Source of the DNA: Leuconostoc citreum
GTDB lineage: Bacteria; Bacillota; Bacilli; Lactobacillales; Lactobacillaceae
Assembly: GCF_004354555.1 (NCBI RefSeq)
Contig: NZ_PUFH01000009.1
Coordinates: 1-55,365 of the forward strand
DNA: 55,365 nucleotides
Direction: 5' to 3'
Shown in pieces: positions 1 through 55,365 of the stretch; position 1 is the stretch's first letter; each line of letters begins with the position of its first letter. Position numbers and translations under genes: made by a program. The notes below the pieces were generated by a model. The model was not told the DNA's origin. It ran no database searches and was given only the letters and a program-made list of their open reading frames with translations.

Positions 1-2
1 TT

Positions 3-869
3 TTACAACAATGTTTTAGCCAAATAGAAGCAACCAAGAATACCAGCGTTATCGCCGTTAGCTACTGGCACAATGTAATCTTCTAAATCAGGTACATCTA
101 AATAATCACTCATTTGTTCAGCAAAACTCGCACGAATCAATGGGAATAAGGTTTCGCGATGTGGCACACCACCACCAAAAACAATCTTTTCTGGTCGCAA
201 AATCATGGTATAGTCTAGCGCTGCTTGTGCTAGATAAAAGGCTTCAATTTCCCATGCCTTATCTCCGTCAGGAATTTCTTTAGCACTCTTATGCCAACGC
301 GCTTCAATGGCTGGACCAGCTGCCAAGCCTTCCAAACAATTATCCCCGTGGAATGGACAATGACCTTCATAGTGATCTTCAGGATGCTTTTGCAAGAAAA
401 TATGTCCAGCTTCTGGGTGCCCATAACCACTCACCAATTTGCCACCTGACACAATACCAGCACCAACGCCCGTACCTACTGTCAAGTAAACCATATTTTG
501 AGCATCTTTGGCAGCACCAGTCTCAAATTCAGCCCAACCAGCACCATTTACATCTGTTGTCCAGAAATAAGGAATATCACGCCAAGCCTTCATACGACCT
601 AAGAAATCATAGCCTGACCAACCATGTTTTGGCGTGTCCAAAACATAACCATATGTTTTAGATTCAGGAACAATGTCAATTGGTCCAAAAGCAGCGATAC
701 CAATAGCATCAATATTGTCAAATTGGTCAAAAAACGCAATAACTTGATCTAATGTTTTCTCCCCATCTAATGTTGGGAATGCTGTCCGTTCAACAATATT
801 ATAATTTTCATCTGCTACGGCGACCACAAACTTTGTGCCACCTGCTTCAATTGCGCCTAATAATCCCAT
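3..869 (-). CDS. scrK: ROK-family fructokinase
   Basis: 288 aa, full length for a ROK sugar kinase. It phosphorylates fructose with ATP in the cytoplasm. Residues 5-18 carry the first phosphate-binding motif (GAIEAGGTKF), residues 129-140 the second glycine-rich motif (LTVGTGVGAGIV), and H156, C171, H174 and C178 form the structural zinc site typical of this family. The gene lies 20 bp downstream of sucrose phosphorylase on the same strand. The pair therefore turns sucrose into glucose-1-phosphate plus fructose-6-phosphate. Substrate assignment comes from family and context; a broader hexokinase activity is possible. Confidence 0.9.
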   Translation of the reverse strand: MGLLGAIEAGGTKFVVAVADENYNIVERTAFPTLDGEKTLDQVIAFFDQFDNIDAIGIAAFGPIDIVPESKTYGYVLDTPKHGWSGYDFLGRMKAWRDIPYFWTTDVNGAGWAEFETGAAKDAQNMVYLTVGTGVGAGIVSGGKLVSGYGHPEAGHIFLQKHPEDHYEGHCPFHGDNCLEGLAAGPAIEARWHKSAKEIPDGDKAWEIEAFYLAQAALDYTMILRPEKIVFGGGVPHRETLFPLIRASFAEQMSDYLDVPDLEDYIVPVANGDNAGILGCFYLAKTLL

Positions 870-889
870 GATTCTTTTCTTCTCTTTTC

Positions 890-2347
890 TTATTTGTTTT
901 GTAAGACTGTCTTGCCATTTGCTGTGATGACAAAGGTGCGTGTCTTGGCATTAGCTAGCAAAATAGCTATATTATCTCCGGAATGATCCGTTCGTGTAAT
1001 TTTAATATCATGTTCTGATGGTGTCTCGACAGTGATTGTCCCATCCAGAGCAAATGCTGAAAACTGATTACGCCATGATAATAGTGCCAATAAGTCAGCA
1101 ACAACTGGCCGCTTAACAGCTGATTTTATTTCTTCACGAGTATAGTAATGACGATTAATATTATGACCTTCTTTTGAAGATTCCAACAAATCAATATCAT
1201 TCTCACCTGCAAGTAACCCAACATAATAAATTTGTGGAATACCAGGTGCAAAAACTTGGAAAACACGACTCAACAAATATGCGGCATCATCATTGCCTAA
1301 AGCTGAATAGTAAGTTGAATTAATCTGATAAATATCTAAGTTATTATACGCAGCTGATGAGTAGGTCTTTTTGACATTGGCACCAACTTTGTATAATTCC
1401 TCAGAAGCATAATCAATTTCTTCGTCCGTCAAAATATCACGTGCGTCAACAACCCCAATGCCATCATGCGTATCTAACGTCGTGAATTGTTTCATCGGAG
1501 ACTGTTTGAGCCAGTTGGCTAGTCGATTTGTTTTGCCTGAGTAAAGCGTATAAAGTACTGTCATTGGCAAAGCAAAATCATAAGTGAAATAACCATGGGC
1601 GTTGATCTTTTGAGGAATTGTATAATGTTCATGAATTTCTGGTAAAATTTCAGCATGCATAGGTGCCAAAATGTCACGCACTTCGTTTAAAACAGTCCAT
1701 ATTTCTGGTTCGACAAAGAAATCATTTGTCCCAACTTTCTTAACAGCATAGGCGAAAGCATCTAAACGAATCAAATTGGCACCATGTTTGACCATGTCTT
1801 CTAGCGTTGCTTTAATGAAGGCTTTAGCAATTTGAGAATTAACATCAATATCAATTTGTTCTTCACCAAATGTATTCCAAAGATGCTCTGTCGTGCCATC
1901 AGCAAAAGTGATTTCTTGAATTGGCGCCTTGTCTTTGCGCTTATAAATAAGGTCGACGTCTGCTTGAGTTGGTCGATCTGGCCCAGCCTGTTGCCAAAAC
2001 TTTTCCCAGCGAATGAAGAAATCACGGTACTTTGATTGATCGTGATTTGCTTTAAAATCTTGATACATCTCCGATTCACGAGAAATATGGTTGATCATAA
2101 AATCAAACATCAAATAGTATTCTTGCCCAAGTGCCTCAACATCATCCCAATCACCAAATGTTGCATCAACACGCGTGTAATCAGAAGGGGCGAAGCCACG
2201 ATCACCTGTAGAAGGGAAAAATGGTAACAAATGTACCCCGCCAATCGCATCGCCAATGTCTTCCTTCAAAACTTGGTGGACTTCCTTGATATTACTGCCC
2301 AAAGAATCAGCATACGTAATGAGCATTGCTTTGTTTTGAATTTCCAT
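890..2347 (-). CDS. Sucrose phosphorylase (GH13)
   Basis: 485 aa, the size of Leuconostoc and Bifidobacterium sucrose phosphorylases. It splits sucrose with phosphate into glucose-1-phosphate and fructose, saving one ATP. The GH13 catalytic triad falls at the expected positions: nucleophile D196 in RLDAF, acid/base E237 in LPEIHE, and stabiliser D295 in DTHDG. There is no signal peptide, so the enzyme is intracellular. The start has an AAAGG Shine-Dalgarno. It forms an operon with the fructokinase downstream, and its promoter region carries two LacI-type operators, so control by the nearby LacI regulator and/or CcpA is likely. Confidence 0.93.
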
Positions 2348-2375
2348 GTCTTTACCTTTGTCATATTCAGTTTTT

Positions 2376-2390
2376 GTTAAGCGCTTACAT
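2376..2390. promoter_or_regulatory. LacI/cre-type operator, downstream copy
   Basis: The sequence GTTAAGCGCTTACAT has the AAGCGCTT centre of LacI-family operators. It lies just upstream of the sucrose phosphorylase Shine-Dalgarno, downstream of the predicted -10, a position suited to roadblock repression. It may bind the LacI regulator encoded at 4970, CcpA, or both. Confidence 0.6.
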
Positions 2391-2404
2391 AACTAGTTTA
2401 ATCG

Positions 2405-2434
2405 ATTATATTGATACATGTCAAGCGCTTGTCA
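2405..2434 (-). promoter_or_regulatory. Sucrose phosphorylase promoter with overlapping LacI-type operator
   Basis: On the minus strand a TATAAT hexamer occupies 2405-2410. Upstream, 2419-2434 is an imperfect palindrome TGTCAAGCGCTTGTCA with a perfect CAAGCGCTTG core, which also contains a TTGACA hexamer. The operator sits over the -35 region, about 44 bp from the second operator, so looping or double blocking is possible. Confidence 0.55.
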
Positions 2435-2534
2435 GCACTTATTATTGAAAAGAACAAAACAATCATATGTCATTTTTTCTGAAAACAAATTGAAAACACG
2501 ATGATATCAACTATCTTTTAACATTTCTAAGCAA

Positions 2535-2573
2535 TAAAAAACGCACACTTTTATTCAAAGCGTGCGTTTTTTT
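2535..2573. terminator. Bidirectional rho-independent terminator
   Basis: A-tract, ACGCAC stem, loop, GTGCGT stem and T-tract. It lies downstream of the VOC gene on the minus strand and separates that transcript from the sucrose operon promoter. Confidence 0.8.
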
Positions 2574-2578
2574 ATTTA

Positions 2579-2962
2579 TTATTTTACAATTTCACAAAAT
2601 TCAACGATAACAGCGTCTGGTCCTTCAATATTAAAGAACTTAATACCTTTTTCCCAGAAAGCTAAATGTTGTACTTCTGAATCGATTAGCTTGAAACCTT
2701 CAGCCTTTGCAGCAACAAATGCTGCGTCAGCATCAGTTGTATCCATAGAAATATGGTTAATTGCACCAGGCTTACCAGCAACCTCGTCCTGCTGCCAAGT
2801 TTCAATCACGAGGTTGTCACGCTTCATGAAAATAACATTACCAACTGGAAAATCACCTGTTTTAGTGAAACCTAGCTTTGTCCAAAAGGCTTCAGCAGCT
2901 GCTAAATCTTTTGTGGGAATACCAATGTGTTGTACGCCTGAATAATAATCTGAAAATGACAT
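2579..2962 (-). CDS. VOC / glyoxalase-bleomycin resistance family protein
   Basis: 127 aa, a single VOC unit of two beta-alpha-beta-beta-beta modules. The N-terminal stretch with HIGIPTKDL and the EAFWTKLGF segment is typical of lactoylglutathione-lyase-like proteins. H12, the Glu in the central segment and the C-terminal E in the VIVEFCE strand are candidate metal ligands. The start has an AGGAG Shine-Dalgarno. The gene is last in a leftward set with the membrane protein and dehydrogenase. The substrate cannot be told from sequence. Confidence 0.8.
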   Translation of the reverse strand: MSFSDYYSGVQHIGIPTKDLAAAEAFWTKLGFTKTGDFPVGNVIFMKRDNLVIETWQQDEVAGKPGAINHISMDTTDADAAFVAAKAEGFKLIDSEVQHLAFWEKGIKFFNIEGPDAVIVEFCEIVK

Positions 2963-3027
2963 GTTATGCTCCTATAATTTAGAATGCAAAGGCTGGAACG
3001 ATATGTTGTCCCACGTCTTCATGATAA

Positions 3028-3759
3028 TTAAATTCCTTGATGTTTAAGATTTGGGAAAATCGCTTTATCTCCCCAACCCGTAATCCCACCTTGAAATAGA
3101 AATGCGAACACTGTACCGACACCATAATTGGTAAAATCAGGCAAGATAATAATAGCAATAATACCAATAATTGTTGGCGGAATATATGACGCCCACATCG
3201 CCTTAGCGGCAGAACCTTTGAAATACTTAAATCTCAAAATCTGCATCAAATCATCTGCGGGATGTAGGACAAGGTTTGTACGTTGATAAATTGAAATAGC
3301 AATTGCAATCATTGCAACACCAATGAAATTCAATACAGTATAACCTATGGTTGTCATGACACTATGTGACTCGGGTAGCACCTGTGAGAACATACCTGCA
3401 AAGAAACTAATCAACACTGAGAAAGGTACCATGAAGGCAATATTGCCAACAAACTTTTTCCAATCAAAATAGCCTTGTAAGAATACATTCAATATTGCAA
3501 TTAAGACACCTACAATGAAAAATACCCAACCAAGCATCAAATTTGATCCTTGAAACACTGCTTTATTAAAACCTGATTCAGCGGCTGTCCAATAAGCAGA
3601 GCCCAGAAAAGCTGGGTGGATTTTTTGACTTGTAACGACTGTTAAGACATTACCAGCCGCGTTGATTACCAAAGAAAGCACAAAATATGATAATGAGGCG
3701 CCAATCGTCAGCGTGCGACCATTCTTAGATGTCGTCTGTGCTACGTTTTTAGCGTTCAT
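3028..3759 (-). CDS. YczE/YitT-like integral membrane protein
   Basis: 243 aa from the ATG at 3759, which has a GAAGAGGC Shine-Dalgarno; the reading frame extends 11 codons further upstream without one. About five or six hydrophobic segments are separated by short loops, and there is a conserved-looking QGGITGWGDK stretch near the C terminus. It resembles the YczE/DUF6198 group of uncharacterised membrane proteins. Its stop codon precedes the VOC gene, and its start lies 4 bp after the dehydrogenase stop, so it is translated with that gene. Transport of a sugar or polyol is a guess from context. Confidence 0.6.
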   Translation of the reverse strand: MNAKNVAQTTSKNGRTLTIGASLSYFVLSLVINAAGNVLTVVTSQKIHPAFLGSAYWTAAESGFNKAVFQGSNLMLGWVFFIVGVLIAILNVFLQGYFDWKKFVGNIAFMVPFSVLISFFAGMFSQVLPESHSVMTTIGYTVLNFIGVAMIAIAISIYQRTNLVLHPADDLMQILRFKYFKGSAAKAMWASYIPPTIIGIIAIIILPDFTNYGVGTVFAFLFQGGITGWGDKAIFPNLKHQGI

Positions 3760-3763
3760 GAAA

Positions 3764-4780
3764 TTATGCCTCTTCTCCACCAACTTTAACAACAGCCTTT
3801 GAAACTACACCAAGCTTACCATTAACAAAGTCATCAACTGTGTTATAGTCCAATTCGTGAGACATCAATGCTTCTACGTTCAACTTGCCTGATGACAACA
3901 AAGCCAATGAATCTTCAAATGCATTAGGGTTAATAAATGAACCTTGGATTGTCAATTGCTTTTGGAAGACTTCGTATGTGTTCATTTCGAACTTAGCATC
4001 AGGACCGCCAACACCAAACATCAATACTTGTGCACCACGTGCTGAAGCTTCAATAGCAGCTTCTTGTGTTTGTGGCAAACCAACAGCTTCAATGATAACA
4101 TCGTATTCGCCTTCAGGAATCTTGTCACCCTTCATCGTGTTGAAGGTATTTTTAACACCAAACTTTTCTTTGTTCATTGCCAACTTTTCGTCAACGATAC
4201 CAGCCAGGTCAACTTGGTGAATACCATAGGCTTGCAAAATTTGTACAAAGAGTTCACCCATGAAGCCATCACCAATAACCAAAGCTTTTTGGTATGGTGT
4301 TACTTTCAATAACTTAATACCATGGACAGCACATGAAATTGGTTCAACAACAGCTGCTGATTTCAATGATACGTTATCAGGAATTTGATAAACGACTGAA
4401 GCAGGTGCTGTAAAGTACTCTTCAAAGCCACCATCGCGTGTCACACCAACGGCTGACAAGTTTTCGCACAATTCTGGACGACCTGTACGGCAGAACTTGC
4501 ATTGTCCGCAATAAATATTAGGATCAACAGTCACACGGTCCCCTACTTTAACATTGGTTACAGCTGAACCAACTTCGGCAACAACACCTGAGTTTTCGTG
4601 TCCCAAAACGATTGGAGGTACGGCTGGAGCTGAACCTGGCAAACCAGCATACAAAGCGTGGTCTGTACCACAAATACCCGCAAACGCAGTATGAATTTTC
4701 ACCTCGTTTGGTTTTACTTCTGGTTGTGCAATATCTTGCAATTCCAGTGACTTAATGCCTGTTAATACTAATGCATCCAT
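3764..4780 (-). CDS. Zinc-dependent medium-chain alcohol/polyol dehydrogenase
   Basis: 338 aa, MDR family of the sorbitol/threonine dehydrogenase type. The catalytic zinc site is seen in GICGTDH (C37) and in GHE (H61, E62); the structural zinc cysteines lie in the CGQCKFCRTGRPELC cluster around residues 92-106. The Rossmann region near residue 168 reads VIGDGFMGE instead of the usual GxGxxG. It should oxidise a secondary alcohol or polyol with NAD(P). The adjacent LacI regulator and operator fit induction by a sugar or sugar alcohol. The exact substrate is unknown. Confidence 0.82.
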   Translation of the reverse strand: MDALVLTGIKSLELQDIAQPEVKPNEVKIHTAFAGICGTDHALYAGLPGSAPAVPPIVLGHENSGVVAEVGSAVTNVKVGDRVTVDPNIYCGQCKFCRTGRPELCENLSAVGVTRDGGFEEYFTAPASVVYQIPDNVSLKSAAVVEPISCAVHGIKLLKVTPYQKALVIGDGFMGELFVQILQAYGIHQVDLAGIVDEKLAMNKEKFGVKNTFNTMKGDKIPEGEYDVIIEAVGLPQTQEAAIEASARGAQVLMFGVGGPDAKFEMNTYEVFQKQLTIQGSFINPNAFEDSLALLSSGKLNVEALMSHELDYNTVDDFVNGKLGVVSKAVVKVGGEEA

Positions 4781-4826
4781 GATTAATGCTCCTCTTTTCT
4801 TGTGATTCCTTTAACTTACAAGGACA

Positions 4827-4866
4827 ATGTTAAACCTTAAATTTTTTGTTGTCAAGCGTTGTTCAA
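4827..4866 (-). promoter_or_regulatory. Promoter and operator of the dehydrogenase operon
   Basis: On the minus strand a perfect TTGACA (4850-4855) is followed at 17-18 bp by a TTAACAT-like -10. The -35 lies inside an imperfect palindrome at 4849-4866 (TTGTCAAGCGTTGTTCAA) with a LacI-type AAGCGTT centre. Repression by the divergent LacI regulator is the simplest reading. Confidence 0.6.
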
Positions 4867-4889
4867 AAAATATATTGCAGTAATCATCG

Positions 4890-4915
4890 TGAGCGTTTAC
4901 AAAACCGTGTATAAT
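4890..4915 (+). promoter_or_regulatory. cre-like site and -10 of the lacI-type regulator gene
   Basis: 4890-4901 read on the minus strand is TGTAAACGCTCA, a close match to the CcpA cre consensus. A TATAAT -10 follows at 4910-4915. A recognisable -35 is missing, so activation or weak expression is possible. The site could serve CcpA or autoregulation. Confidence 0.55.
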
Positions 4916-4969
4916 GGACTAGTATAAATATAATTTTTGAGATTAGTTTCTCCACCAATGGAGGTGTTT

Positions 4970-5938
4970 ATGGTTGCAAAGCTAAGTGACGTCGCTGAAT
5001 TAGCAGGTGTCTCAGTAACAACGGTATCACGTGTGATTAATAGTTATGGTTCATTAAGTCAAAAAACAATTGATAAAGTCCACACTGCTATGCGTGAATT
5101 ACATTATCAACCTAATGCAATGGCAAGGTCTTTACAGGGAAAATCTTCCCAATTTATCGGTCTTATTTTTCCTAACATACAAAACCCTTTTTTCACAGCA
5201 CTTGCAAGTGAGATAGAACAACTTTTGTTTGAAAAAGGATACAAGGTTATTATTGCAACAAGTGCAAATAATATAGAAAAAGAACAACAATATTTGCAAA
5301 TGCTTGCTGCTAATCAGGTTGAGGGTATTATTACATCATCACATAATCTTGGCATTGAAAGTTACAGCAATAGTTTGCTGCCTATCGTCGCTTATGATCG
5401 TCATCTGTCTGATAATGTGCCAATTGTTAGCGAAGACAATTACCAAGGTGGTTTTCTTCTTGGTAACTACCTTGTCTCACAAGGCGCCAAAAATCTTTTA
5501 GTATTGAACGATAACGATCAATCAATCTCGCCTACGTCAAAACGTTATAACGGTTTTGTTGATGCTGTCGGCTCAAAAAGTAAGATTAGTGCTCTGGATT
5601 TTGATTCCAACAAAATATCCGAACCAAATATTATTCAAGACATCGTAAAGGATATCCAAACGCAGAATATCGATGGAGTTTTTGCTTATAATGATATAAT
5701 GGCTATTCAACTGCAAAACGCACTGCGAACTGCAAACATTCGAGTTCCTGAGGATGTCATTGTCGTTGGTTATGATGGCTCACCAATTGTGCAATTACTT
5801 CATCCTGACTTACCAACGATTATTCAACCAATTCACGAAGCAGCGCAACGCTTAATTGAAGTGTTATTTGCTGAAATCAATCAACAATCAACTGTTAAAA
5901 ACGATTTACTACCAGTCACACTACATGAGCCAAAATAA
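4970..5938 (+). CDS. LacI-family transcriptional regulator
   Basis: 322 aa from the ATG at 4970, which has a GGAGGTG Shine-Dalgarno; an upstream in-frame extension lacks one. Residues 3-25 form the LacI helix-turn-helix (KLSDVAELAGVSVTTVSRV), followed by the hinge (AMARSLQGK) and a periplasmic-binding-like effector domain with the family's FPNIQNPFF segment. It is divergent from the dehydrogenase operon, with operator-like sites between them and similar ones before sucrose phosphorylase. It therefore probably controls sugar use here. The inducer is not evident. Confidence 0.88.
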   Translation: MVAKLSDVAELAGVSVTTVSRVINSYGSLSQKTIDKVHTAMRELHYQPNAMARSLQGKSSQFIGLIFPNIQNPFFTALASEIEQLLFEKGYKVIIATSANNIEKEQQYLQMLAANQVEGIITSSHNLGIESYSNSLLPIVAYDRHLSDNVPIVSEDNYQGGFLLGNYLVSQGAKNLLVLNDNDQSISPTSKRYNGFVDAVGSKSKISALDFDSNKISEPNIIQDIVKDIQTQNIDGVFAYNDIMAIQLQNALRTANIRVPEDVIVVGYDGSPIVQLLHPDLPTIIQPIHEAAQRLIEVLFAEINQQSTVKNDLLPVTLHEPK

Positions 5939-5973
5939 AAAACCACAACCAAATCTGGTATGTGGTTTTTTTA
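5935..5973. terminator. Bidirectional terminator between convergent genes
   Basis: AAAACCACA stem, loop, TGTGGTTTT and a T-tract, overlapping the end of the regulator gene. It also serves the convergent dehydrogenase transcript. Confidence 0.8.
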
Positions 5974-6891
5974 TGCGTTCACCTGATTCAATGGTGCTTC
6001 GTTATTTAATACACGCACAACTTCTTTTGCTGCAGCTAATCCGACAGCATCAAAAGCTTCTCGAGACTTAGCAGCAACATGCGGCGTGATAAATGTATTA
6101 GAAAGACCTAGTAAGGCATTGTTGTCAGAAATTGGTTCGTTAGTGACAACATCTAAACCAGCTCCAGCAATTTCTCCGGACTTTAGTGCATTAAACAACG
6201 CGTTTTCGTCCACGATGGCACCACGTGCTATATTCACTAATACCGCAGTATTTTTCATTTTTTTAAACACTTCAGCGTCAATCATATTCTGGGTATCAGA
6301 CGTTGCCGGCAAGGCTAACACAATAAAATCAGATTGCGAATAGATTTCTTCTAAAGTTGCCATACGTCCATTTTTAACTGATTTACTATGTCGCGCATAA
6401 GCTAGTACCTCAACGTTAAAACCAGTTAAGAGTTCATCTACTTTTTGACCAATCGCACCAAAACCAATGATACCAATTTTCTTATGTGACACTTCTTGTC
6501 CTTTGGCTGGGGCATCTGTCTCATCCGTGATGCTTTGTCTCTCTTGATAAAATAAACGTCCGCTCATGAGCATGTGCATTAAGGCTGTCTCTGCAACAGC
6601 TGTTGCATTAGCACCAGGTGTATTTGTCACAATGACATGTTGCTGACTGGCGTCCTCTAAATTAACGTTATCATAACCGACACCATACCGCGCAACGATT
6701 TTCAAATCCGGAAGCTGAGATAATATGTGCTTATCCACTGGATGCATCATCAAAATCATCCCATTCAAATCCTGATTCACTAAGAAATCGTCATCATTTT
6801 TTTGTTGATTTGATATTACCTCAATATGATTGGACTTGAGGTAATCAATGGCAACCTGAGCAATACCATCAAATACTAATACTTTTTTCAT
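5971..6891 (-). CDS. D-isomer specific 2-hydroxyacid dehydrogenase
   Basis: 306 aa, close to the length of the SerA/hydroxypyruvate-reductase group without a regulatory ACT domain. The Rossmann motif GFGAIGQ is near residue 142. The catalytic Arg lies in VNIARGAIVDE near residue 220, the Glu in VTNEPI, and the His in TPHVAA. It reduces a 2-oxoacid to the D-2-hydroxyacid with NAD(P)H. Start chosen on an AAGGAG Shine-Dalgarno. Cytidine deaminase lies just upstream on the same strand. The substrate is open: 3-phosphoglycerate, glyoxylate or a branched 2-oxoacid. Confidence 0.83.
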   Translation of the reverse strand: MKKVLVFDGIAQVAIDYLKSNHIEVISNQQKNDDDFLVNQDLNGMILMMHPVDKHILSQLPDLKIVARYGVGYDNVNLEDASQQHVIVTNTPGANATAVAETALMHMLMSGRLFYQERQSITDETDAPAKGQEVSHKKIGIIGFGAIGQKVDELLTGFNVEVLAYARHSKSVKNGRMATLEEIYSQSDFIVLALPATSDTQNMIDAEVFKKMKNTAVLVNIARGAIVDENALFNALKSGEIAGAGLDVVTNEPISDNNALLGLSNTFITPHVAAKSREAFDAVGLAAAKEVVRVLNNEAPLNQVNA

Positions 6892-6910
6892 TGTTTACTC
6901 CTTCGTTTGC

Positions 6911-7312
6911 TTAATCTAATCCATTAAATGAACCAGGCATTAATGAAGCAATATTCGTTTTTATTTCTTTACCTGAATCATTAATTAACCAAATCGGCAT
7001 ATCTGGGTCAAAAAACTCAACCATCACTTGCCGACATGCCCCACATGGTGCGATTGGTGCTTTTGTACGTCCCGCAATCACTAACCCTTCAAACTGTCGG
7101 TAGCCGGCAGCCATCGCACTAAAAATGGCCGTTCTCTCAGCACAATTAGTCAAACCAAAAGAAACATTCTCAATATTAATACCTTTAAAAACACGCCCAT
7201 CAGCGACTTGTAGTGCAGCACCAACTGGAAAGTTCGAATATGGTGTATATGTCTCATCAAGAGCCATTAAAGCGGTGTTGATTAATTTTTCAGGTGCTGA
7301 ATTTGGCGACAT
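6911..7312 (-). CDS. cdd: Cytidine deaminase
   Basis: 133 aa, the size of homotetrameric bacterial Cdd. It deaminates cytidine and deoxycytidine to uridine forms in pyrimidine salvage. The zinc ligands are C57 of CAERTA (with catalytic E59) and C90/C93 of PCGACRQ. The N-terminal YSNFPVGAAL strand is the nucleoside-binding segment. AGGAG Shine-Dalgarno. It lies 19 bp upstream of the hydroxyacid dehydrogenase and is probably cotranscribed with it, although no functional link is obvious. Confidence 0.93.
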   Translation of the reverse strand: MSPNSAPEKLINTALMALDETYTPYSNFPVGAALQVADGRVFKGINIENVSFGLTNCAERTAIFSAMAAGYRQFEGLVIAGRTKAPIAPCGACRQVMVEFFDPDMPIWLINDSGKEIKTNIASLMPGSFNGLD

Positions 7313-7363
7313 AATAACTCTTCTCCTCGTTAATAGTTTACCACAGCAGAACGAGTGCTTGTC

Positions 7364-9151
7364 TTAGTTTGCAAGTAACTTTTCTAACTGGTTCAGTCGC
7401 GTTTCAAAGACATGGAAAGCTTGGTTCAGATAATCTGACTGGCTCATATCAACACCAGCTTTTCCAATAACATTTAGCGGATAATCAGAGGCGCCAGCAC
7501 GTAAATAATTTTTGTAGTCATTAGCACCATCGTGATTGATAATACGGTCAGCTAGTGTTGTAGCAGCTGCTTCACCTGTTGCATATTGATAAACATAGTA
7601 ATTGTAATAAAAATGCGGAATTCGTGCCCACTCATACGCAATAGCCTCATCAGGAAACAAATCTGGGCCATAATACTTTTGATTTAATTCACCATAATAA
7701 CTACTCATTTTATCAGCCGTTAGAGCCTCGCCCTCAGCAGCTTGTTGATGAATCCAATCTTCAAATTCTGCAAATTGCGTTTGTCTAAAGACCGTCCCTT
7801 TGAAACCGTCTAGATATTGGTTCAAGACATAAGCTTGCACCTTAGGATCATGATTAGTTTTCAGTAAATAATCTGTTAATAGACTTTCATTCGTTGTAGA
7901 AGCAATTTCTGCCAAAAAAATGGGGTAGTCACCGTAATGATAAGGTTGTGTATGTCTTGTTAAATAAGAATGAACAGAATGTCCCAACTCATGAGCTAAA
8001 GTATAAACATTATTTAAATTATCTTGCCAATTCAATAGAATAAAAGGATTGGTATCGTACGCGCCGCTAGAGTATGCTCCTGTCCGTTTACCCTTGTTTT
8101 CAACAACATCTATCCAACGTTCATCAAAGGCACGCTGGACAATACGCACATAATCCTCGCCCAATGGCGCTAATGCTTTAATCACAATGTCTTGCGCCTT
8201 ATCATAGGAAACATCAAATGTAACATCATCAACTAAGGGCACGTATAAGTCATAGCTATGGACGTCTTCAACACCCAACACTTGACGACGTAACGAGACA
8301 AATCGATGTAGTAATGGCAAATGATCATTAACTGATTTTCTTAGGGTCTCAAAAACCGTTGTAGGTAAGCCATGTGGTAAAATAGCGGCCTCGCGCGCTG
8401 AATCATAATGTCGTGCTTTCGCCAAGAAATTATGGCCTTTCACATGCGATGACAGTGTTGAAGCAAAAGTATTTTGAAAACTAATATAGCTGTCATAGAG
8501 TGTATCAAATGCTTCCTGACGTAGGTCGCGTGATTGCGATTCTAATAATAGACTGTACAAACCATTAGTCAAAGGCACCAGTTCACCTGTTTCAGTATGC
8601 ACATCTCCGAAAGACAGATCTGAATTATCAAGCACACCAAATGTATTTTCAGACGCATTAAAAATATCACTAGCACCAGCTAGTAGCGCTTCTTGTTCAA
8701 CAGGTAGTGTGTGTGGCTTTTGTAAACGAATCGTATCAAATAAATGACTAAATGGTTCTAACCCAGGTGTTGCTAGATACTCAGCTAATACCGTATCAGG
8801 AATGCGCAATACTTCAGGCTGAAAATAGGCCGTCGCTTCACTAACTTCAGCCCAAAGCGCCTGTACTCGAGCGTTAAATGCTGCATACTGCTGATTAGTT
8901 GTGTCTTGATCATATATTTGGTGGGCGTAGACGTAAACTTTCTCTAATAAACGTTCCAACGATAAATCTGCCACTAATGCCGCTTGTAACATGTCAGCCG
9001 AATCACCGACGTGCCCAACGAAACGCGTCATATTTTGAGCTGATTCATGAACTTTTTGAAAAGTCTTTTCCCAGGCCTCATCTGATGAAAAAATAGTTGT
9101 TAAATCCCATGTTAACGCTGTTGGCACTTCATGACGCTTTATCTGTGGCAT
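7364..9151 (-). CDS. pepF: Oligoendopeptidase F (M3 metallopeptidase)
   Basis: About 595 aa if it starts at the ATG at 9151 (MPQIKRHEVP), which matches the usual N terminus of the family. An in-frame ATG at 9181 exists but lies inside a hairpin loop. The zinc motif HELGHSVHS is near residue 390, with the further Glu ligand in the following helix. It hydrolyses cytoplasmic oligopeptides of about 7-17 residues. The nearest Shine-Dalgarno (GAAAGGA) is almost 60 nt before the preferred start, with a stem-loop in between, so start and translation are unusual. Confidence 0.9.
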   Translation of the reverse strand: MPQIKRHEVPTALTWDLTTIFSSDEAWEKTFQKVHESAQNMTRFVGHVGDSADMLQAALVADLSLERLLEKVYVYAHQIYDQDTTNQQYAAFNARVQALWAEVSEATAYFQPEVLRIPDTVLAEYLATPGLEPFSHLFDTIRLQKPHTLPVEQEALLAGASDIFNASENTFGVLDNSDLSFGDVHTETGELVPLTNGLYSLLLESQSRDLRQEAFDTLYDSYISFQNTFASTLSSHVKGHNFLAKARHYDSAREAAILPHGLPTTVFETLRKSVNDHLPLLHRFVSLRRQVLGVEDVHSYDLYVPLVDDVTFDVSYDKAQDIVIKALAPLGEDYVRIVQRAFDERWIDVVENKGKRTGAYSSGAYDTNPFILLNWQDNLNNVYTLAHELGHSVHSYLTRHTQPYHYGDYPIFLAEIASTTNESLLTDYLLKTNHDPKVQAYVLNQYLDGFKGTVFRQTQFAEFEDWIHQQAAEGEALTADKMSSYYGELNQKYYGPDLFPDEAIAYEWARIPHFYYNYYVYQYATGEAAATTLADRIINHDGANDYKNYLRAGASDYPLNVIGKAGVDMSQSDYLNQAFHVFETRLNQLEKLLAN

Positions 9152-9163
9152 ATTATTACTGAT

Positions 9164-9216
9164 CAACACTTGCTGCTTCATTAAGAAGACAAAACAGCGG
9201 GTGTTGCGTTCCTTTC
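9164..9216 (-). promoter_or_regulatory. Stem-loop between Shine-Dalgarno and start codon of pepF
   Basis: The Shine-Dalgarno GAAAGGA (9210-9216) is followed by a hairpin. Its arms CAACACCCGCTG (9195-9206) and CAGCAAGTGTTG (9164-9175) pair except for a 2x2 internal loop. The loop carries an alternative ATG (9181). Folding would bring the Shine-Dalgarno to about 15 nt from the ATG at 9151. Confidence 0.5.
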
Positions 9217-9238
9217 TAAGATATAATATCTTATTTTA

Positions 9239-10276
9239 TCACTTTTTTCTCACTTTATCTAACTTACCTGCAAGCGATATAAACCAGGGCAGCTCACTCA
9301 AAACACATAAATAATCTCCCTGTAAAAATATGTAGCCTTGTTGTTGCAAACTATCTAGCAATTTTTTTACTTGGCGCCATCTAAACCTGTCACTTCCTGC
9401 TACATAAGTAAATAATTTGTCTGCAATGCACCGTAAACGCACTTTATGACCAATCCCTACTTTTTCAATTAAACAAACTGCTAATAAACGCCATTGCCAG
9501 TTTGCAATTATCAGACCAAAAGTCTCACCATAATGTATCCACAACGGTGCTAGAATAATCAGCCTATTTTGATTATAAAAATAACTAATCATTTGCTGAT
9601 TGACTCTTTTTTGTAACAGCAGATTTTGCAATTTATAGATTTGTTTTTTGATATCTAACGGCCTTTGTCTTGACAGCTTAGAAATAACAGTGAAAGGCAT
9701 TGTATCACAAATTTCGGTATAGTGGACACGCTCAAAGTCCTTTTTGATAAAATGGCCGCGATGAATATAATGCCCTTGCGTTGGTAAATAAAAAACAACT
9801 TGATCATGAGCAGTCATGAATTTTAAAATCGTTTTTTGTGATAAATGCCGTTCAAAATAAGTCTCCCCTAGTATCCATATCACATCAATATTTTGACGCC
9901 GATAGCCTTCATTACGTTCAGCCAGTCTCTTTTGAGATATAGGACTACACTGATATTCAATTGCAAGCTGTTTATCCCCTATAGTTAACAAAATATCTGG
10001 CCTCTGCTGGATAGCTACGAGCTTAGCTTCAATTTGAACAACACCGTGAGTAGCCAGTTGCTCAGCTAATTGTAGTTTACCAGATAGATGCGCAGCTGTT
10101 TCATTCTCAGAGAATGTCTGACATTTTGCACCAACAATATGCGCAAAATGCTGCTGTTTGATGTCACCAACACGTAATATAACTGGTTCATGACAGCCCG
10201 GACAATTAAATTGACTATTTTTTTTAGCATCACGTGCCAAAACATATTGTTCTTTTCGATTAATTGCAACAAACAT
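9239..10276 (-). CDS. coiA: Competence protein CoiA family
   Basis: 345 aa from the ATG at 10276, which follows a GGAGG Shine-Dalgarno. The N-terminal module has a CxxC pair (NCPGCHEPV, near residue 27) followed by HFAH, as in other CoiA proteins. It is followed by a nuclease-like core (RPDILLTIGDKQLAIEYQ) resembling PD-(D/E)xK active sites. CoiA acts after DNA uptake and helps recombination of incoming DNA in Gram-positive transformation. It sits upstream of pepF as in many Firmicutes, which supports the call. Its ribosome-binding site is inside a hairpin. Confidence 0.85.
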   Translation of the reverse strand: MFVAINRKEQYVLARDAKKNSQFNCPGCHEPVILRVGDIKQQHFAHIVGAKCQTFSENETAAHLSGKLQLAEQLATHGVVQIEAKLVAIQQRPDILLTIGDKQLAIEYQCSPISQKRLAERNEGYRRQNIDVIWILGETYFERHLSQKTILKFMTAHDQVVFYLPTQGHYIHRGHFIKKDFERVHYTEICDTMPFTVISKLSRQRPLDIKKQIYKLQNLLLQKRVNQQMISYFYNQNRLIILAPLWIHYGETFGLIIANWQWRLLAVCLIEKVGIGHKVRLRCIADKLFTYVAGSDRFRWRQVKKLLDSLQQQGYIFLQGDYLCVLSELPWFISLAGKLDKVRKK

Positions 10277-10313
10277 AAAAGCCTCCAAACCATAATACGG
10301 TTTGAAGGCTTTT
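10277..10313 (-). terminator. Terminator of the transporter gene that also sequesters the coiA ribosome-binding site
   Basis: On the minus-strand RNA, AAAAGCCUUCAAACC pairs along its whole length (one G-U) with GGUUUGGAGGCUUUU, loop 7 nt. The 3' arm contains the coiA Shine-Dalgarno GGAGG and ends right before the coiA ATG. It can end the upstream transporter transcript and mask coiA translation. Confidence 0.7.
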
Positions 10314-10324
10314 ATAACACATAA

Positions 10325-11764
10325 TTATTTAATTTTTTTCTCAACCCAGTTGCTTAACCATGTTAATAGTGTGATAACAATCAGATATATCACCGCTACA
10401 ATTGCCCAGACACGGAAGCCTTGAGAGTTACGCGCAACAATTAATGTTCCTGTTTGCGTTAATTCAAGCAAACCAATGGCTGACAAAATTGAGGTGTCTT
10501 TCAACGTAATAATAAACTGATTAATAAAGCTTGGCACCATAATACGTAGCCCTTGTGGCATGATTACTTTGCGCATAGCGCTATTATAATTCAAGCCAAG
10601 TGATCTTGCCGCTTCCATTTGACCACGTTCGACAGCTTCAAAGCCACCACGAACAAACGCACCGGTGTAAGCACCTTCATTTAATATCAAGGTAATAATA
10701 CCAGCCGTAAAAGCCGGAATCTTGACCCCAGTGACACCAGGTAAACCAATATAAATAAAGAACGCTAATACCATTAAAGGTAAGCCACGGAAAATATAAA
10801 TAATCGTTGTCGATACACCACGTACCCACTTCAACTCACTGACACCCATGACACCTAATAAGGTTCCCCAAATTGAAGCTAATACAATCGCAATCACAGT
10901 GAGTTGCACTGTTTGCCACAAGCCCTTTAAGAAGGCTGCTTTATTGGCTGTTAAAATCCCCAATACTGTGCTATTATCTTTCTTACTGCCAGAAAATGTT
11001 GCTTGACTAGCACCTAGATACTTAGCTGTAATTTTATTATACGTACCATCAGCTTTAATTGCTGCAAAACCTTTATTAAAGGCAGCTAGTAGGGCTTTGT
11101 TTTTTCCCTTTTGAACCGCAAAACCGTACCAACCCGCATTACTGGGGTTATCAGCGTTCATGATTTTGAGTTTCATGCCATTTTTAATTGCGTATTGAAT
11201 TACTGGCATATCTTCAAATGTTGCAGCCGAGTTCCCCACAGCAACATCATTGTACATCGTATCTGTATCATTGAAATACTTGACATTAAAACCGTATTTA
11301 CTCTGTAAAGATTTACCGTATTCAGACGCTGCCGTCCCCGTTTTCAACGCAACAGTTTTCCCTTTTAAATCAGCTAACTGTTTAATGGTGCTATTTTTTT
11401 TAACAATCCAGGCAACACCAGTTTTATAATAAGGCGTTGCAAAATCGTAAACTTCTTTACGTTCTGGGGTAATTGACATCCCCGCAATAATACCATCAGC
11501 CTGGCCATTAGAGACTAGCTGAGCGGCAGAATTAAAGCTCATCGGTTTCATTGTATAGGTGAAACCTTCACGTTTAGCAATTGCTTGCATCATGTCCTGT
11601 TCAATACCGACATAATTATTATTTTTATCTTGAAATGTAAATGGTGCATAAGTTGCATCAGTTGTAATGGTGTAGTGTGGTTCAGATGCTTGACTCGTTG
11701 AAACGAAAGTAAAGAAAGCAGCGAACGTTGCTAGACCAAGTAAACATTTTTTTAACATAGTCAT
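10325..11764 (-). CDS. Amino-acid ABC transporter, fused substrate-binding and permease protein (GlnPH type)
   Basis: 479 aa from the ATG at 11764 (GGGAG Shine-Dalgarno). It has an N-terminal signal/anchor segment, one SBP_bac_3 substrate-binding domain (about 30-260), a linker, then a permease domain (about 275-479) with the EAA-type loop (EAARSLGL) that contacts the ATPase. It imports polar amino acids, probably glutamine/glutamate or a relative. The protein is a close paralogue of the one at 12608-14056. Between the ATPase gene and this gene is a terminator, so this copy may be expressed at a lower level or separately. Confidence 0.88.
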   Translation of the reverse strand: MTMLKKCLLGLATFAAFFTFVSTSQASEPHYTITTDATYAPFTFQDKNNNYVGIEQDMMQAIAKREGFTYTMKPMSFNSAAQLVSNGQADGIIAGMSITPERKEVYDFATPYYKTGVAWIVKKNSTIKQLADLKGKTVALKTGTAASEYGKSLQSKYGFNVKYFNDTDTMYNDVAVGNSAATFEDMPVIQYAIKNGMKLKIMNADNPSNAGWYGFAVQKGKNKALLAAFNKGFAAIKADGTYNKITAKYLGASQATFSGSKKDNSTVLGILTANKAAFLKGLWQTVQLTVIAIVLASIWGTLLGVMGVSELKWVRGVSTTIIYIFRGLPLMVLAFFIYIGLPGVTGVKIPAFTAGIITLILNEGAYTGAFVRGGFEAVERGQMEAARSLGLNYNSAMRKVIMPQGLRIMVPSFINQFIITLKDTSILSAIGLLELTQTGTLIVARNSQGFRVWAIVAVIYLIVITLLTWLSNWVEKKIK

Positions 11765-11783
11765 GAACTCTCCCTTATCCCAC

Positions 11784-11813
11784 AAAAAAGTCGACCTAGT
11801 GGTCGGCTTTTTT
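11784..11813 (-). terminator. Intercistronic terminator between ATPase and second permease gene
   Basis: AAAAAAG CCGACC, 4-nt loop, GGTCGAC TTTTTT on the minus strand. It lies 20 nt before the next gene's ATG, which suggests attenuation of read-through or an independent transcript. Confidence 0.75.
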
Positions 11814-11858
11814 AATTATTTTGATCATATATTAAGCCAAGAGCAGTATTGTCAATGC

Positions 11859-12611
11859 TTAAGCGTGCATAACCTTACTCAAAAACTCTTGTAATCGTGC
11901 ATTTTTAGGCGCATTGAATACTTGTTCAGGTGCACCAGATTCTTGTATTTTACCGGATTCAAAGAATACAACACGATCAGCAACTTGCTTAGCAAATCCC
12001 ATTTCGTGAGTAACAATGATCATGGTCATACCTGAGTCAGCTAGATTTTTCATAACTTCAAGCACATCGCCAACCATTTCTGGATCTAAAGCCGAAGTTG
12101 GCTCATCAAACAACATAATATCAGGTGACATTGCTAAGGCTCGCGCAATAGCAATACGTTGTTTTTGACCACCAGACAGTGAATTAACTGAAACATCTGC
12201 TTTATCTGCCAAACCAACAGTATCAAGTAATTCACGTGCCTTCTTCTCAGCCGCAACTTTATCTAACTTGCCCAATTCAACTGGGGCCAGCATAATATTC
12301 TCAAGTACGGTGTAGTTATTAAATAGATTGAAATTCTGAAACACCATGCCGATATTTTCACGGACTTTGTTAATATCTGTCTTTTTATCAGAAATATCAA
12401 AACCATCAACAACAATTGTGCCATCATCTTGTGTTTCGAGTTGGTTAAGCATACGTAAGAAAGTAGACTTACCAGAACCAGAAGGGCCAATCATTACGAC
12501 AACCTCATTTTCAGCAATATCTAATGAAATATCGCGTAAAACATGATTATCGCCATATGATTTATTAACTTTGTCGACGTGTACTTTTACTTTTTTTTGT
12601 GCTTCACTCAT
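11859..12611 (-). CDS. glnQ: Amino-acid ABC transporter ATP-binding protein (GlnQ type)
   Basis: 250 aa from the ATG at 12611 (AGAGGA Shine-Dalgarno). Walker [10 protein letters not shown] is near residue 40, the signature LSGGQKQR near 142, Walker B IMLFDEP near 162 and the switch His in IVTHE near 197. It powers uptake by the fused permeases on either side, and one ATPase probably serves both. The start codon overlaps the stop of the upstream permease gene (ATGA), indicating translational coupling. Confidence 0.9.
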
Positions 12612-14056
12612 GCACGTGTCCTCTTTTCTACCCAATTACTCAACCATGTGAGTAAAGTAATCACAATCAAGTATATCACAGCTACGATAGCCCATACACG
12701 AAAACCTTGAGAATTACGTGAAACAATCAGTGAACCTGTCTGTGTTAATTCTAAAATACCAATCGCCGATAGGATTGATGTATCTTTTAACGTAATGATA
12801 AATTGATTAATAAAACTTGGTATCATAATTTTGAGACCTTGTGGCATAATAACACGTCGCATAGATTTACTGTACGGTAAACCAAGTGACCGTGCCGCTT
12901 CCATTTGACCACGATCGACAGCTTCAAAGCCACCACGGACAAATGCGGCGGTATAAGCACCCTCATTTAAAATAAGCGTTAATAATCCTGCGGTAAAGGC
13001 GGGAATTTTAGTTCCTATCACACCAGGCAAACCAATATAAATAAAGAATGCCAATACCATCAGTGGCAACCCACGGAAAAGATAAATAATTGTTGTCGAT
13101 ATTGCCCTAATCCATGGTAATTGGCTAACACCCATAACACCAAGTAAAATACCCCAAATTGAAGCCAATACAATGGCAAATACGGTCAAAATAACAGTTT
13201 GCCATAATCCTTGCAAAAAGGCGTTACGGTTGGCATTTAAAATACCCATGACCGTACTGTTATCTTTTTTACTACCGGTAAAAGTCGCGGCACTGGCGCC
13301 TAAATATTTGGCGACAATCTTGTCATAAGTACCATCTTTTTTAATTTCGGCAAAACCGTGATTAAATGAAGCTAATAACTTGGCATTTTGTCCCTTTTTG
13401 ACAGCAAAACCATACCAACCAGCTTGTATTGGTGCTTTTGGATTCATAACCTTTAATTTGGTACCATTTTTAACAGCATATTGAATCACTGGTAAATCAC
13501 CAAAAGTTGCTTGTGCATTATCATTAATGACATCATTATACAGCGTGTCTGAATCATTAAAATAAGTCACCTTAAAACCATACTCTTTTTGTATAGATAA
13601 AGCATAGTCAGCACCAGAGGTACCAGTTTTAAGCGCAACAGTCTTACCCTTCAAGTCTTTTAAGGCTTTAATATTTGAGCCCTTTTTAACGGCCCAACCA
13701 ATACCTGACCGATAATAAGGTGTCCCAAAATCATAAACCGCTTTGCGTTCATCTGTAATAGACATCCCCGCAATAACGCCATCAGCCTGATCTGAAGATA
13801 CTGATTGTGTGGCGGCATTAAAACTCATAGGTTTTAATGTGTAGGTGAATCCTTCACGCTTAGCGATTGTCTTGAGAATTTCTTGATCGATACCTGTATA
13901 CTGATTATTTTTGTCTTGAAAATCAAAAGGTGGATAAGTCGCATCAGTTGTAATCACATAGTTTGGCTTTTCTGAAGCGTTAGTATAAGCCGTTCCACTA
14001 ATCAAAGATACGAATGCAATCAAAGATAAAATTAAAAATTGACTTGTTTTTTTCAT
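12608..14056 (-). CDS. Amino-acid ABC transporter, fused substrate-binding and permease protein (GlnPH type)
   Basis: 482 aa, with the same architecture as the 10325 gene: signal/anchor, SBP_bac_3 domain, then a permease domain with EAARSLGL. The two paralogues are nearly identical through the permease half and differ more in the binding domain, which suggests duplication followed by a shift in substrate preference. It is translationally coupled to the ATPase downstream. Its leader has a hairpin (CTAACA/TGTTAG, about 14069-14108) next to a weak Shine-Dalgarno. Confidence 0.88.
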
Positions 14057-14158
14057 AGTAACTTCATTCTAACAGCATCATCTTCTTAATTTTTGATGAA
14101 TGTTAGCTTTTATGACATGTTAAAATTTCGTTATATTTTTTATTTTGAAGGCGCAATA

Positions 14159-14185
14159 AAGCGCCTCAAGCAAATTGAGGCGCTT
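14159..14185. terminator. Terminator downstream of the BMP-family gene
   Basis: A perfect 11-bp stem AAGCGCCTCAA/TTGAGGCGCTT with a 5-nt loop and a T-rich 3' side on the minus strand. Confidence 0.8.
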
Positions 14186-14198
14186 GTCATGTCATCAT

Positions 14199-15260
14199 TT
14201 ATGGATGCACAGGCACCTTGATATCACCTGAGATAATCTTCTTCTGCGCTGATTCGATAGCTGACCATACTTCTGAAGAAGCGGAATCCTTAGCTACACC
14301 AACACCGTTTTCCTTCAAACCATAAGTAATGGTCTGCCCACCAGGGAACTTGCCATCCTTTGCCTTATTAGAAAGTGACTTAACAGCATTATCAACACGC
14401 TTAACGGCTGATACAAGAGTAAAGTTAGACTGCTTATTGTCTTTATCCTTATAATCACCATCGCGCTTTTGATCCATGTCAACACCGATGACCCAAACCT
14501 TTTTATCAGAATCGTCTGATAACTTTTGGTTCGTTGCCTTGGCTTCAGCAAAAACACCAGAGCCTGTGCCACCAGCTGCTTGGAAGATAACGTCAGCACC
14601 ACCAGCAACCATTGAAGCAGCAATAGTCTTACCCTTAGCAGCATCGGTAAATGAATCAGCATACTGAGTTACGACTTTAATATCTGGGTTTGTTGCCTTG
14701 ACACCAGCTTTAAATCCAGCTTCAAATGTATCGATAATATCACCATGAATACCACCAATAAAACCAACTGTCTTTGATTTTGTTTGTTTTGCTGCCGCAA
14801 CACCAGCCAAGTATGATGATTGCTCTGATTTAAAGGCTAAAGATGCCACGTTCTTATCAGGCACAACAGCATCAACAATTGCAAAGTTTGTTTTTGGGTT
14901 CGCCTTAGCTACTGTATTCATAGCTGGAGCTGTCGCAAAACCAACACCATACACAAGCTTATAACCACCCTTAACGGCTGTTTGAAGATTTGTCTTAATA
15001 TCTGACGCATCTGTACTTTGGAAGTAATTATAACCCTTCGTGCCTTGCGACAACTTATTATCTTTACCATAGGCTTTCAAACCTTCCCAAGCTGATTGGT
15101 TGAATGATCGGTCATCGATACCACCACCATCAGTAACTAAAGCAACCGTATAATTATTTTTACCGGCTGATTTTGAATTTCCTTGCGTTGCAGCATAAAT
15201 ACCACCACCAATGACTGCCACTGCAATAACACCAATTCCAATTTGCGCTGAACGTTGCAT
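14199..15260 (-). CDS. BMP-family (PnrA/Med-like) solute-binding protein
   Basis: 353 aa. The domain starts around residue 38 (YTVALVTDGGGIDDRSFNQSA), the hallmark of BMP proteins that bind purine nucleosides for an ABC importer. It continues with the GFIGG segment and the VIGVDMDQ strand. The N-terminal hydrophobic segment (about residues 6-25) lacks the lipobox cysteine found in most family members. The protein therefore seems held by an uncleaved anchor or released. No permease or ATPase is adjacent. An in-frame stop excludes a start closer to the Shine-Dalgarno, which lies 37 nt away beyond a hairpin. Confidence 0.85.
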   Translation of the reverse strand: MQRSAQIGIGVIAVAVIGGGIYAATQGNSKSAGKNNYTVALVTDGGGIDDRSFNQSAWEGLKAYGKDNKLSQGTKGYNYFQSTDASDIKTNLQTAVKGGYKLVYGVGFATAPAMNTVAKANPKTNFAIVDAVVPDKNVASLAFKSEQSSYLAGVAAAKQTKSKTVGFIGGIHGDIIDTFEAGFKAGVKATNPDIKVVTQYADSFTDAAKGKTIAASMVAGGADVIFQAAGGTGSGVFAEAKATNQKLSDDSDKKVWVIGVDMDQKRDGDYKDKDNKQSNFTLVSAVKRVDNAVKSLSNKAKDGKFPGGQTITYGLKENGVGVAKDSASSEVWSAIESAQKKIISGDIKVPVHP

Positions 15261-15273
15261 AATAAGTTATAAC

Positions 15274-15303
15274 GTGTAAGCCCATTTTGCTTACACATCT
15301 CCT
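15274..15303 (-). promoter_or_regulatory. Perfect hairpin between Shine-Dalgarno and start codon of the BMP gene
   Basis: On the minus strand the Shine-Dalgarno AGGAGA (15298-15303) is followed at once by GTGTAAGC, a 7-nt loop and GCTTACAC, then 13 nt and the ATG at 15260. With the hairpin folded, the effective spacing falls to a usable distance. Confidence 0.55.
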
Positions 15304-15426
15304 CTCAAATTTATAACTCTATTATGCGACATATCATGGTTAAAACCATGATAATTTCATTAAAATATCATTTAAAAAGCGAACATTATTATTTTTTTAT
15401 TTATTTAGTTCGTTTTTAGAAACTTT

Positions 15427-15463
15427 TTGCAAACTATGGTTCGGATTTTGGTAAAATAAGCTT
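15427..15463 (+). promoter_or_regulatory. Promoter of the glycosyltransferase gene, probably leaderless
   Basis: TTGCAA (15427-15432) and TAAAAT (15452-15457) are separated by 19 bp. The ATG follows only 6 nt after the -10 and no Shine-Dalgarno is present, so transcription would start at or next to the A of the start codon. Confidence 0.5.
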
Positions 15464-16447
15464 ATGTCTAATTTCATTACCCATACAATTGAACCTTGGA
15501 TGCCTCCAGGTGCACTCAAAGCCAAAGCCGATTACGCGCATATTGCTGATCAATCTGGGTGGACCGTGTTACCCTTAGCTCGCTATAATGATGCACGTTA
15601 CGATGATGCAACACGTACGCAGTTTATTAATTCATGGTTACAGCAAGTCAACACAAACGATATTGTCCTACACCAGTTTCCTTCATATATGAGTGAAAAA
15701 TTTGAAGTACAGTTCGCCAAAACATTAAAAGCACGCCAAGTTAAACGTGCCATTCTCATTCACGATATTGAACCATTGCGACTGATGAAACATCCAATCT
15801 GGGAATTTGATTTATTAAATCTTTATGATATCGTTATTGTTCATTCTCAGGCCATGAAAGTGCAACTTCAGTCATTGGGTGTCACAAGTCAATTCATAAT
15901 ACAACCTTTATTTGATTATTTGGGACTATCATACCCCTTTGTATCCTTTAGTCATGAGATTAACTTTGCTGGTACTTTTCAAAAATCACCTTGGTTGCAA
16001 CAAGCACAAAACGTACATATCAATTTATTTGGTGCTAAACCAAAAAAATGGCGCGACACAACCTTTCCCGCTAATGTGACCTACAAAGGCAACCTTGATC
16101 CTGAGCAGTTAATCATGGCTTTTCGTGATGGATTCGGTCTCATTTGGGATAATGATTTTGAGGATAAAACGTACAAAACGTATACTAAATATAACGCACC
16201 TCACAAAGCAAGCCTTTATATTCGCGCCGGCTTACCGCTCATTGCTTGGCGCGAAAGTGCCATTGGCCAAATAATTGCCGAGCAGGAAGTTGGTTTTGTG
16301 ATTGACAAGTTGAATCAGTTACCAGCGCAGCTATCTGAGACTACAGCTGCCCAATTCAATCTATGGCAACAAAATATGCAACCATTAGCACAGCAACTTG
16401 CTTCTGGTTATTTCACAAAAGCGACTTTAGCACAATTAACACAATAA
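15464..16447 (+). CDS. Gtf3/WbbI-like sugar transferase
   Basis: 327 aa, a GT-B-like soluble glycosyltransferase of the group annotated as beta-1,6-galactofuranosyl or Gtf3 glucosyltransferases. The N-terminal half has the ILIHDIEPLR segment (near residue 100) and a C-terminal nucleotide-sugar site around FGLIWDND and NAPHKASLYI(R)AGLPLI (about 225-265). It probably adds a sugar to a cell-wall glycan or glycoprotein. It stands alone, with its own promoter and terminator, so the acceptor cannot be inferred from neighbours. Confidence 0.75.
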   Translation: MSNFITHTIEPWMPPGALKAKADYAHIADQSGWTVLPLARYNDARYDDATRTQFINSWLQQVNTNDIVLHQFPSYMSEKFEVQFAKTLKARQVKRAILIHDIEPLRLMKHPIWEFDLLNLYDIVIVHSQAMKVQLQSLGVTSQFIIQPLFDYLGLSYPFVSFSHEINFAGTFQKSPWLQQAQNVHINLFGAKPKKWRDTTFPANVTYKGNLDPEQLIMAFRDGFGLIWDNDFEDKTYKTYTKYNAPHKASLYIRAGLPLIAWRESAIGQIIAEQEVGFVIDKLNQLPAQLSETTAAQFNLWQQNMQPLAQQLASGYFTKATLAQLTQ

Positions 16448-16475
16448 AAAAGCGCTGCTAATGCAGCGCTTTTTA
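16446..16475. terminator. Bidirectional terminator between glycosyltransferase and tRNA-Cys
   Basis: AAAAAGCGCTGC, TAAT loop, GCAGCGCTTTTT. It ends both the rightward glycosyltransferase mRNA and the leftward tRNA. Confidence 0.85.
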
Positions 16476-16546
16476 AGGTAATAACCGGAGTCGAACCGGC
16501 GATGACGGTTTTGCAGACCGTTGCCTTACCACTTGGCTATATTACC
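16476..16546 (-). tRNA. tRNA-Cys (GCA)
   Basis: 71 nt cloverleaf on the minus strand. The acceptor GGTAATA pairs with TATTACC, the discriminator is U as required for cysteine, the anticodon GCA sits in the loop CTGCAAA, and the T-arm is GCCGGTTCGACTCCGGT. The CCA is not encoded. Confidence 0.95.
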
Positions 16547-16626
16547 ATGATTAAGGCTTGTCATTTTTTAAACCACAACAACGTTTATAATTATAGGGTA
16601 AAATCACCTAAATTACAAACACTTTG

Positions 16627-17022
16627 TTAATTATTGTCATTTGCCATCACTTCACCTTGCTTAATTACTATATGTGGTGTAATTGTGCCATCAGATAACC
16701 AAATCGGTGTTTGCGATTTTGGCTCCCACCAGCCTTTAATCTGATTGCGATTCACAAATACTAAATCAGTACCGTAAGGTAAATCTAAAATATATTGCAG
16801 GCTTGGTTCAATAGCTAAGGCAGTTGCCACAACAACTGGCATAAAGTTATTTGGTTCTTGGTTCCATTGCTCATTATCATTATCAGCAAATAGCAGCCAG
16901 CCCGTATCTTGTGACTGCGTTGGGGCTAACTCTCTATAAATCCAGCGTAAACTGCCACTACCATTCAATAGATGTTTGGAAACCAGCACAACCGCTTCTG
17001 GTTGATAAAAAACAGATTGCAT
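16627..17022 (-). CDS. DUF2185 (Imm33-like) protein
   Basis: 131 aa, soluble. It begins with VVLVSKHLLNGSG followed by RWIYRE and DTGWLLFADND, the typical pattern of DUF2185 domains, some of which are immunity proteins. No toxin gene is beside it. AGAGG Shine-Dalgarno. Housekeeping or immunity roles cannot be separated from sequence. Confidence 0.65.
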   Translation of the reverse strand: MQSVFYQPEAVVLVSKHLLNGSGSLRWIYRELAPTQSQDTGWLLFADNDNEQWNQEPNNFMPVVVATALAIEPSLQYILDLPYGTDLVFVNRNQIKGWWEPKSQTPIWLSDGTITPHIVIKQGEVMANDNN

Positions 17023-17071
17023 AACATTTTCCTCTTAAAAATACTTGTATCGGTATTTTGGCTAAACATGG

Positions 17072-17374
17072 TCAGCCTAACTTATTTTCTAATAAAATTT
17101 GTGTCATGGCTTCCGCCATCTCAGGTGTACGTTGCCACTCTTCCCAACCGTCATACTCCAATGGCAGTAGTTGATAGTTAGCATTAATGTAATTTTCTAA
17201 TTGTTCTACATAAGAAGATCTTGGAATATTAATTTTTAAAATGCGTACTGACTTGATGTAGCCGTGCTCAGCTGCATATTCAGCACGCCCATTGTGTGGT
17301 ATATTGCCAAGTTCATAATATATTGAACCATCTAAACGCGTTATTTCTTCAATGAGATTAAATGTCTCTTTCAT
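17072..17374 (-). CDS. Hypothetical protein
   Basis: 100 aa, soluble, acidic, with several aromatic residues (YDGWEEW near residue 74). I do not recognise the family. The start overlaps the end of the YibE/F gene by 17 bp on the same strand, so it probably belongs to that transcript. No transmembrane segment or catalytic motif is visible. Confidence 0.6.
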   Translation of the reverse strand: MKETFNLIEEITRLDGSIYYELGNIPHNGRAEYAAEHGYIKSVRILKINIPRSSYVEQLENYINANYQLLPLEYDGWEEWQRTPEMAEAMTQILLENKLG

Positions 17375-18140
17375 GCCTTATCCCCACTTTTTGCTGTCTC
17401 ACATTATCACGTACCACTAACCAACTCGCAACCCAAATACTCAACAGAATGCCTAGCATCCCCAGTAACATTGTCACAACTTCAGTTGCCAACAGCTTAG
17501 CATTAATAAACATAGCAATCGGATATTTTAAGCGTACAAACCAAATAATTAACGGTAAATTACTGCCCAATACACCAAAAAACAGTGTATTAATTGCTGT
17601 CCCTAGAATTTGTCCACCAATGATTTTTGCATGGCCATATAGACTGCTACTGGTCATTTCTGGTGTCCGCTCCAACACTTCATTTAAATCGGCTACAATA
17701 GCCATCGCTGCTTCAGCAACTGCACCAAGAACAGATAACAACATCACGGCAATCGCCACATCACCAAAATGAATACCAACAGTTAGCGACAGTCCTTCTA
17801 GTTCTTCAGAATTTTCGGTTGTAAAGCCCTGAAATTGGCCAAAATATTGCATAATAACGGCAATTATCATTAAAATAGCAACAACAATAACACTTGTTTT
17901 AAAGGCATTGTTTGTGACCTCACTATTTTCAGCACCTAAATAAATGGCGACAGCCAAAATGATTAGACTCATGATACCTGTAATAATATAAACATTAAAT
18001 TGCCAATTAATTAAAACAATCAGAACAAAAATAGCTGCAAAATTCAGCAGCAGACCAATGAACACTTTTAGTCCTTGCATATGACCAACTAACAGCATCA
18101 ATACAAATAAAATAATAATTAATACACCGATTGTATTCAT
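17358..18140 (-). CDS. YibE/F family membrane protein (second of pair)
   Basis: 260 aa with about seven membrane segments. The central region has GAVAEAAMAIVADLNEV, characteristic of YibE/F-like proteins. It overlaps the preceding YibE/F gene by 4 bp (ATGA type), and the two probably form one heteromeric membrane complex. The function of the family is unknown; transport has been proposed for it. Confidence 0.8.
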   Translation of the reverse strand: MNTIGVLIIILFVLMLLVGHMQGLKVFIGLLLNFAAIFVLIVLINWQFNVYIITGIMSLIILAVAIYLGAENSEVTNNAFKTSVIVVAILMIIAVIMQYFGQFQGFTTENSEELEGLSLTVGIHFGDVAIAVMLLSVLGAVAEAAMAIVADLNEVLERTPEMTSSSLYGHAKIIGGQILGTAINTLFFGVLGSNLPLIIWFVRLKYPIAMFINAKLLATEVVTMLLGMLGILLSIWVASWLVVRDNVRQQKVGIRHERDI

Positions 18141-19225
18141 TGCCTACCTGCCTTTCTTGTCAGTGCGAGACCAACAATAACACTGGTTACAGGTACCGCC
18201 AAAACAATTCCGATGGCTGAAATGACAGTTTGCAAAATACCAAGATTCATCACTTGATCCATGATGTAGGCCCAGTTATTGCCATTACGTAACATCAAAA
18301 AGACCATTGGCAAGGTCTCAGCTATAAATATCATAAATAACACATTCATTAATGTACCCATAATTTCGCGGCCAACAGACACACCGGCATGCCAATAATC
18401 ACCAAACTCACGTATGCTATTTTCACGTCGCATCCCAAATTGCATCGCCACAATATCAGAAGCCTCATCCATAACAGCGCCCAAAACACCAATGACCGTT
18501 TGTGCCATGAATAAAGTGGCCGGTACTTGTGTAACATATGACATGGTCTCAAAATGGACACCAACATTGTGAGTTACATCCAAAACAATAATTAATAAAA
18601 TAATTGTCAAGAACGTAGTGATTAAGGTGGCTGCTAAAGTTAATGCCATCTGTAGTGTTCGACCCAGAACCAGAATCAAACTGACTGCCGCGAAAAGTAT
18701 ACTCAAAATACTAAAAATCAATAAAACATTCGTATCTTTGTTATGAATATCTACCAACAAAGCGACGCCAAATAAAGCAATATTAATCAACATACTCAAT
18801 AATAGCCAACTCGTCGCACGCCACTTACTATACATTAATAACAGCGCCAAAAAGAATGTCATTAATGCACCGACCCAAGCATCACGTTTCAGCGATAAAA
18901 TATGTGTATTGGCAGCAACCTTTTCTAATAATAATTGGTCTCCAACACGATATTTTTGTGTCATCACTTGTGATTTTGCATAGTCATTGTGAATGACAAT
19001 AATCCTTTTTTCCCGATTCAATAACTTGACAGTTAATCTTTGTGTTATCATGACGTCAGCATTGCCATGTTCATCGGTGGTTTTTTGTGTCACCGATGCC
19101 TGTACTTGTGTCACTTGGCCAACTGGATTCTGATATAAAAAAGCATCGTGTCGTAAAAAAAGCCAGACAAAGAGCACGACAACCAATAACAAGCCATATT
19201 TTATTGTGTGCCTCATATTTTTCAA
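18137..19225 (-). CDS. YibE/F family membrane protein (first of pair)
   Basis: 362 aa if started at the TTG that overlaps the dnaI stop (TTGA), or 359 aa from the ATG at 19216. It has one N-terminal membrane anchor, an extracellular beta-rich domain (about 35-110), then about seven membrane segments with the family motif GVLGAVMDEASDIVAMQFG (near 245). The larger size and extracellular domain distinguish it from its partner at 17358-18140. Confidence 0.8.
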   Translation of the reverse strand: MKNMRHTIKYGLLLVVVLFVWLFLRHDAFLYQNPVGQVTQVQASVTQKTTDEHGNADVMITQRLTVKLLNREKRIIVIHNDYAKSQVMTQKYRVGDQLLLEKVAANTHILSLKRDAWVGALMTFFLALLLMYSKWRATSWLLLSMLINIALFGVALLVDIHNKDTNVLLIFSILSILFAAVSLILVLGRTLQMALTLAATLITTFLTIILLIIVLDVTHNVGVHFETMSYVTQVPATLFMAQTVIGVLGAVMDEASDIVAMQFGMRRENSIREFGDYWHAGVSVGREIMGTLMNVLFMIFIAETLPMVFLMLRNGNNWAYIMDQVMNLGILQTVISAIGIVLAVPVTSVIVGLALTRKAGRQ

Positions 19226-20148
19226 TTATCTAACCGTCTATTCTTACCGGATACAGTGATTTGTCGCGTCAGAAATTTCACGCGTTGCATCAATCTCGCA
19301 GCCTTACCTTTGTCACGGTCATCTCGTGTTTCAGCCAAATAAGACGTTAATTCCGTCATATCAAAATTTGAAGTTATAAATGTCGTCAACTCGTTTTGCA
19401 TGCGATATTCTAAAATAACCCCTAGAATATCGTCACGTATCCACATACTTAAATTTTCAGCACCTAAATCATCTAATATTAATACGGGTATGCTTTTTGC
19501 TTGTGCCATCATGCGTGATTTCAAGTCATTAGATCGCCCAATAGCATCTTTCAAATCAGCAGCAAATGACGGGAAATGCAACATCATTACGCCAATATTA
19601 TTGGCCGCTAAAGCATTGGCTAGCGCCCCCATCAAATATGTTTTACCGACACCAAAATCACCATACAAGTACAACCCTTGTGTATACTGGTCTGGTTTAG
19701 CGATTAGTTGTGTTAACGTCTCTACAATTTCTGTCACTGCCTCTGCACGACCAGATTCTACGGCGATGGTCTGTAGATCAGCATTTTTAATCGCCTTAGG
19801 CATTTTATAAGTAATGAGCTTATCAGCCTGCATCAACTGTTGCTGCTTTTTTTCATCGGCAACGTAACGAACATGTGGGTAGCCTTTTTCAATCTCTAGT
19901 TGTGGATAATAACCAGGATATAAAGACTTTTCCCCAGATTGAATACGTTTTTTTTGTTGAATAAATTCATGTAAGTCCATCATTTTGAGTTGAAAAGCAT
20001 CTGCTTTCAGTTCTTTTTGATGTGCAGACCAAAATTGACGTATATCTGAGTCCTCAGCAATACTTTGTACAATTTCGGCTAGTTTAGTTTCTTCAATTTT
20101 AGGATATTTTTGTTGAAATTGTTTGAGAATGTCTGATAAATTTTGCAT
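19222..20148 (-). CDS. dnaI: Primosomal protein DnaI, helicase loader
   Basis: 308 aa. The N-terminal region (1-100) binds the replicative helicase. The C-terminal AAA+ domain has Walker A GDFGVGKT near residue 165, Walker B LILDDLG near 225 and a sensor segment FITSNF near 270. It loads DnaC helicase at oriC and at restart sites. The start is 1 nt after the dnaB stop, so the two are coexpressed, the standard arrangement in Firmicutes. Confidence 0.93.
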   Translation of the reverse strand: MQNLSDILKQFQQKYPKIEETKLAEIVQSIAEDSDIRQFWSAHQKELKADAFQLKMMDLHEFIQQKKRIQSGEKSLYPGYYPQLEIEKGYPHVRYVADEKKQQQLMQADKLITYKMPKAIKNADLQTIAVESGRAEAVTEIVETLTQLIAKPDQYTQGLYLYGDFGVGKTYLMGALANALAANNIGVMMLHFPSFAADLKDAIGRSNDLKSRMMAQAKSIPVLILDDLGAENLSMWIRDDILGVILEYRMQNELTTFITSNFDMTELTSYLAETRDDRDKGKAARLMQRVKFLTRQITVSGKNRRLDN

Positions 20149-20149
20149 A

Positions 20150-21487
20150 TTAGTTTCTCGTCTTTATATTCTTTAGTTTAGCTAACGCAGCGGCAGCTGC
20201 ATCGGTGCCCATGTTTGCTGACGATTCCGGTGCTACTGTTTTTGCCTGTTGTTGTAAAAATTTAGGCGCTGTTTTTTCAACTTTTTTAGAGCGACTAAAA
20301 CGTTTTTCCTGTCTGGATAAATTAGCTTGTTGATGTTGCTGAATTTGAACTAATGCTTTTTCAGGAGAATCAACACGATTTTGCGTCCATGAATCAGCAA
20401 TTGTTGTGACCAAAGCGCCTTTTAGACTATCATTCTGCAGACCAATCAACACATAATGGACCAAAATATTGATAACTGCCATTGGCAGAACACTTTGTGC
20501 CACTAAATAATCCACCAAATCACGTTCATTTTTTAACACTAAGCCATTTTTTAGCGTCGTTTTAACATAGGCTAAAAAGTCTTGGGCGCTCGTTGTATTT
20601 GCAATTTCAATCAAAGCCTTAGCTTCTGAATTTTTAATCTCTGGCATCCTATTTTTTTCGTCAGTTACTTGATTAGTAGCCGGTACCATCACAGATTGTG
20701 GTCGCGCTACTTGCGCTCGTAATAAGCGTTGTACATCTTTTTCACTTATTTCATGTTTATCAAGACTGACACTCTGACTGATGATATTTGCTAATGTCAC
20801 TTCATCCACACCATAGTTTAAATGCATGGCAACTAGAAAATTATGGTGTTTCTCGATTTCATCTTTCGTTGTACCATGTACCATCTCTGCCATATCATTG
20901 AAACTAAAGTCAGTTGCTTCTGCAGTAACCTTTGCCTCTTGATACGCTAATGGTGTGGTTGGTACACTCTCATCACTTTGATTCTGAAAAACTTGTAAGA
21001 ACCGCGCAGAAATATCCTTGCCTAATAGTTCCTTTTGCCCCTGAACATCGTAACGCATTTGTAGTGTTAAATAGCGTTCTTCACCAACAAATTTATATAA
21101 AAGGCCAGCGAGTAAGGGCTCTTTGAAAAAGCGATCTGCCATTAATGGCATCATCAACCGATAGCCGTAAACTTCACCTACAGCATCGTGTTCATAAAAA
21201 GTTTTAATGAGTCCTGCAGCCTCAAGACGGCGACGAAATTTAACAAAATTAGGTAAACTAATATTCAAACTATCTATCAAAAAATTATGATCTTGTCGAT
21301 GTAACTGATTGGCTGTATAAGGTAACTCATTGACTAACAAATGATACAAGGCATAACTTGTCGAGCCAATAAAAGGCAAATATAAAGTAAACACACGTTC
21401 TAGGTCGTCTGGTGTAATAAGATGATCACTTCGAATGAAAACACCTGAAGTGGCGTGAAATTCAATTGTCTCACTACTTTGTGTCAT
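20150..21487 (-). CDS. dnaB: Replication initiation/membrane attachment protein DnaB
   Basis: 445 aa from the ATG at 21487, the expected length for Firmicute DnaB (not the helicase). An N-terminal winged helix (about 20-130) is followed by DnaD-type C-terminal helices (about 305-390) and a lysine-rich tail. It helps DnaD and DnaI load the helicase. The start overlaps the end of coaE. The nrdR gene often found upstream in relatives is not here. Confidence 0.88.
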   Translation of the reverse strand: MTQSSETIEFHATSGVFIRSDHLITPDDLERVFTLYLPFIGSTSYALYHLLVNELPYTANQLHRQDHNFLIDSLNISLPNFVKFRRRLEAAGLIKTFYEHDAVGEVYGYRLMMPLMADRFFKEPLLAGLLYKFVGEERYLTLQMRYDVQGQKELLGKDISARFLQVFQNQSDESVPTTPLAYQEAKVTAEATDFSFNDMAEMVHGTTKDEIEKHHNFLVAMHLNYGVDEVTLANIISQSVSLDKHEISEKDVQRLLRAQVARPQSVMVPATNQVTDEKNRMPEIKNSEAKALIEIANTTSAQDFLAYVKTTLKNGLVLKNERDLVDYLVAQSVLPMAVINILVHYVLIGLQNDSLKGALVTTIADSWTQNRVDSPEKALVQIQQHQQANLSRQEKRFSRSKKVEKTAPKFLQQQAKTVAPESSANMGTDAAAAALAKLKNIKTRN

Positions 21488-22094
21488 ATTCTGGTGCAAT
21501 GTCCTTTAATTTTTCTATGAGATTGTCTACTTGTGCTTTCAGCTGTGATTTATCCCCGTTATTATTAATCACGTAGTCAGCACGAGCTACTTTCTCTGCA
21601 ATTGGCATCTGTGTACGCATACGGTTTTTGGCTTGTCGCTCATCTAAACTGTCACGAGATTTTAAGCGCGCTAATTGTACCTCAGGGTCAGCGCTGACAA
21701 CAATGATTTTATCCACATGATAATTTTTATCATATTCTCGTTCGAACAAGAGCGGGATGTCAAGGATTAAAACAGGTACGTGTTGTGTGCGCCAAAAGTT
21801 TATTTTATCTGCCATCACTGAACGAATCGCTGGTTGCATAATTGCATTCAATCGTTGTAATTCACTTTGATTATCAAAAACAATATTCCCTAATTGACTA
21901 CGGTTTAACACACCGTTTTCAATGACACCGGGACCAAAAGCGAGTTTAATGGCTTCTAGTGTATGCGTGCCAGGCTCAACAACTTCACGTGCCACGACGT
22001 CGGCGTCAACAATTGGCATCCCTGCATCTCGTAGCATGGTACTGACTGTCGATTTTCCAGTAGCAATGCTACCCGTTAAACCAATAATAACCAT
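21474..22094 (-). CDS. coaE: Dephospho-CoA kinase
   Basis: 206 aa. The P-loop GLTGSIATGKST lies at residues 5-16, the substrate segment DADVVAREV at 31-39, and the lid with LARLKSRD near 145. It catalyses the last step of coenzyme A synthesis. The start codon shares one base with the stop of the DUF975 gene (TAATG), so it is translationally coupled. The 3' end overlaps dnaB. Confidence 0.93.
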   Translation of the reverse strand: MVIIGLTGSIATGKSTVSTMLRDAGMPIVDADVVAREVVEPGTHTLEAIKLAFGPGVIENGVLNRSQLGNIVFDNQSELQRLNAIMQPAIRSVMADKINFWRTQHVPVLILDIPLLFEREYDKNYHVDKIIVVSADPEVQLARLKSRDSLDERQAKNRMRTQMPIAEKVARADYVINNNGDKSQLKAQVDNLIEKLKDIAPEYDTK

Positions 22095-22825
22095 TAGGCC
22101 GCCTGCCTTTCTGCTAATTTGAGCGTCAAAAGATGACGCGAATAAGCAACACGTGTGGCATTAAGATAGGGAATGACATAAATGTAAGCTAGTCCTGCTG
22201 TTACAAAACCTAAAATATGCCAACCAATAAAGCTCAATTCCAACAAAAATAACTCCCATTTACGACCAGCCATTAGTCGACGACTAATCGTGATGTAATC
22301 AGTTAACTGACGTTGACGTGTCCCATGTTCAATATCTATTTTATAAATGAAATAAGTCTGTGAATAAGCAAAATACTTAACCACTCCTGGTACAATCAAT
22401 AATAATGTCCACAAAAACATCAAGACACTTTGGACAATAGCTAACAACAATGTGTGCCAAATATTACCATGCGTAAAAGCTTGAAAAGCGGTTTTTAGGG
22501 TTGGTTTTGTTTTGGGTTGCTCATACCAGTCAATTAGTGTCCAACACACACTCCACGTCAATACAAGCTGCACTGCTTGACTCAAAATATCTTGAATCGT
22601 CTCATACATTTGGCTAATACGATCATCACTAGAAACACTAACATCACTTATCGTTGCGAATTGTCGGAATACAATATACAGAGATAAGAGTGTACTAACT
22701 GTTGTCAAAATCGTTAAAACAATTGGTACGATGTTGATTTTAATAGCTGTGCCTAAACGACCATGATATAACGCACGTGCTTCACGCTTAACATTACGAA
22801 TGCTAATTGGTTCTATTGAATTCAT
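22094..22825 (-). CDS. DUF975 family membrane protein
   Basis: 243 aa. It begins with ARALYHGRLGTAIKI, as in DUF975 proteins, and has about five membrane segments. It is inserted between mutM and coaE, which are adjacent in many relatives. AGGAG Shine-Dalgarno. The function is unknown; the family is widespread in lactobacilli and streptococci. Confidence 0.8.
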   Translation of the reverse strand: MNSIEPISIRNVKREARALYHGRLGTAIKINIVPIVLTILTTVSTLLSLYIVFRQFATISDVSVSSDDRISQMYETIQDILSQAVQLVLTWSVCWTLIDWYEQPKTKPTLKTAFQAFTHGNIWHTLLLAIVQSVLMFLWTLLLIVPGVVKYFAYSQTYFIYKIDIEHGTRQRQLTDYITISRRLMAGRKWELFLLELSFIGWHILGFVTAGLAYIYVIPYLNATRVAYSRHLLTLKLAERQAA

Positions 22826-22833
22826 TCTTTCTC

Positions 22834-23676
22834 CTAAATAACTGAATTTGGTTTAAGCTGGCAAAACGGACAAAATGTCGTACCACGTTGTCCAACCTTA
22901 ATCTTTGACATGGAAGTGCCACAACGTAAGCACGGTTGCCCCACACGTCCATAGGCTTGTAATTCATTTTGGAACTGACCGACTTCGCCAAAAACATTGC
23001 TAAAACTATGCACGGTTGTTCCATGATGCTTAATGGCTCGTGCCATTTCGTCAATAATATTTTGTCTTAAAACGGCTAACACTGTTCGTGACAAACTATT
23101 GGTTGGCGTTTCAGGATGAATTTTACTCTGCCAAAGCACTTCGTCAGCATAGATATTACCAATGCCAGCAATTTGATTTTGATCCAATAAGAAGCTTTTG
23201 ACTGGCTTCTTTGATTTGGCAAACGCAGTCACCATATAATCTAAGGATAAATCATCAGCAGTGGGTTCTGGACCCAGTTTTGCCAACGAGGGCACGTCAA
23301 TTTTTTCATGTCCTGTTGTCGCTAAAACCATTCGTCCAAAACGACGTGTATCGTTATAGAAAACGGCACGATTATCCGATAGTTCAAAAATAATTTCCGT
23401 GTGTTTATGTGGTGTTGCTTCACGCGGTTCAACAGAGTACTGCCCTTCCATGCGCAAATGAGAAACAATGGTATGGCCATTGGACAAACGTAATAATAAA
23501 TACTTTCCTCGGCGATCAATTGCTGTAAAAGAGGCATTCATAACGCCAGTAATAAAAGCATTTGAATCACCGCTAATGACTTTTGGATACGGTAATTTCA
23601 CCTGAACGATATGTCCACCAATAATTAATTTTTTTAGACCACGGCGAACCGTTTCAACTTCTGGTAACTCTGGCAT
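22834..23676 (-). CDS. mutM: Formamidopyrimidine-DNA glycosylase
   Basis: 280 aa from the ATG at 23676, chosen because the mature enzyme must begin P-E-L-P-E with catalytic Pro and Glu at once after Met; an upstream TTG would add three residues. The helix-two-turn-helix carries the QNQIAGIGNIYADE segment near residue 168. The C-terminal zinc finger has CLRC and CPFC pairs (about 245-272). It removes oxidised purines such as 8-oxoguanine. Confidence 0.95.
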   Translation of the reverse strand: MPELPEVETVRRGLKKLIIGGHIVQVKLPYPKVISGDSNAFITGVMNASFTAIDRRGKYLLLRLSNGHTIVSHLRMEGQYSVEPREATPHKHTEIIFELSDNRAVFYNDTRRFGRMVLATTGHEKIDVPSLAKLGPEPTADDLSLDYMVTAFAKSKKPVKSFLLDQNQIAGIGNIYADEVLWQSKIHPETPTNSLSRTVLAVLRQNIIDEMARAIKHHGTTVHSFSNVFGEVGQFQNELQAYGRVGQPCLRCGTSMSKIKVGQRGTTFCPFCQLKPNSVI

Positions 23677-23795
23677 ACTGAACAAATTCCCTTTCTAGCC
23701 AAACACAATGATGCGTTGACAGTGTGACGGCATGTCGTTAATACTCATTTTACCACAATAAAAGCTGTAGCAATTTTTACAGTATATAGCCTGAT

Positions 23796-23836
23796 AAAAA
23801 AAGAAGCTATGCAACTAATGCAATGACTTCTTTTTA
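23796..23836. terminator. Terminator downstream of mutS2
   Basis: AAAAAGAAG and CTTCTTTTT flank a hairpin with an inner TGCA/TGCA pairing. It separates the mutS2 transcript from mutM. Confidence 0.7.
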
Positions 23837-23852
23837 AACAAACAACAAAACT

Positions 23853-26258
23853 TTATGATAATTCAGCAATTGTTGCCCCATCCCCACCTGCGTTAGCGTT
23901 AGCAAAGTGGTAGGCCTTAACACGACGATCAGATCTTAAAAACTCGGTGACACCTTGTCTTAAGGCACCTGTCCCTTTACCATGGATAATCTCCACAGTA
24001 CCAAGATTAGCAAGCACTGCAGTATCTAAATAGCGATCCAATTCTGCCAACGCTGCTTCATATCGGACGCCACGTAAATCCAAACGAGACTTCGCTGTCG
24101 CACGTGCTGAACCAGAAGCCGTCTTGGTTTTAACAATTTTCTGTTGTTTTTGTTTGGCTTTAGATTGTTGGGCTTTGGCAGTTGCTTCTGTTTTAACAAT
24201 GTCATCTTCGTCAACAAGCATTTTTAAAATACCCATCTCAACTTCCCATTGTCCGTTACTGTGCTGTTTAATTAACGTTCCCTGCTGGCCATAGGATTGC
24301 ACAGTAATCTCATCACCAGCTACTAGCTGTTTAGCTCGCTTGGCTTTTTGAAGTATCTTATTCTTTTCCAGACTACTATTTTGGCGCAAGCCATCCAGCT
24401 GACGTTTTTTAGCCTGTAAGTCTTGCTCACTAAGCTCACCCGCACTTTGACCTGCATTTAGTCGTGCTTTACGAATTTCTGAGATCATTTGTTCAGCTTG
24501 TTTTTTAGTTGCTGCAACAATATGATTCGCCTCATTTTTGGCATCTAATACAATCTTGGCGCGCTCTTTTTCCAACTGCCGTTGCTGTTCTGATAATGCT
24601 TCTGATTGTTTTTCCGTTGCTTTTAATTGTTCAGAAAGTGCTACATCATGTTGCTTAACCGCGTCACGTTGCGCAACCAAATCAGCAATCATTTGATTAA
24701 GATCTTGATCGGCATCGCTAGTCAAAGCTGTTGCTGCACCAATCACATCGTCGCCAAAACCTAAGCGCTTAGCAATTGCCAAAGCATTCGATTGACCTGG
24801 TACCCCCATCAAAAATTGATAGGTCGGCTTTAACGTACTGACATCAAAAACCATTGATGCATTAAGCGTTTCCGGTCGGTTATAACCATATAGCTTCAAT
24901 TCCGGATAATGTGTGGTTGCAATCACAAAGGCACCCAAGCTAGCAACTTTATCTAAAATAGCAATTGCCAGTGCAGCCCCTTCAGCAGGATCCGTACCGG
25001 CGCCTAATTCATCAAAAATAACAAGCGTTTTATCGTCAATACGATCAATCATCGAGACGATATTAGCCATATGTGAACTAAAGGTTGATAAGCTTTGCTC
25101 AATTGATTGTTCATCACCAATATCTGCAAAAATTTCATGAAACACACCAACAGTTGATGGGCGTTTTGTCGTAATAAACAAACCAGATTGCGCCATCAAC
25201 TGTAATATGCCTAGCGTCTTGATAGTTATTGTTTTACCACCTGTATTGGGACCCGTGATAATAATAGCCTTATAACCATCGCCAAGTGCAATATCATTGG
25301 CAACAGCCAAATCTTTGTCTAGTAGCGGATGCCAAGCTTGTTGCAAGTCAACTTTATTTTCTGTATTAACCATCGGCTGCATAGCATCCAACCGAGCTGC
25401 TAGTCGTGCCTTGGCATTTACAAAATCAAAATGCCCCAGAATCATCACATTATTGGCGATTTCTTCTGTGTGTGGCGCTAAGGTCGCTGATAGTTCTTGT
25501 AGCACACGTTGTTCTTCGGCTTGCTCTTGGACACGTAGTTCACTTAATTTGTTGTTAAGCGTCACAACTGCTTGTGGCTCAACATACAACGTTTGTCCCG
25601 TCTGACTCTGATCATGGACCACACCGCCAAATTGACTACGATACTCAGCCTTAACAGGCAAGACATAGCGATCAGAGCGTATGGTCACAATTGGATCACT
25701 TAAATATTGTGCCGTCTTGCCTCGCGTGTATGCTTGCATTCGATTTTTAACTGCCTGCTCTGTTCCGTTGATACGGTCACGCACATGCTTCAATTCGTAG
25801 GATGCCTCATCATTAAGGCGGCCTGAGGAATCAATGGCAATCTGAATTTGACGTGTGATATCAGGCAATGTCACTAAATTCTTGGCTTGTTCAGGTAGCA
25901 CACGTAATGATTCGCCTATCGCCTCGTCCTGCATTTGCTCAAAAAAACTGGCAATCGTAGTTGTGTTACGTAACACGAGACTCATTTCAGATAGTTCAGT
26001 GGCACTCAAACTTGCTTCAATATTCAATCGCTTTAAGTGTGGGGTAATGTCACTCAATTTAGATAGTGGTATACCACCCTTTAAGCGATCAATCAAAACA
26101 GCATCGGCTGTTTCTGCTAACCAGTGATTAATCAGATCAACATCACTGACAGGCTGTAGTTCATTAGCTTCTTGCAAACCTGTTGGCGTTGATAAAAAAT
26201 CATTGAGTTGTAATTTAATTTTATCGTATTCTAATGTTTGTAAAACTTTATTATTCAT
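23853..26258 (-). CDS. mutS2: Endonuclease MutS2 / ribosome rescue factor RqcU
   Basis: 801 aa. It has the MutS core and ATPase with Walker A GPNTGGKT near residue 338 and Walker B VIFDELGAGTDPAEG near 410, a long coiled coil (about 515-620), a KOW-like segment (about 640-690) and a C-terminal Smr domain (LDLRGVRYEAAL, IIHGKGTGALRQG). In Firmicutes it suppresses recombination and splits collided ribosomes. The full set of domains is present. Confidence 0.93.
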   Translation of the reverse strand: MNNKVLQTLEYDKIKLQLNDFLSTPTGLQEANELQPVSDVDLINHWLAETADAVLIDRLKGGIPLSKLSDITPHLKRLNIEASLSATELSEMSLVLRNTTTIASFFEQMQDEAIGESLRVLPEQAKNLVTLPDITRQIQIAIDSSGRLNDEASYELKHVRDRINGTEQAVKNRMQAYTRGKTAQYLSDPIVTIRSDRYVLPVKAEYRSQFGGVVHDQSQTGQTLYVEPQAVVTLNNKLSELRVQEQAEEQRVLQELSATLAPHTEEIANNVMILGHFDFVNAKARLAARLDAMQPMVNTENKVDLQQAWHPLLDKDLAVANDIALGDGYKAIIITGPNTGGKTITIKTLGILQLMAQSGLFITTKRPSTVGVFHEIFADIGDEQSIEQSLSTFSSHMANIVSMIDRIDDKTLVIFDELGAGTDPAEGAALAIAILDKVASLGAFVIATTHYPELKLYGYNRPETLNASMVFDVSTLKPTYQFLMGVPGQSNALAIAKRLGFGDDVIGAATALTSDADQDLNQMIADLVAQRDAVKQHDVALSEQLKATEKQSEALSEQQRQLEKERAKIVLDAKNEANHIVAATKKQAEQMISEIRKARLNAGQSAGELSEQDLQAKKRQLDGLRQNSSLEKNKILQKAKRAKQLVAGDEITVQSYGQQGTLIKQHSNGQWEVEMGILKMLVDEDDIVKTEATAKAQQSKAKQKQQKIVKTKTASGSARATAKSRLDLRGVRYEAALAELDRYLDTAVLANLGTVEIIHGKGTGALRQGVTEFLRSDRRVKAYHFANANAGGDGATIAELS

Positions 26259-26323
26259 ATTTGTTTAGTATCTATCTTATTTATAGGCTGTACGAAAGTT
26301 ATCACAATAAGGTGCCCATAAAA

Positions 26324-26845
26324 TTATAGCCACCAATGATAAATTTGTTCAGCGAAAAAAGGGACATTGTCGAGGATCTGATTTAACTGGGGTGTGTTCA
26401 AGAACTGGTCTTGAATCCATGTATTTGGGACAACCGACAATAATTGGAGTGTGAAAAAAGCAATCACTGCACCAATAAAGCCGTAGAGGATACCACCAAG
26501 TACGCCATCAACCCACCCTAATAGCGGAATATGTCGAATAATTTTTAAGGAACGTAACACATAGTGACTGATTGCACCACCAACCATAAGTAATACAATA
26601 AACACTAGTCCTGAGCCCAAAAATTGTGTCCCGTGACTAACCACATCTTGTGGTACACTCGTTCTTACAAATTGCCCGTTCACGAAATTAGTTACTACTG
26701 AACCAACTGGCTTGGCAAATTTAATTGCTATATACCAAACAACAAACCAGAGCGCAATTCTTAATAAACCATTGACAAAACCATGTCGATAGCCGGATAT
26801 AAACCATATTAAAATAAAAATGATGGCAGCGCCAAGTAAAATCAT
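26324..26845 (-). CDS. cvpA: CvpA family membrane protein
   Basis: 173 aa, four membrane segments, with the typical N-terminal WFISGYRHGFVNGLL and the internal LGWVDGVLGGILYG motif. The start overlaps the zapA stop by 4 bp (ATGA). The zapA-cvpA-mutS2 order is conserved in lactobacilli. The family is linked to envelope homeostasis and colicin V production in enterobacteria; its role in Firmicutes is unclear. Confidence 0.85.
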   Translation of the reverse strand: MILLGAAIIFILIWFISGYRHGFVNGLLRIALWFVVWYIAIKFAKPVGSVVTNFVNGQFVRTSVPQDVVSHGTQFLGSGLVFIVLLMVGGAISHYVLRSLKIIRHIPLLGWVDGVLGGILYGFIGAVIAFFTLQLLSVVPNTWIQDQFLNTPQLNQILDNVPFFAEQIYHWWL

Positions 26846-27246
26846 ATTGAGGTTCCTTGTTTAAAAAGTTTATTAGTTGATCGTGCCTGGCTATCTTGCT
26901 TCGCGTGGTCAATAATTGAGCCAATCGCACTTTTTGATTCACGTCTTGTTGCCGGTTTCGTTGGTTGTTCACGCGCTGCTAACATTTTTTCTAGCTCAAC
27001 AACTTGTTTTTTTAAGTTGTCTACTTCAGCTTGCTTATATAATTGATCTGATAATGCATTAAAAGTCAATAACATGGCTTGATCCATCGTTGAAATTTTA
27101 GGGGCAACAACTTTAATTTGTTGCCACTCCTTATTCAACAAAGTTTCTACTGCTTTAAAGTGTGGTAAGCTTGCCTGCCCTGAAATGATGTAGTTTTTAC
27201 CAGCCAAATTTGCTTTATATTGTCGTTTCTCTTTTTGAGTTGCCAT
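26842..27246 (-). CDS. zapA: Cell division protein ZapA
   Basis: 134 aa. The N-terminal domain (about 1-75) has the ZapA pattern YKANLAGKNYIISG and the LTFNALSDQLYK helix, followed by a coiled coil (about 75-100) and a basic tail longer than in most ZapA proteins. It promotes FtsZ filament bundling. It is divergent from rnhC, a classic Firmicute arrangement. Confidence 0.8.
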   Translation of the reverse strand: MATQKEKRQYKANLAGKNYIISGQASLPHFKAVETLLNKEWQQIKVVAPKISTMDQAMLLTFNALSDQLYKQAEVDNLKKQVVELEKMLAAREQPTKPATRRESKSAIGSIIDHAKQDSQARSTNKLFKQGTSI

Positions 27247-27306
27247 TGTATTATCCCTTATGATGTCCTACCAATTATACACCATATTTTTCTCAACAAA
27301 AACTGA

Positions 27307-27318
27307 TATACTTATATT
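27307..27318 (+). promoter_or_regulatory. -10 element directly before rnhC, probable leaderless start
   Basis: TATACT at 27307-27312 is followed 6 nt later by the rnhC ATG, and no Shine-Dalgarno is visible. Transcription would begin at about the start codon. Confidence 0.45.
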
Positions 27319-28245
27319 ATGCAAATCGTTCTTCAAGTTTCTATACCACAACTTAAAAAAATGGCGGCCTATTACGCTCCTTACGCTGTTTCCAAAGCAC
27401 CAAAAGGTGCAGTGTTTGCAGCTAAATTATCACAAGCAACAGTAACAGCTTACAAATCTGGTAAAGTCCTATTTCAAGGGAGCGGTTTTAAAGTAGAAGC
27501 TGCTCGTTGGCAAGACAATGCAAACCAGCCGACTCAAAAAATGAATGCTAGTCACGTAACGCCAGGTGCGACTATCCCAACTGATTTTGCTAATTGGTCT
27601 GTTATTGGGTCTGATGAGGTCGGTGCGGGAGCCTACTTTGGCCCACTGACAACAGCGGCTGTTTTCGTATCTAAAAATGACCTTGATTGGGTAAAAGCGC
27701 TGGGCATAGCTGATTCAAAAACTCTGACTGATGCCAAAATGCGGGACATAGCCCCTGAAATTATTCAACGCCTCCCTCACCATGTGGTCAATTTATTACC
27801 AGAAAAATACAATGCCCTACAGCCTCACAATAATGTTAATCAACTCAAGGCCATCTCACATAATTTTGCTTTGCATAAAGTCTTAGAAAAAATTGCGCCA
27901 ATAACACCTGATGCCATTTTAATAGACCAATTCGCCCAAGCAACCACTTATTTCAACTATTTATCAAAAGCACAACAAAGCCCAGTCATTAGACAAAATG
28001 TTTATTTTACAACCAAGGGCGAACAGTACCATTTAAGTGTTGCAGCTGCTTCTATACTCGCTCGTGTGGTAGAATTAGATACTATGGTAGCTTTAAGTCA
28101 CGAAGCTGGCATGACGCTCCCTATTGGAGCAGGAAAAGCTGTGGATTTAGTTGCGGCAAAATTAATACGTCAAGGTCAAGATTTAAATCACTTTGCTAAA
28201 CTACATTTTGCAAATACGGCTAAAGCTAAATCACTCGTCAATTAA
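27319..28245 (+). CDS. rnhC: Ribonuclease HIII
   Basis: 308 aa. The N-terminal TBP-like substrate-binding domain spans about 1-80 and the RNase H2-type catalytic domain follows. The catalytic carboxylates are seen in GSDEVGAG (near residue 97), in ADSKTL (near 135), and in the DQFAQ segment (near 200). It cleaves RNA in RNA-DNA hybrids. It stands opposite zapA. Confidence 0.92.
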
Positions 28246-28275
28246 ATTTATAACTTATATACTGGAGGCTCACTT

Positions 28276-28572
28276 ATGTTTTTCATGTTATTCGTACCGC
28301 TACTTATTGTTTTATTTGTCGTTTATTTCTTCGCTTCTCTTTTTGCTAACACATTTGGTATTCTACCAAGATTGATTTTAGCAATTGTTTTTATTCTCTT
28401 AATCAGTTTTGTTATTAAAAACTTTTTCGCAGTGGTTGGTGTCTTGCTACTCATCGGCTTAGCTTTCTGGATCCGCGCAACATTTATTCAACCACCTAAA
28501 CAACCCCATCACGACAGTCATGATCAAACATTTGATGGCGATTTTGAAGAAGTCGATAAAGATAAACATTAA
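28276..28572 (+). CDS. Small membrane protein with acidic tail
   Basis: 98 aa, two or three hydrophobic segments (residues 1-75) and a C-terminal tail rich in His, Asp and Glu. GGAGG Shine-Dalgarno. It lies 30 bp after rnhC and is probably cotranscribed. No family recognised. Confidence 0.65.
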   Translation: MFFMLFVPLLIVLFVVYFFASLFANTFGILPRLILAIVFILLISFVIKNFFAVVGVLLLIGLAFWIRATFIQPPKQPHHDSHDQTFDGDFEEVDKDKH

Positions 28573-28576
28573 AATC

Positions 28577-28613
28577 AAAAAAACACTTCGCGATAATTCG
28601 TGAGGTGTTTTTT
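28577..28613 (+). terminator. Terminator after the rnhC unit
   Basis: AAAACACTTC stem pairs with GAGGTGTTTT around a short CG-containing hairpin, followed by a T-tract. Confidence 0.75.
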
Positions 28614-28781
28614 AATGCATATCTTCTTTTTAAAACACACTAATAATTAATAAGCATTTTTCTTTATATTCTAAGTTCATTCTGATATGATTGTTCTATT
28701 GAACTATTTTAATTAGCATAGTTTATGTTTTCTTATGCACATAATTTCACAATTTATACATATCTGAAAGTAGTTACTATT

Positions 28782-29270
28782 ATGAAAAATTACAAACCCA
28801 CCTTACGCACATTAGTGCACCATCCGACAACGTTAGCTTTGGCTTTGGTAAGCACCATGGTCATGTTTATGTTGACTTATAATACCGTCATTCGCTATGG
28901 TTTCTCTTGGCCAATTTTATTAAATGTCATCAAAATTTATCCTCTGGCAGTTATTTTCATCTATTGCTTAAGGACTTATGTGACCTTACCACTGGTCATA
29001 CGCCTGCACCACTACTTCCCAAAAGCTATTTCAAACAAAATTCCGCGTCATATCACTGTGCCTTTGCTGGTTATTACTGGTAACGTCTCGATTATGATGG
29101 CAATTCTTACGGAAACACATCGTCAGCTATATCCGCTGTTTTTACCTGGTTATATAGATAATTGGGCCAAAACCTTTTTTGTCGCTATTCCCTTATTCTT
29201 TTTTATTGTTCGACCCGCGATTATTTATATCTTTAACCATTTAAAACTGCGTTTTCCAAAAGTCGATTAA
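28782..29270 (+). CDS. DUF2798 family membrane protein
   Basis: 162 aa from the ATG at 28782; an upstream in-frame ATG at 28725 has no Shine-Dalgarno. Four membrane segments form two DUF2798-like repeats (TLALALVSTMVMFMLTYNT near residue 15 and a related stretch near 95). It ends at a strong terminator. Function unknown. Confidence 0.65.
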   Translation: MKNYKPTLRTLVHHPTTLALALVSTMVMFMLTYNTVIRYGFSWPILLNVIKIYPLAVIFIYCLRTYVTLPLVIRLHHYFPKAISNKIPRHITVPLLVITGNVSIMMAILTETHRQLYPLFLPGYIDNWAKTFFVAIPLFFFIVRPAIIYIFNHLKLRFPKVD

Positions 29271-29306
29271 AAAAAGGTCTCCTTGACGTAAGGACACCTT
29301 TTTTTA
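29270..29306. terminator. Bidirectional terminator between convergent genes
   Basis: AAAAAAGGT, paired AGGAC/TCCTT segments and ACCTTTTTTT. It serves the DUF2798 gene and the leftward esterase. Confidence 0.8.
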
Positions 29307-29314
29307 GTTAACAG

Positions 29315-30688
29315 TTATTCAACTATTCTTTGAATTGAACTGGTTTTATTAAACACCATCGTCTCAGAATCATTTGACGTCAGTTTTGGCCATGTCAAGT
29401 TCGGTGCAATATTTGGATTGCCATACTTAATAAACTGATAGAAATAACTTTGCATTTGGTGTGCTAATTGCTGAGCTGATAACTGATCCATGCCAGCTAA
29501 CATCGGCGCATTGTCCCACATTTCAAAATTATCAAATATAAACGGCAATTCGATACAATGACAAGCCAAAATGTTTGGGTCAGCTGCCGGATAGGCCATT
29601 ACATATTGGAAAACATCATTATGCCTATCTGCCATTGCCTTAAACAGTCTGGATGTTGGTTCAGTAAATATCGTTGTTGTACTCGTTGCAATAAAATCTA
29701 AATAATCGGCTTTTTTACTTTGTGGTGTTTGATGAAAAAATGAGGTCGTCTCGTGCGTTGTCGTTCCGCCAAAGATTGCCACATGACCTTGCGCATGTCG
29801 CACAGCTTCAGAAATAATATCACCCTTTAACAGTTTGCCGTCAATCATTGGAATAAATCCAGTAGGAACATAATCGTGCGTCCGCTTTTGCATGGCTAAC
29901 GTTACCGCTCCCTGTGCGGCAATTAATTCATCATCGGCCACATCTAATAGTTTTGAAGCTTGTTTGCTAGATAAATTAAAATGTGACAACAGTAGGGATG
30001 CGAGCAGTTGCGCATTTTCTTCCGATAAGGCTTCAACACTACCAGGAAAACTCATTAATCCAAGGCGATTAAAGAGTTGATAACTCTCGTCAGAAGCTAG
30101 TAAAGCTAAGCTGTACCAGGCTCCGGCTGATTGACCTGCCACTGTTACTTGTTCTGGGTCACCACCAAAGGCACTAATATGACGTTTTACCCATTTTAGG
30201 GCTGTGATCAAGTCATTCAAAGCTAAATTACCATCAGAGATGCCAGGTAATCGTAAGTTTCCAAAAACGCCTAGTCGATAATTAACGGTGACAACGACAA
30301 CATCCCCATTCTCAGCTAAATGACGTGCATCATACCATGATAATGCCCCGCCACCTGTCAGAAATCCACCACCATGAATCCAGAAAAGCACAGGCTTTTT
30401 TCCTCTGACATCCGGTGTCCAAACGTTTAAGCGAAAAGCATCCTCACTTTGATTCTTTTCCCCTGGCTTAGAACCCATAACAGAGGCTAAACGATTTGGC
30501 CCTTGCTTGAATATCACACCAGGTTGCCTAGCATCTCGCACACCAGTCCAAGATATAGGTGTCCCGACATGCTTGAAACGCCCTTGATTACTGCCATATG
30601 GTACATCATAAAAAGCGCTTGTTTGCCCTTCTTTTGTTCCTAATAATTGCCCTTGTGAAATCGTAACTACTGTTGCTTCATCTGCCAT
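29315..30688 (-). CDS. Type-B carboxylesterase (para-nitrobenzyl esterase family)
   Basis: 457 aa, alpha/beta hydrolase. The nucleophile is in GQSAGAW (near residue 188), the oxyanion hole in WIHGGGFLTGG (near 104), and the C-terminal His in CHCIELPF (near 370). It lacks a signal peptide. It hydrolyses carboxylic esters; the natural substrate is unknown. It lies directly downstream of the TetR gene, which probably regulates it. Confidence 0.88.
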   Translation of the reverse strand: MADEATVVTISQGQLLGTKEGQTSAFYDVPYGSNQGRFKHVGTPISWTGVRDARQPGVIFKQGPNRLASVMGSKPGEKNQSEDAFRLNVWTPDVRGKKPVLFWIHGGGFLTGGGALSWYDARHLAENGDVVVVTVNYRLGVFGNLRLPGISDGNLALNDLITALKWVKRHISAFGGDPEQVTVAGQSAGAWYSLALLASDESYQLFNRLGLMSFPGSVEALSEENAQLLASLLLSHFNLSSKQASKLLDVADDELIAAQGAVTLAMQKRTHDYVPTGFIPMIDGKLLKGDIISEAVRHAQGHVAIFGGTTTHETTSFFHQTPQSKKADYLDFIATSTTTIFTEPTSRLFKAMADRHNDVFQYVMAYPAADPNILACHCIELPFIFDNFEMWDNAPMLAGMDQLSAQQLAHQMQSYFYQFIKYGNPNIAPNLTWPKLTSNDSETMVFNKTSSIQRIVE

Positions 30689-30709
30689 TTTTTACCTCTT
30701 CACCTAATA

Positions 30710-31294
30710 CTAGATCATAATACCTTTCATAAATGACGTGAGTATCACGTCAATCGATGCTGTGTCTAACGCTTTACCATAGAAGAACACATTCATATAA
30801 ACATCACCGAATAGCATATCTAAGACCACATCGATATTAATATCTGCCTTAATCAGCCCATCATCAATGCCCCGTCTTAATAATTGACTTGCCTGCTGTC
30901 GTCTTGGCTCAAAGAAACGTTGGTGAAACTGGTCTAATAAGTCGCGATCTTCTAGAATCGCAGTGATTAGTGCACGGCCCAGCGCGCTATCTAAAACAAC
31001 AGTCAATTCCACGATGACTTGCTTAAAATCATCTAGTAATGGTGCTTCCTGATTGAAAACCACATGATCATCAGCTGTATCAAGGAAGGTTTCAAGTAGT
31101 AAGTTTTCCTTGCTACCCCACCAACGATAAATTGTTGCCTTACCCACACCCGCTTCTTTTGCAATCCGTTCTATTGTTAAATTAGCAAATTTAAAATCTT
31201 TTAATAGTGTCATTGTTGCTGTCATAATTGCTGATTTGGCTGCTTCATCTCGTGGTCGACCTGCGTGTGTCATATTTGTGTTCAAATTATTCAT
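30710..31294 (-). CDS. TetR/AcrR-family regulator
   Basis: 194 aa. The N-terminal helix-turn-helix at about 35-58 reads IERIAKEAGVGKATIYRWW, followed by an all-helical ligand domain. AAGGAGG Shine-Dalgarno. It heads an operon with the esterase. A 20-bp palindrome lies just upstream, so autorepression relieved by an ester or related ligand is plausible. Confidence 0.88.
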   Translation of the reverse strand: MNNLNTNMTHAGRPRDEAAKSAIMTATMTLLKDFKFANLTIERIAKEAGVGKATIYRWWGSKENLLLETFLDTADDHVVFNQEAPLLDDFKQVIVELTVVLDSALGRALITAILEDRDLLDQFHQRFFEPRRQQASQLLRRGIDDGLIKADINIDVVLDMLFGDVYMNVFFYGKALDTASIDVILTSFMKGIMI

Positions 31295-31320
31295 TGTGAC
31301 CTCCTTCTGCCACTAATTAT

Positions 31321-31340
31321 AAAACGATACGTTTCGTTTT
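31321..31340. promoter_or_regulatory. TetR-type operator palindrome
   Basis: AAAACGATACGTTTCGTTTT is an imperfect 20-bp palindrome with 7-bp arms, 26 bp before the TetR start codon. Confidence 0.6.
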
Positions 31341-31463
31341 TCAAGAGAAGATTAAGCGTATAAAATAAGAACATCTTAATGTAGGTAATATCTGCTATAA
31401 TATAAGTATAATCTCATAAAACCTTGCAAGCATATTTGTTTTATTTTAAGAAAGGATTTTTCC

Positions 31464-31976
31464 GTGCAGACATATGATAATAAAACAGCGCTTCTAAATG
31501 CCATTCAAAGTAATTATGCTAAATACATCAATGAATTTGAAACCATTCCTAATGCCCTGCAAGATAAGCGCATCGACGAGGTTGACCGCACACCTAGCGA
31601 AAACTTAGCATACCAGTTAGGTTGGCTGACCGCCATATTGCGCTGGGAGAGTGATGAACTATCAGGAAAAAAAGCCGAGGTGCCCGCACCAGGTTATAAC
31701 TGGGGACATCTCGGTGATTTATACCAATCGTTTTACCAGACATATGCAGATATGACACTTGAGGACAAAATCGTTTTATTGAATCAGCGTGTCTCGGAAA
31801 TTTGTGACATGATTACACGGTTACCCGATGAGGTACTCTTTGAAGCTAACCAACGTGACTGGGCATATACCAAGGCACAATGGCCAGTATGGAAATGGCT
31901 ACACATCAATACTGTCGCACCGTTCAAAACTTTTCGCACCAAAATTAGAAAATGGAAAAAAGTTGCTTTAAGTTAA
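31464..31976 (+). CDS. ClbS/DfsB (DUF1706) family protein
   Basis: 170 aa, starting at GTG with an AAAGGA Shine-Dalgarno. The pattern (PSENLAYQLGWL near residue 50, WGHLGDLYQSF near 88, the aromatic WPVWKWLHINT near the end) matches the DinB-like DUF1706/ClbS fold. ClbS inactivates the genotoxin colibactin, but most family members have no known substrate. It is a single gene with a TATAAT-like promoter. Confidence 0.75.
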   Translation: MQTYDNKTALLNAIQSNYAKYINEFETIPNALQDKRIDEVDRTPSENLAYQLGWLTAILRWESDELSGKKAEVPAPGYNWGHLGDLYQSFYQTYADMTLEDKIVLLNQRVSEICDMITRLPDEVLFEANQRDWAYTKAQWPVWKWLHINTVAPFKTFRTKIRKWKKVALS

Positions 31977-31987
31977 ACTACTGACCA

Positions 31988-32464
31988 TTAGTTTAAAATC
32001 AGAACAGCAATTGATAGATACGATGCAAACAATAGCCAAGCAAGATATGGGATTAGTAAATATTTTACGCGGCGTTGATCTAACACTAATAACCAAACAA
32101 CTAAACTATCCATCACAACAATCATGATTGAGGCTAACCATAAATTGGCAAAAGAGAAGAACACCACCGTCCAAAGTATATTCAAAGTCAATTGACCATA
32201 CATGGCATAATATATGACCTGCCTATTGGTTGTCACACTGCTAAGCTTGGCACAATAAATGCCAAGTAGAATATATAAAATACCCCAGGCAGGGCCAAAT
32301 AGCCAGCGTGGTGGTGCAAGTGGTGGTAAGTTAAATTCGCCATAGACTTTAGCAATTGACACACCCCTAATCCACTCGACGCTAAATGACGATAAAGACC
32401 CTAAAATTAAAATAGCTACTGTAAACAATACAGCTTTCACTGGGACAGATAATTGTTTCATCAT
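31988..32464 (-). CDS. TspO/MBR family tryptophan-rich membrane protein
   Basis: 158 aa from the ATG at 32464 (AGGAG Shine-Dalgarno). Five membrane segments, with the family's LPPLAPPRWLFGPAWGILY loop (near residue 45) and LNILWTVVFF helix (near 100). TspO proteins bind porphyrins and related ligands. It is convergent with the ClbS-like gene, with an 11-bp gap and no terminator seen. Confidence 0.85.
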   Translation of the reverse strand: MMKQLSVPVKAVLFTVAILILGSLSSFSVEWIRGVSIAKVYGEFNLPPLAPPRWLFGPAWGILYILLGIYCAKLSSVTTNRQVIYYAMYGQLTLNILWTVVFFSFANLWLASIMIVVMDSLVVWLLVLDQRRVKYLLIPYLAWLLFASYLSIAVLILN

Positions 32465-32576
32465 GATTCTCCTTTTTACTTTTCTATTCATCCTATTACT
32501 CTATTCTAACATTCGACGGCCACGTATTTTAAACTGATCACTTGGACAAGGCAACATTGTTAAGGAGGTAACTGAT

Positions 32577-33203
32577 ATGACCACAACCAAACAAAAAATC
32601 GTTATAGCTGGTGGTACTGGCTTTGTGGGACAAGGCATCATTAAACAACTACCACCACAATTATTTGATGTTCACAGTCTGTCACGCCATGGCCGTCAAC
32701 CAAAGAATGGCGAGTCAACGACCTACCATGCCGTTGACTTTAATCAGCCTGATCAGCTACAAGCTGTTATCATGGATGCTGATTGGGTGATTGACGCAAT
32801 TGGTATTCTATTGCCTAACCCTATCAAAAAACAAAATTACCAAAATAGTAGTTACGAACCGGCAAAAAAATTGATCGATGTTGTCGTGCAATCGCCAAAA
32901 ACAAAATTTTTGTTTGTTTCAGCTAACACCGGTCCCTTCTTTATGAGACCCTATCTCAAAGCAAAACGTGCCGTTGAGAAAGATATGGCACAACTACTTC
33001 CTAAGCGTTCTTTTTCGGTTTACCCAGGAATTATTTTTGACAAAGATCGCACCAGTTCTTACCTACCTGGCTTAATGGTGGCTCGCCTGCGAGGCATATC
33101 TTACTTTTATAAGCTAAGGGCAATTCCTAGAACATACTTCGCTAAAGAAATTAAAAAAATATTATTAGGTCATCGTAGTGAATTACAACAGCGACGTGTG
33201 TAA
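32577..33203 (+). CDS. NAD(P)-binding Rossmann protein (atypical SDR)
   Basis: 208 aa. The dinucleotide motif is VIAGGTGFVGQ at residues 9-19, followed by the DWVIDAIGIL segment. It has YLKAKRAVE with a YxxxK-like pair, and resembles the YwnB/complex-I NDUFA9-type NAD(P)H-binding proteins. GGAGG Shine-Dalgarno. Reaction unknown. Confidence 0.75.
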   Translation: MTTTKQKIVIAGGTGFVGQGIIKQLPPQLFDVHSLSRHGRQPKNGESTTYHAVDFNQPDQLQAVIMDADWVIDAIGILLPNPIKKQNYQNSSYEPAKKLIDVVVQSPKTKFLFVSANTGPFFMRPYLKAKRAVEKDMAQLLPKRSFSVYPGIIFDKDRTSSYLPGLMVARLRGISYFYKLRAIPRTYFAKEIKKILLGHRSELQQRRV

Positions 33204-33247
33204 TCACGCGCATCCCTATCACGAGAAAAACTTTAAGGAGAGAAAAC

Positions 33248-33589
33248 ATGGATGAAAATGGCACAAACGTACCTGCTGAAGTGAAAGGCTGGAACTGGGG
33301 CGCTTTCATGTATAACATTTTTTGGGGTATTGGCAACAAAACCTATTTGCCTTTACTATGCTTAATTCCCGTTTTTAATTTTGTTTGGATTTTCGTATGC
33401 GGCTTTAAGGGTAATGAGTGGGCTTGGCAAAAGAATGATTACAAGGATGTGGCGACTTTTAAGGCCGTACAAGCCACATGGAACCGTGCTGGGCTAGTGC
33501 AGTTCGTTATTACAATTGCCGCTATGATTTTGTATTTCTTATTCTTTGCTGCCATGGTATCATCGCTTATCAATTATTCACATGATTAA
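33248..33589 (+). CDS. Small membrane protein, DUF2628-like
   Basis: 113 aa. It has the pattern KGWNWGAFMYNIFWGIGNKTYLPLL, then a soluble loop with FKGNEWAWQ and a C-terminal membrane segment. Proteins of this pattern are sometimes mislabelled ribonuclease G. GGAGA Shine-Dalgarno, 44 bp after the Rossmann gene, probably one transcript. Confidence 0.6.
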   Translation: MDENGTNVPAEVKGWNWGAFMYNIFWGIGNKTYLPLLCLIPVFNFVWIFVCGFKGNEWAWQKNDYKDVATFKAVQATWNRAGLVQFVITIAAMILYFLFFAAMVSSLINYSHD

Positions 33590-33610
33590 AAATATCATGG
33601 TTAAATATCA

Positions 33611-33641
33611 AATGTGCAAATGCTTATCCACATTAAAAGAT
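33611..33641 (+). repeat. Cargo-leader stem-loop, divergent copy 1
   Basis: AATGTG (33611-33616), 12-nt loop, CACATT (33629-33634) then AAAAG. It matches the ACGTG/CACGT-TAAAAGC element seen upstream of other accessory genes, with a compensated base pair. It is 110 nt from the GNAT gene, farther than the other copies, so it is the least certain member. Confidence 0.35.
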
Positions 33642-33743
33642 GTTCTAGAGGGTTGCGTATGACTGCAATAGAGTTGACTTAATCTATATTTTTCTTTAAT
33701 TTCTGTAAATCATTATATGGCACATTAAAGAAAAGAGAAAAAA

Positions 33744-34280
33744 ATGTTTATAGGTAAAAACGTTAAATTGTCACATTATCACGAAGATGATGCTAAAAAA
33801 CTAGCTGAATGGCAGTGGGATGATGATTTCATTAATCCCTTGTGTAACGATATGATTCATCCTTATACGCCTGAAAATTGGGAAAAATTATTTCGTGAGG
33901 CCGCTGATAGTTATGAACGTGTTGAATTCACTGTCAGAAAAATTGACGATAATCGATTGATTGGTTTTGTCGATTTATTAGATATTAGTATTCGAAATCA
34001 CTCGTGTGAACTAGGTATCGGCTTTCCGAGAAAAGAAGATCGCTCACAAGGCTACGGCTCTGAAACACTTGATTTAATTTTAGACTATGGCTTTAATAAT
34101 TTGAATATGCATAAAATCAAATTATCTGTCTATCCCTTTAACATTGGTGCCATCAAAGCATACACGAGAGCTGGCTTCAACAAAGAAGGAAGCTCAAAAG
34201 ATGAAGTATTTTATAATGGTCAATGGGTTGATATTGATCATTACGCTATTTTTCAAAATGATTGGTATGCTAGACAATAG
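33744..34280 (+). CDS. GNAT acetyltransferase (RimJ/RimL type)
   Basis: 178 aa. The acetyl-CoA loop lies around RSQGYGSETL (near residue 98), followed by NLNMHKIKLSVYPFNIGAIKAYTRAGF (about 113-140), typical of ribosomal-protein or spermidine/antibiotic N-acetyltransferases. It starts the AT-rich accessory strip. The substrate is unknown. It ends at a strong terminator. Confidence 0.85.
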   Translation: MFIGKNVKLSHYHEDDAKKLAEWQWDDDFINPLCNDMIHPYTPENWEKLFREAADSYERVEFTVRKIDDNRLIGFVDLLDISIRNHSCELGIGFPRKEDRSQGYGSETLDLILDYGFNNLNMHKIKLSVYPFNIGAIKAYTRAGFNKEGSSKDEVFYNGQWVDIDHYAIFQNDWYARQ

Positions 34281-34285
34281 CAATA

Positions 34286-34326
34286 AAAAGAACTGTGGAT
34301 TAAGGCGTTTAATCCACAGTTCTTTT
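34286..34326. terminator. Strong bidirectional terminator
   Basis: AAAAGAACTGTGGATTAA, 4-nt loop, TTAATCCACAGTTCTTTT, an almost perfect stem of 16-18 bp. Confidence 0.85.
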
Positions 34327-34444
34327 GTTCTTAATCAATAATATTAACAACTAACCGTTCCAACCTTTTGACATAATCAATGTAACACCACAATGCAATA
34401 TCTACTGACCAATGATCTGAATAAATCGTAAAAAAAATAGCATA

Positions 34445-34738
34445 CTAGTTGTTTTCGTTTAAGTATGTCACAATTTTTTTAATACTATCCATGTTTGTCA
34501 AATCAATATAAAATTTTCCATGTGTTGACATATTAATTGTTTTTGACAAAACCAGTTCCTTTAATTGTTCGTTCTTATCTAACAACATTAATACTTCTTT
34601 TTTCGACAAAGCCACCTGTTTTTCCGGCTCACGTTGAGCATAAAAATAATAAGCACGATTTTTACCAGCAGTGATATTGCCAATATTCCAAATTACATCT
34701 CTTATACTGCGCTTTTCGAAAATACCATACTTTGTCAT
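34445..34738 (-). CDS. Hypothetical protein of a decayed element
   Basis: 97 aa, charged, with a Lys/Glu-rich middle (ALSKKEVLMLLDKNEQLKELV). I do not recognise it. The distance to an AGGAGC Shine-Dalgarno is long (about 14 nt). It is on the minus strand opposite the surrounding cargo, together with the next gene and divergent from a phage-type repressor, and so looks like a leftover of a mobile element. Confidence 0.5.
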   Translation of the reverse strand: MTKYGIFEKRSIRDVIWNIGNITAGKNRAYYFYAQREPEKQVALSKKEVLMLLDKNEQLKELVLSKTINMSTHGKFYIDLTNMDSIKKIVTYLNENN

Positions 34739-34788
34739 ACGATTGTATTATTGCTCCTACTAAATTTTTAATTAATTTTATTATAACA

Positions 34789-34983
34789 CTAACTTTTCGA
34801 AACATCCCCTTGGTTAGCTTGCTTTAAATAACGGGCTAAATTTTGTCTAAACATGTGGTAATTACCAATACTAAAAGTTGCCTGTTCATAATCAATGTTG
34901 AATATTGGTTGATTAAAAAAATCATTGATGGCTTGCACTTCAACAATCGTCAATCTGAATTTTTGTGTGTCTTTTATGGCCAT
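34789..34983 (-). CDS. Small protein related to a satellite early gene
   Basis: 64 aa from the ATG at 34983, where the similarity begins; no good Shine-Dalgarno is visible, and a TTG at 35034 is an alternative. Its first 30 aligned residues share about 13 identities with the protein at 45989-46267 (shared IN..FN.P.F..D pattern). Like that gene it lies divergent from an HTH repressor. Function unknown; its value is as a marker of a related, decayed element. Confidence 0.5.
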   Translation of the reverse strand: MAIKDTQKFRLTIVEVQAINDFFNQPIFNIDYEQATFSIGNYHMFRQNLARYLKQANQGDVSKS

Positions 34984-35103
34984 TTTTACTCTAACGCACA
35001 ACAATAAAAAGTATATACCGTGACTACCAAACAAGCTTTTTTGTATCTGTCAGCGGTTAATCGTATTGTTGTGCTTTTTCCCTTTCAATAACTTTTTGTG
35101 TTT

Positions 35104-35112
35104 GGTATGATT
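35104..35112 (+). promoter_or_regulatory. Extended -10 promoter of the remnant repressor gene
   Basis: TGGTATGAT is an extended -10. The surrounding TGGTATGATTA.TGT sequence matches the one before the satellite repressor at about 47130, so the two control regions are related. Confidence 0.45.
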
Positions 35113-35273
35113 AATGTGTATATTCTAAACACGTCACATATCAACGTTTATTAAATAAACAATTATTATTAATATAATATCATTTGATTACTAAATACAC
35201 AAATCATTTTTCTTTCTTAACTTAAATTTATTATTTATTTTGTCAAACAACGAACTCAAAAGGTAATTATCAC

Positions 35274-35645
35274 ATGTCTAAAACTGCTGACCGTATTAAG
35301 CTATTACGAAAGCAAAAACAATTGACGCAAAGCGAACTAGCTAATATAATCAGCGCTTCGCGTATGGCGATTGCTAATTATGAAACAAATCGAAATACCC
35401 CTTCGCTTGGTATGCTTAGTTTACTAGCTGAAGCTTTGAATACAACAACTGACTATTTACAGGGCAAAACTGATAGTCCAGTTAGAAATTTGTCACAAGA
35501 GGCATTGCCAACTCATCCAAATGCAACACGTGTTGATCTGGCAGATAAACAATTGATTTTGTCTTACGAAGGACAAGACTTGTCGGATGATTATAAGCAA
35601 GCAATATTCGCTGTTCTTAAAACGATGCACGATGGCAACAAATGA
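35274..35645 (+). CDS. XRE-family repressor of the remnant element
   Basis: 123 aa. An N-terminal XRE helix-turn-helix (residues 5-60) includes LTQSELANIISASRMAI and ends in DYLQGKTD. Over this domain it shares about 40 of 63 residues with the satellite repressor at 47307, while the C-terminal halves differ. AAAAGG Shine-Dalgarno. It could repress related elements and so act in superinfection immunity. Confidence 0.8.
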   Translation: MSKTADRIKLLRKQKQLTQSELANIISASRMAIANYETNRNTPSLGMLSLLAEALNTTTDYLQGKTDSPVRNLSQEALPTHPNATRVDLADKQLILSYEGQDLSDDYKQAIFAVLKTMHDGNK

Positions 35646-35756
35646 TAGTCATATTTCCTCTGAGCAGCAGCTGGTTACGGCCCATATAAACGCCACTTAT
35701 CAAAAGATAAGTGGCTAAAAATCACGTATAATTGTTCATCGTTTATCTTTTTTTAT

Positions 35757-35888
35757 TCATTGAACCTTTTTTGCGTACTGAACTATGATCCTTTGCAATA
35801 CCGTCGTAGCACCTTTCCCTGCTTTTTTGTCATAATACTGCCGAAACCTGTCATCTTCAATATAGCTATACGAGAGAGTCAAACATTA
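35757..35888 (-). pseudogene. C-terminal fragment resembling a TipAS-domain MerR regulator
   Basis: A 43-codon open stretch ending at TGA with no start. It reads YIEDDRFRQYYDKKAGKGA then a terminal helix and YAKKVQ, resembling the end of TipAS domains. The rest of the gene is missing. It lies in the gap between the repressor and the next small gene and marks decay. Call made from memory of the family. Confidence 0.35.
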
Positions 35889-35941
35889 ATTTAAAAATAC
35901 TGGTTTTCGTAAATTTTCAAAACGAAATGAAGGGTACTTAT

Positions 35942-36181
35942 ATGCAAAAAACAATATTACGGCTTATTACTGCTTCTCTTATAATACTTTTTATACTCAC
36001 AATAGCGCGTTTATTCACTGGAATAGCCTTACTAACACAAATTGGATTAACACTTATTGCTTTTGAATGTATTATTTTTTCTGTACTAGACTTTTTCCGT
36101 AATAATCACTGCTATATCACGACTATAAGTGGTATTACGTCTGGCTTACTTATTTTATCCATGACTTGGCCATTTTTATAA
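35942..36181 (+). CDS. Small membrane protein
   Basis: 79 aa from the ATG at 35942 (AAGGG Shine-Dalgarno, 7 nt). Two or three hydrophobic segments with short polar turns. No family recognised. First of several small membrane proteins in the accessory strip. Confidence 0.55.
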   Translation: MQKTILRLITASLIILFILTIARLFTGIALLTQIGLTLIAFECIIFSVLDFFRNNHCYITTISGITSGLLILSMTWPFL

Positions 36182-36282
36182 TATGCTCTTATGCACGTTA
36201 TGGGACAGTTTAGTCTCCTCAATTCGTCAAATACAGTAAAAATTCAATCCATTACATCATTTCAGAAAGGATTTATCATATC

Positions 36283-36498
36283 ATGAAACATAAAAAATGG
36301 TTTATTTTCAACATCCTTAGTAGTGTCTTATTTTTAGTTGTAAGTATTTTCTTATGGTTTCGACACGTCGATGGCTCTGGTGCCATTATGAATACAAAAC
36401 TACGACTGTTAAACTTAGCTATTTGGTGCATATTTTTTACTATAATGGTGCTTGTTGAATTTATTATAATTCGGATTAGTAAACACGTGAACCAATAA
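36283..36498 (+). CDS. Small membrane protein
   Basis: 71 aa with two membrane segments, at about residues 5-25 and 42-64. GAAAGGA Shine-Dalgarno. No recognised family. Confidence 0.55.
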   Translation: MKHKKWFIFNILSSVLFLVVSIFLWFRHVDGSGAIMNTKLRLLNLAIWCIFFTIMVLVEFIIIRISKHVNQ

Positions 36499-36606
36499 AA
36501 ATAGACTTATTTTTCTAATTAAGGTTAATCTAGTCAGACGCATTGATGACTTACAATTATAATTCTGCTAATAGCCAAAAATATTATACGCAATTAAAAC
36601 ACAAAT

Positions 36607-36634
36607 TATGTGCTGGGCAATCACATAAAAAGGC
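36607..36634 (+). repeat. Cargo-leader stem-loop, copy 2
   Basis: TATGTG, 9-nt loop (ctgggcaat), CACATA, then AAAAGGC and the Shine-Dalgarno of the gene at 36650. The stem is a compensated variant of ACGTG/CACGT. Confidence 0.5.
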
Positions 36635-36649
36635 TAAGGAGAATTGACT

Positions 36650-37084
36650 ATGTTTCATATTCAGCCAACACCAATATCTTGGGTTTTATGGCTTGCTATG
36701 TTTGCTGTTCCTATCATTATTATTATTATTGGTATTGGTATTTATTTTGTCAGTCATAAAGCCAAGCTGGGGAACATCTTCGGAGTGATAGGCTTAATCG
36801 GTATTGTAGTAGTTGCATTACTCGGTGCTTCTTCAAAGTATTATAATTATACGCACTCGTCAAGCTATATCAAATCACAAAAATCATATCAACTGGAATA
36901 TAATAATAATCAACAACGAGAGATTATCATCAAAGACTATCAGGGTAAAACTTTTTACCAACATACTGGTACATTTAGCTTTGATCGTAATGGTCACGGT
37001 GTCAATCTTGTCGATAGCAAGACGGGTAAAAAAACAGCTATTTACATTGGTGATAACGACACTGTGATTGTCACAGATAAATAA
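36650..37084 (+). CDS. Membrane-anchored small protein
   Basis: 144 aa from the ATG at 36650 (AAGGAG Shine-Dalgarno). Two membrane segments (about 8-30 and 40-60) precede an extracytoplasmic beta-rich domain of about 80 residues with many Asn, Gln and Lys. No recognised family. A cargo-leader stem-loop is just upstream. Confidence 0.6.
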   Translation: MFHIQPTPISWVLWLAMFAVPIIIIIIGIGIYFVSHKAKLGNIFGVIGLIGIVVVALLGASSKYYNYTHSSSYIKSQKSYQLEYNNNQQREIIIKDYQGKTFYQHTGTFSFDRNGHGVNLVDSKTGKKTAIYIGDNDTVIVTDK

Positions 37085-37140
37085 CACCAAGTCATCGTTG
37101 TTTTTGAGTGATTACAAATCAAAGCATGAATAGGAGCATC

Positions 37141-37656
37141 ATGTTGGCTAGCAAGAAAATCATAATTATCGGCTGTGGTGGTTCTGGAAAATCAACCCTA
37201 GCACGAGCGCTCAGCAATAAAATCAACGTACCTGTTTACCATCTAGATAAGCTTTTTTGGCGAGATAATTGGCAAATGACTAGTAAACCATATCAACAAA
37301 AAGTCATTAACAATGTGATTAGTCAGGATAATTGGGTCATTGACGGCAATTATGGTGCGACAATGACATTAAGAATCGCTGCCGCTGATACAATTATCTT
37401 TTTAGACCGAAATAGGTTTGTATGTCTATTAAATGTATTCAAACGTTTCATAAAATATAAGGGCAAATCTCGCCCAGATATGCACGATAACTGCCCCGAA
37501 AAAATTGACTTCGATTTTTTAAAATGGATTTTGACCTTTCCTGAAAAAAGAAGGCCTAGCATATATAAAATGTTATCTGCTAGTAAAGGATCCAAAAACA
37601 TCGTTATACTAAAAAATAGTCAACAAATAAGACTTTTTTTGGCATCTTTTCACTAA
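37141..37656 (+). CDS. P-loop kinase-like protein (FlaR / topology-modulation type)
   Basis: 171 aa from the ATG at 37141 (AGGAG Shine-Dalgarno). The P-loop GCGGSGKSTLA is at residues 11-21, then YHLDKLFWRDNW (near 34) and the lid IFLDRNR (near 88), as in proteins annotated adenylate kinase or DNA topology modulation FlaR. The true substrate is unknown. It ends 4 nt before a double hairpin. Confidence 0.75.
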   Translation: MLASKKIIIIGCGGSGKSTLARALSNKINVPVYHLDKLFWRDNWQMTSKPYQQKVINNVISQDNWVIDGNYGATMTLRIAAADTIIFLDRNRFVCLLNVFKRFIKYKGKSRPDMHDNCPEKIDFDFLKWILTFPEKRRPSIYKMLSASKGSKNIVILKNSQQIRLFLASFH

Positions 37657-37659
37657 AAA

Positions 37660-37707
37660 GCACTCATAGAGTGCGTACATATCACGTGCGGGACTCACGT
37701 TAAAAGC
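37660..37707 (+). repeat. Cargo-leader double hairpin, copy 3
   Basis: Hairpin 1 is GCACTC-ATA-GAGTGC (37660-37674). After GTACATATC comes hairpin 2, ACGTG, 7-nt loop (cgggact), CACGT (37684-37700), then TAAAAGC. The same two-hairpin unit recurs at 49870-49915. It leads into the methyltransferase gene. Confidence 0.65.
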
Positions 37708-37727
37708 ATTATTGGAGATGAAATAAG

Positions 37728-38477
37728 ATGAACACATTAAAAAAACAAGGATTAGACGCACCAATCGTACCACTTTTGTATATTATTGCTGGCTTAGTTG
37801 CTACTAGCTGTGCTGTTATTTTTCGCAACAATTATAGTGGCTACTTATGGACGCTTTTATATGGCATCATTATGGTTCTGGGTGGCCTGATTTTCATACA
37901 TACTTCAATGCGCGGGAAACACATCATTTGGGATAATATTTTATCTACCCTGACTATCCCTAATGATAGCAAAGTCCTTGATTTAGGCACTGGTCATGGG
38001 CTTGTATTACTAAAATTTGCATCACGTTTATCAGAAAACGGTCATGCCACGGGAATTGACCTATGGCGTAATCAAGACCAATCAAATAATAGTATTGAAA
38101 ACACTCAAAATATAATTAAATCATATCATTTGGATAAAGTGGCAAGTGTGCAAACCGCAAACATGTTAGACCTACCATTTAAAAATAATCAATACGACTT
38201 TGTCGTTACTAGCTTAGCTTTGCACAACATTAAGCCAGCGACAGCACGTAAAGCAGCTCTGAATGAAGCGACACGTGTTTTAAAATCTGCCGGCACACTG
38301 GTGATTGTTGACACAGGACATAAGAAAAAAGAATATCTATCTATACTACAATCGAATGGCTTCATGATTCAAGAACAAAAAACTTACGGTATCATTGGCT
38401 GGTGGAGTGGTCCGTGGATGTCGACCTACGCGATTATTGCTACCGCACCAACAAAGCATCCTTTGAACAAAAGATGA
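37728..38477 (+). CDS. SAM-dependent class I methyltransferase with N-terminal membrane segments
   Basis: 249 aa. Two membrane segments (about 15-35 and 42-62) are followed by a Rossmann-fold methyltransferase domain: motif I VLDLGTGHGLVL (near residue 83), the acidic ATGIDLW strand, and LPFKNNQYDFVVTSLALHNI (near 148). It resembles UbiE-like methyltransferases fused to membrane helices. Substrate unknown. GGAGATG Shine-Dalgarno. Confidence 0.8.
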   Translation: MNTLKKQGLDAPIVPLLYIIAGLVATSCAVIFRNNYSGYLWTLLYGIIMVLGGLIFIHTSMRGKHIIWDNILSTLTIPNDSKVLDLGTGHGLVLLKFASRLSENGHATGIDLWRNQDQSNNSIENTQNIIKSYHLDKVASVQTANMLDLPFKNNQYDFVVTSLALHNIKPATARKAALNEATRVLKSAGTLVIVDTGHKKKEYLSILQSNGFMIQEQKTYGIIGWWSGPWMSTYAIIATAPTKHPLNKR

Positions 38478-38508
38478 TAGTAGTAAACACTATATATTGG
38501 AGCATATA

Positions 38509-38664
38509 ATGAATTTAGCAATCACTTTCATGTTTTTTTGCAGCGGTGTTTCTTTTTTAAGCATAGCCAAAGAAAAACACAATAAGGAATATAAGATAAC
38601 TGGGTTTTTGATGATAATAGCTAGTATTATTAGCGCTTTAACTTACTTTTTCCATAAAATTTAG
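38509..38664 (+). CDS. Small two-helix membrane protein
   Basis: 51 aa with two hydrophobic segments separated by a charged turn (AKEKHNKEYK). Good GGAG Shine-Dalgarno, between the methyltransferase and the next membrane gene with short spacing (31 and 13 bp). Too short for confident family assignment. Confidence 0.6.
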   Translation: MNLAITFMFFCSGVSFLSIAKEKHNKEYKITGFLMIIASIISALTYFFHKI

Positions 38665-38677
38665 GGGTAATCAATTC

Positions 38678-39181
38678 ATGAACATCGATCACTTGACAAT
38701 TTCCAATATTTTAATTGCGCTTATCATATTAGTCTTTATCGTCAAAAGGCAACTAACCATCCATGTCATTAATTTCAAAATAAAATTGTATATTATTTTA
38801 ATCGTGGTTGGTTTATCGCAATTTACAAAAATCCACAATCTAGATATTAATTCAAATTTCTATCTGTTCGTTACGCTATCCTTGCTAACAGTTGTCATAT
38901 CAGGTATTCTAAGAGCTTTTTCAAGTAGAATCTTTCTCAACACTGAGGGTGTGATTGTTCGACAAGGAACCTATTTGACACTCCTACTTTGGCTACTAAC
39001 TATTGCGGCTAAATATTCATTTAGCAGTCTCTGGCAATATAGTTCTCTGTCAATATTAGTCACATTAGGCCTCTCGTTGATGGTTCAGCGTGGCACAACA
39101 TGGCTGTTAGCCAGCACAAAATTCCCTGAAAATATCACGATTACAAAGCAATTTTTAATTGACGCAAAGAGAAAAAAATAA
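38678..39181 (+). CDS. Multi-pass membrane protein (CcdC/DUF1453-like)
   Basis: 167 aa, five or so hydrophobic segments, with KRQLTIHVINFKIKL after the first helix. The overall pattern recalls DUF1453 proteins but the match is loose. It is 13 bp after the 51-aa gene and likely in the same transcript as the methyltransferase. It ends before a terminator. Confidence 0.5.
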   Translation: MNIDHLTISNILIALIILVFIVKRQLTIHVINFKIKLYIILIVVGLSQFTKIHNLDINSNFYLFVTLSLLTVVISGILRAFSSRIFLNTEGVIVRQGTYLTLLLWLLTIAAKYSFSSLWQYSSLSILVTLGLSLMVQRGTTWLLASTKFPENITITKQFLIDAKRKK

Positions 39182-39246
39182 ATCATCAGTACTTAGATAG
39201 ACAACATAAAAATGAATTGATTCTTCAACTTTAAACACTACAAAAT

Positions 39247-39302
39247 AAAAATCAAACTCAAATTTACTAACAAAATTAGTGGATTTGAGTTTGATTTATT
39301 TT
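39247..39302 (+). terminator. Terminator after the methyltransferase unit
   Basis: AAATCAAACTCAAAT and its complement GATTTGAGTTTGATTT enclose a loop with a further TTACTAAC.AAATTAGTG pairing, followed by T-rich sequence. Confidence 0.75.
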
Positions 39303-39385
39303 TAAGTGGTGTGTAAACACTACTTTTAGTAGCCATAATATCTCTTTTTAGGTAGTTGTTTGATCATCAATTAATAACAAATACT

Positions 39386-39410
39386 ACGTGCACTGAACCA
39401 CGTTAAAAGC
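39386..39410 (+). repeat. Cargo-leader stem-loop, copy 4
   Basis: ACGTG, 8-nt loop (cactgaac), CACGT, then TAAAAGC. The 12 nt CACGTTAAAAGC are identical in copies 3, 4 and 5. It lies 16 nt before the ATG of the DUF805 gene, just upstream of its Shine-Dalgarno. Confidence 0.65.
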
Positions 39411-39425
39411 TTAAGGGGGAAAACT

Positions 39426-39965
39426 ATGATTACTATGACACAATCATTTAAGAATTTTTGGAAAAACTATTTTAATTTTACGGGCACGGCTACTCGTTCA
39501 GAATACTGGTGGATGGCGCTGTGGGCGCTTATTATCAGCATTATATGGTTCATTGCAACTATAATCATCATTATATTTTCATTAGCAAGCCAAGATAAAG
39601 TAAATATCAAATTTAATACATTCGCTGAATTTATTCACAATACTCCAAGTACATTAATAGTTTGGTGTTTACTATCTTTACTAACATTACTAGCTTTCGT
39701 TATTCCATCATTATCGCTTACAGTGAGACGTTACCGTGATAGTGGTCTGAATGAAGTATCAGTATGGCTCTTATTTGCTTTAACATTGATTTCAAGTTGG
39801 ATTACGTCACCAAATGATTCTCAAAATACCTTCTTTTCTATTTATTTTTCAACTATAGGCATTGTATCTATTATTGAACTTATTGTTACTGTTTTACCAA
39901 CTAAACAACTTGCAAACACAAGGGTTATCGGTAAAAACAAGTCATATCAGAACAGTGAATTATAA
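39426..39965 (+). CDS. DUF805 family membrane protein
   Basis: 179 aa. It begins with FKNFWKNYFNFTGTATRSEYWW (near residue 7), the clear DUF805 signature, and has four membrane segments with SLTVRRYRDSG (near 98) before the third. AGGGGG Shine-Dalgarno. Function of the family is unknown. It is the last gene before the satellite. Confidence 0.85.
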   Translation: MITMTQSFKNFWKNYFNFTGTATRSEYWWMALWALIISIIWFIATIIIIIFSLASQDKVNIKFNTFAEFIHNTPSTLIVWCLLSLLTLLAFVIPSLSLTVRRYRDSGLNEVSVWLLFALTLISSWITSPNDSQNTFFSIYFSTIGIVSIIELIVTVLPTKQLANTRVIGKNKSYQNSEL

Positions 39966-40144
39966 AAGTATATGTTTTTTAATACAGCGTATGTTGTACT
40001 TTGTAGAAAATAAAACATTGCAACGCTTACTATTCCTTTTTTGTTGAAGGACATCAATATAAAAATAGTTGGTAATTTATTATTATCGGCTATATTTGCA
40101 CTAATGTTCATATTAACCCTTTATCAATATTTCGTATAGAATAA

Positions 40145-40178
40145 TAAAAAAGCCTCCGAACAATCGGTGGCTTTTAAT
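40145..40178. terminator. Terminator-like hairpin before the attachment site
   Basis: AAAAAGCC.CCGA, 4-nt loop, TCGG.GGCTTTT, in the 335-bp gap between the DUF805 gene and the direct repeat. The rest of the gap holds no gene I can support. Confidence 0.7.
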
Positions 40179-40300
40179 GTGTACAGTTGTAGGGAATTAT
40201 GTATATATTGCAATCTCAAACAAATATTTATACATTATGTACCATATTTTAATTTATGCGTTATTTTGATTAAAATACTATGCAATCTAATGAAACCATA

Positions 40301-40379
40301 TTCATAAGAAAAGGCGCTACATCAAGGTTTTTAAAACCTTATGCAACGCCATAAAATGCTTAGTGGAGTCGAGGGGAGT
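40301..40379. repeat. attL: 79-nt direct repeat with duplicated tmRNA 3' end and terminator
   Basis: It matches 55287-55365 at 77 of 79 positions. On the minus strand it reads as an acceptor 3' arm CGACTCC-A, then a terminator hairpin (GGCG..CATAAGGTTT / AAACCTTGATG..CGCC, TTTTCTT). The gene body is absent here, since the integrase region follows, so this is the displaced copy marking the left end of the element. Confidence 0.9.
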
Positions 40380-40415
40380 TACTACACCCCTGCCACATCA
40401 ACAATTCTGGCGTTT

Positions 40416-40436
40416 TGTACTATATTTAGTACCTTT
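40416..40436. promoter_or_regulatory. Candidate integrase arm-type site
   Basis: AGTACCT lies here between attL and the integrase. The same heptamer occurs twice near attR (55231-55250), as expected for arm sites. Assignment is by position only. Confidence 0.35.
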
Positions 40437-41557
40437 TAATCAATTAAACCCGACAAAACATTACCTGTATCATCACTGGCTCGTTTTGTAATGTCGCTAT
40501 ACACATCTAAAGTCATAGATACATCCGCATGTCCTAAGTAAGTTTGTACTTGCTTCACGCTTGCGCCCTGATCTAATGCCAATGTCGCCCATGTATGCCT
40601 TAACTTGTGCATAGATAACCCAACCGCAACATTATACTTATCACTGACATCATGTAGCCACTTATTTGGTCTCATGACCTGCAACGTATGCCCATGATTA
40701 TTGAATACATAATCATCCCCGCTTTTATGGTTACTGACTTCATACCAATTAGACATCACAACTAACATCTTATTATCAATTTTAAGGGTGCGCCTACTTG
40801 TTTGGCTCTTAGGCGCTTTAATATAGGTACTACCATTTAAACCACGCCCCAACGCTTGCATAATACTTATATATCCATTGTCAAAGTCTATATTTTGCCA
40901 TTGTAAAGCGAGTAGTTCCTCGGTTCTCATCCCCGTGAATGCACCTAATCTAAGCAACGTATAGGCTTGCTGATTAATGTATTTGTATTGGCTATCTAGT
41001 ACGTCAACAAACGCCTTGAACTCGTCAACATCCATAAATTGCCTAGGCTTATTGATTGATCTGCGTGCCTTTGGCATATCTACCTTGGTAAATGGGTCTA
41101 CATCAATCATATCCATACGCACTGCAATATTTAATAGTCTTTTGAAATAACCTGTTATCTTACGATAATGCAATATTTTACCCTGCATTGTGTTAATATA
41201 TCGTTGTAAGTTCAATGGCTTAATATCAGTTACCAATATATCGCCCCACTCGGGGATGATATGGATGTTAAAAACGTTCATTGTTTTATTGAGCGTACTT
41301 TCTTCCACAGTATGCTGATAGGTATCAAGCCACATATTATACAACTCTTCAACGGTCATCACGTTTGGGGTTGTTTTTTTGTTGTATTTACTTTGGCCAT
41401 TATCAAACAAAACACTTTGATTATTAAACCATTGTCTAGCACTTTGTTTGCTTTCAAATCCTCGTTTCTTTACACGGACTTTTTGACTACTATTAATTAA
41501 ATACCCATTTACTTCCCAAACTTTCCCTTTTGGTGTGTCAATTTGCTGAAATTTCAT
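40436..41557 (-). CDS. int: Tyrosine-recombinase integrase
   Basis: 373 aa. An N-terminal AP2-like arm-binding region (1-60) is followed by a SAM-like core-binding domain (about 65-160) and the catalytic domain. The Arg is in TGMRTEELL, the HxxR in MHKLRHTWA, the second His in YLGHADVSM and the nucleophile in LDVYSD. Only 56 bp separate it from attL, so it should integrate the element at the tmRNA-like site. AGAGG Shine-Dalgarno. It is read in the same direction as the replication genes. Confidence 0.95.
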   Translation of the reverse strand: MKFQQIDTPKGKVWEVNGYLINSSQKVRVKKRGFESKQSARQWFNNQSVLFDNGQSKYNKKTTPNVMTVEELYNMWLDTYQHTVEESTLNKTMNVFNIHIIPEWGDILVTDIKPLNLQRYINTMQGKILHYRKITGYFKRLLNIAVRMDMIDVDPFTKVDMPKARRSINKPRQFMDVDEFKAFVDVLDSQYKYINQQAYTLLRLGAFTGMRTEELLALQWQNIDFDNGYISIMQALGRGLNGSTYIKAPKSQTSRRTLKIDNKMLVVMSNWYEVSNHKSGDDYVFNNHGHTLQVMRPNKWLHDVSDKYNVAVGLSMHKLRHTWATLALDQGASVKQVQTYLGHADVSMTLDVYSDITKRASDDTGNVLSGLID

Positions 41558-41681
41558 GTTATACCTCTTTGCTACAAGCGAGTAAGCAGAGATTTAGATA
41601 AAATAAAAAAGCATGTTCACACGCTTTCATTATTTCACATTATCATGTTGTCTTGCCCTTGCTTAACTCTTTTTTAAACTC

Positions 41682-41882
41682 CTAATCATAATAATGGCGT
41701 ACGGCTTCATCTATTTCATCACGATCATAGCGTAACCCGTGTGCTGTTGGATAGGCTCTCACTTTACCTGTATTCACATAACGTTTGATAAAAGTATTGT
41801 CTGCAACACTAATATATTTGTGCGCTTCATTGCGTTTCATCCACTTTGGCCATAACTGGCGATGTTCTGTGTTTGCTGTCAT
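41682..41882 (-). CDS. Excisionase-like HTH protein
   Basis: 66 aa. The sequence RNEAHKYISVADNTFIKRYVNTGKVRAYPTA fits a MerR-like winged helix used by excisionases and AlpA-type regulators. It sits just upstream of the integrase on the same strand (AAGGAG Shine-Dalgarno). It probably sets the direction of recombination. Confidence 0.7.
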   Translation of the reverse strand: MTANTEHRQLWPKWMKRNEAHKYISVADNTFIKRYVNTGKVRAYPTAHGLRYDRDEIDEAVRHYYD

Positions 41883-42287
41883 CTAGTCTCCTTTCCACAA
41901 TTCAAGTATTAATTTATTCACGTATCGCTCAATGCCATTAACATTGATATACTTAACCGCCAATGCTAATGCTAACCTGCCTTTGTAGACTAAGTGTATG
42001 CTCATTGACTGTGCGACATAAACATCAAAGCGTTTTGAATACTTGTTTGCATTCACATTAGCTGTTCGTTTACTCGCCATAGGGTGTGTTTCTTGATAGG
42101 CTCTGGTCTTATTGCCGTAAGTTGTATAGCTCAAAACATAGTTTATAGCTCTGCGATTAGTTAGCTTTCTAGTCATTAACTCATCCATAACGAGGTTGAA
42201 TACATACACATAAAACATAGTGCTTTCTTTCTCTGCATAGGTTTTTTCTGGTCTCGGCAACCTATTCATATAATCTTGAATATCCAT
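41883..42287 (-). CDS. Possible small-terminase-like (TerS) DNA-binding protein
   Basis: 134 aa from the ATG at 42287 (GAGAAAG Shine-Dalgarno). The central stretch NKTRAYQETHPMASKRTANV has the spacing of TerS N-terminal helix-turn-helix domains (N.T.A, then S..TA), followed by a basic region and helical C terminus. Satellite TerS homologues redirect packaging to the satellite genome. The match is by pattern only; a different DNA-binding function is possible. The gene abuts the excisionase gene. Confidence 0.4.
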   Translation of the reverse strand: MDIQDYMNRLPRPEKTYAEKESTMFYVYVFNLVMDELMTRKLTNRRAINYVLSYTTYGNKTRAYQETHPMASKRTANVNANKYSKRFDVYVAQSMSIHLVYKGRLALALAVKYINVNGIERYVNKLILELWKGD

Positions 42288-42490
42288 AAAAACTTTCTCA
42301 CTAGTAAAAGGCAACCTCTACATTTTAATGTTCATAAGCTAAGTCCTTGCAAACACTACATTTAAGACAGCCACACTGTATACCTTTTTATATTTTATTC
42401 ATTAAAACAACCCTCAAAATACCTTTATAACAGTTTTTAAACGTGATTATTGCTATTTTAAAAGATGTCATTTTGTTCAGTTTTGTCTAC

Positions 42491-42835
42491 CTATTCAATG
42501 CCCCTCAATTCTAGCTCGGTCTCAAATTTAATTTGCGCACTGCGTGACTTTTGTTGTAATTGCAAATACTCTGCCCATATCTCTTGTAACTGCTCTTGTG
42601 ACGGTTCACTCTTAGTAAAATCACTGGCTTCAAATCGTTCAACGTTGTAACCAAACATATTTAATGTCAACTCAAGCATTTTTGCTTTGTGTCTAGTGAG
42701 TTCTAACTGGTGTGCTGTCATAACGTCGTGTGTCTCTTGATTATGATTAACTTGTTCAAGAAACTTGATGTGTCTACGCTGTTCAAACAAATAGCCAATC
42801 ATTGCTATAAATATAAAGCCAACTATATAATTCAT
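42491..42835 (-). CDS. Hypothetical membrane-anchored coiled-coil protein
   Basis: 114 aa. An N-terminal membrane helix (1-18) is followed by long charged helices likely to form a coiled coil (25-110). AAGGGG Shine-Dalgarno. No family recognised. The 203 bp between this gene and 42287 hold no supported gene. Confidence 0.55.
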   Translation of the reverse strand: MNYIVGFIFIAMIGYLFEQRRHIKFLEQVNHNQETHDVMTAHQLELTRHKAKMLELTLNMFGYNVERFEASDFTKSEPSQEQLQEIWAEYLQLQQKSRSAQIKFETELELRGIE

Positions 42836-42856
42836 TTCATCCCCTTAACGACTGCG

Positions 42857-43003
42857 TCATATTGTCACACTCAACTTTTCCAGTCCTTGCTTAATTGCTT
42901 CAATCTGACAAAATTCGCCAAAACTGATACTAATATCATCTGTCTTATTTTTCATTAAATCTTTGTAAGCTGTCATGCAGTTATAATAAAAATCTTTATT
43001 CAT
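42857..43003 (-). CDS. Small hypothetical protein
   Basis: 48 aa, soluble, starting at an ATG with a good AGAGGA Shine-Dalgarno. Mixed charge with FYYNCMTAYKDLMKNK at the start. Its stop lies 22 bp before the next gene in the leftward operon. Supported by the ribosome-binding site and spacing; function unknown. Confidence 0.55.
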   Translation of the reverse strand: MNKDFYYNCMTAYKDLMKNKTDDISISFGEFCQIEAIKQGLEKLSVTI

Positions 43004-43272
43004 AATTCCTCTTTTCCTTATCAAATTGACTTTAAAATACTTTCAATTTACCTATTATTGACTTTGCTAAAACGCTGTATCTGTTGTGCCACAAACCTTA
43101 AACCTAAATAATTGACTTTCTCGACCTTTTCTCGAAGTCCTTATATATACGTATATATATTATTTATTCTAGTAACTTCAATAAAAAGTCAATAACATCA
43201 ATAACCTTTATACACCAACGGTTACAAGCATTTTTTATGTCAATAATAGCTCTATAAAACATCTGTTTAACG

Positions 43273-44676
43273 TCAATCTATATACTTAATATCCAAAAAT
43301 CGCTTAGTTGCTTTGCCGTGTTCATCATCTAAACTTGAAATAGTCACACTTTTTGAACTTTTAATACCTAAATGTTCCATACGACTGTAAAATGTGTTGC
43401 GGTTTATCGTTTCTTTCATACCCATATCTTCAACATCTCGACTAAATTGCTGATACATATACTTGGCGGTTGGTCGCCTGTCTTTAGCTTCCTCCGTATG
43501 TTCATCTAGCCACTGTGAGACAATATCAGCGCTCTTTAGCCATTCTGCTGTCGCTTTCTGGACGTTTTCGGGGATGTTTAACGTCTTAGCTCGCTCTGCG
43601 TCCATAAATAGCTTAATGACCTTACGTGTAAACGCTGGGCGCTCATCTAATAACTCGGCTTCATCAAAATAATCACTCTTGCCGTCTTTGGTAGTAAACC
43701 CCTTACCTTGCGTTGTGAGTACCAATGGTCTACGATCTAATCCGCTATCTCGTCTAATGTTGGGTAAGTCATTAGCTGAAAAAAATAGTGTGGCATAATT
43801 GACGATACTAAAAGCCTGCACACCCTTAGATTCCACTTCAAATCGTTCTTTACCACTCACAGCTAGTTTGAGGTTCTCTGTGTTTGGCATGTAGTTAGCT
43901 GGTATATCACTGCCAATGTTTGCATACTTACCCACTAGCCCAACCGTTTTGAATTTATCCCCAAATGCTTGTAAACTCAATTCACTGACGTTACCGCTAT
44001 ACAGTTTCTGACCAATATAAGTAAGCGCCGTGCCTTTTCCGTTACCACCTTTACCATACAAAATGACAAAGTTTTGAAAGGGCAAGTAATTACGTTTAAA
44101 GCCATAACCAATAAACTTGTATAATAGCTCTGCATTTTCATCCCCTAACAGTCGGGTAAAAAACTCGTCCGTCTTGGGTGTCGGTAAATCTTTATCACTA
44201 ACTGGATAATCTAACCCACCTAAAGCATGGTACTGTGATGCGTTTGGCTTAATTTCTAACGTCCGCATATCCAATGTGCCATTAGTAAAGCTAACCATAT
44301 AAGGCTTATCAGTAAAATCGATATAATCAGCCACATCTTTTACTGTGATTACTCGGATTAAGTCCACAATATTTTTGACTTGCTTGGCACTGGTTAGCTT
44401 TTTATGCTGTTTTAATAGTGTCGCCACTCTTGAACTTAACGCATTATCTGCCTGCTTCACATTCTTGTACCGTTTCCAATACTGACCGTTAAACAAATAC
44501 CCTGCTAGATTATTGTTATCAGTGTAAAAATTAGTCTCTTTCGCCACAAACTCCGCTAATCGTTCAACATTCACTGTCGTCTTGCTGATTTCGCCTGTCT
44601 CGTTGTATTGCACATCCAACCAACTCGGCACTTTGTTCGTAACTTTTGGCATTGGTGTTGTATCAATCTCTGCCAT
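43273..44676 (-). CDS. D5/P4-type primase-helicase (SF3 ATPase)
   Basis: 467 aa. The N-terminal half (about 60-175) resembles the D5_N domain. The SF3 helicase follows with Walker A LYGKGGNGKGT (near residue 207) and a Walker-B/sensor region (FFSANDLPNIRRDSG near 300). It should unwind the element's origin and support its autonomous replication. It overlaps the prim-pol gene by 14 bp, so the two form one replication unit, the pri-rep pair of satellites. The 269 bp after its end are AT-rich with no supported gene. Confidence 0.9.
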   Translation of the reverse strand: MAEIDTTPMPKVTNKVPSWLDVQYNETGEISKTTVNVERLAEFVAKETNFYTDNNNLAGYLFNGQYWKRYKNVKQADNALSSRVATLLKQHKKLTSAKQVKNIVDLIRVITVKDVADYIDFTDKPYMVSFTNGTLDMRTLEIKPNASQYHALGGLDYPVSDKDLPTPKTDEFFTRLLGDENAELLYKFIGYGFKRNYLPFQNFVILYGKGGNGKGTALTYIGQKLYSGNVSELSLQAFGDKFKTVGLVGKYANIGSDIPANYMPNTENLKLAVSGKERFEVESKGVQAFSIVNYATLFFSANDLPNIRRDSGLDRRPLVLTTQGKGFTTKDGKSDYFDEAELLDERPAFTRKVIKLFMDAERAKTLNIPENVQKATAEWLKSADIVSQWLDEHTEEAKDRRPTAKYMYQQFSRDVEDMGMKETINRNTFYSRMEHLGIKSSKSVTISSLDDEHGKATKRFLDIKYID

Positions 44677-45487
44677 AGCTATTTATCCTCATTATTTTAC
44701 GTTCCTCTCGCCTTCTTGCACTCATATACACCTTGCCTAGTTCATCATGGGGTAATGGTTCGTTACTGCGTTCATTGGTAATTTGTAAAATATCGTAAAT
44801 GCTTTGTGGCTCAATATTTAAGGCAAACAAATACCCTGCTAAGCTCATCGCTTGATCGTTGCGTTGTCCTGTCTCAAAGCCATTTTTGACCATTAACCAA
44901 CGGTCTACATTGCTGTATCTGCTCGTTGATTTTGTCTTTGATGTATTTGTACCACCGTGATTATTTGCAAGCTGATACACCCACTCTGGCGCTTGCTGTA
45001 TCGTCTCAAAAGGGGTAATTGCTCGATATGGTTGCTGATTGATAACACTGGGTGCAACAATGACCCCATGTTTGTTAGTCAAAAGGTCTACACCTTGCAA
45101 GGCGCTGACTTTCTCTGCTGGCTTAGTCTTGCCCTCGGTGATGAGATAAAAAGCGTGTAGTCCACCACTGGCTGTCCGTTCAACATAAGTGTCTTGGATA
45201 GTCTCTGGGTTGATGTCGTGCGACTTAAACCATGCGCTAATGCTTTTCATACCATTGTGTTTATGCTTATCAATATCAACCACAATTAAATTACTCCGTG
45301 ACAAGTCAATTCCCACATTGCCGTCTTGATACTCTGGATGTCCGTTTATCCAGTGTTTTAAATCATCCCCATTTTTAAAACTGTTATTGTACCCACCGCT
45401 GACTGCATTGTGCTTCTGATTAGGTAGCGCCATAAACACATAAGCACCTGTCTGTTGATATTGTTTGATTTGTTCCCACTTAGCCAC
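44663..45487 (-). CDS. Bifunctional primase-polymerase (prim-pol)
   Basis: 274 aa with GTG start. The prim-pol core has NVGIDLSRSNLIVVDIDKH (near residue 52, with catalytic Asp pair DID), TASGGLHAFY (near 108), and the following beta strands ending about residue 170, then a helical region (about 190-270) of the PriCT type. It makes primers for the element. It overlaps the helicase gene. Confidence 0.88.
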   Translation of the reverse strand: MAKWEQIKQYQQTGAYVFMALPNQKHNAVSGGYNNSFKNGDDLKHWINGHPEYQDGNVGIDLSRSNLIVVDIDKHKHNGMKSISAWFKSHDINPETIQDTYVERTASGGLHAFYLITEGKTKPAEKVSALQGVDLLTNKHGVIVAPSVINQQPYRAITPFETIQQAPEWVYQLANNHGGTNTSKTKSTSRYSNVDRWLMVKNGFETGQRNDQAMSLAGYLFALNIEPQSIYDILQITNERSNEPLPHDELGKVYMSARRREERKIMRINSYGRD

Positions 45488-45489
45488 TG

Positions 45490-45672
45490 TTACACCCTGC
45501 CTTTAAGCGTTTGCAAACGTGTCTCAACTTCATTAAGGTCAGTCCCTATCCTTAACACCATGCTAATGAGTTTTTGTGGCTCTTTCTGATACCTAGCTAA
45601 ATTGACAAGGCTCTTTGCACTCATCACACTTTCTAAGGCGTGATTAACCGCTACTCGTTGTGATTGTGTCAT
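45490..45672 (-). CDS. Small hypothetical protein
   Basis: 60 aa, helical, with repeated Val/Leu heptads (ALESVMSAKSLVNLARY). It lies 2 bp before the prim-pol gene and 2 bp after the next, in a tight operon. No family recognised. Confidence 0.6.
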   Translation of the reverse strand: MTQSQRVAVNHALESVMSAKSLVNLARYQKEPQKLISMVLRIGTDLNEVETRLQTLKGRV

Positions 45673-45674
45673 GC

Positions 45675-45992
45675 TTAAACCCTCGCAAATCTTTCTTCAT
45701 GCTTCAACAACGCATTAATGATTGTTTGTTGACTATTAACACTCTTTTGTAAGGTGTTCACTGTTTCCCAAAACTCGTTACTTGTAACAATAAGATACAT
45801 GCCACCGTGCGCTTGGCGGTTACTCCCGATTAAATACCCACGTTTACGCAAATCTGCGACAATATCACTCACACGCTTTTTATTAATCCGCAATAAGTAA
45901 GCCAACTTCTCCAATGTAATTGCTTGCGCACGTCCCGCGGGCAATGTATTTAGTATCTGCTGTTCAATGTTTGATAATGGTGTTTCTGTCAT
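45675..45992 (-). CDS. Winged-helix DNA-binding protein
   Basis: 105 aa from the ATG at 45992, which overlaps the stop of the preceding gene (ATGA). The helix-turn-helix region LEKLAYLLRINKKRVSDIVADLRKRGYLIG (about 20-50) is a winged helix. It is probably a regulator or a replication accessory factor of the element. Confidence 0.65.
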   Translation of the reverse strand: MTETPLSNIEQQILNTLPAGRAQAITLEKLAYLLRINKKRVSDIVADLRKRGYLIGSNRQAHGGMYLIVTSNEFWETVNTLQKSVNSQQTIINALLKHEERFARV

Positions 45993-46267
45993 TGTTGGTC
46001 GCCTCGCTCGAAACTGTCTAACCAATCGTGAAATCTAATTTCATCTACAGGCTGAAACGTTTTTTTGTTTAAATCAACGCTGAACATTGGTTCGTTAAAT
46101 AACGAGTTGATGTAATCAACTTGAGCCAATGTAATATAAAATTTTGTATTTTTATCCTTATCCATGTTAAAATGTGTATAGCAAAAGCCATGATATAGGC
46201 GTTTGTAGCAAGGCTCATCCGTAAGTTTGGTCGCTCGGGGATGTGCTTTTTTTGTGCCCTTTTTCAT
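45989..46267 (-). CDS. Satellite early protein with a paralogue in the remnant element
   Basis: 92 aa; starts at the ATG with AAGGA Shine-Dalgarno. The C-terminal 58 residues, with the IN..FN.P.F..D pattern, are related to the 64-aa protein at 34789-34983. The basic N-terminal extension is specific to this copy. Function unknown. Overlaps the winged-helix gene. Confidence 0.6.
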   Translation of the reverse strand: MKKGTKKAHPRATKLTDEPCYKRLYHGFCYTHFNMDKDKNTKFYITLAQVDYINSLFNEPMFSVDLNKKTFQPVDEIRFHDWLDSFERGDQQ

Positions 46268-46282
46268 GCTTTGCCGTCCTTT

Positions 46283-46516
46283 CTATTTAGTTACTTGAAA
46301 TAATTCACGTTCAATGGCTTTAATATCATAGATCACTACTTTGTCATGTTTATAACCTGTGATAAGTCCTTGTCGTTTCCAGCTTTTAACCGTTCCCAAA
46401 CTCACATCAAAATGTTCCGCCACTTTCTCAGCTCGTTTCCAGACATGCGTATTTTGTCTGAACTGAAATGCCAGTTCTGCTAGTTCTTCCATTAGATCAT
46501 CATTACTTACTGCCAT
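46283..46516 (-). CDS. Helix-turn-helix protein
   Basis: 77 aa. The stretch RAEKVAEHFDVSLGTVKSWKRQGLI (about 28-53) is a helix-turn-helix of the MerR/HTH_17 or phage-regulator type. It follows within 2 bp of the 53-aa gene and is likely an early regulator. Confidence 0.65.
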   Translation of the reverse strand: MAVSNDDLMEELAELAFQFRQNTHVWKRAEKVAEHFDVSLGTVKSWKRQGLITGYKHDKVVIYDIKAIERELFQVTK

Positions 46517-46517
46517 A

Positions 46518-46679
46518 TCATCCCCTAATAATCAATCGTGTGGTGGCTCTGTCTAACAACTCATAAGCTTGCATGATTTCAAACTGTGCTTGTTCGTTAC
46601 CTGCTACCCTGTCACTGTTAGCAATGTCAACCAAGGGCTTATACATGCGCTCTAACGTTCTCACATACACATTGCTCAT
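46518..46679 (-). CDS. Small hypothetical protein
   Basis: 53 aa. It has a strong AAAGGAGG Shine-Dalgarno 10 nt before the ATG and overlaps the preceding 35-aa gene (ATGA). Amphipathic helical (RTLERMYKPLVDIANSD). No family recognised. Confidence 0.6.
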   Translation of the reverse strand: MSNVYVRTLERMYKPLVDIANSDRVAGNEQAQFEIMQAYELLDRATTRLIIRG

Positions 46680-46783
46680 GCTTTGCGTTCCTCCTTTAGA
46701 CTATCTCCAACAACCACACCCATAATAAAGGCGCTACCTACTACAAATACAAGCCCGATAACTTGTGCTAACCATAATGTCAT
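46676..46783 (-). CDS. 35-residue single-span membrane protein
   Basis: MTLWLAQVIGLVFVVGSAFI begins it, a hydrophobic helix of about 22 residues followed by a charged tail (SLKEERKA). AAAGGAGG Shine-Dalgarno that overlaps the end of the upstream gene. The strong ribosome-binding site and ATGA coupling on both sides support translation. Too small for automated gene calls. Confidence 0.6.
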   Translation of the reverse strand: MTLWLAQVIGLVFVVGSAFIMGVVVGDSLKEERKA

Positions 46784-46785
46784 TC

Positions 46786-47043
46786 TTAGTCCTCCTTTTC
46801 TGTTTGTGCTTGATTTTCTAAACCGCCTTGCACATTCTCGTTATCTTCCATACGGTCATAATATTTGAGTTGCATGTCTTCCAAATCTTTCAACATGTTA
46901 ATGACTGTTGGCGTTGTGATATGGTCGCCTGCTTTCAAGCTATCAACCAATGTGAGCGCTAATGTTTCTTGTACATCCTCAAGCGCGCTGTTCGTGTCCT
47001 TGATAACTTCTGCTTCATTAAATAGTGCGTTTGATACTGCCAT
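46786..47043 (-). CDS. Hypothetical protein, first gene of the satellite operon
   Basis: 85 aa from the ATG at 47043 (AGGAG Shine-Dalgarno); the frame extends upstream without one. Acidic and helical, Asn/Gln-rich at the C terminus. It starts the leftward replication operon, facing the repressor across the operator region. Function unknown; first-gene position suggests an early regulator or anti-repressor. Confidence 0.6.
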   Translation of the reverse strand: MAVSNALFNEAEVIKDTNSALEDVQETLALTLVDSLKAGDHITTPTVINMLKDLEDMQLKYYDRMEDNENVQGGLENQAQTEKED

Positions 47044-47129
47044 GATAATTTCTCCTGTCTCGTTGCTTTTATAGTGATTCACTCTTGCACTTAATATCCT
47101 TACTTGCCTTTAAATGACCTTGCTTGTCT

Positions 47130-47137
47130 GGTATGAT
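47130..47137 (+). promoter_or_regulatory. Extended -10 promoter of the satellite repressor
   Basis: TGGTATGAT (TGn-TATGAT) with the same flanks as the promoter before the remnant repressor at 35104. Transcription starts into the operator region. Confidence 0.5.
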
Positions 47138-47170
47138 TAGTGTATATGTAACCAACTGAACATTATAAAC

Positions 47171-47228
47171 GTAACCTTAGGTACGTATCGTTATTTATAA
47201 TTTACACTTTGATACCTTAGGTTACAAC
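47171..47228. promoter_or_regulatory. Two inverted operator copies, GTAACCTTAGGTA / TACCTTAGGTTAC
   Basis: 13-nt arms GTAACCTTAGGTA (about 47172) and TACCTTAGGTTAC (about 47214) are exact reverse complements apart from the central A/T, and each is itself near-palindromic (GTAACC..GGTTAC). A weaker GTAACC copy is at 47156. They lie between the divergent satellite promoters, where a repressor dimer pair should bind. Confidence 0.6.
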
Positions 47229-47306
47229 GAGCTTTATTGTTTCTTAACTTAGTTTTATTTTTAGTTAACACCTTTATTTTTTCTTAATATTTAAGCGAGG
47301 TACATT

Positions 47307-47675
47307 ATGTCTGTGACTGCTAACCGTATAAAAGAATTACGTACACAAAAAAAGCTCACCCAAAGTGAACTTGCTGAAATAATCAACACATCCCGTGTAA
47401 CCATTTCACGTATTGAGAGTGAGGCACGCCAGCCCTCTTTTGCCATGCTCTCATTGATTGCTAACGCTTTAGATACAACTATGGACTATTTACAGGGCAA
47501 AACAGATAATGTGCTTAAAACGTCTCAAACTAGCTCTGATGACGGGGATGATAAGCCACTTACTCCCAACCAACGGCGCATAGCATATAGTATTGACCCC
47601 TCTGTGTCTGACGAGGAACGCGAAGACATTATAAAAATGGTTCATCTCGCTATGAAACACCGCAGACGCATTTAA
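47307..47675 (+). CDS. XRE-family repressor of the satellite
   Basis: 122 aa. The N-terminal XRE domain (residues 5-62) contains LTQSELAEIINTSRVTI and ends DYLQGKTD; the C-terminal half is short and helical. It faces the replication operon across paired operators and lies 15 bp upstream of a gene for an ImmA-type peptidase. This is the repressor-plus-antirepressor-protease layout seen in ICEBs1 and some temperate elements. Cleavage by the peptidase would derepress the element. Confidence 0.85.
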   Translation: MSVTANRIKELRTQKKLTQSELAEIINTSRVTISRIESEARQPSFAMLSLIANALDTTMDYLQGKTDNVLKTSQTSSDDGDDKPLTPNQRRIAYSIDPSVSDEEREDIIKMVHLAMKHRRRI

Positions 47676-47690
47676 TTCGAGGTTACGCCT

Positions 47691-47999
47691 ATGACTAACC
47701 TTGAATACGTATTAAATTTATTGCCTGATTATGCTTTTTACTTTATTGACGTGTCATCCCCGAACTTTCATGGCTGTATCGACTATGACAGCAAAGCCAT
47801 ATATCTTAATGAGAATGACAACGATTATGTACAGCTTATGACAGCCCTACATGAGTATGGTCATGCTGACGATAAGCCCTCTGATTATTCAAGCAAGAGG
47901 CATTACAACACGCTATTAGCTGAAAAACAAGCCAATATAACGGCAAAACGGTTACTAGCTGACTTATTTCCAACCAAAAAAGCTACCTACTATCAGTAA
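47691..47999 (+). CDS. ImmA/IrrE-type metallopeptidase
   Basis: 102 aa. The zinc motif HEYGH is at residues 61-65, followed by the third-ligand region EKQANITAKRLL near residue 84, as in ImmA proteins. It probably cleaves the adjacent repressor after a signal. Short for the family (often 140-250 aa) but with the complete catalytic core. A damaged copy of its end lies just downstream. Confidence 0.82.
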   Translation: MTNLEYVLNLLPDYAFYFIDVSSPNFHGCIDYDSKAIYLNENDNDYVQLMTALHEYGHADDKPSDYSSKRHYNTLLAEKQANITAKRLLADLFPTKKATYYQ

Positions 48000-48024
48000 G
48001 TGACTTGAACTGTTATATAAAAAT

Positions 48025-48093
48025 GACATCTCCTCTGATTATTCAAACAGGAAAACATATAAAACACGACCTGCTGAAAATCAGGATTATTAG
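48025..48093 (+). pseudogene. Degenerate duplicate of the ImmA-type C-terminal segment
   Basis: The frame from 48025 reads SSDYSNRKTYKTRPAENQ, aligned with PSDYSSKRHYNTLLAEKQ of the intact peptidase at about 47870, with related DNA (TCTGATTATTCAA). It has no start and ends at a TAG. A decayed second copy. Confidence 0.5.
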
Positions 48094-48207
48094 GCAATAA
48101 AACATTCTAAATTAGACTCTGTTAATGAATGTATCGAAATTTTCAACTTCATTTAATAAATTTATGTTATGAATTTTTGTATAAAATTACTGTAGAGAGT
48201 ATTGAAT

Positions 48208-48678
48208 ATGGACATTAAAGTAAAAAAAATGTTTGAACATTATAAAATAAAATATTGTTTGTACAAACATTCTCCTATATACACGATTGCAGACGCTCAA
48301 CAACTTCCTTTCATTTCTGATATTTATGAGGTTAAAAATCTGTTTTTAAGAAATCAAAAAAAAACTGCCTATTATTTGTTTAGTCTACCAGTAAATAGTT
48401 CTTTAACGCTTAAAGACATTGCCTATATTACAATGAATAAAAAAGTTAGTTTTGCCTCTGACCAAGATTTAATGAATATACTATCAGTATCTTCAGGTAG
48501 CGTGTCCATATTAAATGCACTAAATGATGATAATAAATCAGTTGAATATTATATTTCTAATGATATTTTAACAGAAAACAACGTGGCATATCATCCAAAC
48601 CAAAATAATGAAACAGTTGTTTTCAATGGCTCAGAAATTACAAAGATTTTAGATGGTTATAAATTACACGTACTATAA
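48208..48678 (+). CDS. YbaK/ProX-like aminoacyl-tRNA editing protein
   Basis: 156 aa from the ATG at 48208; a TTG two codons earlier is an alternative. It carries the YbaK/deacylase pattern: KHSPIYTIADAQ (near residue 18), EVKNLFLRNQKKTAYYLF (near 38), VSSGSVSILNAL (near 96). ProX relatives hydrolyse Ala-tRNA(Pro) and similar mischarged tRNAs. Very AT-rich, unlike core genes, so probably acquired cargo. Confidence 0.75.
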   Translation: MDIKVKKMFEHYKIKYCLYKHSPIYTIADAQQLPFISDIYEVKNLFLRNQKKTAYYLFSLPVNSSLTLKDIAYITMNKKVSFASDQDLMNILSVSSGSVSILNALNDDNKSVEYYISNDILTENNVAYHPNQNNETVVFNGSEITKILDGYKLHVL

Positions 48679-48736
48679 TCTGGGTATTGATTGTCTAAAC
48701 AATATAAGCTCCATACTATTAAAAAAGGTTTCATAA

Positions 48737-49426
48737 ATGAATACATATCTTCCAAAACGTATTGTCGTAAATTCTAATAATAGTCGTTTTTTTGCTATAC
48801 TAATGGCTTTTTCCGGTGGCGTATCAGATGTTTACTGCCATATATACTTTCATGGTCTAGTTGCAACTCAAACTGGAAACGTGATTTTATTAGCTTCTGA
48901 TTTATCTCAAAAAAATTGGTCTCAAGTAATCCCTAAACTATTGTCGATACTTACATTTTCGCTCGGATTTCTCGCAGGAATTTGGATCAAAGAAAAAAAC
49001 GATCATTATTTATATTGGCGGAGTTACACAATGATTCCTGTTGTAATTGCTAGCCTACTAATTCCCTTTGCACCATATGACTTCCATCTACTTAAACTAT
49101 GCTCGTTGGCATTTGGAACGGGTCTCCTAATGTTAACCTTCACAGGAGTTAGAGTTGAAAAAAATCAATACACAATAATGATGACTTCTGGTAATTATCG
49201 TAGAATGTTAACAGAATGGTATTACTATCTCACATCAAAAAATAAATCAGCCATTTTAAAACGTAATGCTGAAAATTACACTATAGTTGTCATCTCTTTT
49301 CTAACTGGTGCCTGTCTTCTAGCTATTGTAAACCTTTTCTGGGGTCCATATACTATTTGGCTAGCATCTATAACGTTCTTTTTAGCATTTATGATCGAAT
49401 TTTCCCAAGCTTCGCGAAATAATTAG
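48737..49426 (+). CDS. DUF1275 (YoaK) membrane protein
   Basis: 229 aa, about six membrane segments. The start of the domain, MAFSGGVSDVYCHIYFHGLVATQTGNVI (about 18-45), is the DUF1275 signature. AAAGG Shine-Dalgarno. Function unknown. Belongs to the AT-rich cargo of the satellite. Confidence 0.85.
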   Translation: MNTYLPKRIVVNSNNSRFFAILMAFSGGVSDVYCHIYFHGLVATQTGNVILLASDLSQKNWSQVIPKLLSILTFSLGFLAGIWIKEKNDHYLYWRSYTMIPVVIASLLIPFAPYDFHLLKLCSLAFGTGLLMLTFTGVRVEKNQYTIMMTSGNYRRMLTEWYYYLTSKNKSAILKRNAENYTIVVISFLTGACLLAIVNLFWGPYTIWLASITFFLAFMIEFSQASRNN

Positions 49427-49455
49427 TTAATCAATACAGAATGGTAAATAAAAAT

Positions 49456-49479
49456 ACGTGCCAGAACCACGTTAAAAGC
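49456..49479 (+). repeat. Cargo-leader stem-loop, copy 5
   Basis: ACGTG, 7-nt loop (ccagaac), CACGT, then TAAAAGC. It lies 17 nt before the ATG of the DUF1304 gene, immediately before its Shine-Dalgarno. Very similar to copy 4, outside the satellite. Confidence 0.65.
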
Positions 49480-49495
49480 AAATGGAAGAGAAAAA

Positions 49496-49861
49496 ATGAA
49501 TTTAGTAATTACTATTATTAGCCTTTTAGTCGCCGTAGAATTTCTATACATTATGTATTTAGAAACTTTTGCTACAACATCCCCAAATACAGCCAAGACA
49601 TTTAACATGTCGGAAACTGATTTACAAAGTAAAAAAATACAGACTTTGTTAAAAAATCAAGGTGTTTACAACGGTTTGATTGCAGTGGGTATAATTTATT
49701 CACTATTCTTCACACACAACTACCACAACAGCTTACTTGCTATTATGATCTATATTATTTTAGTAGCTTTGTATGGTAGTTTCTCATCTGGAAATAAATC
49801 TATATTTTTCAAGCAAGGCACACTGGCTGTCATTGTAGCAATTTTATTATTGATTAGTTAA
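49496..49861 (+). CDS. DUF1304 membrane protein
   Basis: 121 aa, four membrane segments. It matches DUF1304 in AVEFLYIMYLE (near residue 13) and the NQGVYNGLIAVG segment (near 56). GAAGAG Shine-Dalgarno. Function unknown. It has the stem-loop leader shared with unrelated cargo genes. Confidence 0.8.
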   Translation: MNLVITIISLLVAVEFLYIMYLETFATTSPNTAKTFNMSETDLQSKKIQTLLKNQGVYNGLIAVGIIYSLFFTHNYHNSLLAIMIYIILVALYGSFSSGNKSIFFKQGTLAVIVAILLLIS

Positions 49862-49869
49862 TTTTATAA

Positions 49870-49915
49870 GCACTCACAGAGTGCGTACATACGTGCCAAG
49901 CGTTCACGTTAAAAA
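49870..49915 (+). repeat. Cargo-leader double hairpin, copy 6
   Basis: Hairpin 1 GCACTC-ACA-GAGTGC (49870-49884), then GTACAT and hairpin 2 ACGTG, 9-nt loop, CACGT (49891-49909), then TAAAAAG. It is the same unit as 37660-37707, here before the Abi_2 gene, and starts 9 nt after the DUF1304 stop. Confidence 0.65.
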
Positions 49916-49971
49916 GTTAAAAATAACAAGAATGCAATGTTTGAATACGAAATCTAAAAAAGAAGACATCA

Positions 49972-50871
49972 ATGAGTAGAAAAGACAAACCAAAATTAAA
50001 TACCCTTTCACTAATTAATCACATGAAATCGAAGGGAATAACTTTTTCATTAATTTCAGAAGCCGAAGCAGAGCAATTTTTAGATACCAAAAATTACTAT
50101 TTTAAAGCAACATCTTATCGCTCTAATTTCCCAAAAACAAATAGCAAATATGTAAATCTCGATTTCGCATATTTAGTAGAACTCGCAGCAATAGATGTAC
50201 AGCTTAGACGATACCTTTTTGAAGTCGCTATGAATGTTGAACATGGGCTCAAAGTCAAAATGCTTGCAATCATTAACAATAATGACCAAGAAGACGGATA
50301 CACAATAGTTGATGAATTTAAAAGTAGATATCAGAGTTACTATAACACTACTATTGATTACATGAAAAAGAGTAAATATTCTCAGGATTTATACGCAAAA
50401 CATAGCAAAGATCTTTCCGTCTGGGTTTTACTTGAAACAATGTCATTCGGAGCACTCACAAAATTTATTGAATTTTACGCTAAAAAATACCCAAGTAAAC
50501 AATTAAATACATTTGTAAATACAATGCGCTACGCAAAAAATATTCGTAATGCTGTAGCTCATTCATCTCCAATATTGATTAATTTGTTTACTTCGAAAGA
50601 ATTTGTTCCAAAACCCTCAGCTGTGGTATCAAACTTTTCCCGGATTCATGGAATTCAGAGACAATTTATTCAAGACATGAAAGTACATGATTTGGTAGCA
50701 TTGTTTTATTTGAATAGACAACTTTCGAGTGAGCGCGCTAGATATCATACAGAGAAAAATGGTCGCGAAACACTAAATCGTCTGACACGACACAAGGAGT
50801 ATTTCCAAGGGTTGCCATCTCTTCAACAATTTGAAATCGTATTCTCTCAAATTCTTGACACTCAAATCTAG
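49972..50871 (+). CDS. Abi_2 (AbiD/AbiF-type) abortive infection protein
   Basis: 299 aa. The Abi_2 pattern is KPKLNTLSLINHMKSKGI (near residue 6), FLDTKNYYFKATSYRSNF (about 31-48) and the helical core. RNAVAH (about 190-195) fits the Rx4-6H active site of HEPN RNases. These proteins stop phage growth in lactococci. It lies inside a phage satellite, with a double-hairpin leader (related RNA motifs are known near abiF genes). Predicted to be a defence cargo. Confidence 0.85.
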   Translation: MSRKDKPKLNTLSLINHMKSKGITFSLISEAEAEQFLDTKNYYFKATSYRSNFPKTNSKYVNLDFAYLVELAAIDVQLRRYLFEVAMNVEHGLKVKMLAIINNNDQEDGYTIVDEFKSRYQSYYNTTIDYMKKSKYSQDLYAKHSKDLSVWVLLETMSFGALTKFIEFYAKKYPSKQLNTFVNTMRYAKNIRNAVAHSSPILINLFTSKEFVPKPSAVVSNFSRIHGIQRQFIQDMKVHDLVALFYLNRQLSSERARYHTEKNGRETLNRLTRHKEYFQGLPSLQQFEIVFSQILDTQI

Positions 50872-50949
50872 ATATAGTATTATTAATTTACGGAAACATT
50901 GGTAAGCCCGATGGCTTGTGAGATGGTATCAAAATTCAAGTTGTACATA

Positions 50950-50992
50950 AAAAAGCAAATTCTAAAATCTCATTAGAATTTGCTTTTTCTTT
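50950..50992 (+). terminator. Terminator after the Abi_2 gene
   Basis: AAAAAGCAAATTCTAA and TTAGAATTTGCTTTTT form a stem of about 16 bp with a 9-nt loop, then T-rich DNA. Confidence 0.85.
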
Positions 50993-51047
50993 ATATATTT
51001 TAAATTGCTCAACATTTTTCTAGTATAGATCACTTCAGAAAGTGTGA

Positions 51048-51292
51048 CCTTGTGACCAGCAAAATGTAACCTTTTTGTAACCTGTGACAACGTTTGCGAC
51101 GCCTTGTATAGCCCTTTATAGCAACGATTAAACGCGTGTTAATGTAGGTATTTGTTGGTATTACCATGCTAGAAAATACTAGAATTCATGTTGGAAAATA
51201 CTGGAGTTACATGTTAGGTTTTGTTAGAGTTTTTGTAACCTTGCATGCTAACATTTTTGTAACCTTATATGCTTGCATGTTTGTAACATTTG
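51048..51292. repeat. Cluster of TGTAACCT/TGTGACCT octamers, candidate replication or operator region
   Basis: TGTGACCT, TGTGACCA, TGTAACCT (four), TGTAACAT in about 240 bp of non-coding DNA, on one strand, with AT-rich spacers and a second string of GCATG words. The octamer also forms the arms of the repressor operators at 47171-47228. It could be an iteron-like origin or secondary repressor sites. The region 50993-51320 has no gene. Confidence 0.4.
51118..51149 (+). repeat. 32-nt direct repeat, copy 1
   Basis: It begins ATAGCAACGATTAAA and ends TGTTAATGTAGGT. It matches 52205-52236 at 29 of 32 positions. The two copies flank the YciI gene. Confidence 0.6.
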
Positions 51293-51320
51293 ATATTGTC
51301 AATTCATCCCCATATATAAT

Positions 51321-51360
51321 AAAAAGCCACGCTCTAGGTTTGATCTAGGTCGTGGTTTTA
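51321..51360 (+). terminator. Terminator-like hairpin
   Basis: AAAAAGCCACG, inner CTAG/CTAG pairing, CGTGGTTTT. Nothing coding precedes it, so it may end a small RNA from the repeat region. From 51361 to 51843 no gene or clear structure is seen. Confidence 0.55.
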
Positions 51361-51843
51361 TTATGTCTATTTTAAAGCAATATAAGCTGTTTTAAGCGTT
51401 GTTAATCGTTTATAGTATAATTTACACCATTTTATATTTAAGACGCTTATTCAACGTTATTATCGACTGATTACGTAAATCTCACCCCTTTTATGCGTCG
51501 TCAAGTTCTGGGTATTCGGATATAATCTGATTTTTTATGGTTCGTCTAATTCTTTTTATTTGGGGATGTCCCTTTTTATGGTGTCCAAAATGTACAGATA
51601 ATTTGCATATCTCATTCTCGAAATTAATTTACATTTGTAGTCTTACACAATTTACACCCCGCCCTCGTGTATCAGAATAGAGAGCGCTCACATATCGTCA
51701 TCTTGTAAAAATGTTCAATTTTCAAAAGTTTTTTTCTGTTAATTATGGGTGCCTGATTTACTGTTACATTAGCATTCTTTGTTGTAAAAAGTACCCGCTA
51801 AACCGACCCTATTTTACTTTCCTTTATTAGCGGGCGCGTCCGA

Positions 51844-51892
51844 TTGACAAGAAAAAAACACTTTAGTAGTATTTAATTCATAAATATTACTA
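51844..51892 (+). promoter_or_regulatory. YciI promoter with an overlapping 12-bp inverted repeat
   Basis: TTGACA (51844-51849), 17-bp spacer, TAGTAT (51867-51872). TAGTAGTATTTA (51864-51875) and TAAATATTACTA (51881-51892) are inverted with 11 of 12 matches and a 5-nt gap across the -10. A repressor site or leader hairpin. Confidence 0.65.
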
Positions 51893-51903
51893 GGAGAAAA
51901 AAC

Positions 51904-52191
51904 ATGTTTATAATTGAATTAACTTACATCAAACCGATTGCTGAAGTTGAACATTTTTTGCCAGCTCATATTGAATACTTAGATAAGTACTATAAATCAG
52001 GGCATTTTATTATGTCTGGTAGAAAAGAACCACGAACAGGTGGCATGATTGTGGCTCAGGCCGAATCTTTGGAAGAGCTAACACAAATCTATAATACCGA
52101 CCCATTTTTTATAAACAATATTGCTTCCTTTAATATAACTTACTTTGTTCCTTCAAAATGGGCAGAACAAATGAATAGCTATTTGTCATAG
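51904..52191 (+). CDS. YciI-like protein
   Basis: 95 aa, ferredoxin-like fold. The conserved HIEYLDKYYKSG (near residue 22) with its His, GHFIMSGRK and FFINNIASFNI segments fit the YciI/YCII family, whose role is mostly unknown. AGGAG Shine-Dalgarno. It is an isolated gene with its own strong promoter, flanked by 32-nt direct repeats. Confidence 0.8.
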   Translation: MFIIELTYIKPIAEVEHFLPAHIEYLDKYYKSGHFIMSGRKEPRTGGMIVAQAESLEELTQIYNTDPFFINNIASFNITYFVPSKWAEQMNSYLS

Positions 52192-52204
52192 TTTGTAACG
52201 CATG

Positions 52205-52236
52205 ATAGCAACGATTAAATGTCTGTTAATGTAGGT
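52205..52236 (+). repeat. 32-nt direct repeat, copy 2
   Basis: 29 of 32 positions match 51118-51149. It starts 13 nt after the YciI stop codon. Confidence 0.6.
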
Positions 52237-52260
52237 GTGTCACATATGTAAAACAGGTCA

Positions 52261-52279
52261 CTATCACTCTGAGTGATAG
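52261..52279. promoter_or_regulatory. Short inverted repeat CTATCACT-CTG-AGTGATAG
   Basis: A perfect 8-bp palindrome with 3-nt spacer and no T-tract, so more like an operator than a terminator. The 105 bp after it contain no gene. Confidence 0.4.
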
Positions 52280-52384
52280 CGGATTCAATGTAATTGATAA
52301 CGGCTAATTTATTGATTAGTTTTTCTGTAAACATTTTTTAAAACCAAAAGACAAGCCATAATGTAATGTGCGCTCGTCTACTGT

Positions 52385-52798
52385 TTATCCAACAAGATTC
52401 ATCTTTAATTGCTGTACCAATATCCTAACTTCATCACGTGTCTTTCTAAACTGATTTTGAATAACCTCTTCTGGTCCTGTGGTGCTAGCCGGGTCAGTTA
52501 ACGGCCAATGCAACCTTTTAATATTGGCTGGAGTAACAGGGCATTTATCATTGGCATCTCCACACAACGTAATAATATAGTCACAGTTAAATAAAAAATC
52601 GTTATCAATTAAATCGGACGTATGATTAGATATATCAACTCCCACTTCTGCCATAACACTTACAGCTCTTTGATTTAATCCATGTTGTTCAATACCTGCA
52701 CTCTTAATTATCCAGTTCTTAGGCATAATATCTTTCGCAAACCCTTCTGCTATCTGACTACGGCAGGAATTTCCTGTACACAAAAAGTAAATTTTCAT
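52385..52798 (-). CDS. arsC: Arsenate reductase (thioredoxin-coupled, pI258 type)
   Basis: 137 aa, low-molecular-weight phosphatase fold. The P-loop CTGNSCRS is at residues 7-14. The redox pair lies in TLCGDANDKCP (near 77-87), matching the three-cysteine mechanism of staphylococcal ArsC, and an HWPLTDPA segment follows. It reduces arsenate to arsenite. AAAGGA Shine-Dalgarno. No arsenite efflux pump or ArsR is adjacent, so alone it would give only partial resistance. Confidence 0.88.
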   Translation of the reverse strand: MKIYFLCTGNSCRSQIAEGFAKDIMPKNWIIKSAGIEQHGLNQRAVSVMAEVGVDISNHTSDLIDNDFLFNCDYIITLCGDANDKCPVTPANIKRLHWPLTDPASTTGPEEVIQNQFRKTRDEVRILVQQLKMNLVG

Positions 52799-52828
52799 TA
52801 ATCTATTCCTTTAAATTTATAAAATACT

Positions 52829-52838
52829 GTTGTACAAC
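52829..52838. promoter_or_regulatory. Palindrome GTTGTACAAC at the arsC promoter
   Basis: A perfect 10-bp palindrome just downstream of a minus-strand TATAAT (about 52844-52849), where a repressor would block arsC. From 52850 to 53538 (about 690 bp) I see only an AGCATGT/ACATGCT hairpin (about 52964) and a weak CCC/GGG T-tract hairpin near 53147, no gene. The composition resembles plasmid non-coding DNA. Confidence 0.4.
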
Positions 52839-53538
52839 TAATTATACCTGATACTAAATAAATCCATATTAATAAACCTATTTTGGGTTAATAACTTAAA
52901 ACTTATAACGTGTAGCCCCAACCAGCGGGTTCCTATTTACGTCTTTTGTAATGTACATATAGCATGTCTTACAACAAAACATGCTAATAACCATAAATGT
53001 TTGTGCTACCCCTAAACGCCTATTTTTAGTTAGAAATGCCTTTATATCAGCATTCTATATGAAAAAATCACCTTTAAAAAATTTTTGATTTCTGCATTCG
53101 TAAGATTTCAGGACGCCACCTTGTGACGCTCCCCTCCAACAACCCCACCCCGGGTTTTTTTATAAAAACCAATATTAAGGGCATATGTACCTGATTTTTT
53201 AGTAATATGTCATACTTTTTTAGTGAACTGGTCAACTAATTGAACATACCTATAAATCCTAACGGCATTGGTAATTGCTTTATGTGAACCAAAAATTTCT
53301 ACATTTTCACGAATCACTTATTGAATTTCAAATTATTTTTTTGTTTAGTTCTTTGAATTTGACAACAATCAATCTTCTTCCAATCATTCATCACGTTTCT
53401 TTATTACAAACAAAAAGCACTGCTTTTACTGCAATGCACAATATCTTAAATGATTAAAACTCACAGTTATGTGTTAGAGTCTTTAAAATGATGATGCCAT
53501 TCCATTAATTTTACTCTTGGTCCTTATAAATTAGTATA

Positions 53539-54501
53539 TCAGACCTTTTTAAATAATGGTTTCATAATTATGGGTGCTAGTATCGTTGAAACAATTACGG
53601 CAACAACAAATTCTGCTGACGTATCATCATTAATAATCTGTGATGATATACCTATTTGAATAATTACAAGAGCCATCTCACCTCTAGAAATCATCCCCGC
53701 TCCTATTGCGTTTGCAACATTAACATTTAAACCTGAAAGTCTTGCTCCCCATAAAGACCCGATAAATTTGGTTGTAACAGCCAACACACTAAATATTATA
53801 ATAGCTGTTAGCTTGTTCCCTAGTCCTTGAATCGCAACTTCAAGACCAATAGATCCAAAGAATACTGGATAGAAAAACCAATTACCAATTTTTGTACTTA
53901 AAGCACCTACCTTATCAGAAAAATTAAATTTTCTCAATACTATTCCTAAGGCAAAAGCAAATAAGGGCAATAGACTATTTATCCCTAAGGCGCCTCCGCC
54001 TACAAAAACAGAGAATAACGTCACAGCAACCAAAGCAATTATATCATCCAACACAGCTGCTGAAAGTATAATTGCCCCCATTGAAGTCGCTAATTTCTTT
54101 TGTTCGGCTAGTACAGCTAATGTGATTGAAATAGACGTTGCAGAGAAAACAACCCCCGCAAATATAGCAGTTTGCATATTATATCCAAGCAATAGAAATG
54201 CAATCGGGAAAGCAATTACTGGTAATAGCACTCCCATGATTGCAATAAGCGAAGAGGCCTTAATATATTTTTTCATTTCTTTTACATCAGACTCTAGACC
54301 CGAATTTAACATTAACAAAAAAATACCTGTCTCAGCAAACAAGTGAATTAAATAGCCTGGTTCTACTACATTCAACAAACTAGTTCCTAAAATGATACCT
54401 GACAATAGTTGTCCAACAACTTCAGACAACCCAAACCAAGTGCCTATTTTCCCAAGTACAACAGTAACTATAACTAGCAACAAAATTAATAGATATTCCA
54501 T
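53539..54501 (-). CDS. Cation:proton antiporter (CPA2 / NapA-like)
   Basis: 320 aa from the ATG at 54501, which has an AGGAG Shine-Dalgarno. About ten membrane segments. It carries the VGQLLSGIILG segment near residue 30, AVLDDIIALVAV near residue 155 (the acidic pair of CPA2 exchangers) and ISRGEMALVII near residue 270. It exchanges Na+ or K+ for H+. It is somewhat shorter than typical NapA proteins (about 380), missing the last helices or a C-terminal part. In satellite cargo it could help salt or pH tolerance. Confidence 0.82.
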   Translation of the reverse strand: MEYLLILLLVIVTVVLGKIGTWFGLSEVVGQLLSGIILGTSLLNVVEPGYLIHLFAETGIFLLMLNSGLESDVKEMKKYIKASSLIAIMGVLLPVIAFPIAFLLLGYNMQTAIFAGVVFSATSISITLAVLAEQKKLATSMGAIILSAAVLDDIIALVAVTLFSVFVGGGALGINSLLPLFAFALGIVLRKFNFSDKVGALSTKIGNWFFYPVFFGSIGLEVAIQGLGNKLTAIIIFSVLAVTTKFIGSLWGARLSGLNVNVANAIGAGMISRGEMALVIIQIGISSQIINDDTSAEFVVAVIVSTILAPIIMKPLFKKV

Positions 54502-54600
54502 TATTTCTCCTAACATTTAAAAAGCCCCAAAAACAGCTAGTTCCCCGACTAACCATTCTTGAAGCTTACGCCCAACCGTTCAAATTTAATTACGTTTACT
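54502..54600 (-). other. Structured leader of the antiporter gene
   Basis: The 5' leader contains a GTTAG/CTAGC hairpin with a loop tcggggaa, then TTTTTGGGGCTTTTTA before the Shine-Dalgarno. Paired segments and a late U-tract suggest regulation by transcription termination; ion-sensing RNAs are known upstream of antiporter genes. No match to a specific class can be claimed. Confidence 0.25.
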
Positions 54601-54618
54601 ATATCATAGTTTTGATGT

Positions 54619-54633
54619 TCAAATCAAATTTGA
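54619..54633. promoter_or_regulatory. ArsR/CadC-like operator TCAAAT-CAA-ATTTGA
   Basis: A 15-bp dyad whose arms match the CadC/ArsR box (TCAAAT...ATTTGA). It lies about 120 bp upstream of the antiporter start, near its promoter. No ArsR/CadC gene is in this window. Confidence 0.4.
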
Positions 54634-54713
54634 TCATCTAGTTACATTTTTTTATTCCTGCAATTAATTTTTGTGATGTTCTAGCACAACTGAATTCATA
54701 CTACTTTGTCGGC

Positions 54714-55055
54714 TCACTCATTATACAATCTTGCCCGTGGTCGCTCTATCTTGCTGACAATGGCGTTTAATTCATTATTTAGTGCCACAATATAGCTAGT
54801 TGGTGCTACGATATTATAGAACTCTCCAAACGCTCTATTTTCGCGATATTTGAGCTTGTACATGTCTTTTAACTCTGGTGTAAGCTTGAGACTAAACTCG
54901 TCTAAAACACGCTTAATTTCACGTATAAACGGCTCGTTGTCTCGTCTATATTGATTATCACTATCTGGGTACTTATCTATGTACTCAATCTGTAAATCTA
55001 TCATCCCCATAAAATAACTTCTCAATATTTCACGATTAGTCCATTGGTTTGTCAT
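54714..55055 (-). CDS. Hypothetical, phage-regulator-sized protein
   Basis: 113 aa, helical and charged. A central LTPELKDMYKLKYRENRAF stretch and a terminal helix recall ArpU/RinA-type late regulators, but the helix-turn-helix is not clear. AGAGG Shine-Dalgarno. It is the last gene before attR on the minus strand. If it is a late regulator it would be an interesting link to helper-phage control; I cannot confirm this. Confidence 0.4.
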   Translation of the reverse strand: MTNQWTNREILRSYFMGMIDLQIEYIDKYPDSDNQYRRDNEPFIREIKRVLDEFSLKLTPELKDMYKLKYRENRAFGEFYNIVAPTSYIVALNNELNAIVSKIERPRARLYNE

Positions 55056-55230
55056 AGTTACCTCTTTAATGAGTTGGTATTATATGAATATTATACTGTA
55101 TATATACAATTTATTTTAGTATATATGCTGATTATGTACCACATCCTGCTGATGTGCTAAATATTTCCCATTTAGACAAATAAAAAACGGCTTAAATGCC
55201 GTTACACTGCCTACTCGCTCGGTTATAAAA

Positions 55231-55256
55231 AGTACCTAAAAAAGTACCTAAATGTG
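55231..55256. promoter_or_regulatory. Candidate integrase arm sites, two AGTACCT direct repeats
   Basis: AAAAAGTACCT followed by AAAAAAGTACCT, about 12 bp apart. The heptamer also occurs near attL. Position next to both ends suggests integrase arm binding. Confidence 0.4.
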
Positions 55257-55286
55257 TGAAATGCTATGAAATACAGTGCAACGTTT

Positions 55287-55365
55287 TTCATAAGAAAAGG
55301 CGCTACATCAAGGTTTTTGAAACCTTATGCAACGCCATGAAATGCTTAGTGGAGTCGAGGGGAGT
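55287..55365. repeat. attR: 79-nt direct repeat
   Basis: Matches 40301-40379 with differences at two positions only. It extends to the window edge and may continue beyond. It contains the tmRNA-like 3' end and the associated terminator. Confidence 0.9.
55350..55365 (-). ncRNA. ssrA: 3' end of a tmRNA-like gene (ssrA), cut by the window edge
   Basis: On the minus strand: ACT (end of a T-loop), CCCCT (T-stem), CGACTCC (acceptor 3' arm) and discriminator A. The spacing equals the E. coli tmRNA end (TTCAACT-CCCGC-CAGCTCC-A), and the third position from the end of the acceptor is U, as in the G3-U70 pair required for alanylation. CCA is not encoded. A tRNA-Ala-like gene is the alternative; the body lies beyond the window. 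The terminator hairpin is at 55289-55340. Confidence 0.6.

Follow-up and report, generated by a model that had tools for sequence, protein, structure and literature searches.

The locus and its genes

The stretch analysed, hereafter the window, is the 55,365-nt contig NZ_PUFH01000009.1 of Leuconostoc citreum. It carries six copies of a small folded element, together with two hairpins and short linkers, dispersed among unrelated genes. In the list below the loop-tail pair is that between the hairpin loop and the tail 3' of the stem.

33612..33647, + strand: predicted pseudoknot copy, stem ATGTG/CACAT, loop CAAATGCTTATC, loop-tail U-A
36608..36640, + strand: predicted pseudoknot copy, stem ATGTG/CACAT, loop CTGGGCAAT, loop-tail C-G, 23 nt before ATG 36650
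36650..37084, + strand: 144-aa membrane protein gene, downstream of copy 36608
37660..37674, + strand: upstream hairpin GCACTC-ATA-GAGTGC, 3 nt past the stop of gene 37108-37656
37675..37683, + strand: linker GTACATATC, joining hairpin to pseudoknot
37684..37714, + strand: predicted pseudoknot copy, stem ACGTG/CACGT, loop CGGGACT, loop-tail G-C
37728..38477, + strand: class I methyltransferase gene (249 aa), downstream of copy 37684
39386..39417, + strand: predicted pseudoknot copy, loop CACTGAAC, loop-tail G-C
39426..39965, + strand: DUF805 protein gene, downstream of copy 39386
49456..49486, + strand: predicted pseudoknot copy inside the satellite, loop CCAGAAC, loop-tail G-C
49496..49861, + strand: DUF1304 protein gene, downstream of copy 49456
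49870..49884, + strand: 3' hairpin GCACTC-ACA-GAGTGC, after the DUF1304 stop codon
49885..49890, + strand: linker GTACAT
49891..49923, + strand: predicted pseudoknot copy, loop CCAAGCGTT, tail AAAAAG, with a C-G pair and G.A replacing A.G
49972..50871, + strand: Abi_2 / AbiD abortive-infection protein gene, downstream of copy 49891

The first-pass annotation had described a recurrent stem-loop leader in six copies, all of which are found where it placed them. They score 30.2-40.4 bits with covariance model R1, scores that are not independent, since the 56 sequences used to train the model include five of the six, and 49891, the remaining copy, departs from one of the training rows in its tail alone. 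The stem-loops are real; the second helix formed by loop and tail, as well as the hairpins at 37660-37674 and 49870-49884, had been overlooked. The distance to the start codon, given as 10-65 nt, can be narrowed to 22-27 nt past the stem in four of the six copies. Copy 49891 ends 62 nt short of the Abi gene, and copy 33612, thought to precede a GNAT gene, is followed by an RBS-like AGAGGG and a 7-codon ORF (ATG 33659), the GNAT gene (start 33744) not being at the usual distance. The 144-aa membrane protein matches no Pfam family above the curated cut-off. Allowing up to two mismatches, the window has 16 matches to CACGTTAAAAGC; shuffled sequence gives 6.2 ± 2.2, and none of 100 shuffles reaches 16.

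Covariation points to an H-type pseudoknot

Covariation among copies predicts that the element folds as a compact RNA pseudoknot of the H type. Stem 1 has five base pairs, ACGUG/CACGU with compensated variants, and is followed on its 3' side by the A-rich strand UAAAAG; in the short second helix the hairpin loop pairs with the tail 3' of stem 1. Of 181 distinct copies, 175 have a standard pair between loop position -4 and tail position +6 (GC 129, CG 32, UG 6, UA 5, GU 2, AU 1), compared with 110 ± 4.8 when tails are shuffled. This pair has the highest mutual information among the 112 position pairs tried, and the second highest, -6/+8, is in the same register. Position -3/+5 alternates between A.G (162 copies) and G.A (9 copies); the middle pair -5/+7 is weak, being standard in 103 of 181 copies, barely above the 90 of the shuffled set.

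The loop-tail pairing was spotted by eye in alignment A1 (55 of 75 rows plus window copy 36608, L047 being left out as a likely chance match) and then tested on further and held-out copies. Among the latter, whose hairpin is absent from the first alignment, 112 of 116 are paired, against 72.0 ± 3.7 and at most 86 in 2000 shuffles. Identical rows were dropped from the counts, copies lacking a Shine-Dalgarno (SD) sequence and start codon were left out of both the 181-copy and the held-out sets, and the significance obtained by shuffling is overstated since copies are related by descent. A second alignment, A2, holds the best 150 of 184 matches. In A3, made of 50 rows hand-picked for diversity and without phage copy L434, which has a stem mismatch, both sides have changed in four of five stem-1 pairs and in all three loop-tail pairs, and 99.2% of stem-1 cells are paired. 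One mismatched stem-1 pair occurs in 3 of the 16 phage and plasmid copies that we opened (L427, L434 and L436). Compensated stems such as ATGTG/CACAT, ACGTC/GACGT and ACGAG/CTCGT are found among the copies, as the first-pass annotation had observed on a smaller scale.

No Rfam match coincides with a copy: release 15 at gathering score places no family on any copy in the window, where it reports only a tRNA at 16476-16546; 16 weaker Rfam matches all lie off the six copies, and a search of 37640-37740 at E <= 10 gives no match.

Distribution

The motif ACGTG-N-CACGTTAAAA occurs nine times in the genome of the window, two of these in a part of contig C3 whose sequence matches the window exactly, and is present in all 19 genomes of the genus; the reversed-pattern control gives zero matches in each of them. 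Up to 18 model matches are found per genome, and one genome has tandem doublets about 40 nt apart. The element lies in chromosomal gene rows, in satellites, and between the repressor and integrase genes of temperate phages. An order-wide model search was positive in 10 of 295 genomes at E <= 1e-4, a lower bound that says little on absence, since 23 candidates were scored per genome and the window's own genome yielded 4 places as against 14 at a laxer cut-off.

Plasmid records gave no match to 1.5 kb of window DNA; short copies, at E up to 10, retrieved 2 and 60 records, 54 of the 60 being from Acinetobacter and looking like chance. Phage searches at E up to 10 likewise include some chance records (e.g. 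Klebsiella, Escherichia, Cellulophaga and Erwinia phages), and an 18-base pattern gave, among 100 stretches, chance matches in unrelated bacteria that we do not count as real. Streptococcus viral matches with loop CCGCGAAC look like conserved coding DNA and may be due to chance.

Position and nature of the downstream genes

An SD sequence and start codon lie 21-28 nt past the stem in 124 of 170 copies and within 17-32 nt in 128; 27 of the 170 lack an SD with start codon in the range tried, and a count over a narrower range left 88 of 298 copies without them. The element sits between co-directed genes, with the preceding stop codon as near as 3 nt. In Lactococcus satellites, 7 of the 14 loci listed have the pseudoknot before an apparently gene-less stretch of about 95 nt. 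The first-pass annotation had named a lack of further copies, or their random placement with respect to genes, as outcomes that would speak against it; both were looked for and neither was found.

The genes that follow are many, small and unrelated, in lactic acid bacteria and their viruses. One count gives 199 distinct downstream proteins, and about 40 proteins in all were scanned; some of the latter are defence proteins, many are unknown or unrelated. The largest cluster is Ltp-like, with a representative assigned to PF07553 / phrog_4980. Families among the cargo include Lipoprotein_Ltp, AbiD, SIR2_2, EntA_Immun (bacteriocin immunity), PADLOC defence candidates, DUF805 and DUF1304. Several downstream genes are known, or likely, to keep other phages out; for much of the cargo (DUF805, DUF1304, methyltransferase) a role in phage immunity would be conjectural. 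We chose 16 annotated phage and plasmid loci, and in 13 of them a recombinase gene comes next after the gene behind the element.

In Streptococcus thermophilus phage TP-J34, the element stands directly before ltp, between the metalloprotease/repressor-homolog gene and the integrase gene, so that by position it precedes a gene with reported exclusion activity. PHROGs classes both ltp and the Abi protein of the window as morons. The TP-J34 record annotates a stem_loop at 1654-1682, which overlaps only the first bases of the knot. In the passages of PMC3952083 available to us, ltp is described as a superinfection exclusion gene, a promoter of its own is hinted at, and promoter and terminator are both mentioned as forthcoming; these passages give no leader structure for ltp, and the terms "stem" and "secondary structure" are absent from the paper.

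Hairpin and linker in Leuconostoc

Some Leuconostoc units carry a hairpin and the linker RUACAU directly after the stop codon, giving the order pseudoknot, RBS, one gene, 3' hairpin. Of the 49 copies that have both hairpin and linker, 41 are found no more than 70 nt from the stop codon of a gene on the same strand. The 19 genomes contain 29 places with GAGTGCRTACAT (11 for the reversed form, a poor control that resembles linker plus stem); 13 of these follow the stop of a gene having its own pseudoknot, and 9 of the 13 have no pseudoknot after them. TACATA was considered as a promoter -10 box and rejected: the hairpin before it keeps its pairing despite sequence change and directly follows stop codons, and is therefore probably transcribed. 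An intrinsic terminator was also rejected: read by eye, neither structure runs into a stretch of U, the knot leading into UAAAAG and the other hairpin into RUACAU. A rule-based count found hairpin and linker both missing from 99 of 170 copies, and none of the 16 opened phage and plasmid loci, read by eye, has hairpin plus RUACAU before the knot; any part in RNA processing thus cannot be general.

Gene exchange at the element

Sequence comparisons indicate that gene swaps break at the pseudoknot. Phages TP-J34 and Sfi21 share 98.5% identity up to the start codon, pseudoknot included, then carry unrelated genes, then resume at 99.4% identity. Among 78 phage or viral fragments, 54 pairs, not independent of one another and including a few of the CCGCGAAC-loop Streptococcus matches, match on the upstream side and diverge downstream, in 31 cases at 8-13 nt past stem 1; homology resumes farther on in 27. 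The block 49454-49915 (pseudoknot, DUF1304, hairpin, pseudoknot) is common at 93% to L066, from another genus, and Lactococcus slots are seen both with and without a gene. Right-anchored alignments start 0-5 nt before the knot in 85 of 170 cases: downstream homology extends back to the knot start, so the knot goes with the gene after it. Wherever a conserved island separates unlike genes, alignments end there, and an accumulation of such ends does not by itself prove a site; exchange is better documented by the TP-J34/Sfi21 pair and by the Lactococcus slots, filled and empty.

Interpretation

We favour as probable, from these comparisons, that the pseudoknot RNA lies in the leader, 5' untranslated or intercistronic, of exchangeable cargo genes, a fair share of which would protect the lysogen or host against other phages. 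A cis-acting RNA was among the proposals of the first-pass annotation, and it is supported by the covariation of stem and loop-tail pairs across genera and phages and by the tightly kept distance to the start codon.

How the pseudoknot acts can be pictured as follows. Each unit would carry its own RNA ends when it moves, and transcription would read through it from any promoter upstream. Where the A+U-rich linker is present, the RNA would be split there, the 3' hairpin protecting the upstream piece and the knot protecting or tuning the cargo gene's 5' end and its access to ribosomes, such that a newly acquired gene would be expressed whatever its neighbours. We propose more tentatively, as a possibility short of an even chance, that all this forms one plug-and-play device, a 5' pseudoknot that in its full form is completed by 3' hairpin and cleavable linker: an immunity gene placed in it would be expressed from a separate, protected mRNA at any landing site, and phages, satellites and hosts of lactic acid bacteria would trade such genes through it.

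The element could instead be a riboswitch or be bound by an RNA-binding protein of the host: a ligand shared by the Lactobacillales, metabolite or protein, would turn cargo translation on or off in one many-member regulon. Conservation of the UAAAA strand and of much of stem 1 indeed exceeds what pairing requires, the compact fold adjoins the SD, and the tandem doublets and many matches per genome would suit such a regulon; small ligand-sensing pseudoknots exist, e.g. SAM-V, an H-type pseudoknot controlling translation according to the abstract of PMC6061858. However, the targets (methyltransferase, DUF805, nuclease, Abi, bacteriocin immunity) share no common pathway, and phages of several host genera have copies, so a trans-acting factor would have to be very general; we regard this reading as rather unlikely.

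Improbable to a greater degree is a recombination site, a folded DNA element recognised by a cassette-moving enzyme as attC is by integron integrases. It draws on the near-identical flanks around unrelated genes in TP-J34 and Sfi21, the downstream breaks of the phage pairs, the DUF1304 block shared with another genus and the slots with and without a gene. Yet loop-tail covariation and a fixed start-codon distance would be superfluous for such a site, and the integron site lies at the 3' end of a cassette, whereas here homology of the downstream gene reaches the knot start. The first-pass annotation was right to suspect exchange at the element, but ordinary exchange at a conserved leader accounts for the breaks. 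Its shared DNA operator, in which a transcription factor would bind the inverted repeat ACGTG...CACGT, fares worst and is hardly credible: this stem is the commonest form (158 of 181), but half-site spacing varies from 6 to 13 nt across the 181 distinct copies, stems change by compensation (GACGT, CTCGT), bases beyond the repeat take part in pairing, and the element sits between co-directed genes close behind stop codons.

Structured leaders and exclusion genes are each already known. As judged from search listings, we found no description of a shared RNA leader of exclusion genes in the open-licence literature. If our preferred reading of an RNA leader is true, many small membrane proteins, most of them uncharacterised, would have a common expression or control device, which would help to explain the clean swapping of such genes in lysogeny modules. 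The leader could then serve as sequence bait for unknown anti-phage genes, scanning RNA rather than proteins, and new phage-defence genes could be found in food-fermentation organisms.

Comparison with known systems

The preQ1-I riboswitch is an H-type pseudoknot with a stem of about 5 bp, an A-rich third loop and, next to the SD, a short second helix, and the element resembles it in all these traits of architecture. Covariance models of the preQ1 families give no match at E <= 10, the downstream genes scanned here are not queuosine genes, and loop lengths and conserved bases differ between the two.

Like integron cassettes, the units described here are single-gene units in rows, with a folded element as boundary and exchange unit by unit. 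Unlike in those cassettes, where attC lies at the 3' end with GTTRRRY/RYYYAAC boxes, the knot travels with its downstream gene and shows RNA covariation; by eye its GTTAAAA is unlike GTTRRRY, and no 5' box is seen.

The representative of the largest downstream cluster belongs to the same family as the exclusion gene ltp of TP-J34, but the element here also heads many unrelated genes. Phage morons, usually described with their own promoter and terminator, are likewise extra prophage genes that often exclude other phages; to these the present units would add a shared RNA leader.

Structure of the element

All six stem-loop copies that the first-pass annotation had described in the window are present where it placed them. 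With copies set side by side, the base after UAAAAG covaries with a base of the hairpin loop (loop G with tail C, C with G, U with A). This loop-tail pair is standard in 51 of the 56 sequences of our first alignment, in 158 of 172 collapsed copies, and in 175 of 181 copies selected solely by the presence of a Shine-Dalgarno (SD) sequence and start codon (110 ± 4.8 in shuffles). In the latter set it ranks first by mutual information among 112 position pairs, followed by -6/+8 (minus, loop; plus, tail). Held-out copies, whose hairpin is absent from the first alignment, behave alike (112/116 standard, against 72.0 ± 3.7 shuffled), and G-C, C-G and U-A are each present in three genus groups. At the adjoining -3/+5 position, 136 of the 172 collapsed copies have A.G and 17 have G.A. 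As -5/+7 is standard in just 103/181 (shuffled, 90; commonest combination U.U, 59), the second helix is short and discontinuous.

Stem 1 also occurs in compensated forms: ATGTG/CACAT in Leuconostocaceae, ACGTC/GACGT in two Lactobacillus phages and one Lacticaseibacillus plasmid, and ACGAG/CTCGT in two Lactococcus phages; three other phage or plasmid copies that we opened each carry one mismatched stem-1 pair. The parts follow each other as in an H-type pseudoknot (stem 1 - loop - stem 2 - loop - stem 1' - UAAAAG - stem 2'), and this predicted fold is hereafter called the knot. Rfam release 15 gave no family match on any knot copy searched.

Tandem knots about 40 nt apart stand before one gene at 8979-9053 and at 10426-10498 of L063, a stretch of genome G011; in the first knot of each pair the loop-tail helix is shifted by one base (one has loop GAGC, tail GCUC). 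The record of phage TP-J34 has a stem_loop annotated at L423:1975-2003, with a 3' side that runs into the beginning of stem 1 and is possibly a competing fold; Sfi21 is identical in sequence at this place.

Distribution

The core motif has nine matches in the 1.84-Mb genome of the window, two of them on another contig, C3, in part identical to the window, and is found in 19/19 Leuconostoc genomes (reversed-pattern controls, 0 in each). The first 15,012 bases of C3 equal window 40354-55365 letter for letter; possible readings are two copies of the satellite or overlapping contigs. Its features are:

Window 40273-40379 and 55259-55365: direct repeats of 107 bp that are 90% alike and flank the satellite
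Window 40436-41557: satellite integrase

With a stricter pattern, 31 of the 251 family genomes surveyed gave a match (controls, 0); these belong to 10 of the 40 genera, four of which are represented by a single match each. The covariance-model search that the annotation had proposed did find further copies: our model, trained on the 56 sequences, matches 19/19 Leuconostoc genomes (E <= 0.1), 26/28 of a second genus and 9/13 of a third (E <= 0.003). A scan of named genomes returned 100 stretches, convincing in genera including Leuconostoc, Weissella, Fructobacillus, Convivina, Dellaglioa and Lactococcus, with clear chance matches outside the convincing genera. Streptococcus genomic and viral contigs (L207, L216, L241, L338, L385 and others) share a conserved ACGTG-CCGCGAAC-CACGTTAAAAGC or ACGTG-CCGAGAAC-CACGTTAAAAGC; these resemble coding DNA and may reflect chance or a distant relative.

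Position relative to genes and the 3' hairpin

An SD and start codon follow stem 1 by 17-32 nt in 128 of 170 copies (21-28 nt in 124) and are absent, within the range tried, in 27. By a rule-based criterion, 55 of the 170 copies are preceded by a hairpin, 49 of these also with the linker RUACAU or a similar sequence. Pairing in these hairpins is kept while sequence varies (GCACTC/GAGTGC, GCCC/GGGC, GCCACC/GGTGGC, CCCGC/GCGGG). For copies with hairpin and linker, the distance to a same-strand stop codon is at most 70 nt in 41/49 (21-30 in 29 of these), against 38/99 of those with neither.

The GAGTGCRTACAT hairpin occurs at 29 places in 19 genomes, followed by a knot at 14 and not at 15; 13 of the 29 come after the stop codon of a knot-bearing gene, nine of them without a knot afterwards. 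Its reversed pattern gave 11 matches, a poor control since it resembles linker plus stem. By these positions, at least this variety belongs to the preceding gene, so the full unit is knot - RBS - gene - hairpin - RUACAU, with the 3' part missing from many units. Hairpin and RUACAU before the knot, read by eye, appear in none of the 16 opened phage/plasmid loci and are present in some Weissella-type viral contigs. In some viral contigs (L350, L397, L412, L416) two successive hairpin+ATACAT units precede one knot, as though the knot and gene of one unit had gone missing.

Possible function

Covariation of stem and loop-tail pairs implies folding of the transcribed strand, and conservation of the distance to the start codon implies a role of this fold at the gene start. 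Knots occur between co-directed genes, so the element is not bound to promoters. Going beyond these sequence-level facts, we tentatively favour an mRNA-level device, because the knot lies at the 5' end and, in some units, a hairpin and A+U-rich linker lie at the 3' end; with rather low confidence, it would guard each cargo message or tune its ribosome entry. Alternatively, the knot may be a ligand- or protein-sensing switch. No paper on a shared RNA leader of such kind was listed in searches of mainly open-licence literature; work on S. thermophilus phages may already have remarked on one.

Cargo genes

In the window the cargo genes code for a methyltransferase, DUF805, DUF1304 and Abi_2/AbiD proteins and a membrane protein (no family assigned); the GNAT gene lies further from its knot. 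At window 33612-33682 a knot and RBS-like sequence are followed by a 7-codon ORF (ATG 33659), either the remnant of a cargo gene or a leader peptide ahead of the GNAT gene.

Among 199 distinct downstream proteins, the largest cluster has 20 members, represented by a Lipoprotein_Ltp protein (PHROG superinfection exclusion). Another representative, DUF4352, has its N-terminal part in common with Sfi21 orf203 (phrog_11491); further ones are EntA_Immun, bPH, YbjQ, TM2, MtN3_slv, DUF898, HSDR_N and a DNA/RNA endonuclease. Several of the large clusters are without a Pfam family. Nine candidate genes, several with a distant or weak start, stand behind knots whose loop is CCAAGCGTT or a near variant; the eight scanned gave AbiD, SIR2-type PDC-S25, PDC-S22 with KilA-N, PDC-M59A, a HigB-like protein and DUF6414, and two had no family above cut-off. 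As the roughly 40 scanned proteins were selected (cluster representatives, window genes, phage genes or picks by subtype), these families are examples, not rates.

Phage and plasmid loci and gene exchange

A 38-nt copy matched 154 records of the phage collection at E up to 10, mostly Streptococcus, Lactobacillus, Lacticaseibacillus and Lactococcus phages, with at least 80% of the query covered by one place in 118; a second query matched 141. In 13 of 16 hand-chosen annotated phage/plasmid loci, an integrase or other recombinase gene follows the gene behind the knot (in phiPYB5 after one small opposite gene), and in 10 of these 13 an annotated repressor, S24 or metallopeptidase gene lies at most two genes before. 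The exceptions are phage 128 (no integrase in the stretch opened), satellite Javan398 and a plasmid with crcB.

In 800-nt flanks, 85/170 right-anchored alignments start 0-5 nt before stem 1, and 17/28 left-anchored ones stop 5-28 nt after it; 10 span. A comparison of 78 phage and viral fragments gave 54 pairs with a break downstream of the knot, 48 with one upstream and 19 that span it. These breaks fit gene turnover at the knot, with the caveat that any conserved island would end alignments there and that pairs are not independent. The window block pseudoknot-DUF1304-hairpin-pseudoknot matches a satellite of another genus at 93%, the alignment ending at both block ends. Behind one and the same knot, satellites of the Lactococcus type differ: some have an EntA_Immun gene, some have other small genes and some (7 of the 14 loci listed) have about 95 nt without a gene. 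Past this point they agree again. In the satellites L331, L333, L341, L373, L377, L382 and L401 the knot is followed by apparently gene-less sequence of about 95 nt and then by sequence leading into the integrase.

Among the opened phages, the gene behind the knot is a superinfection-exclusion lipoprotein in TP-J34 and TP-778L, and orf203, labelled immunity region, in Sfi21. Up to the start codon, TP-J34 and Sfi21 share 98.5% identity; either ltp or orf203 follows, and beyond this gene identity is 99.4% through the integrase.
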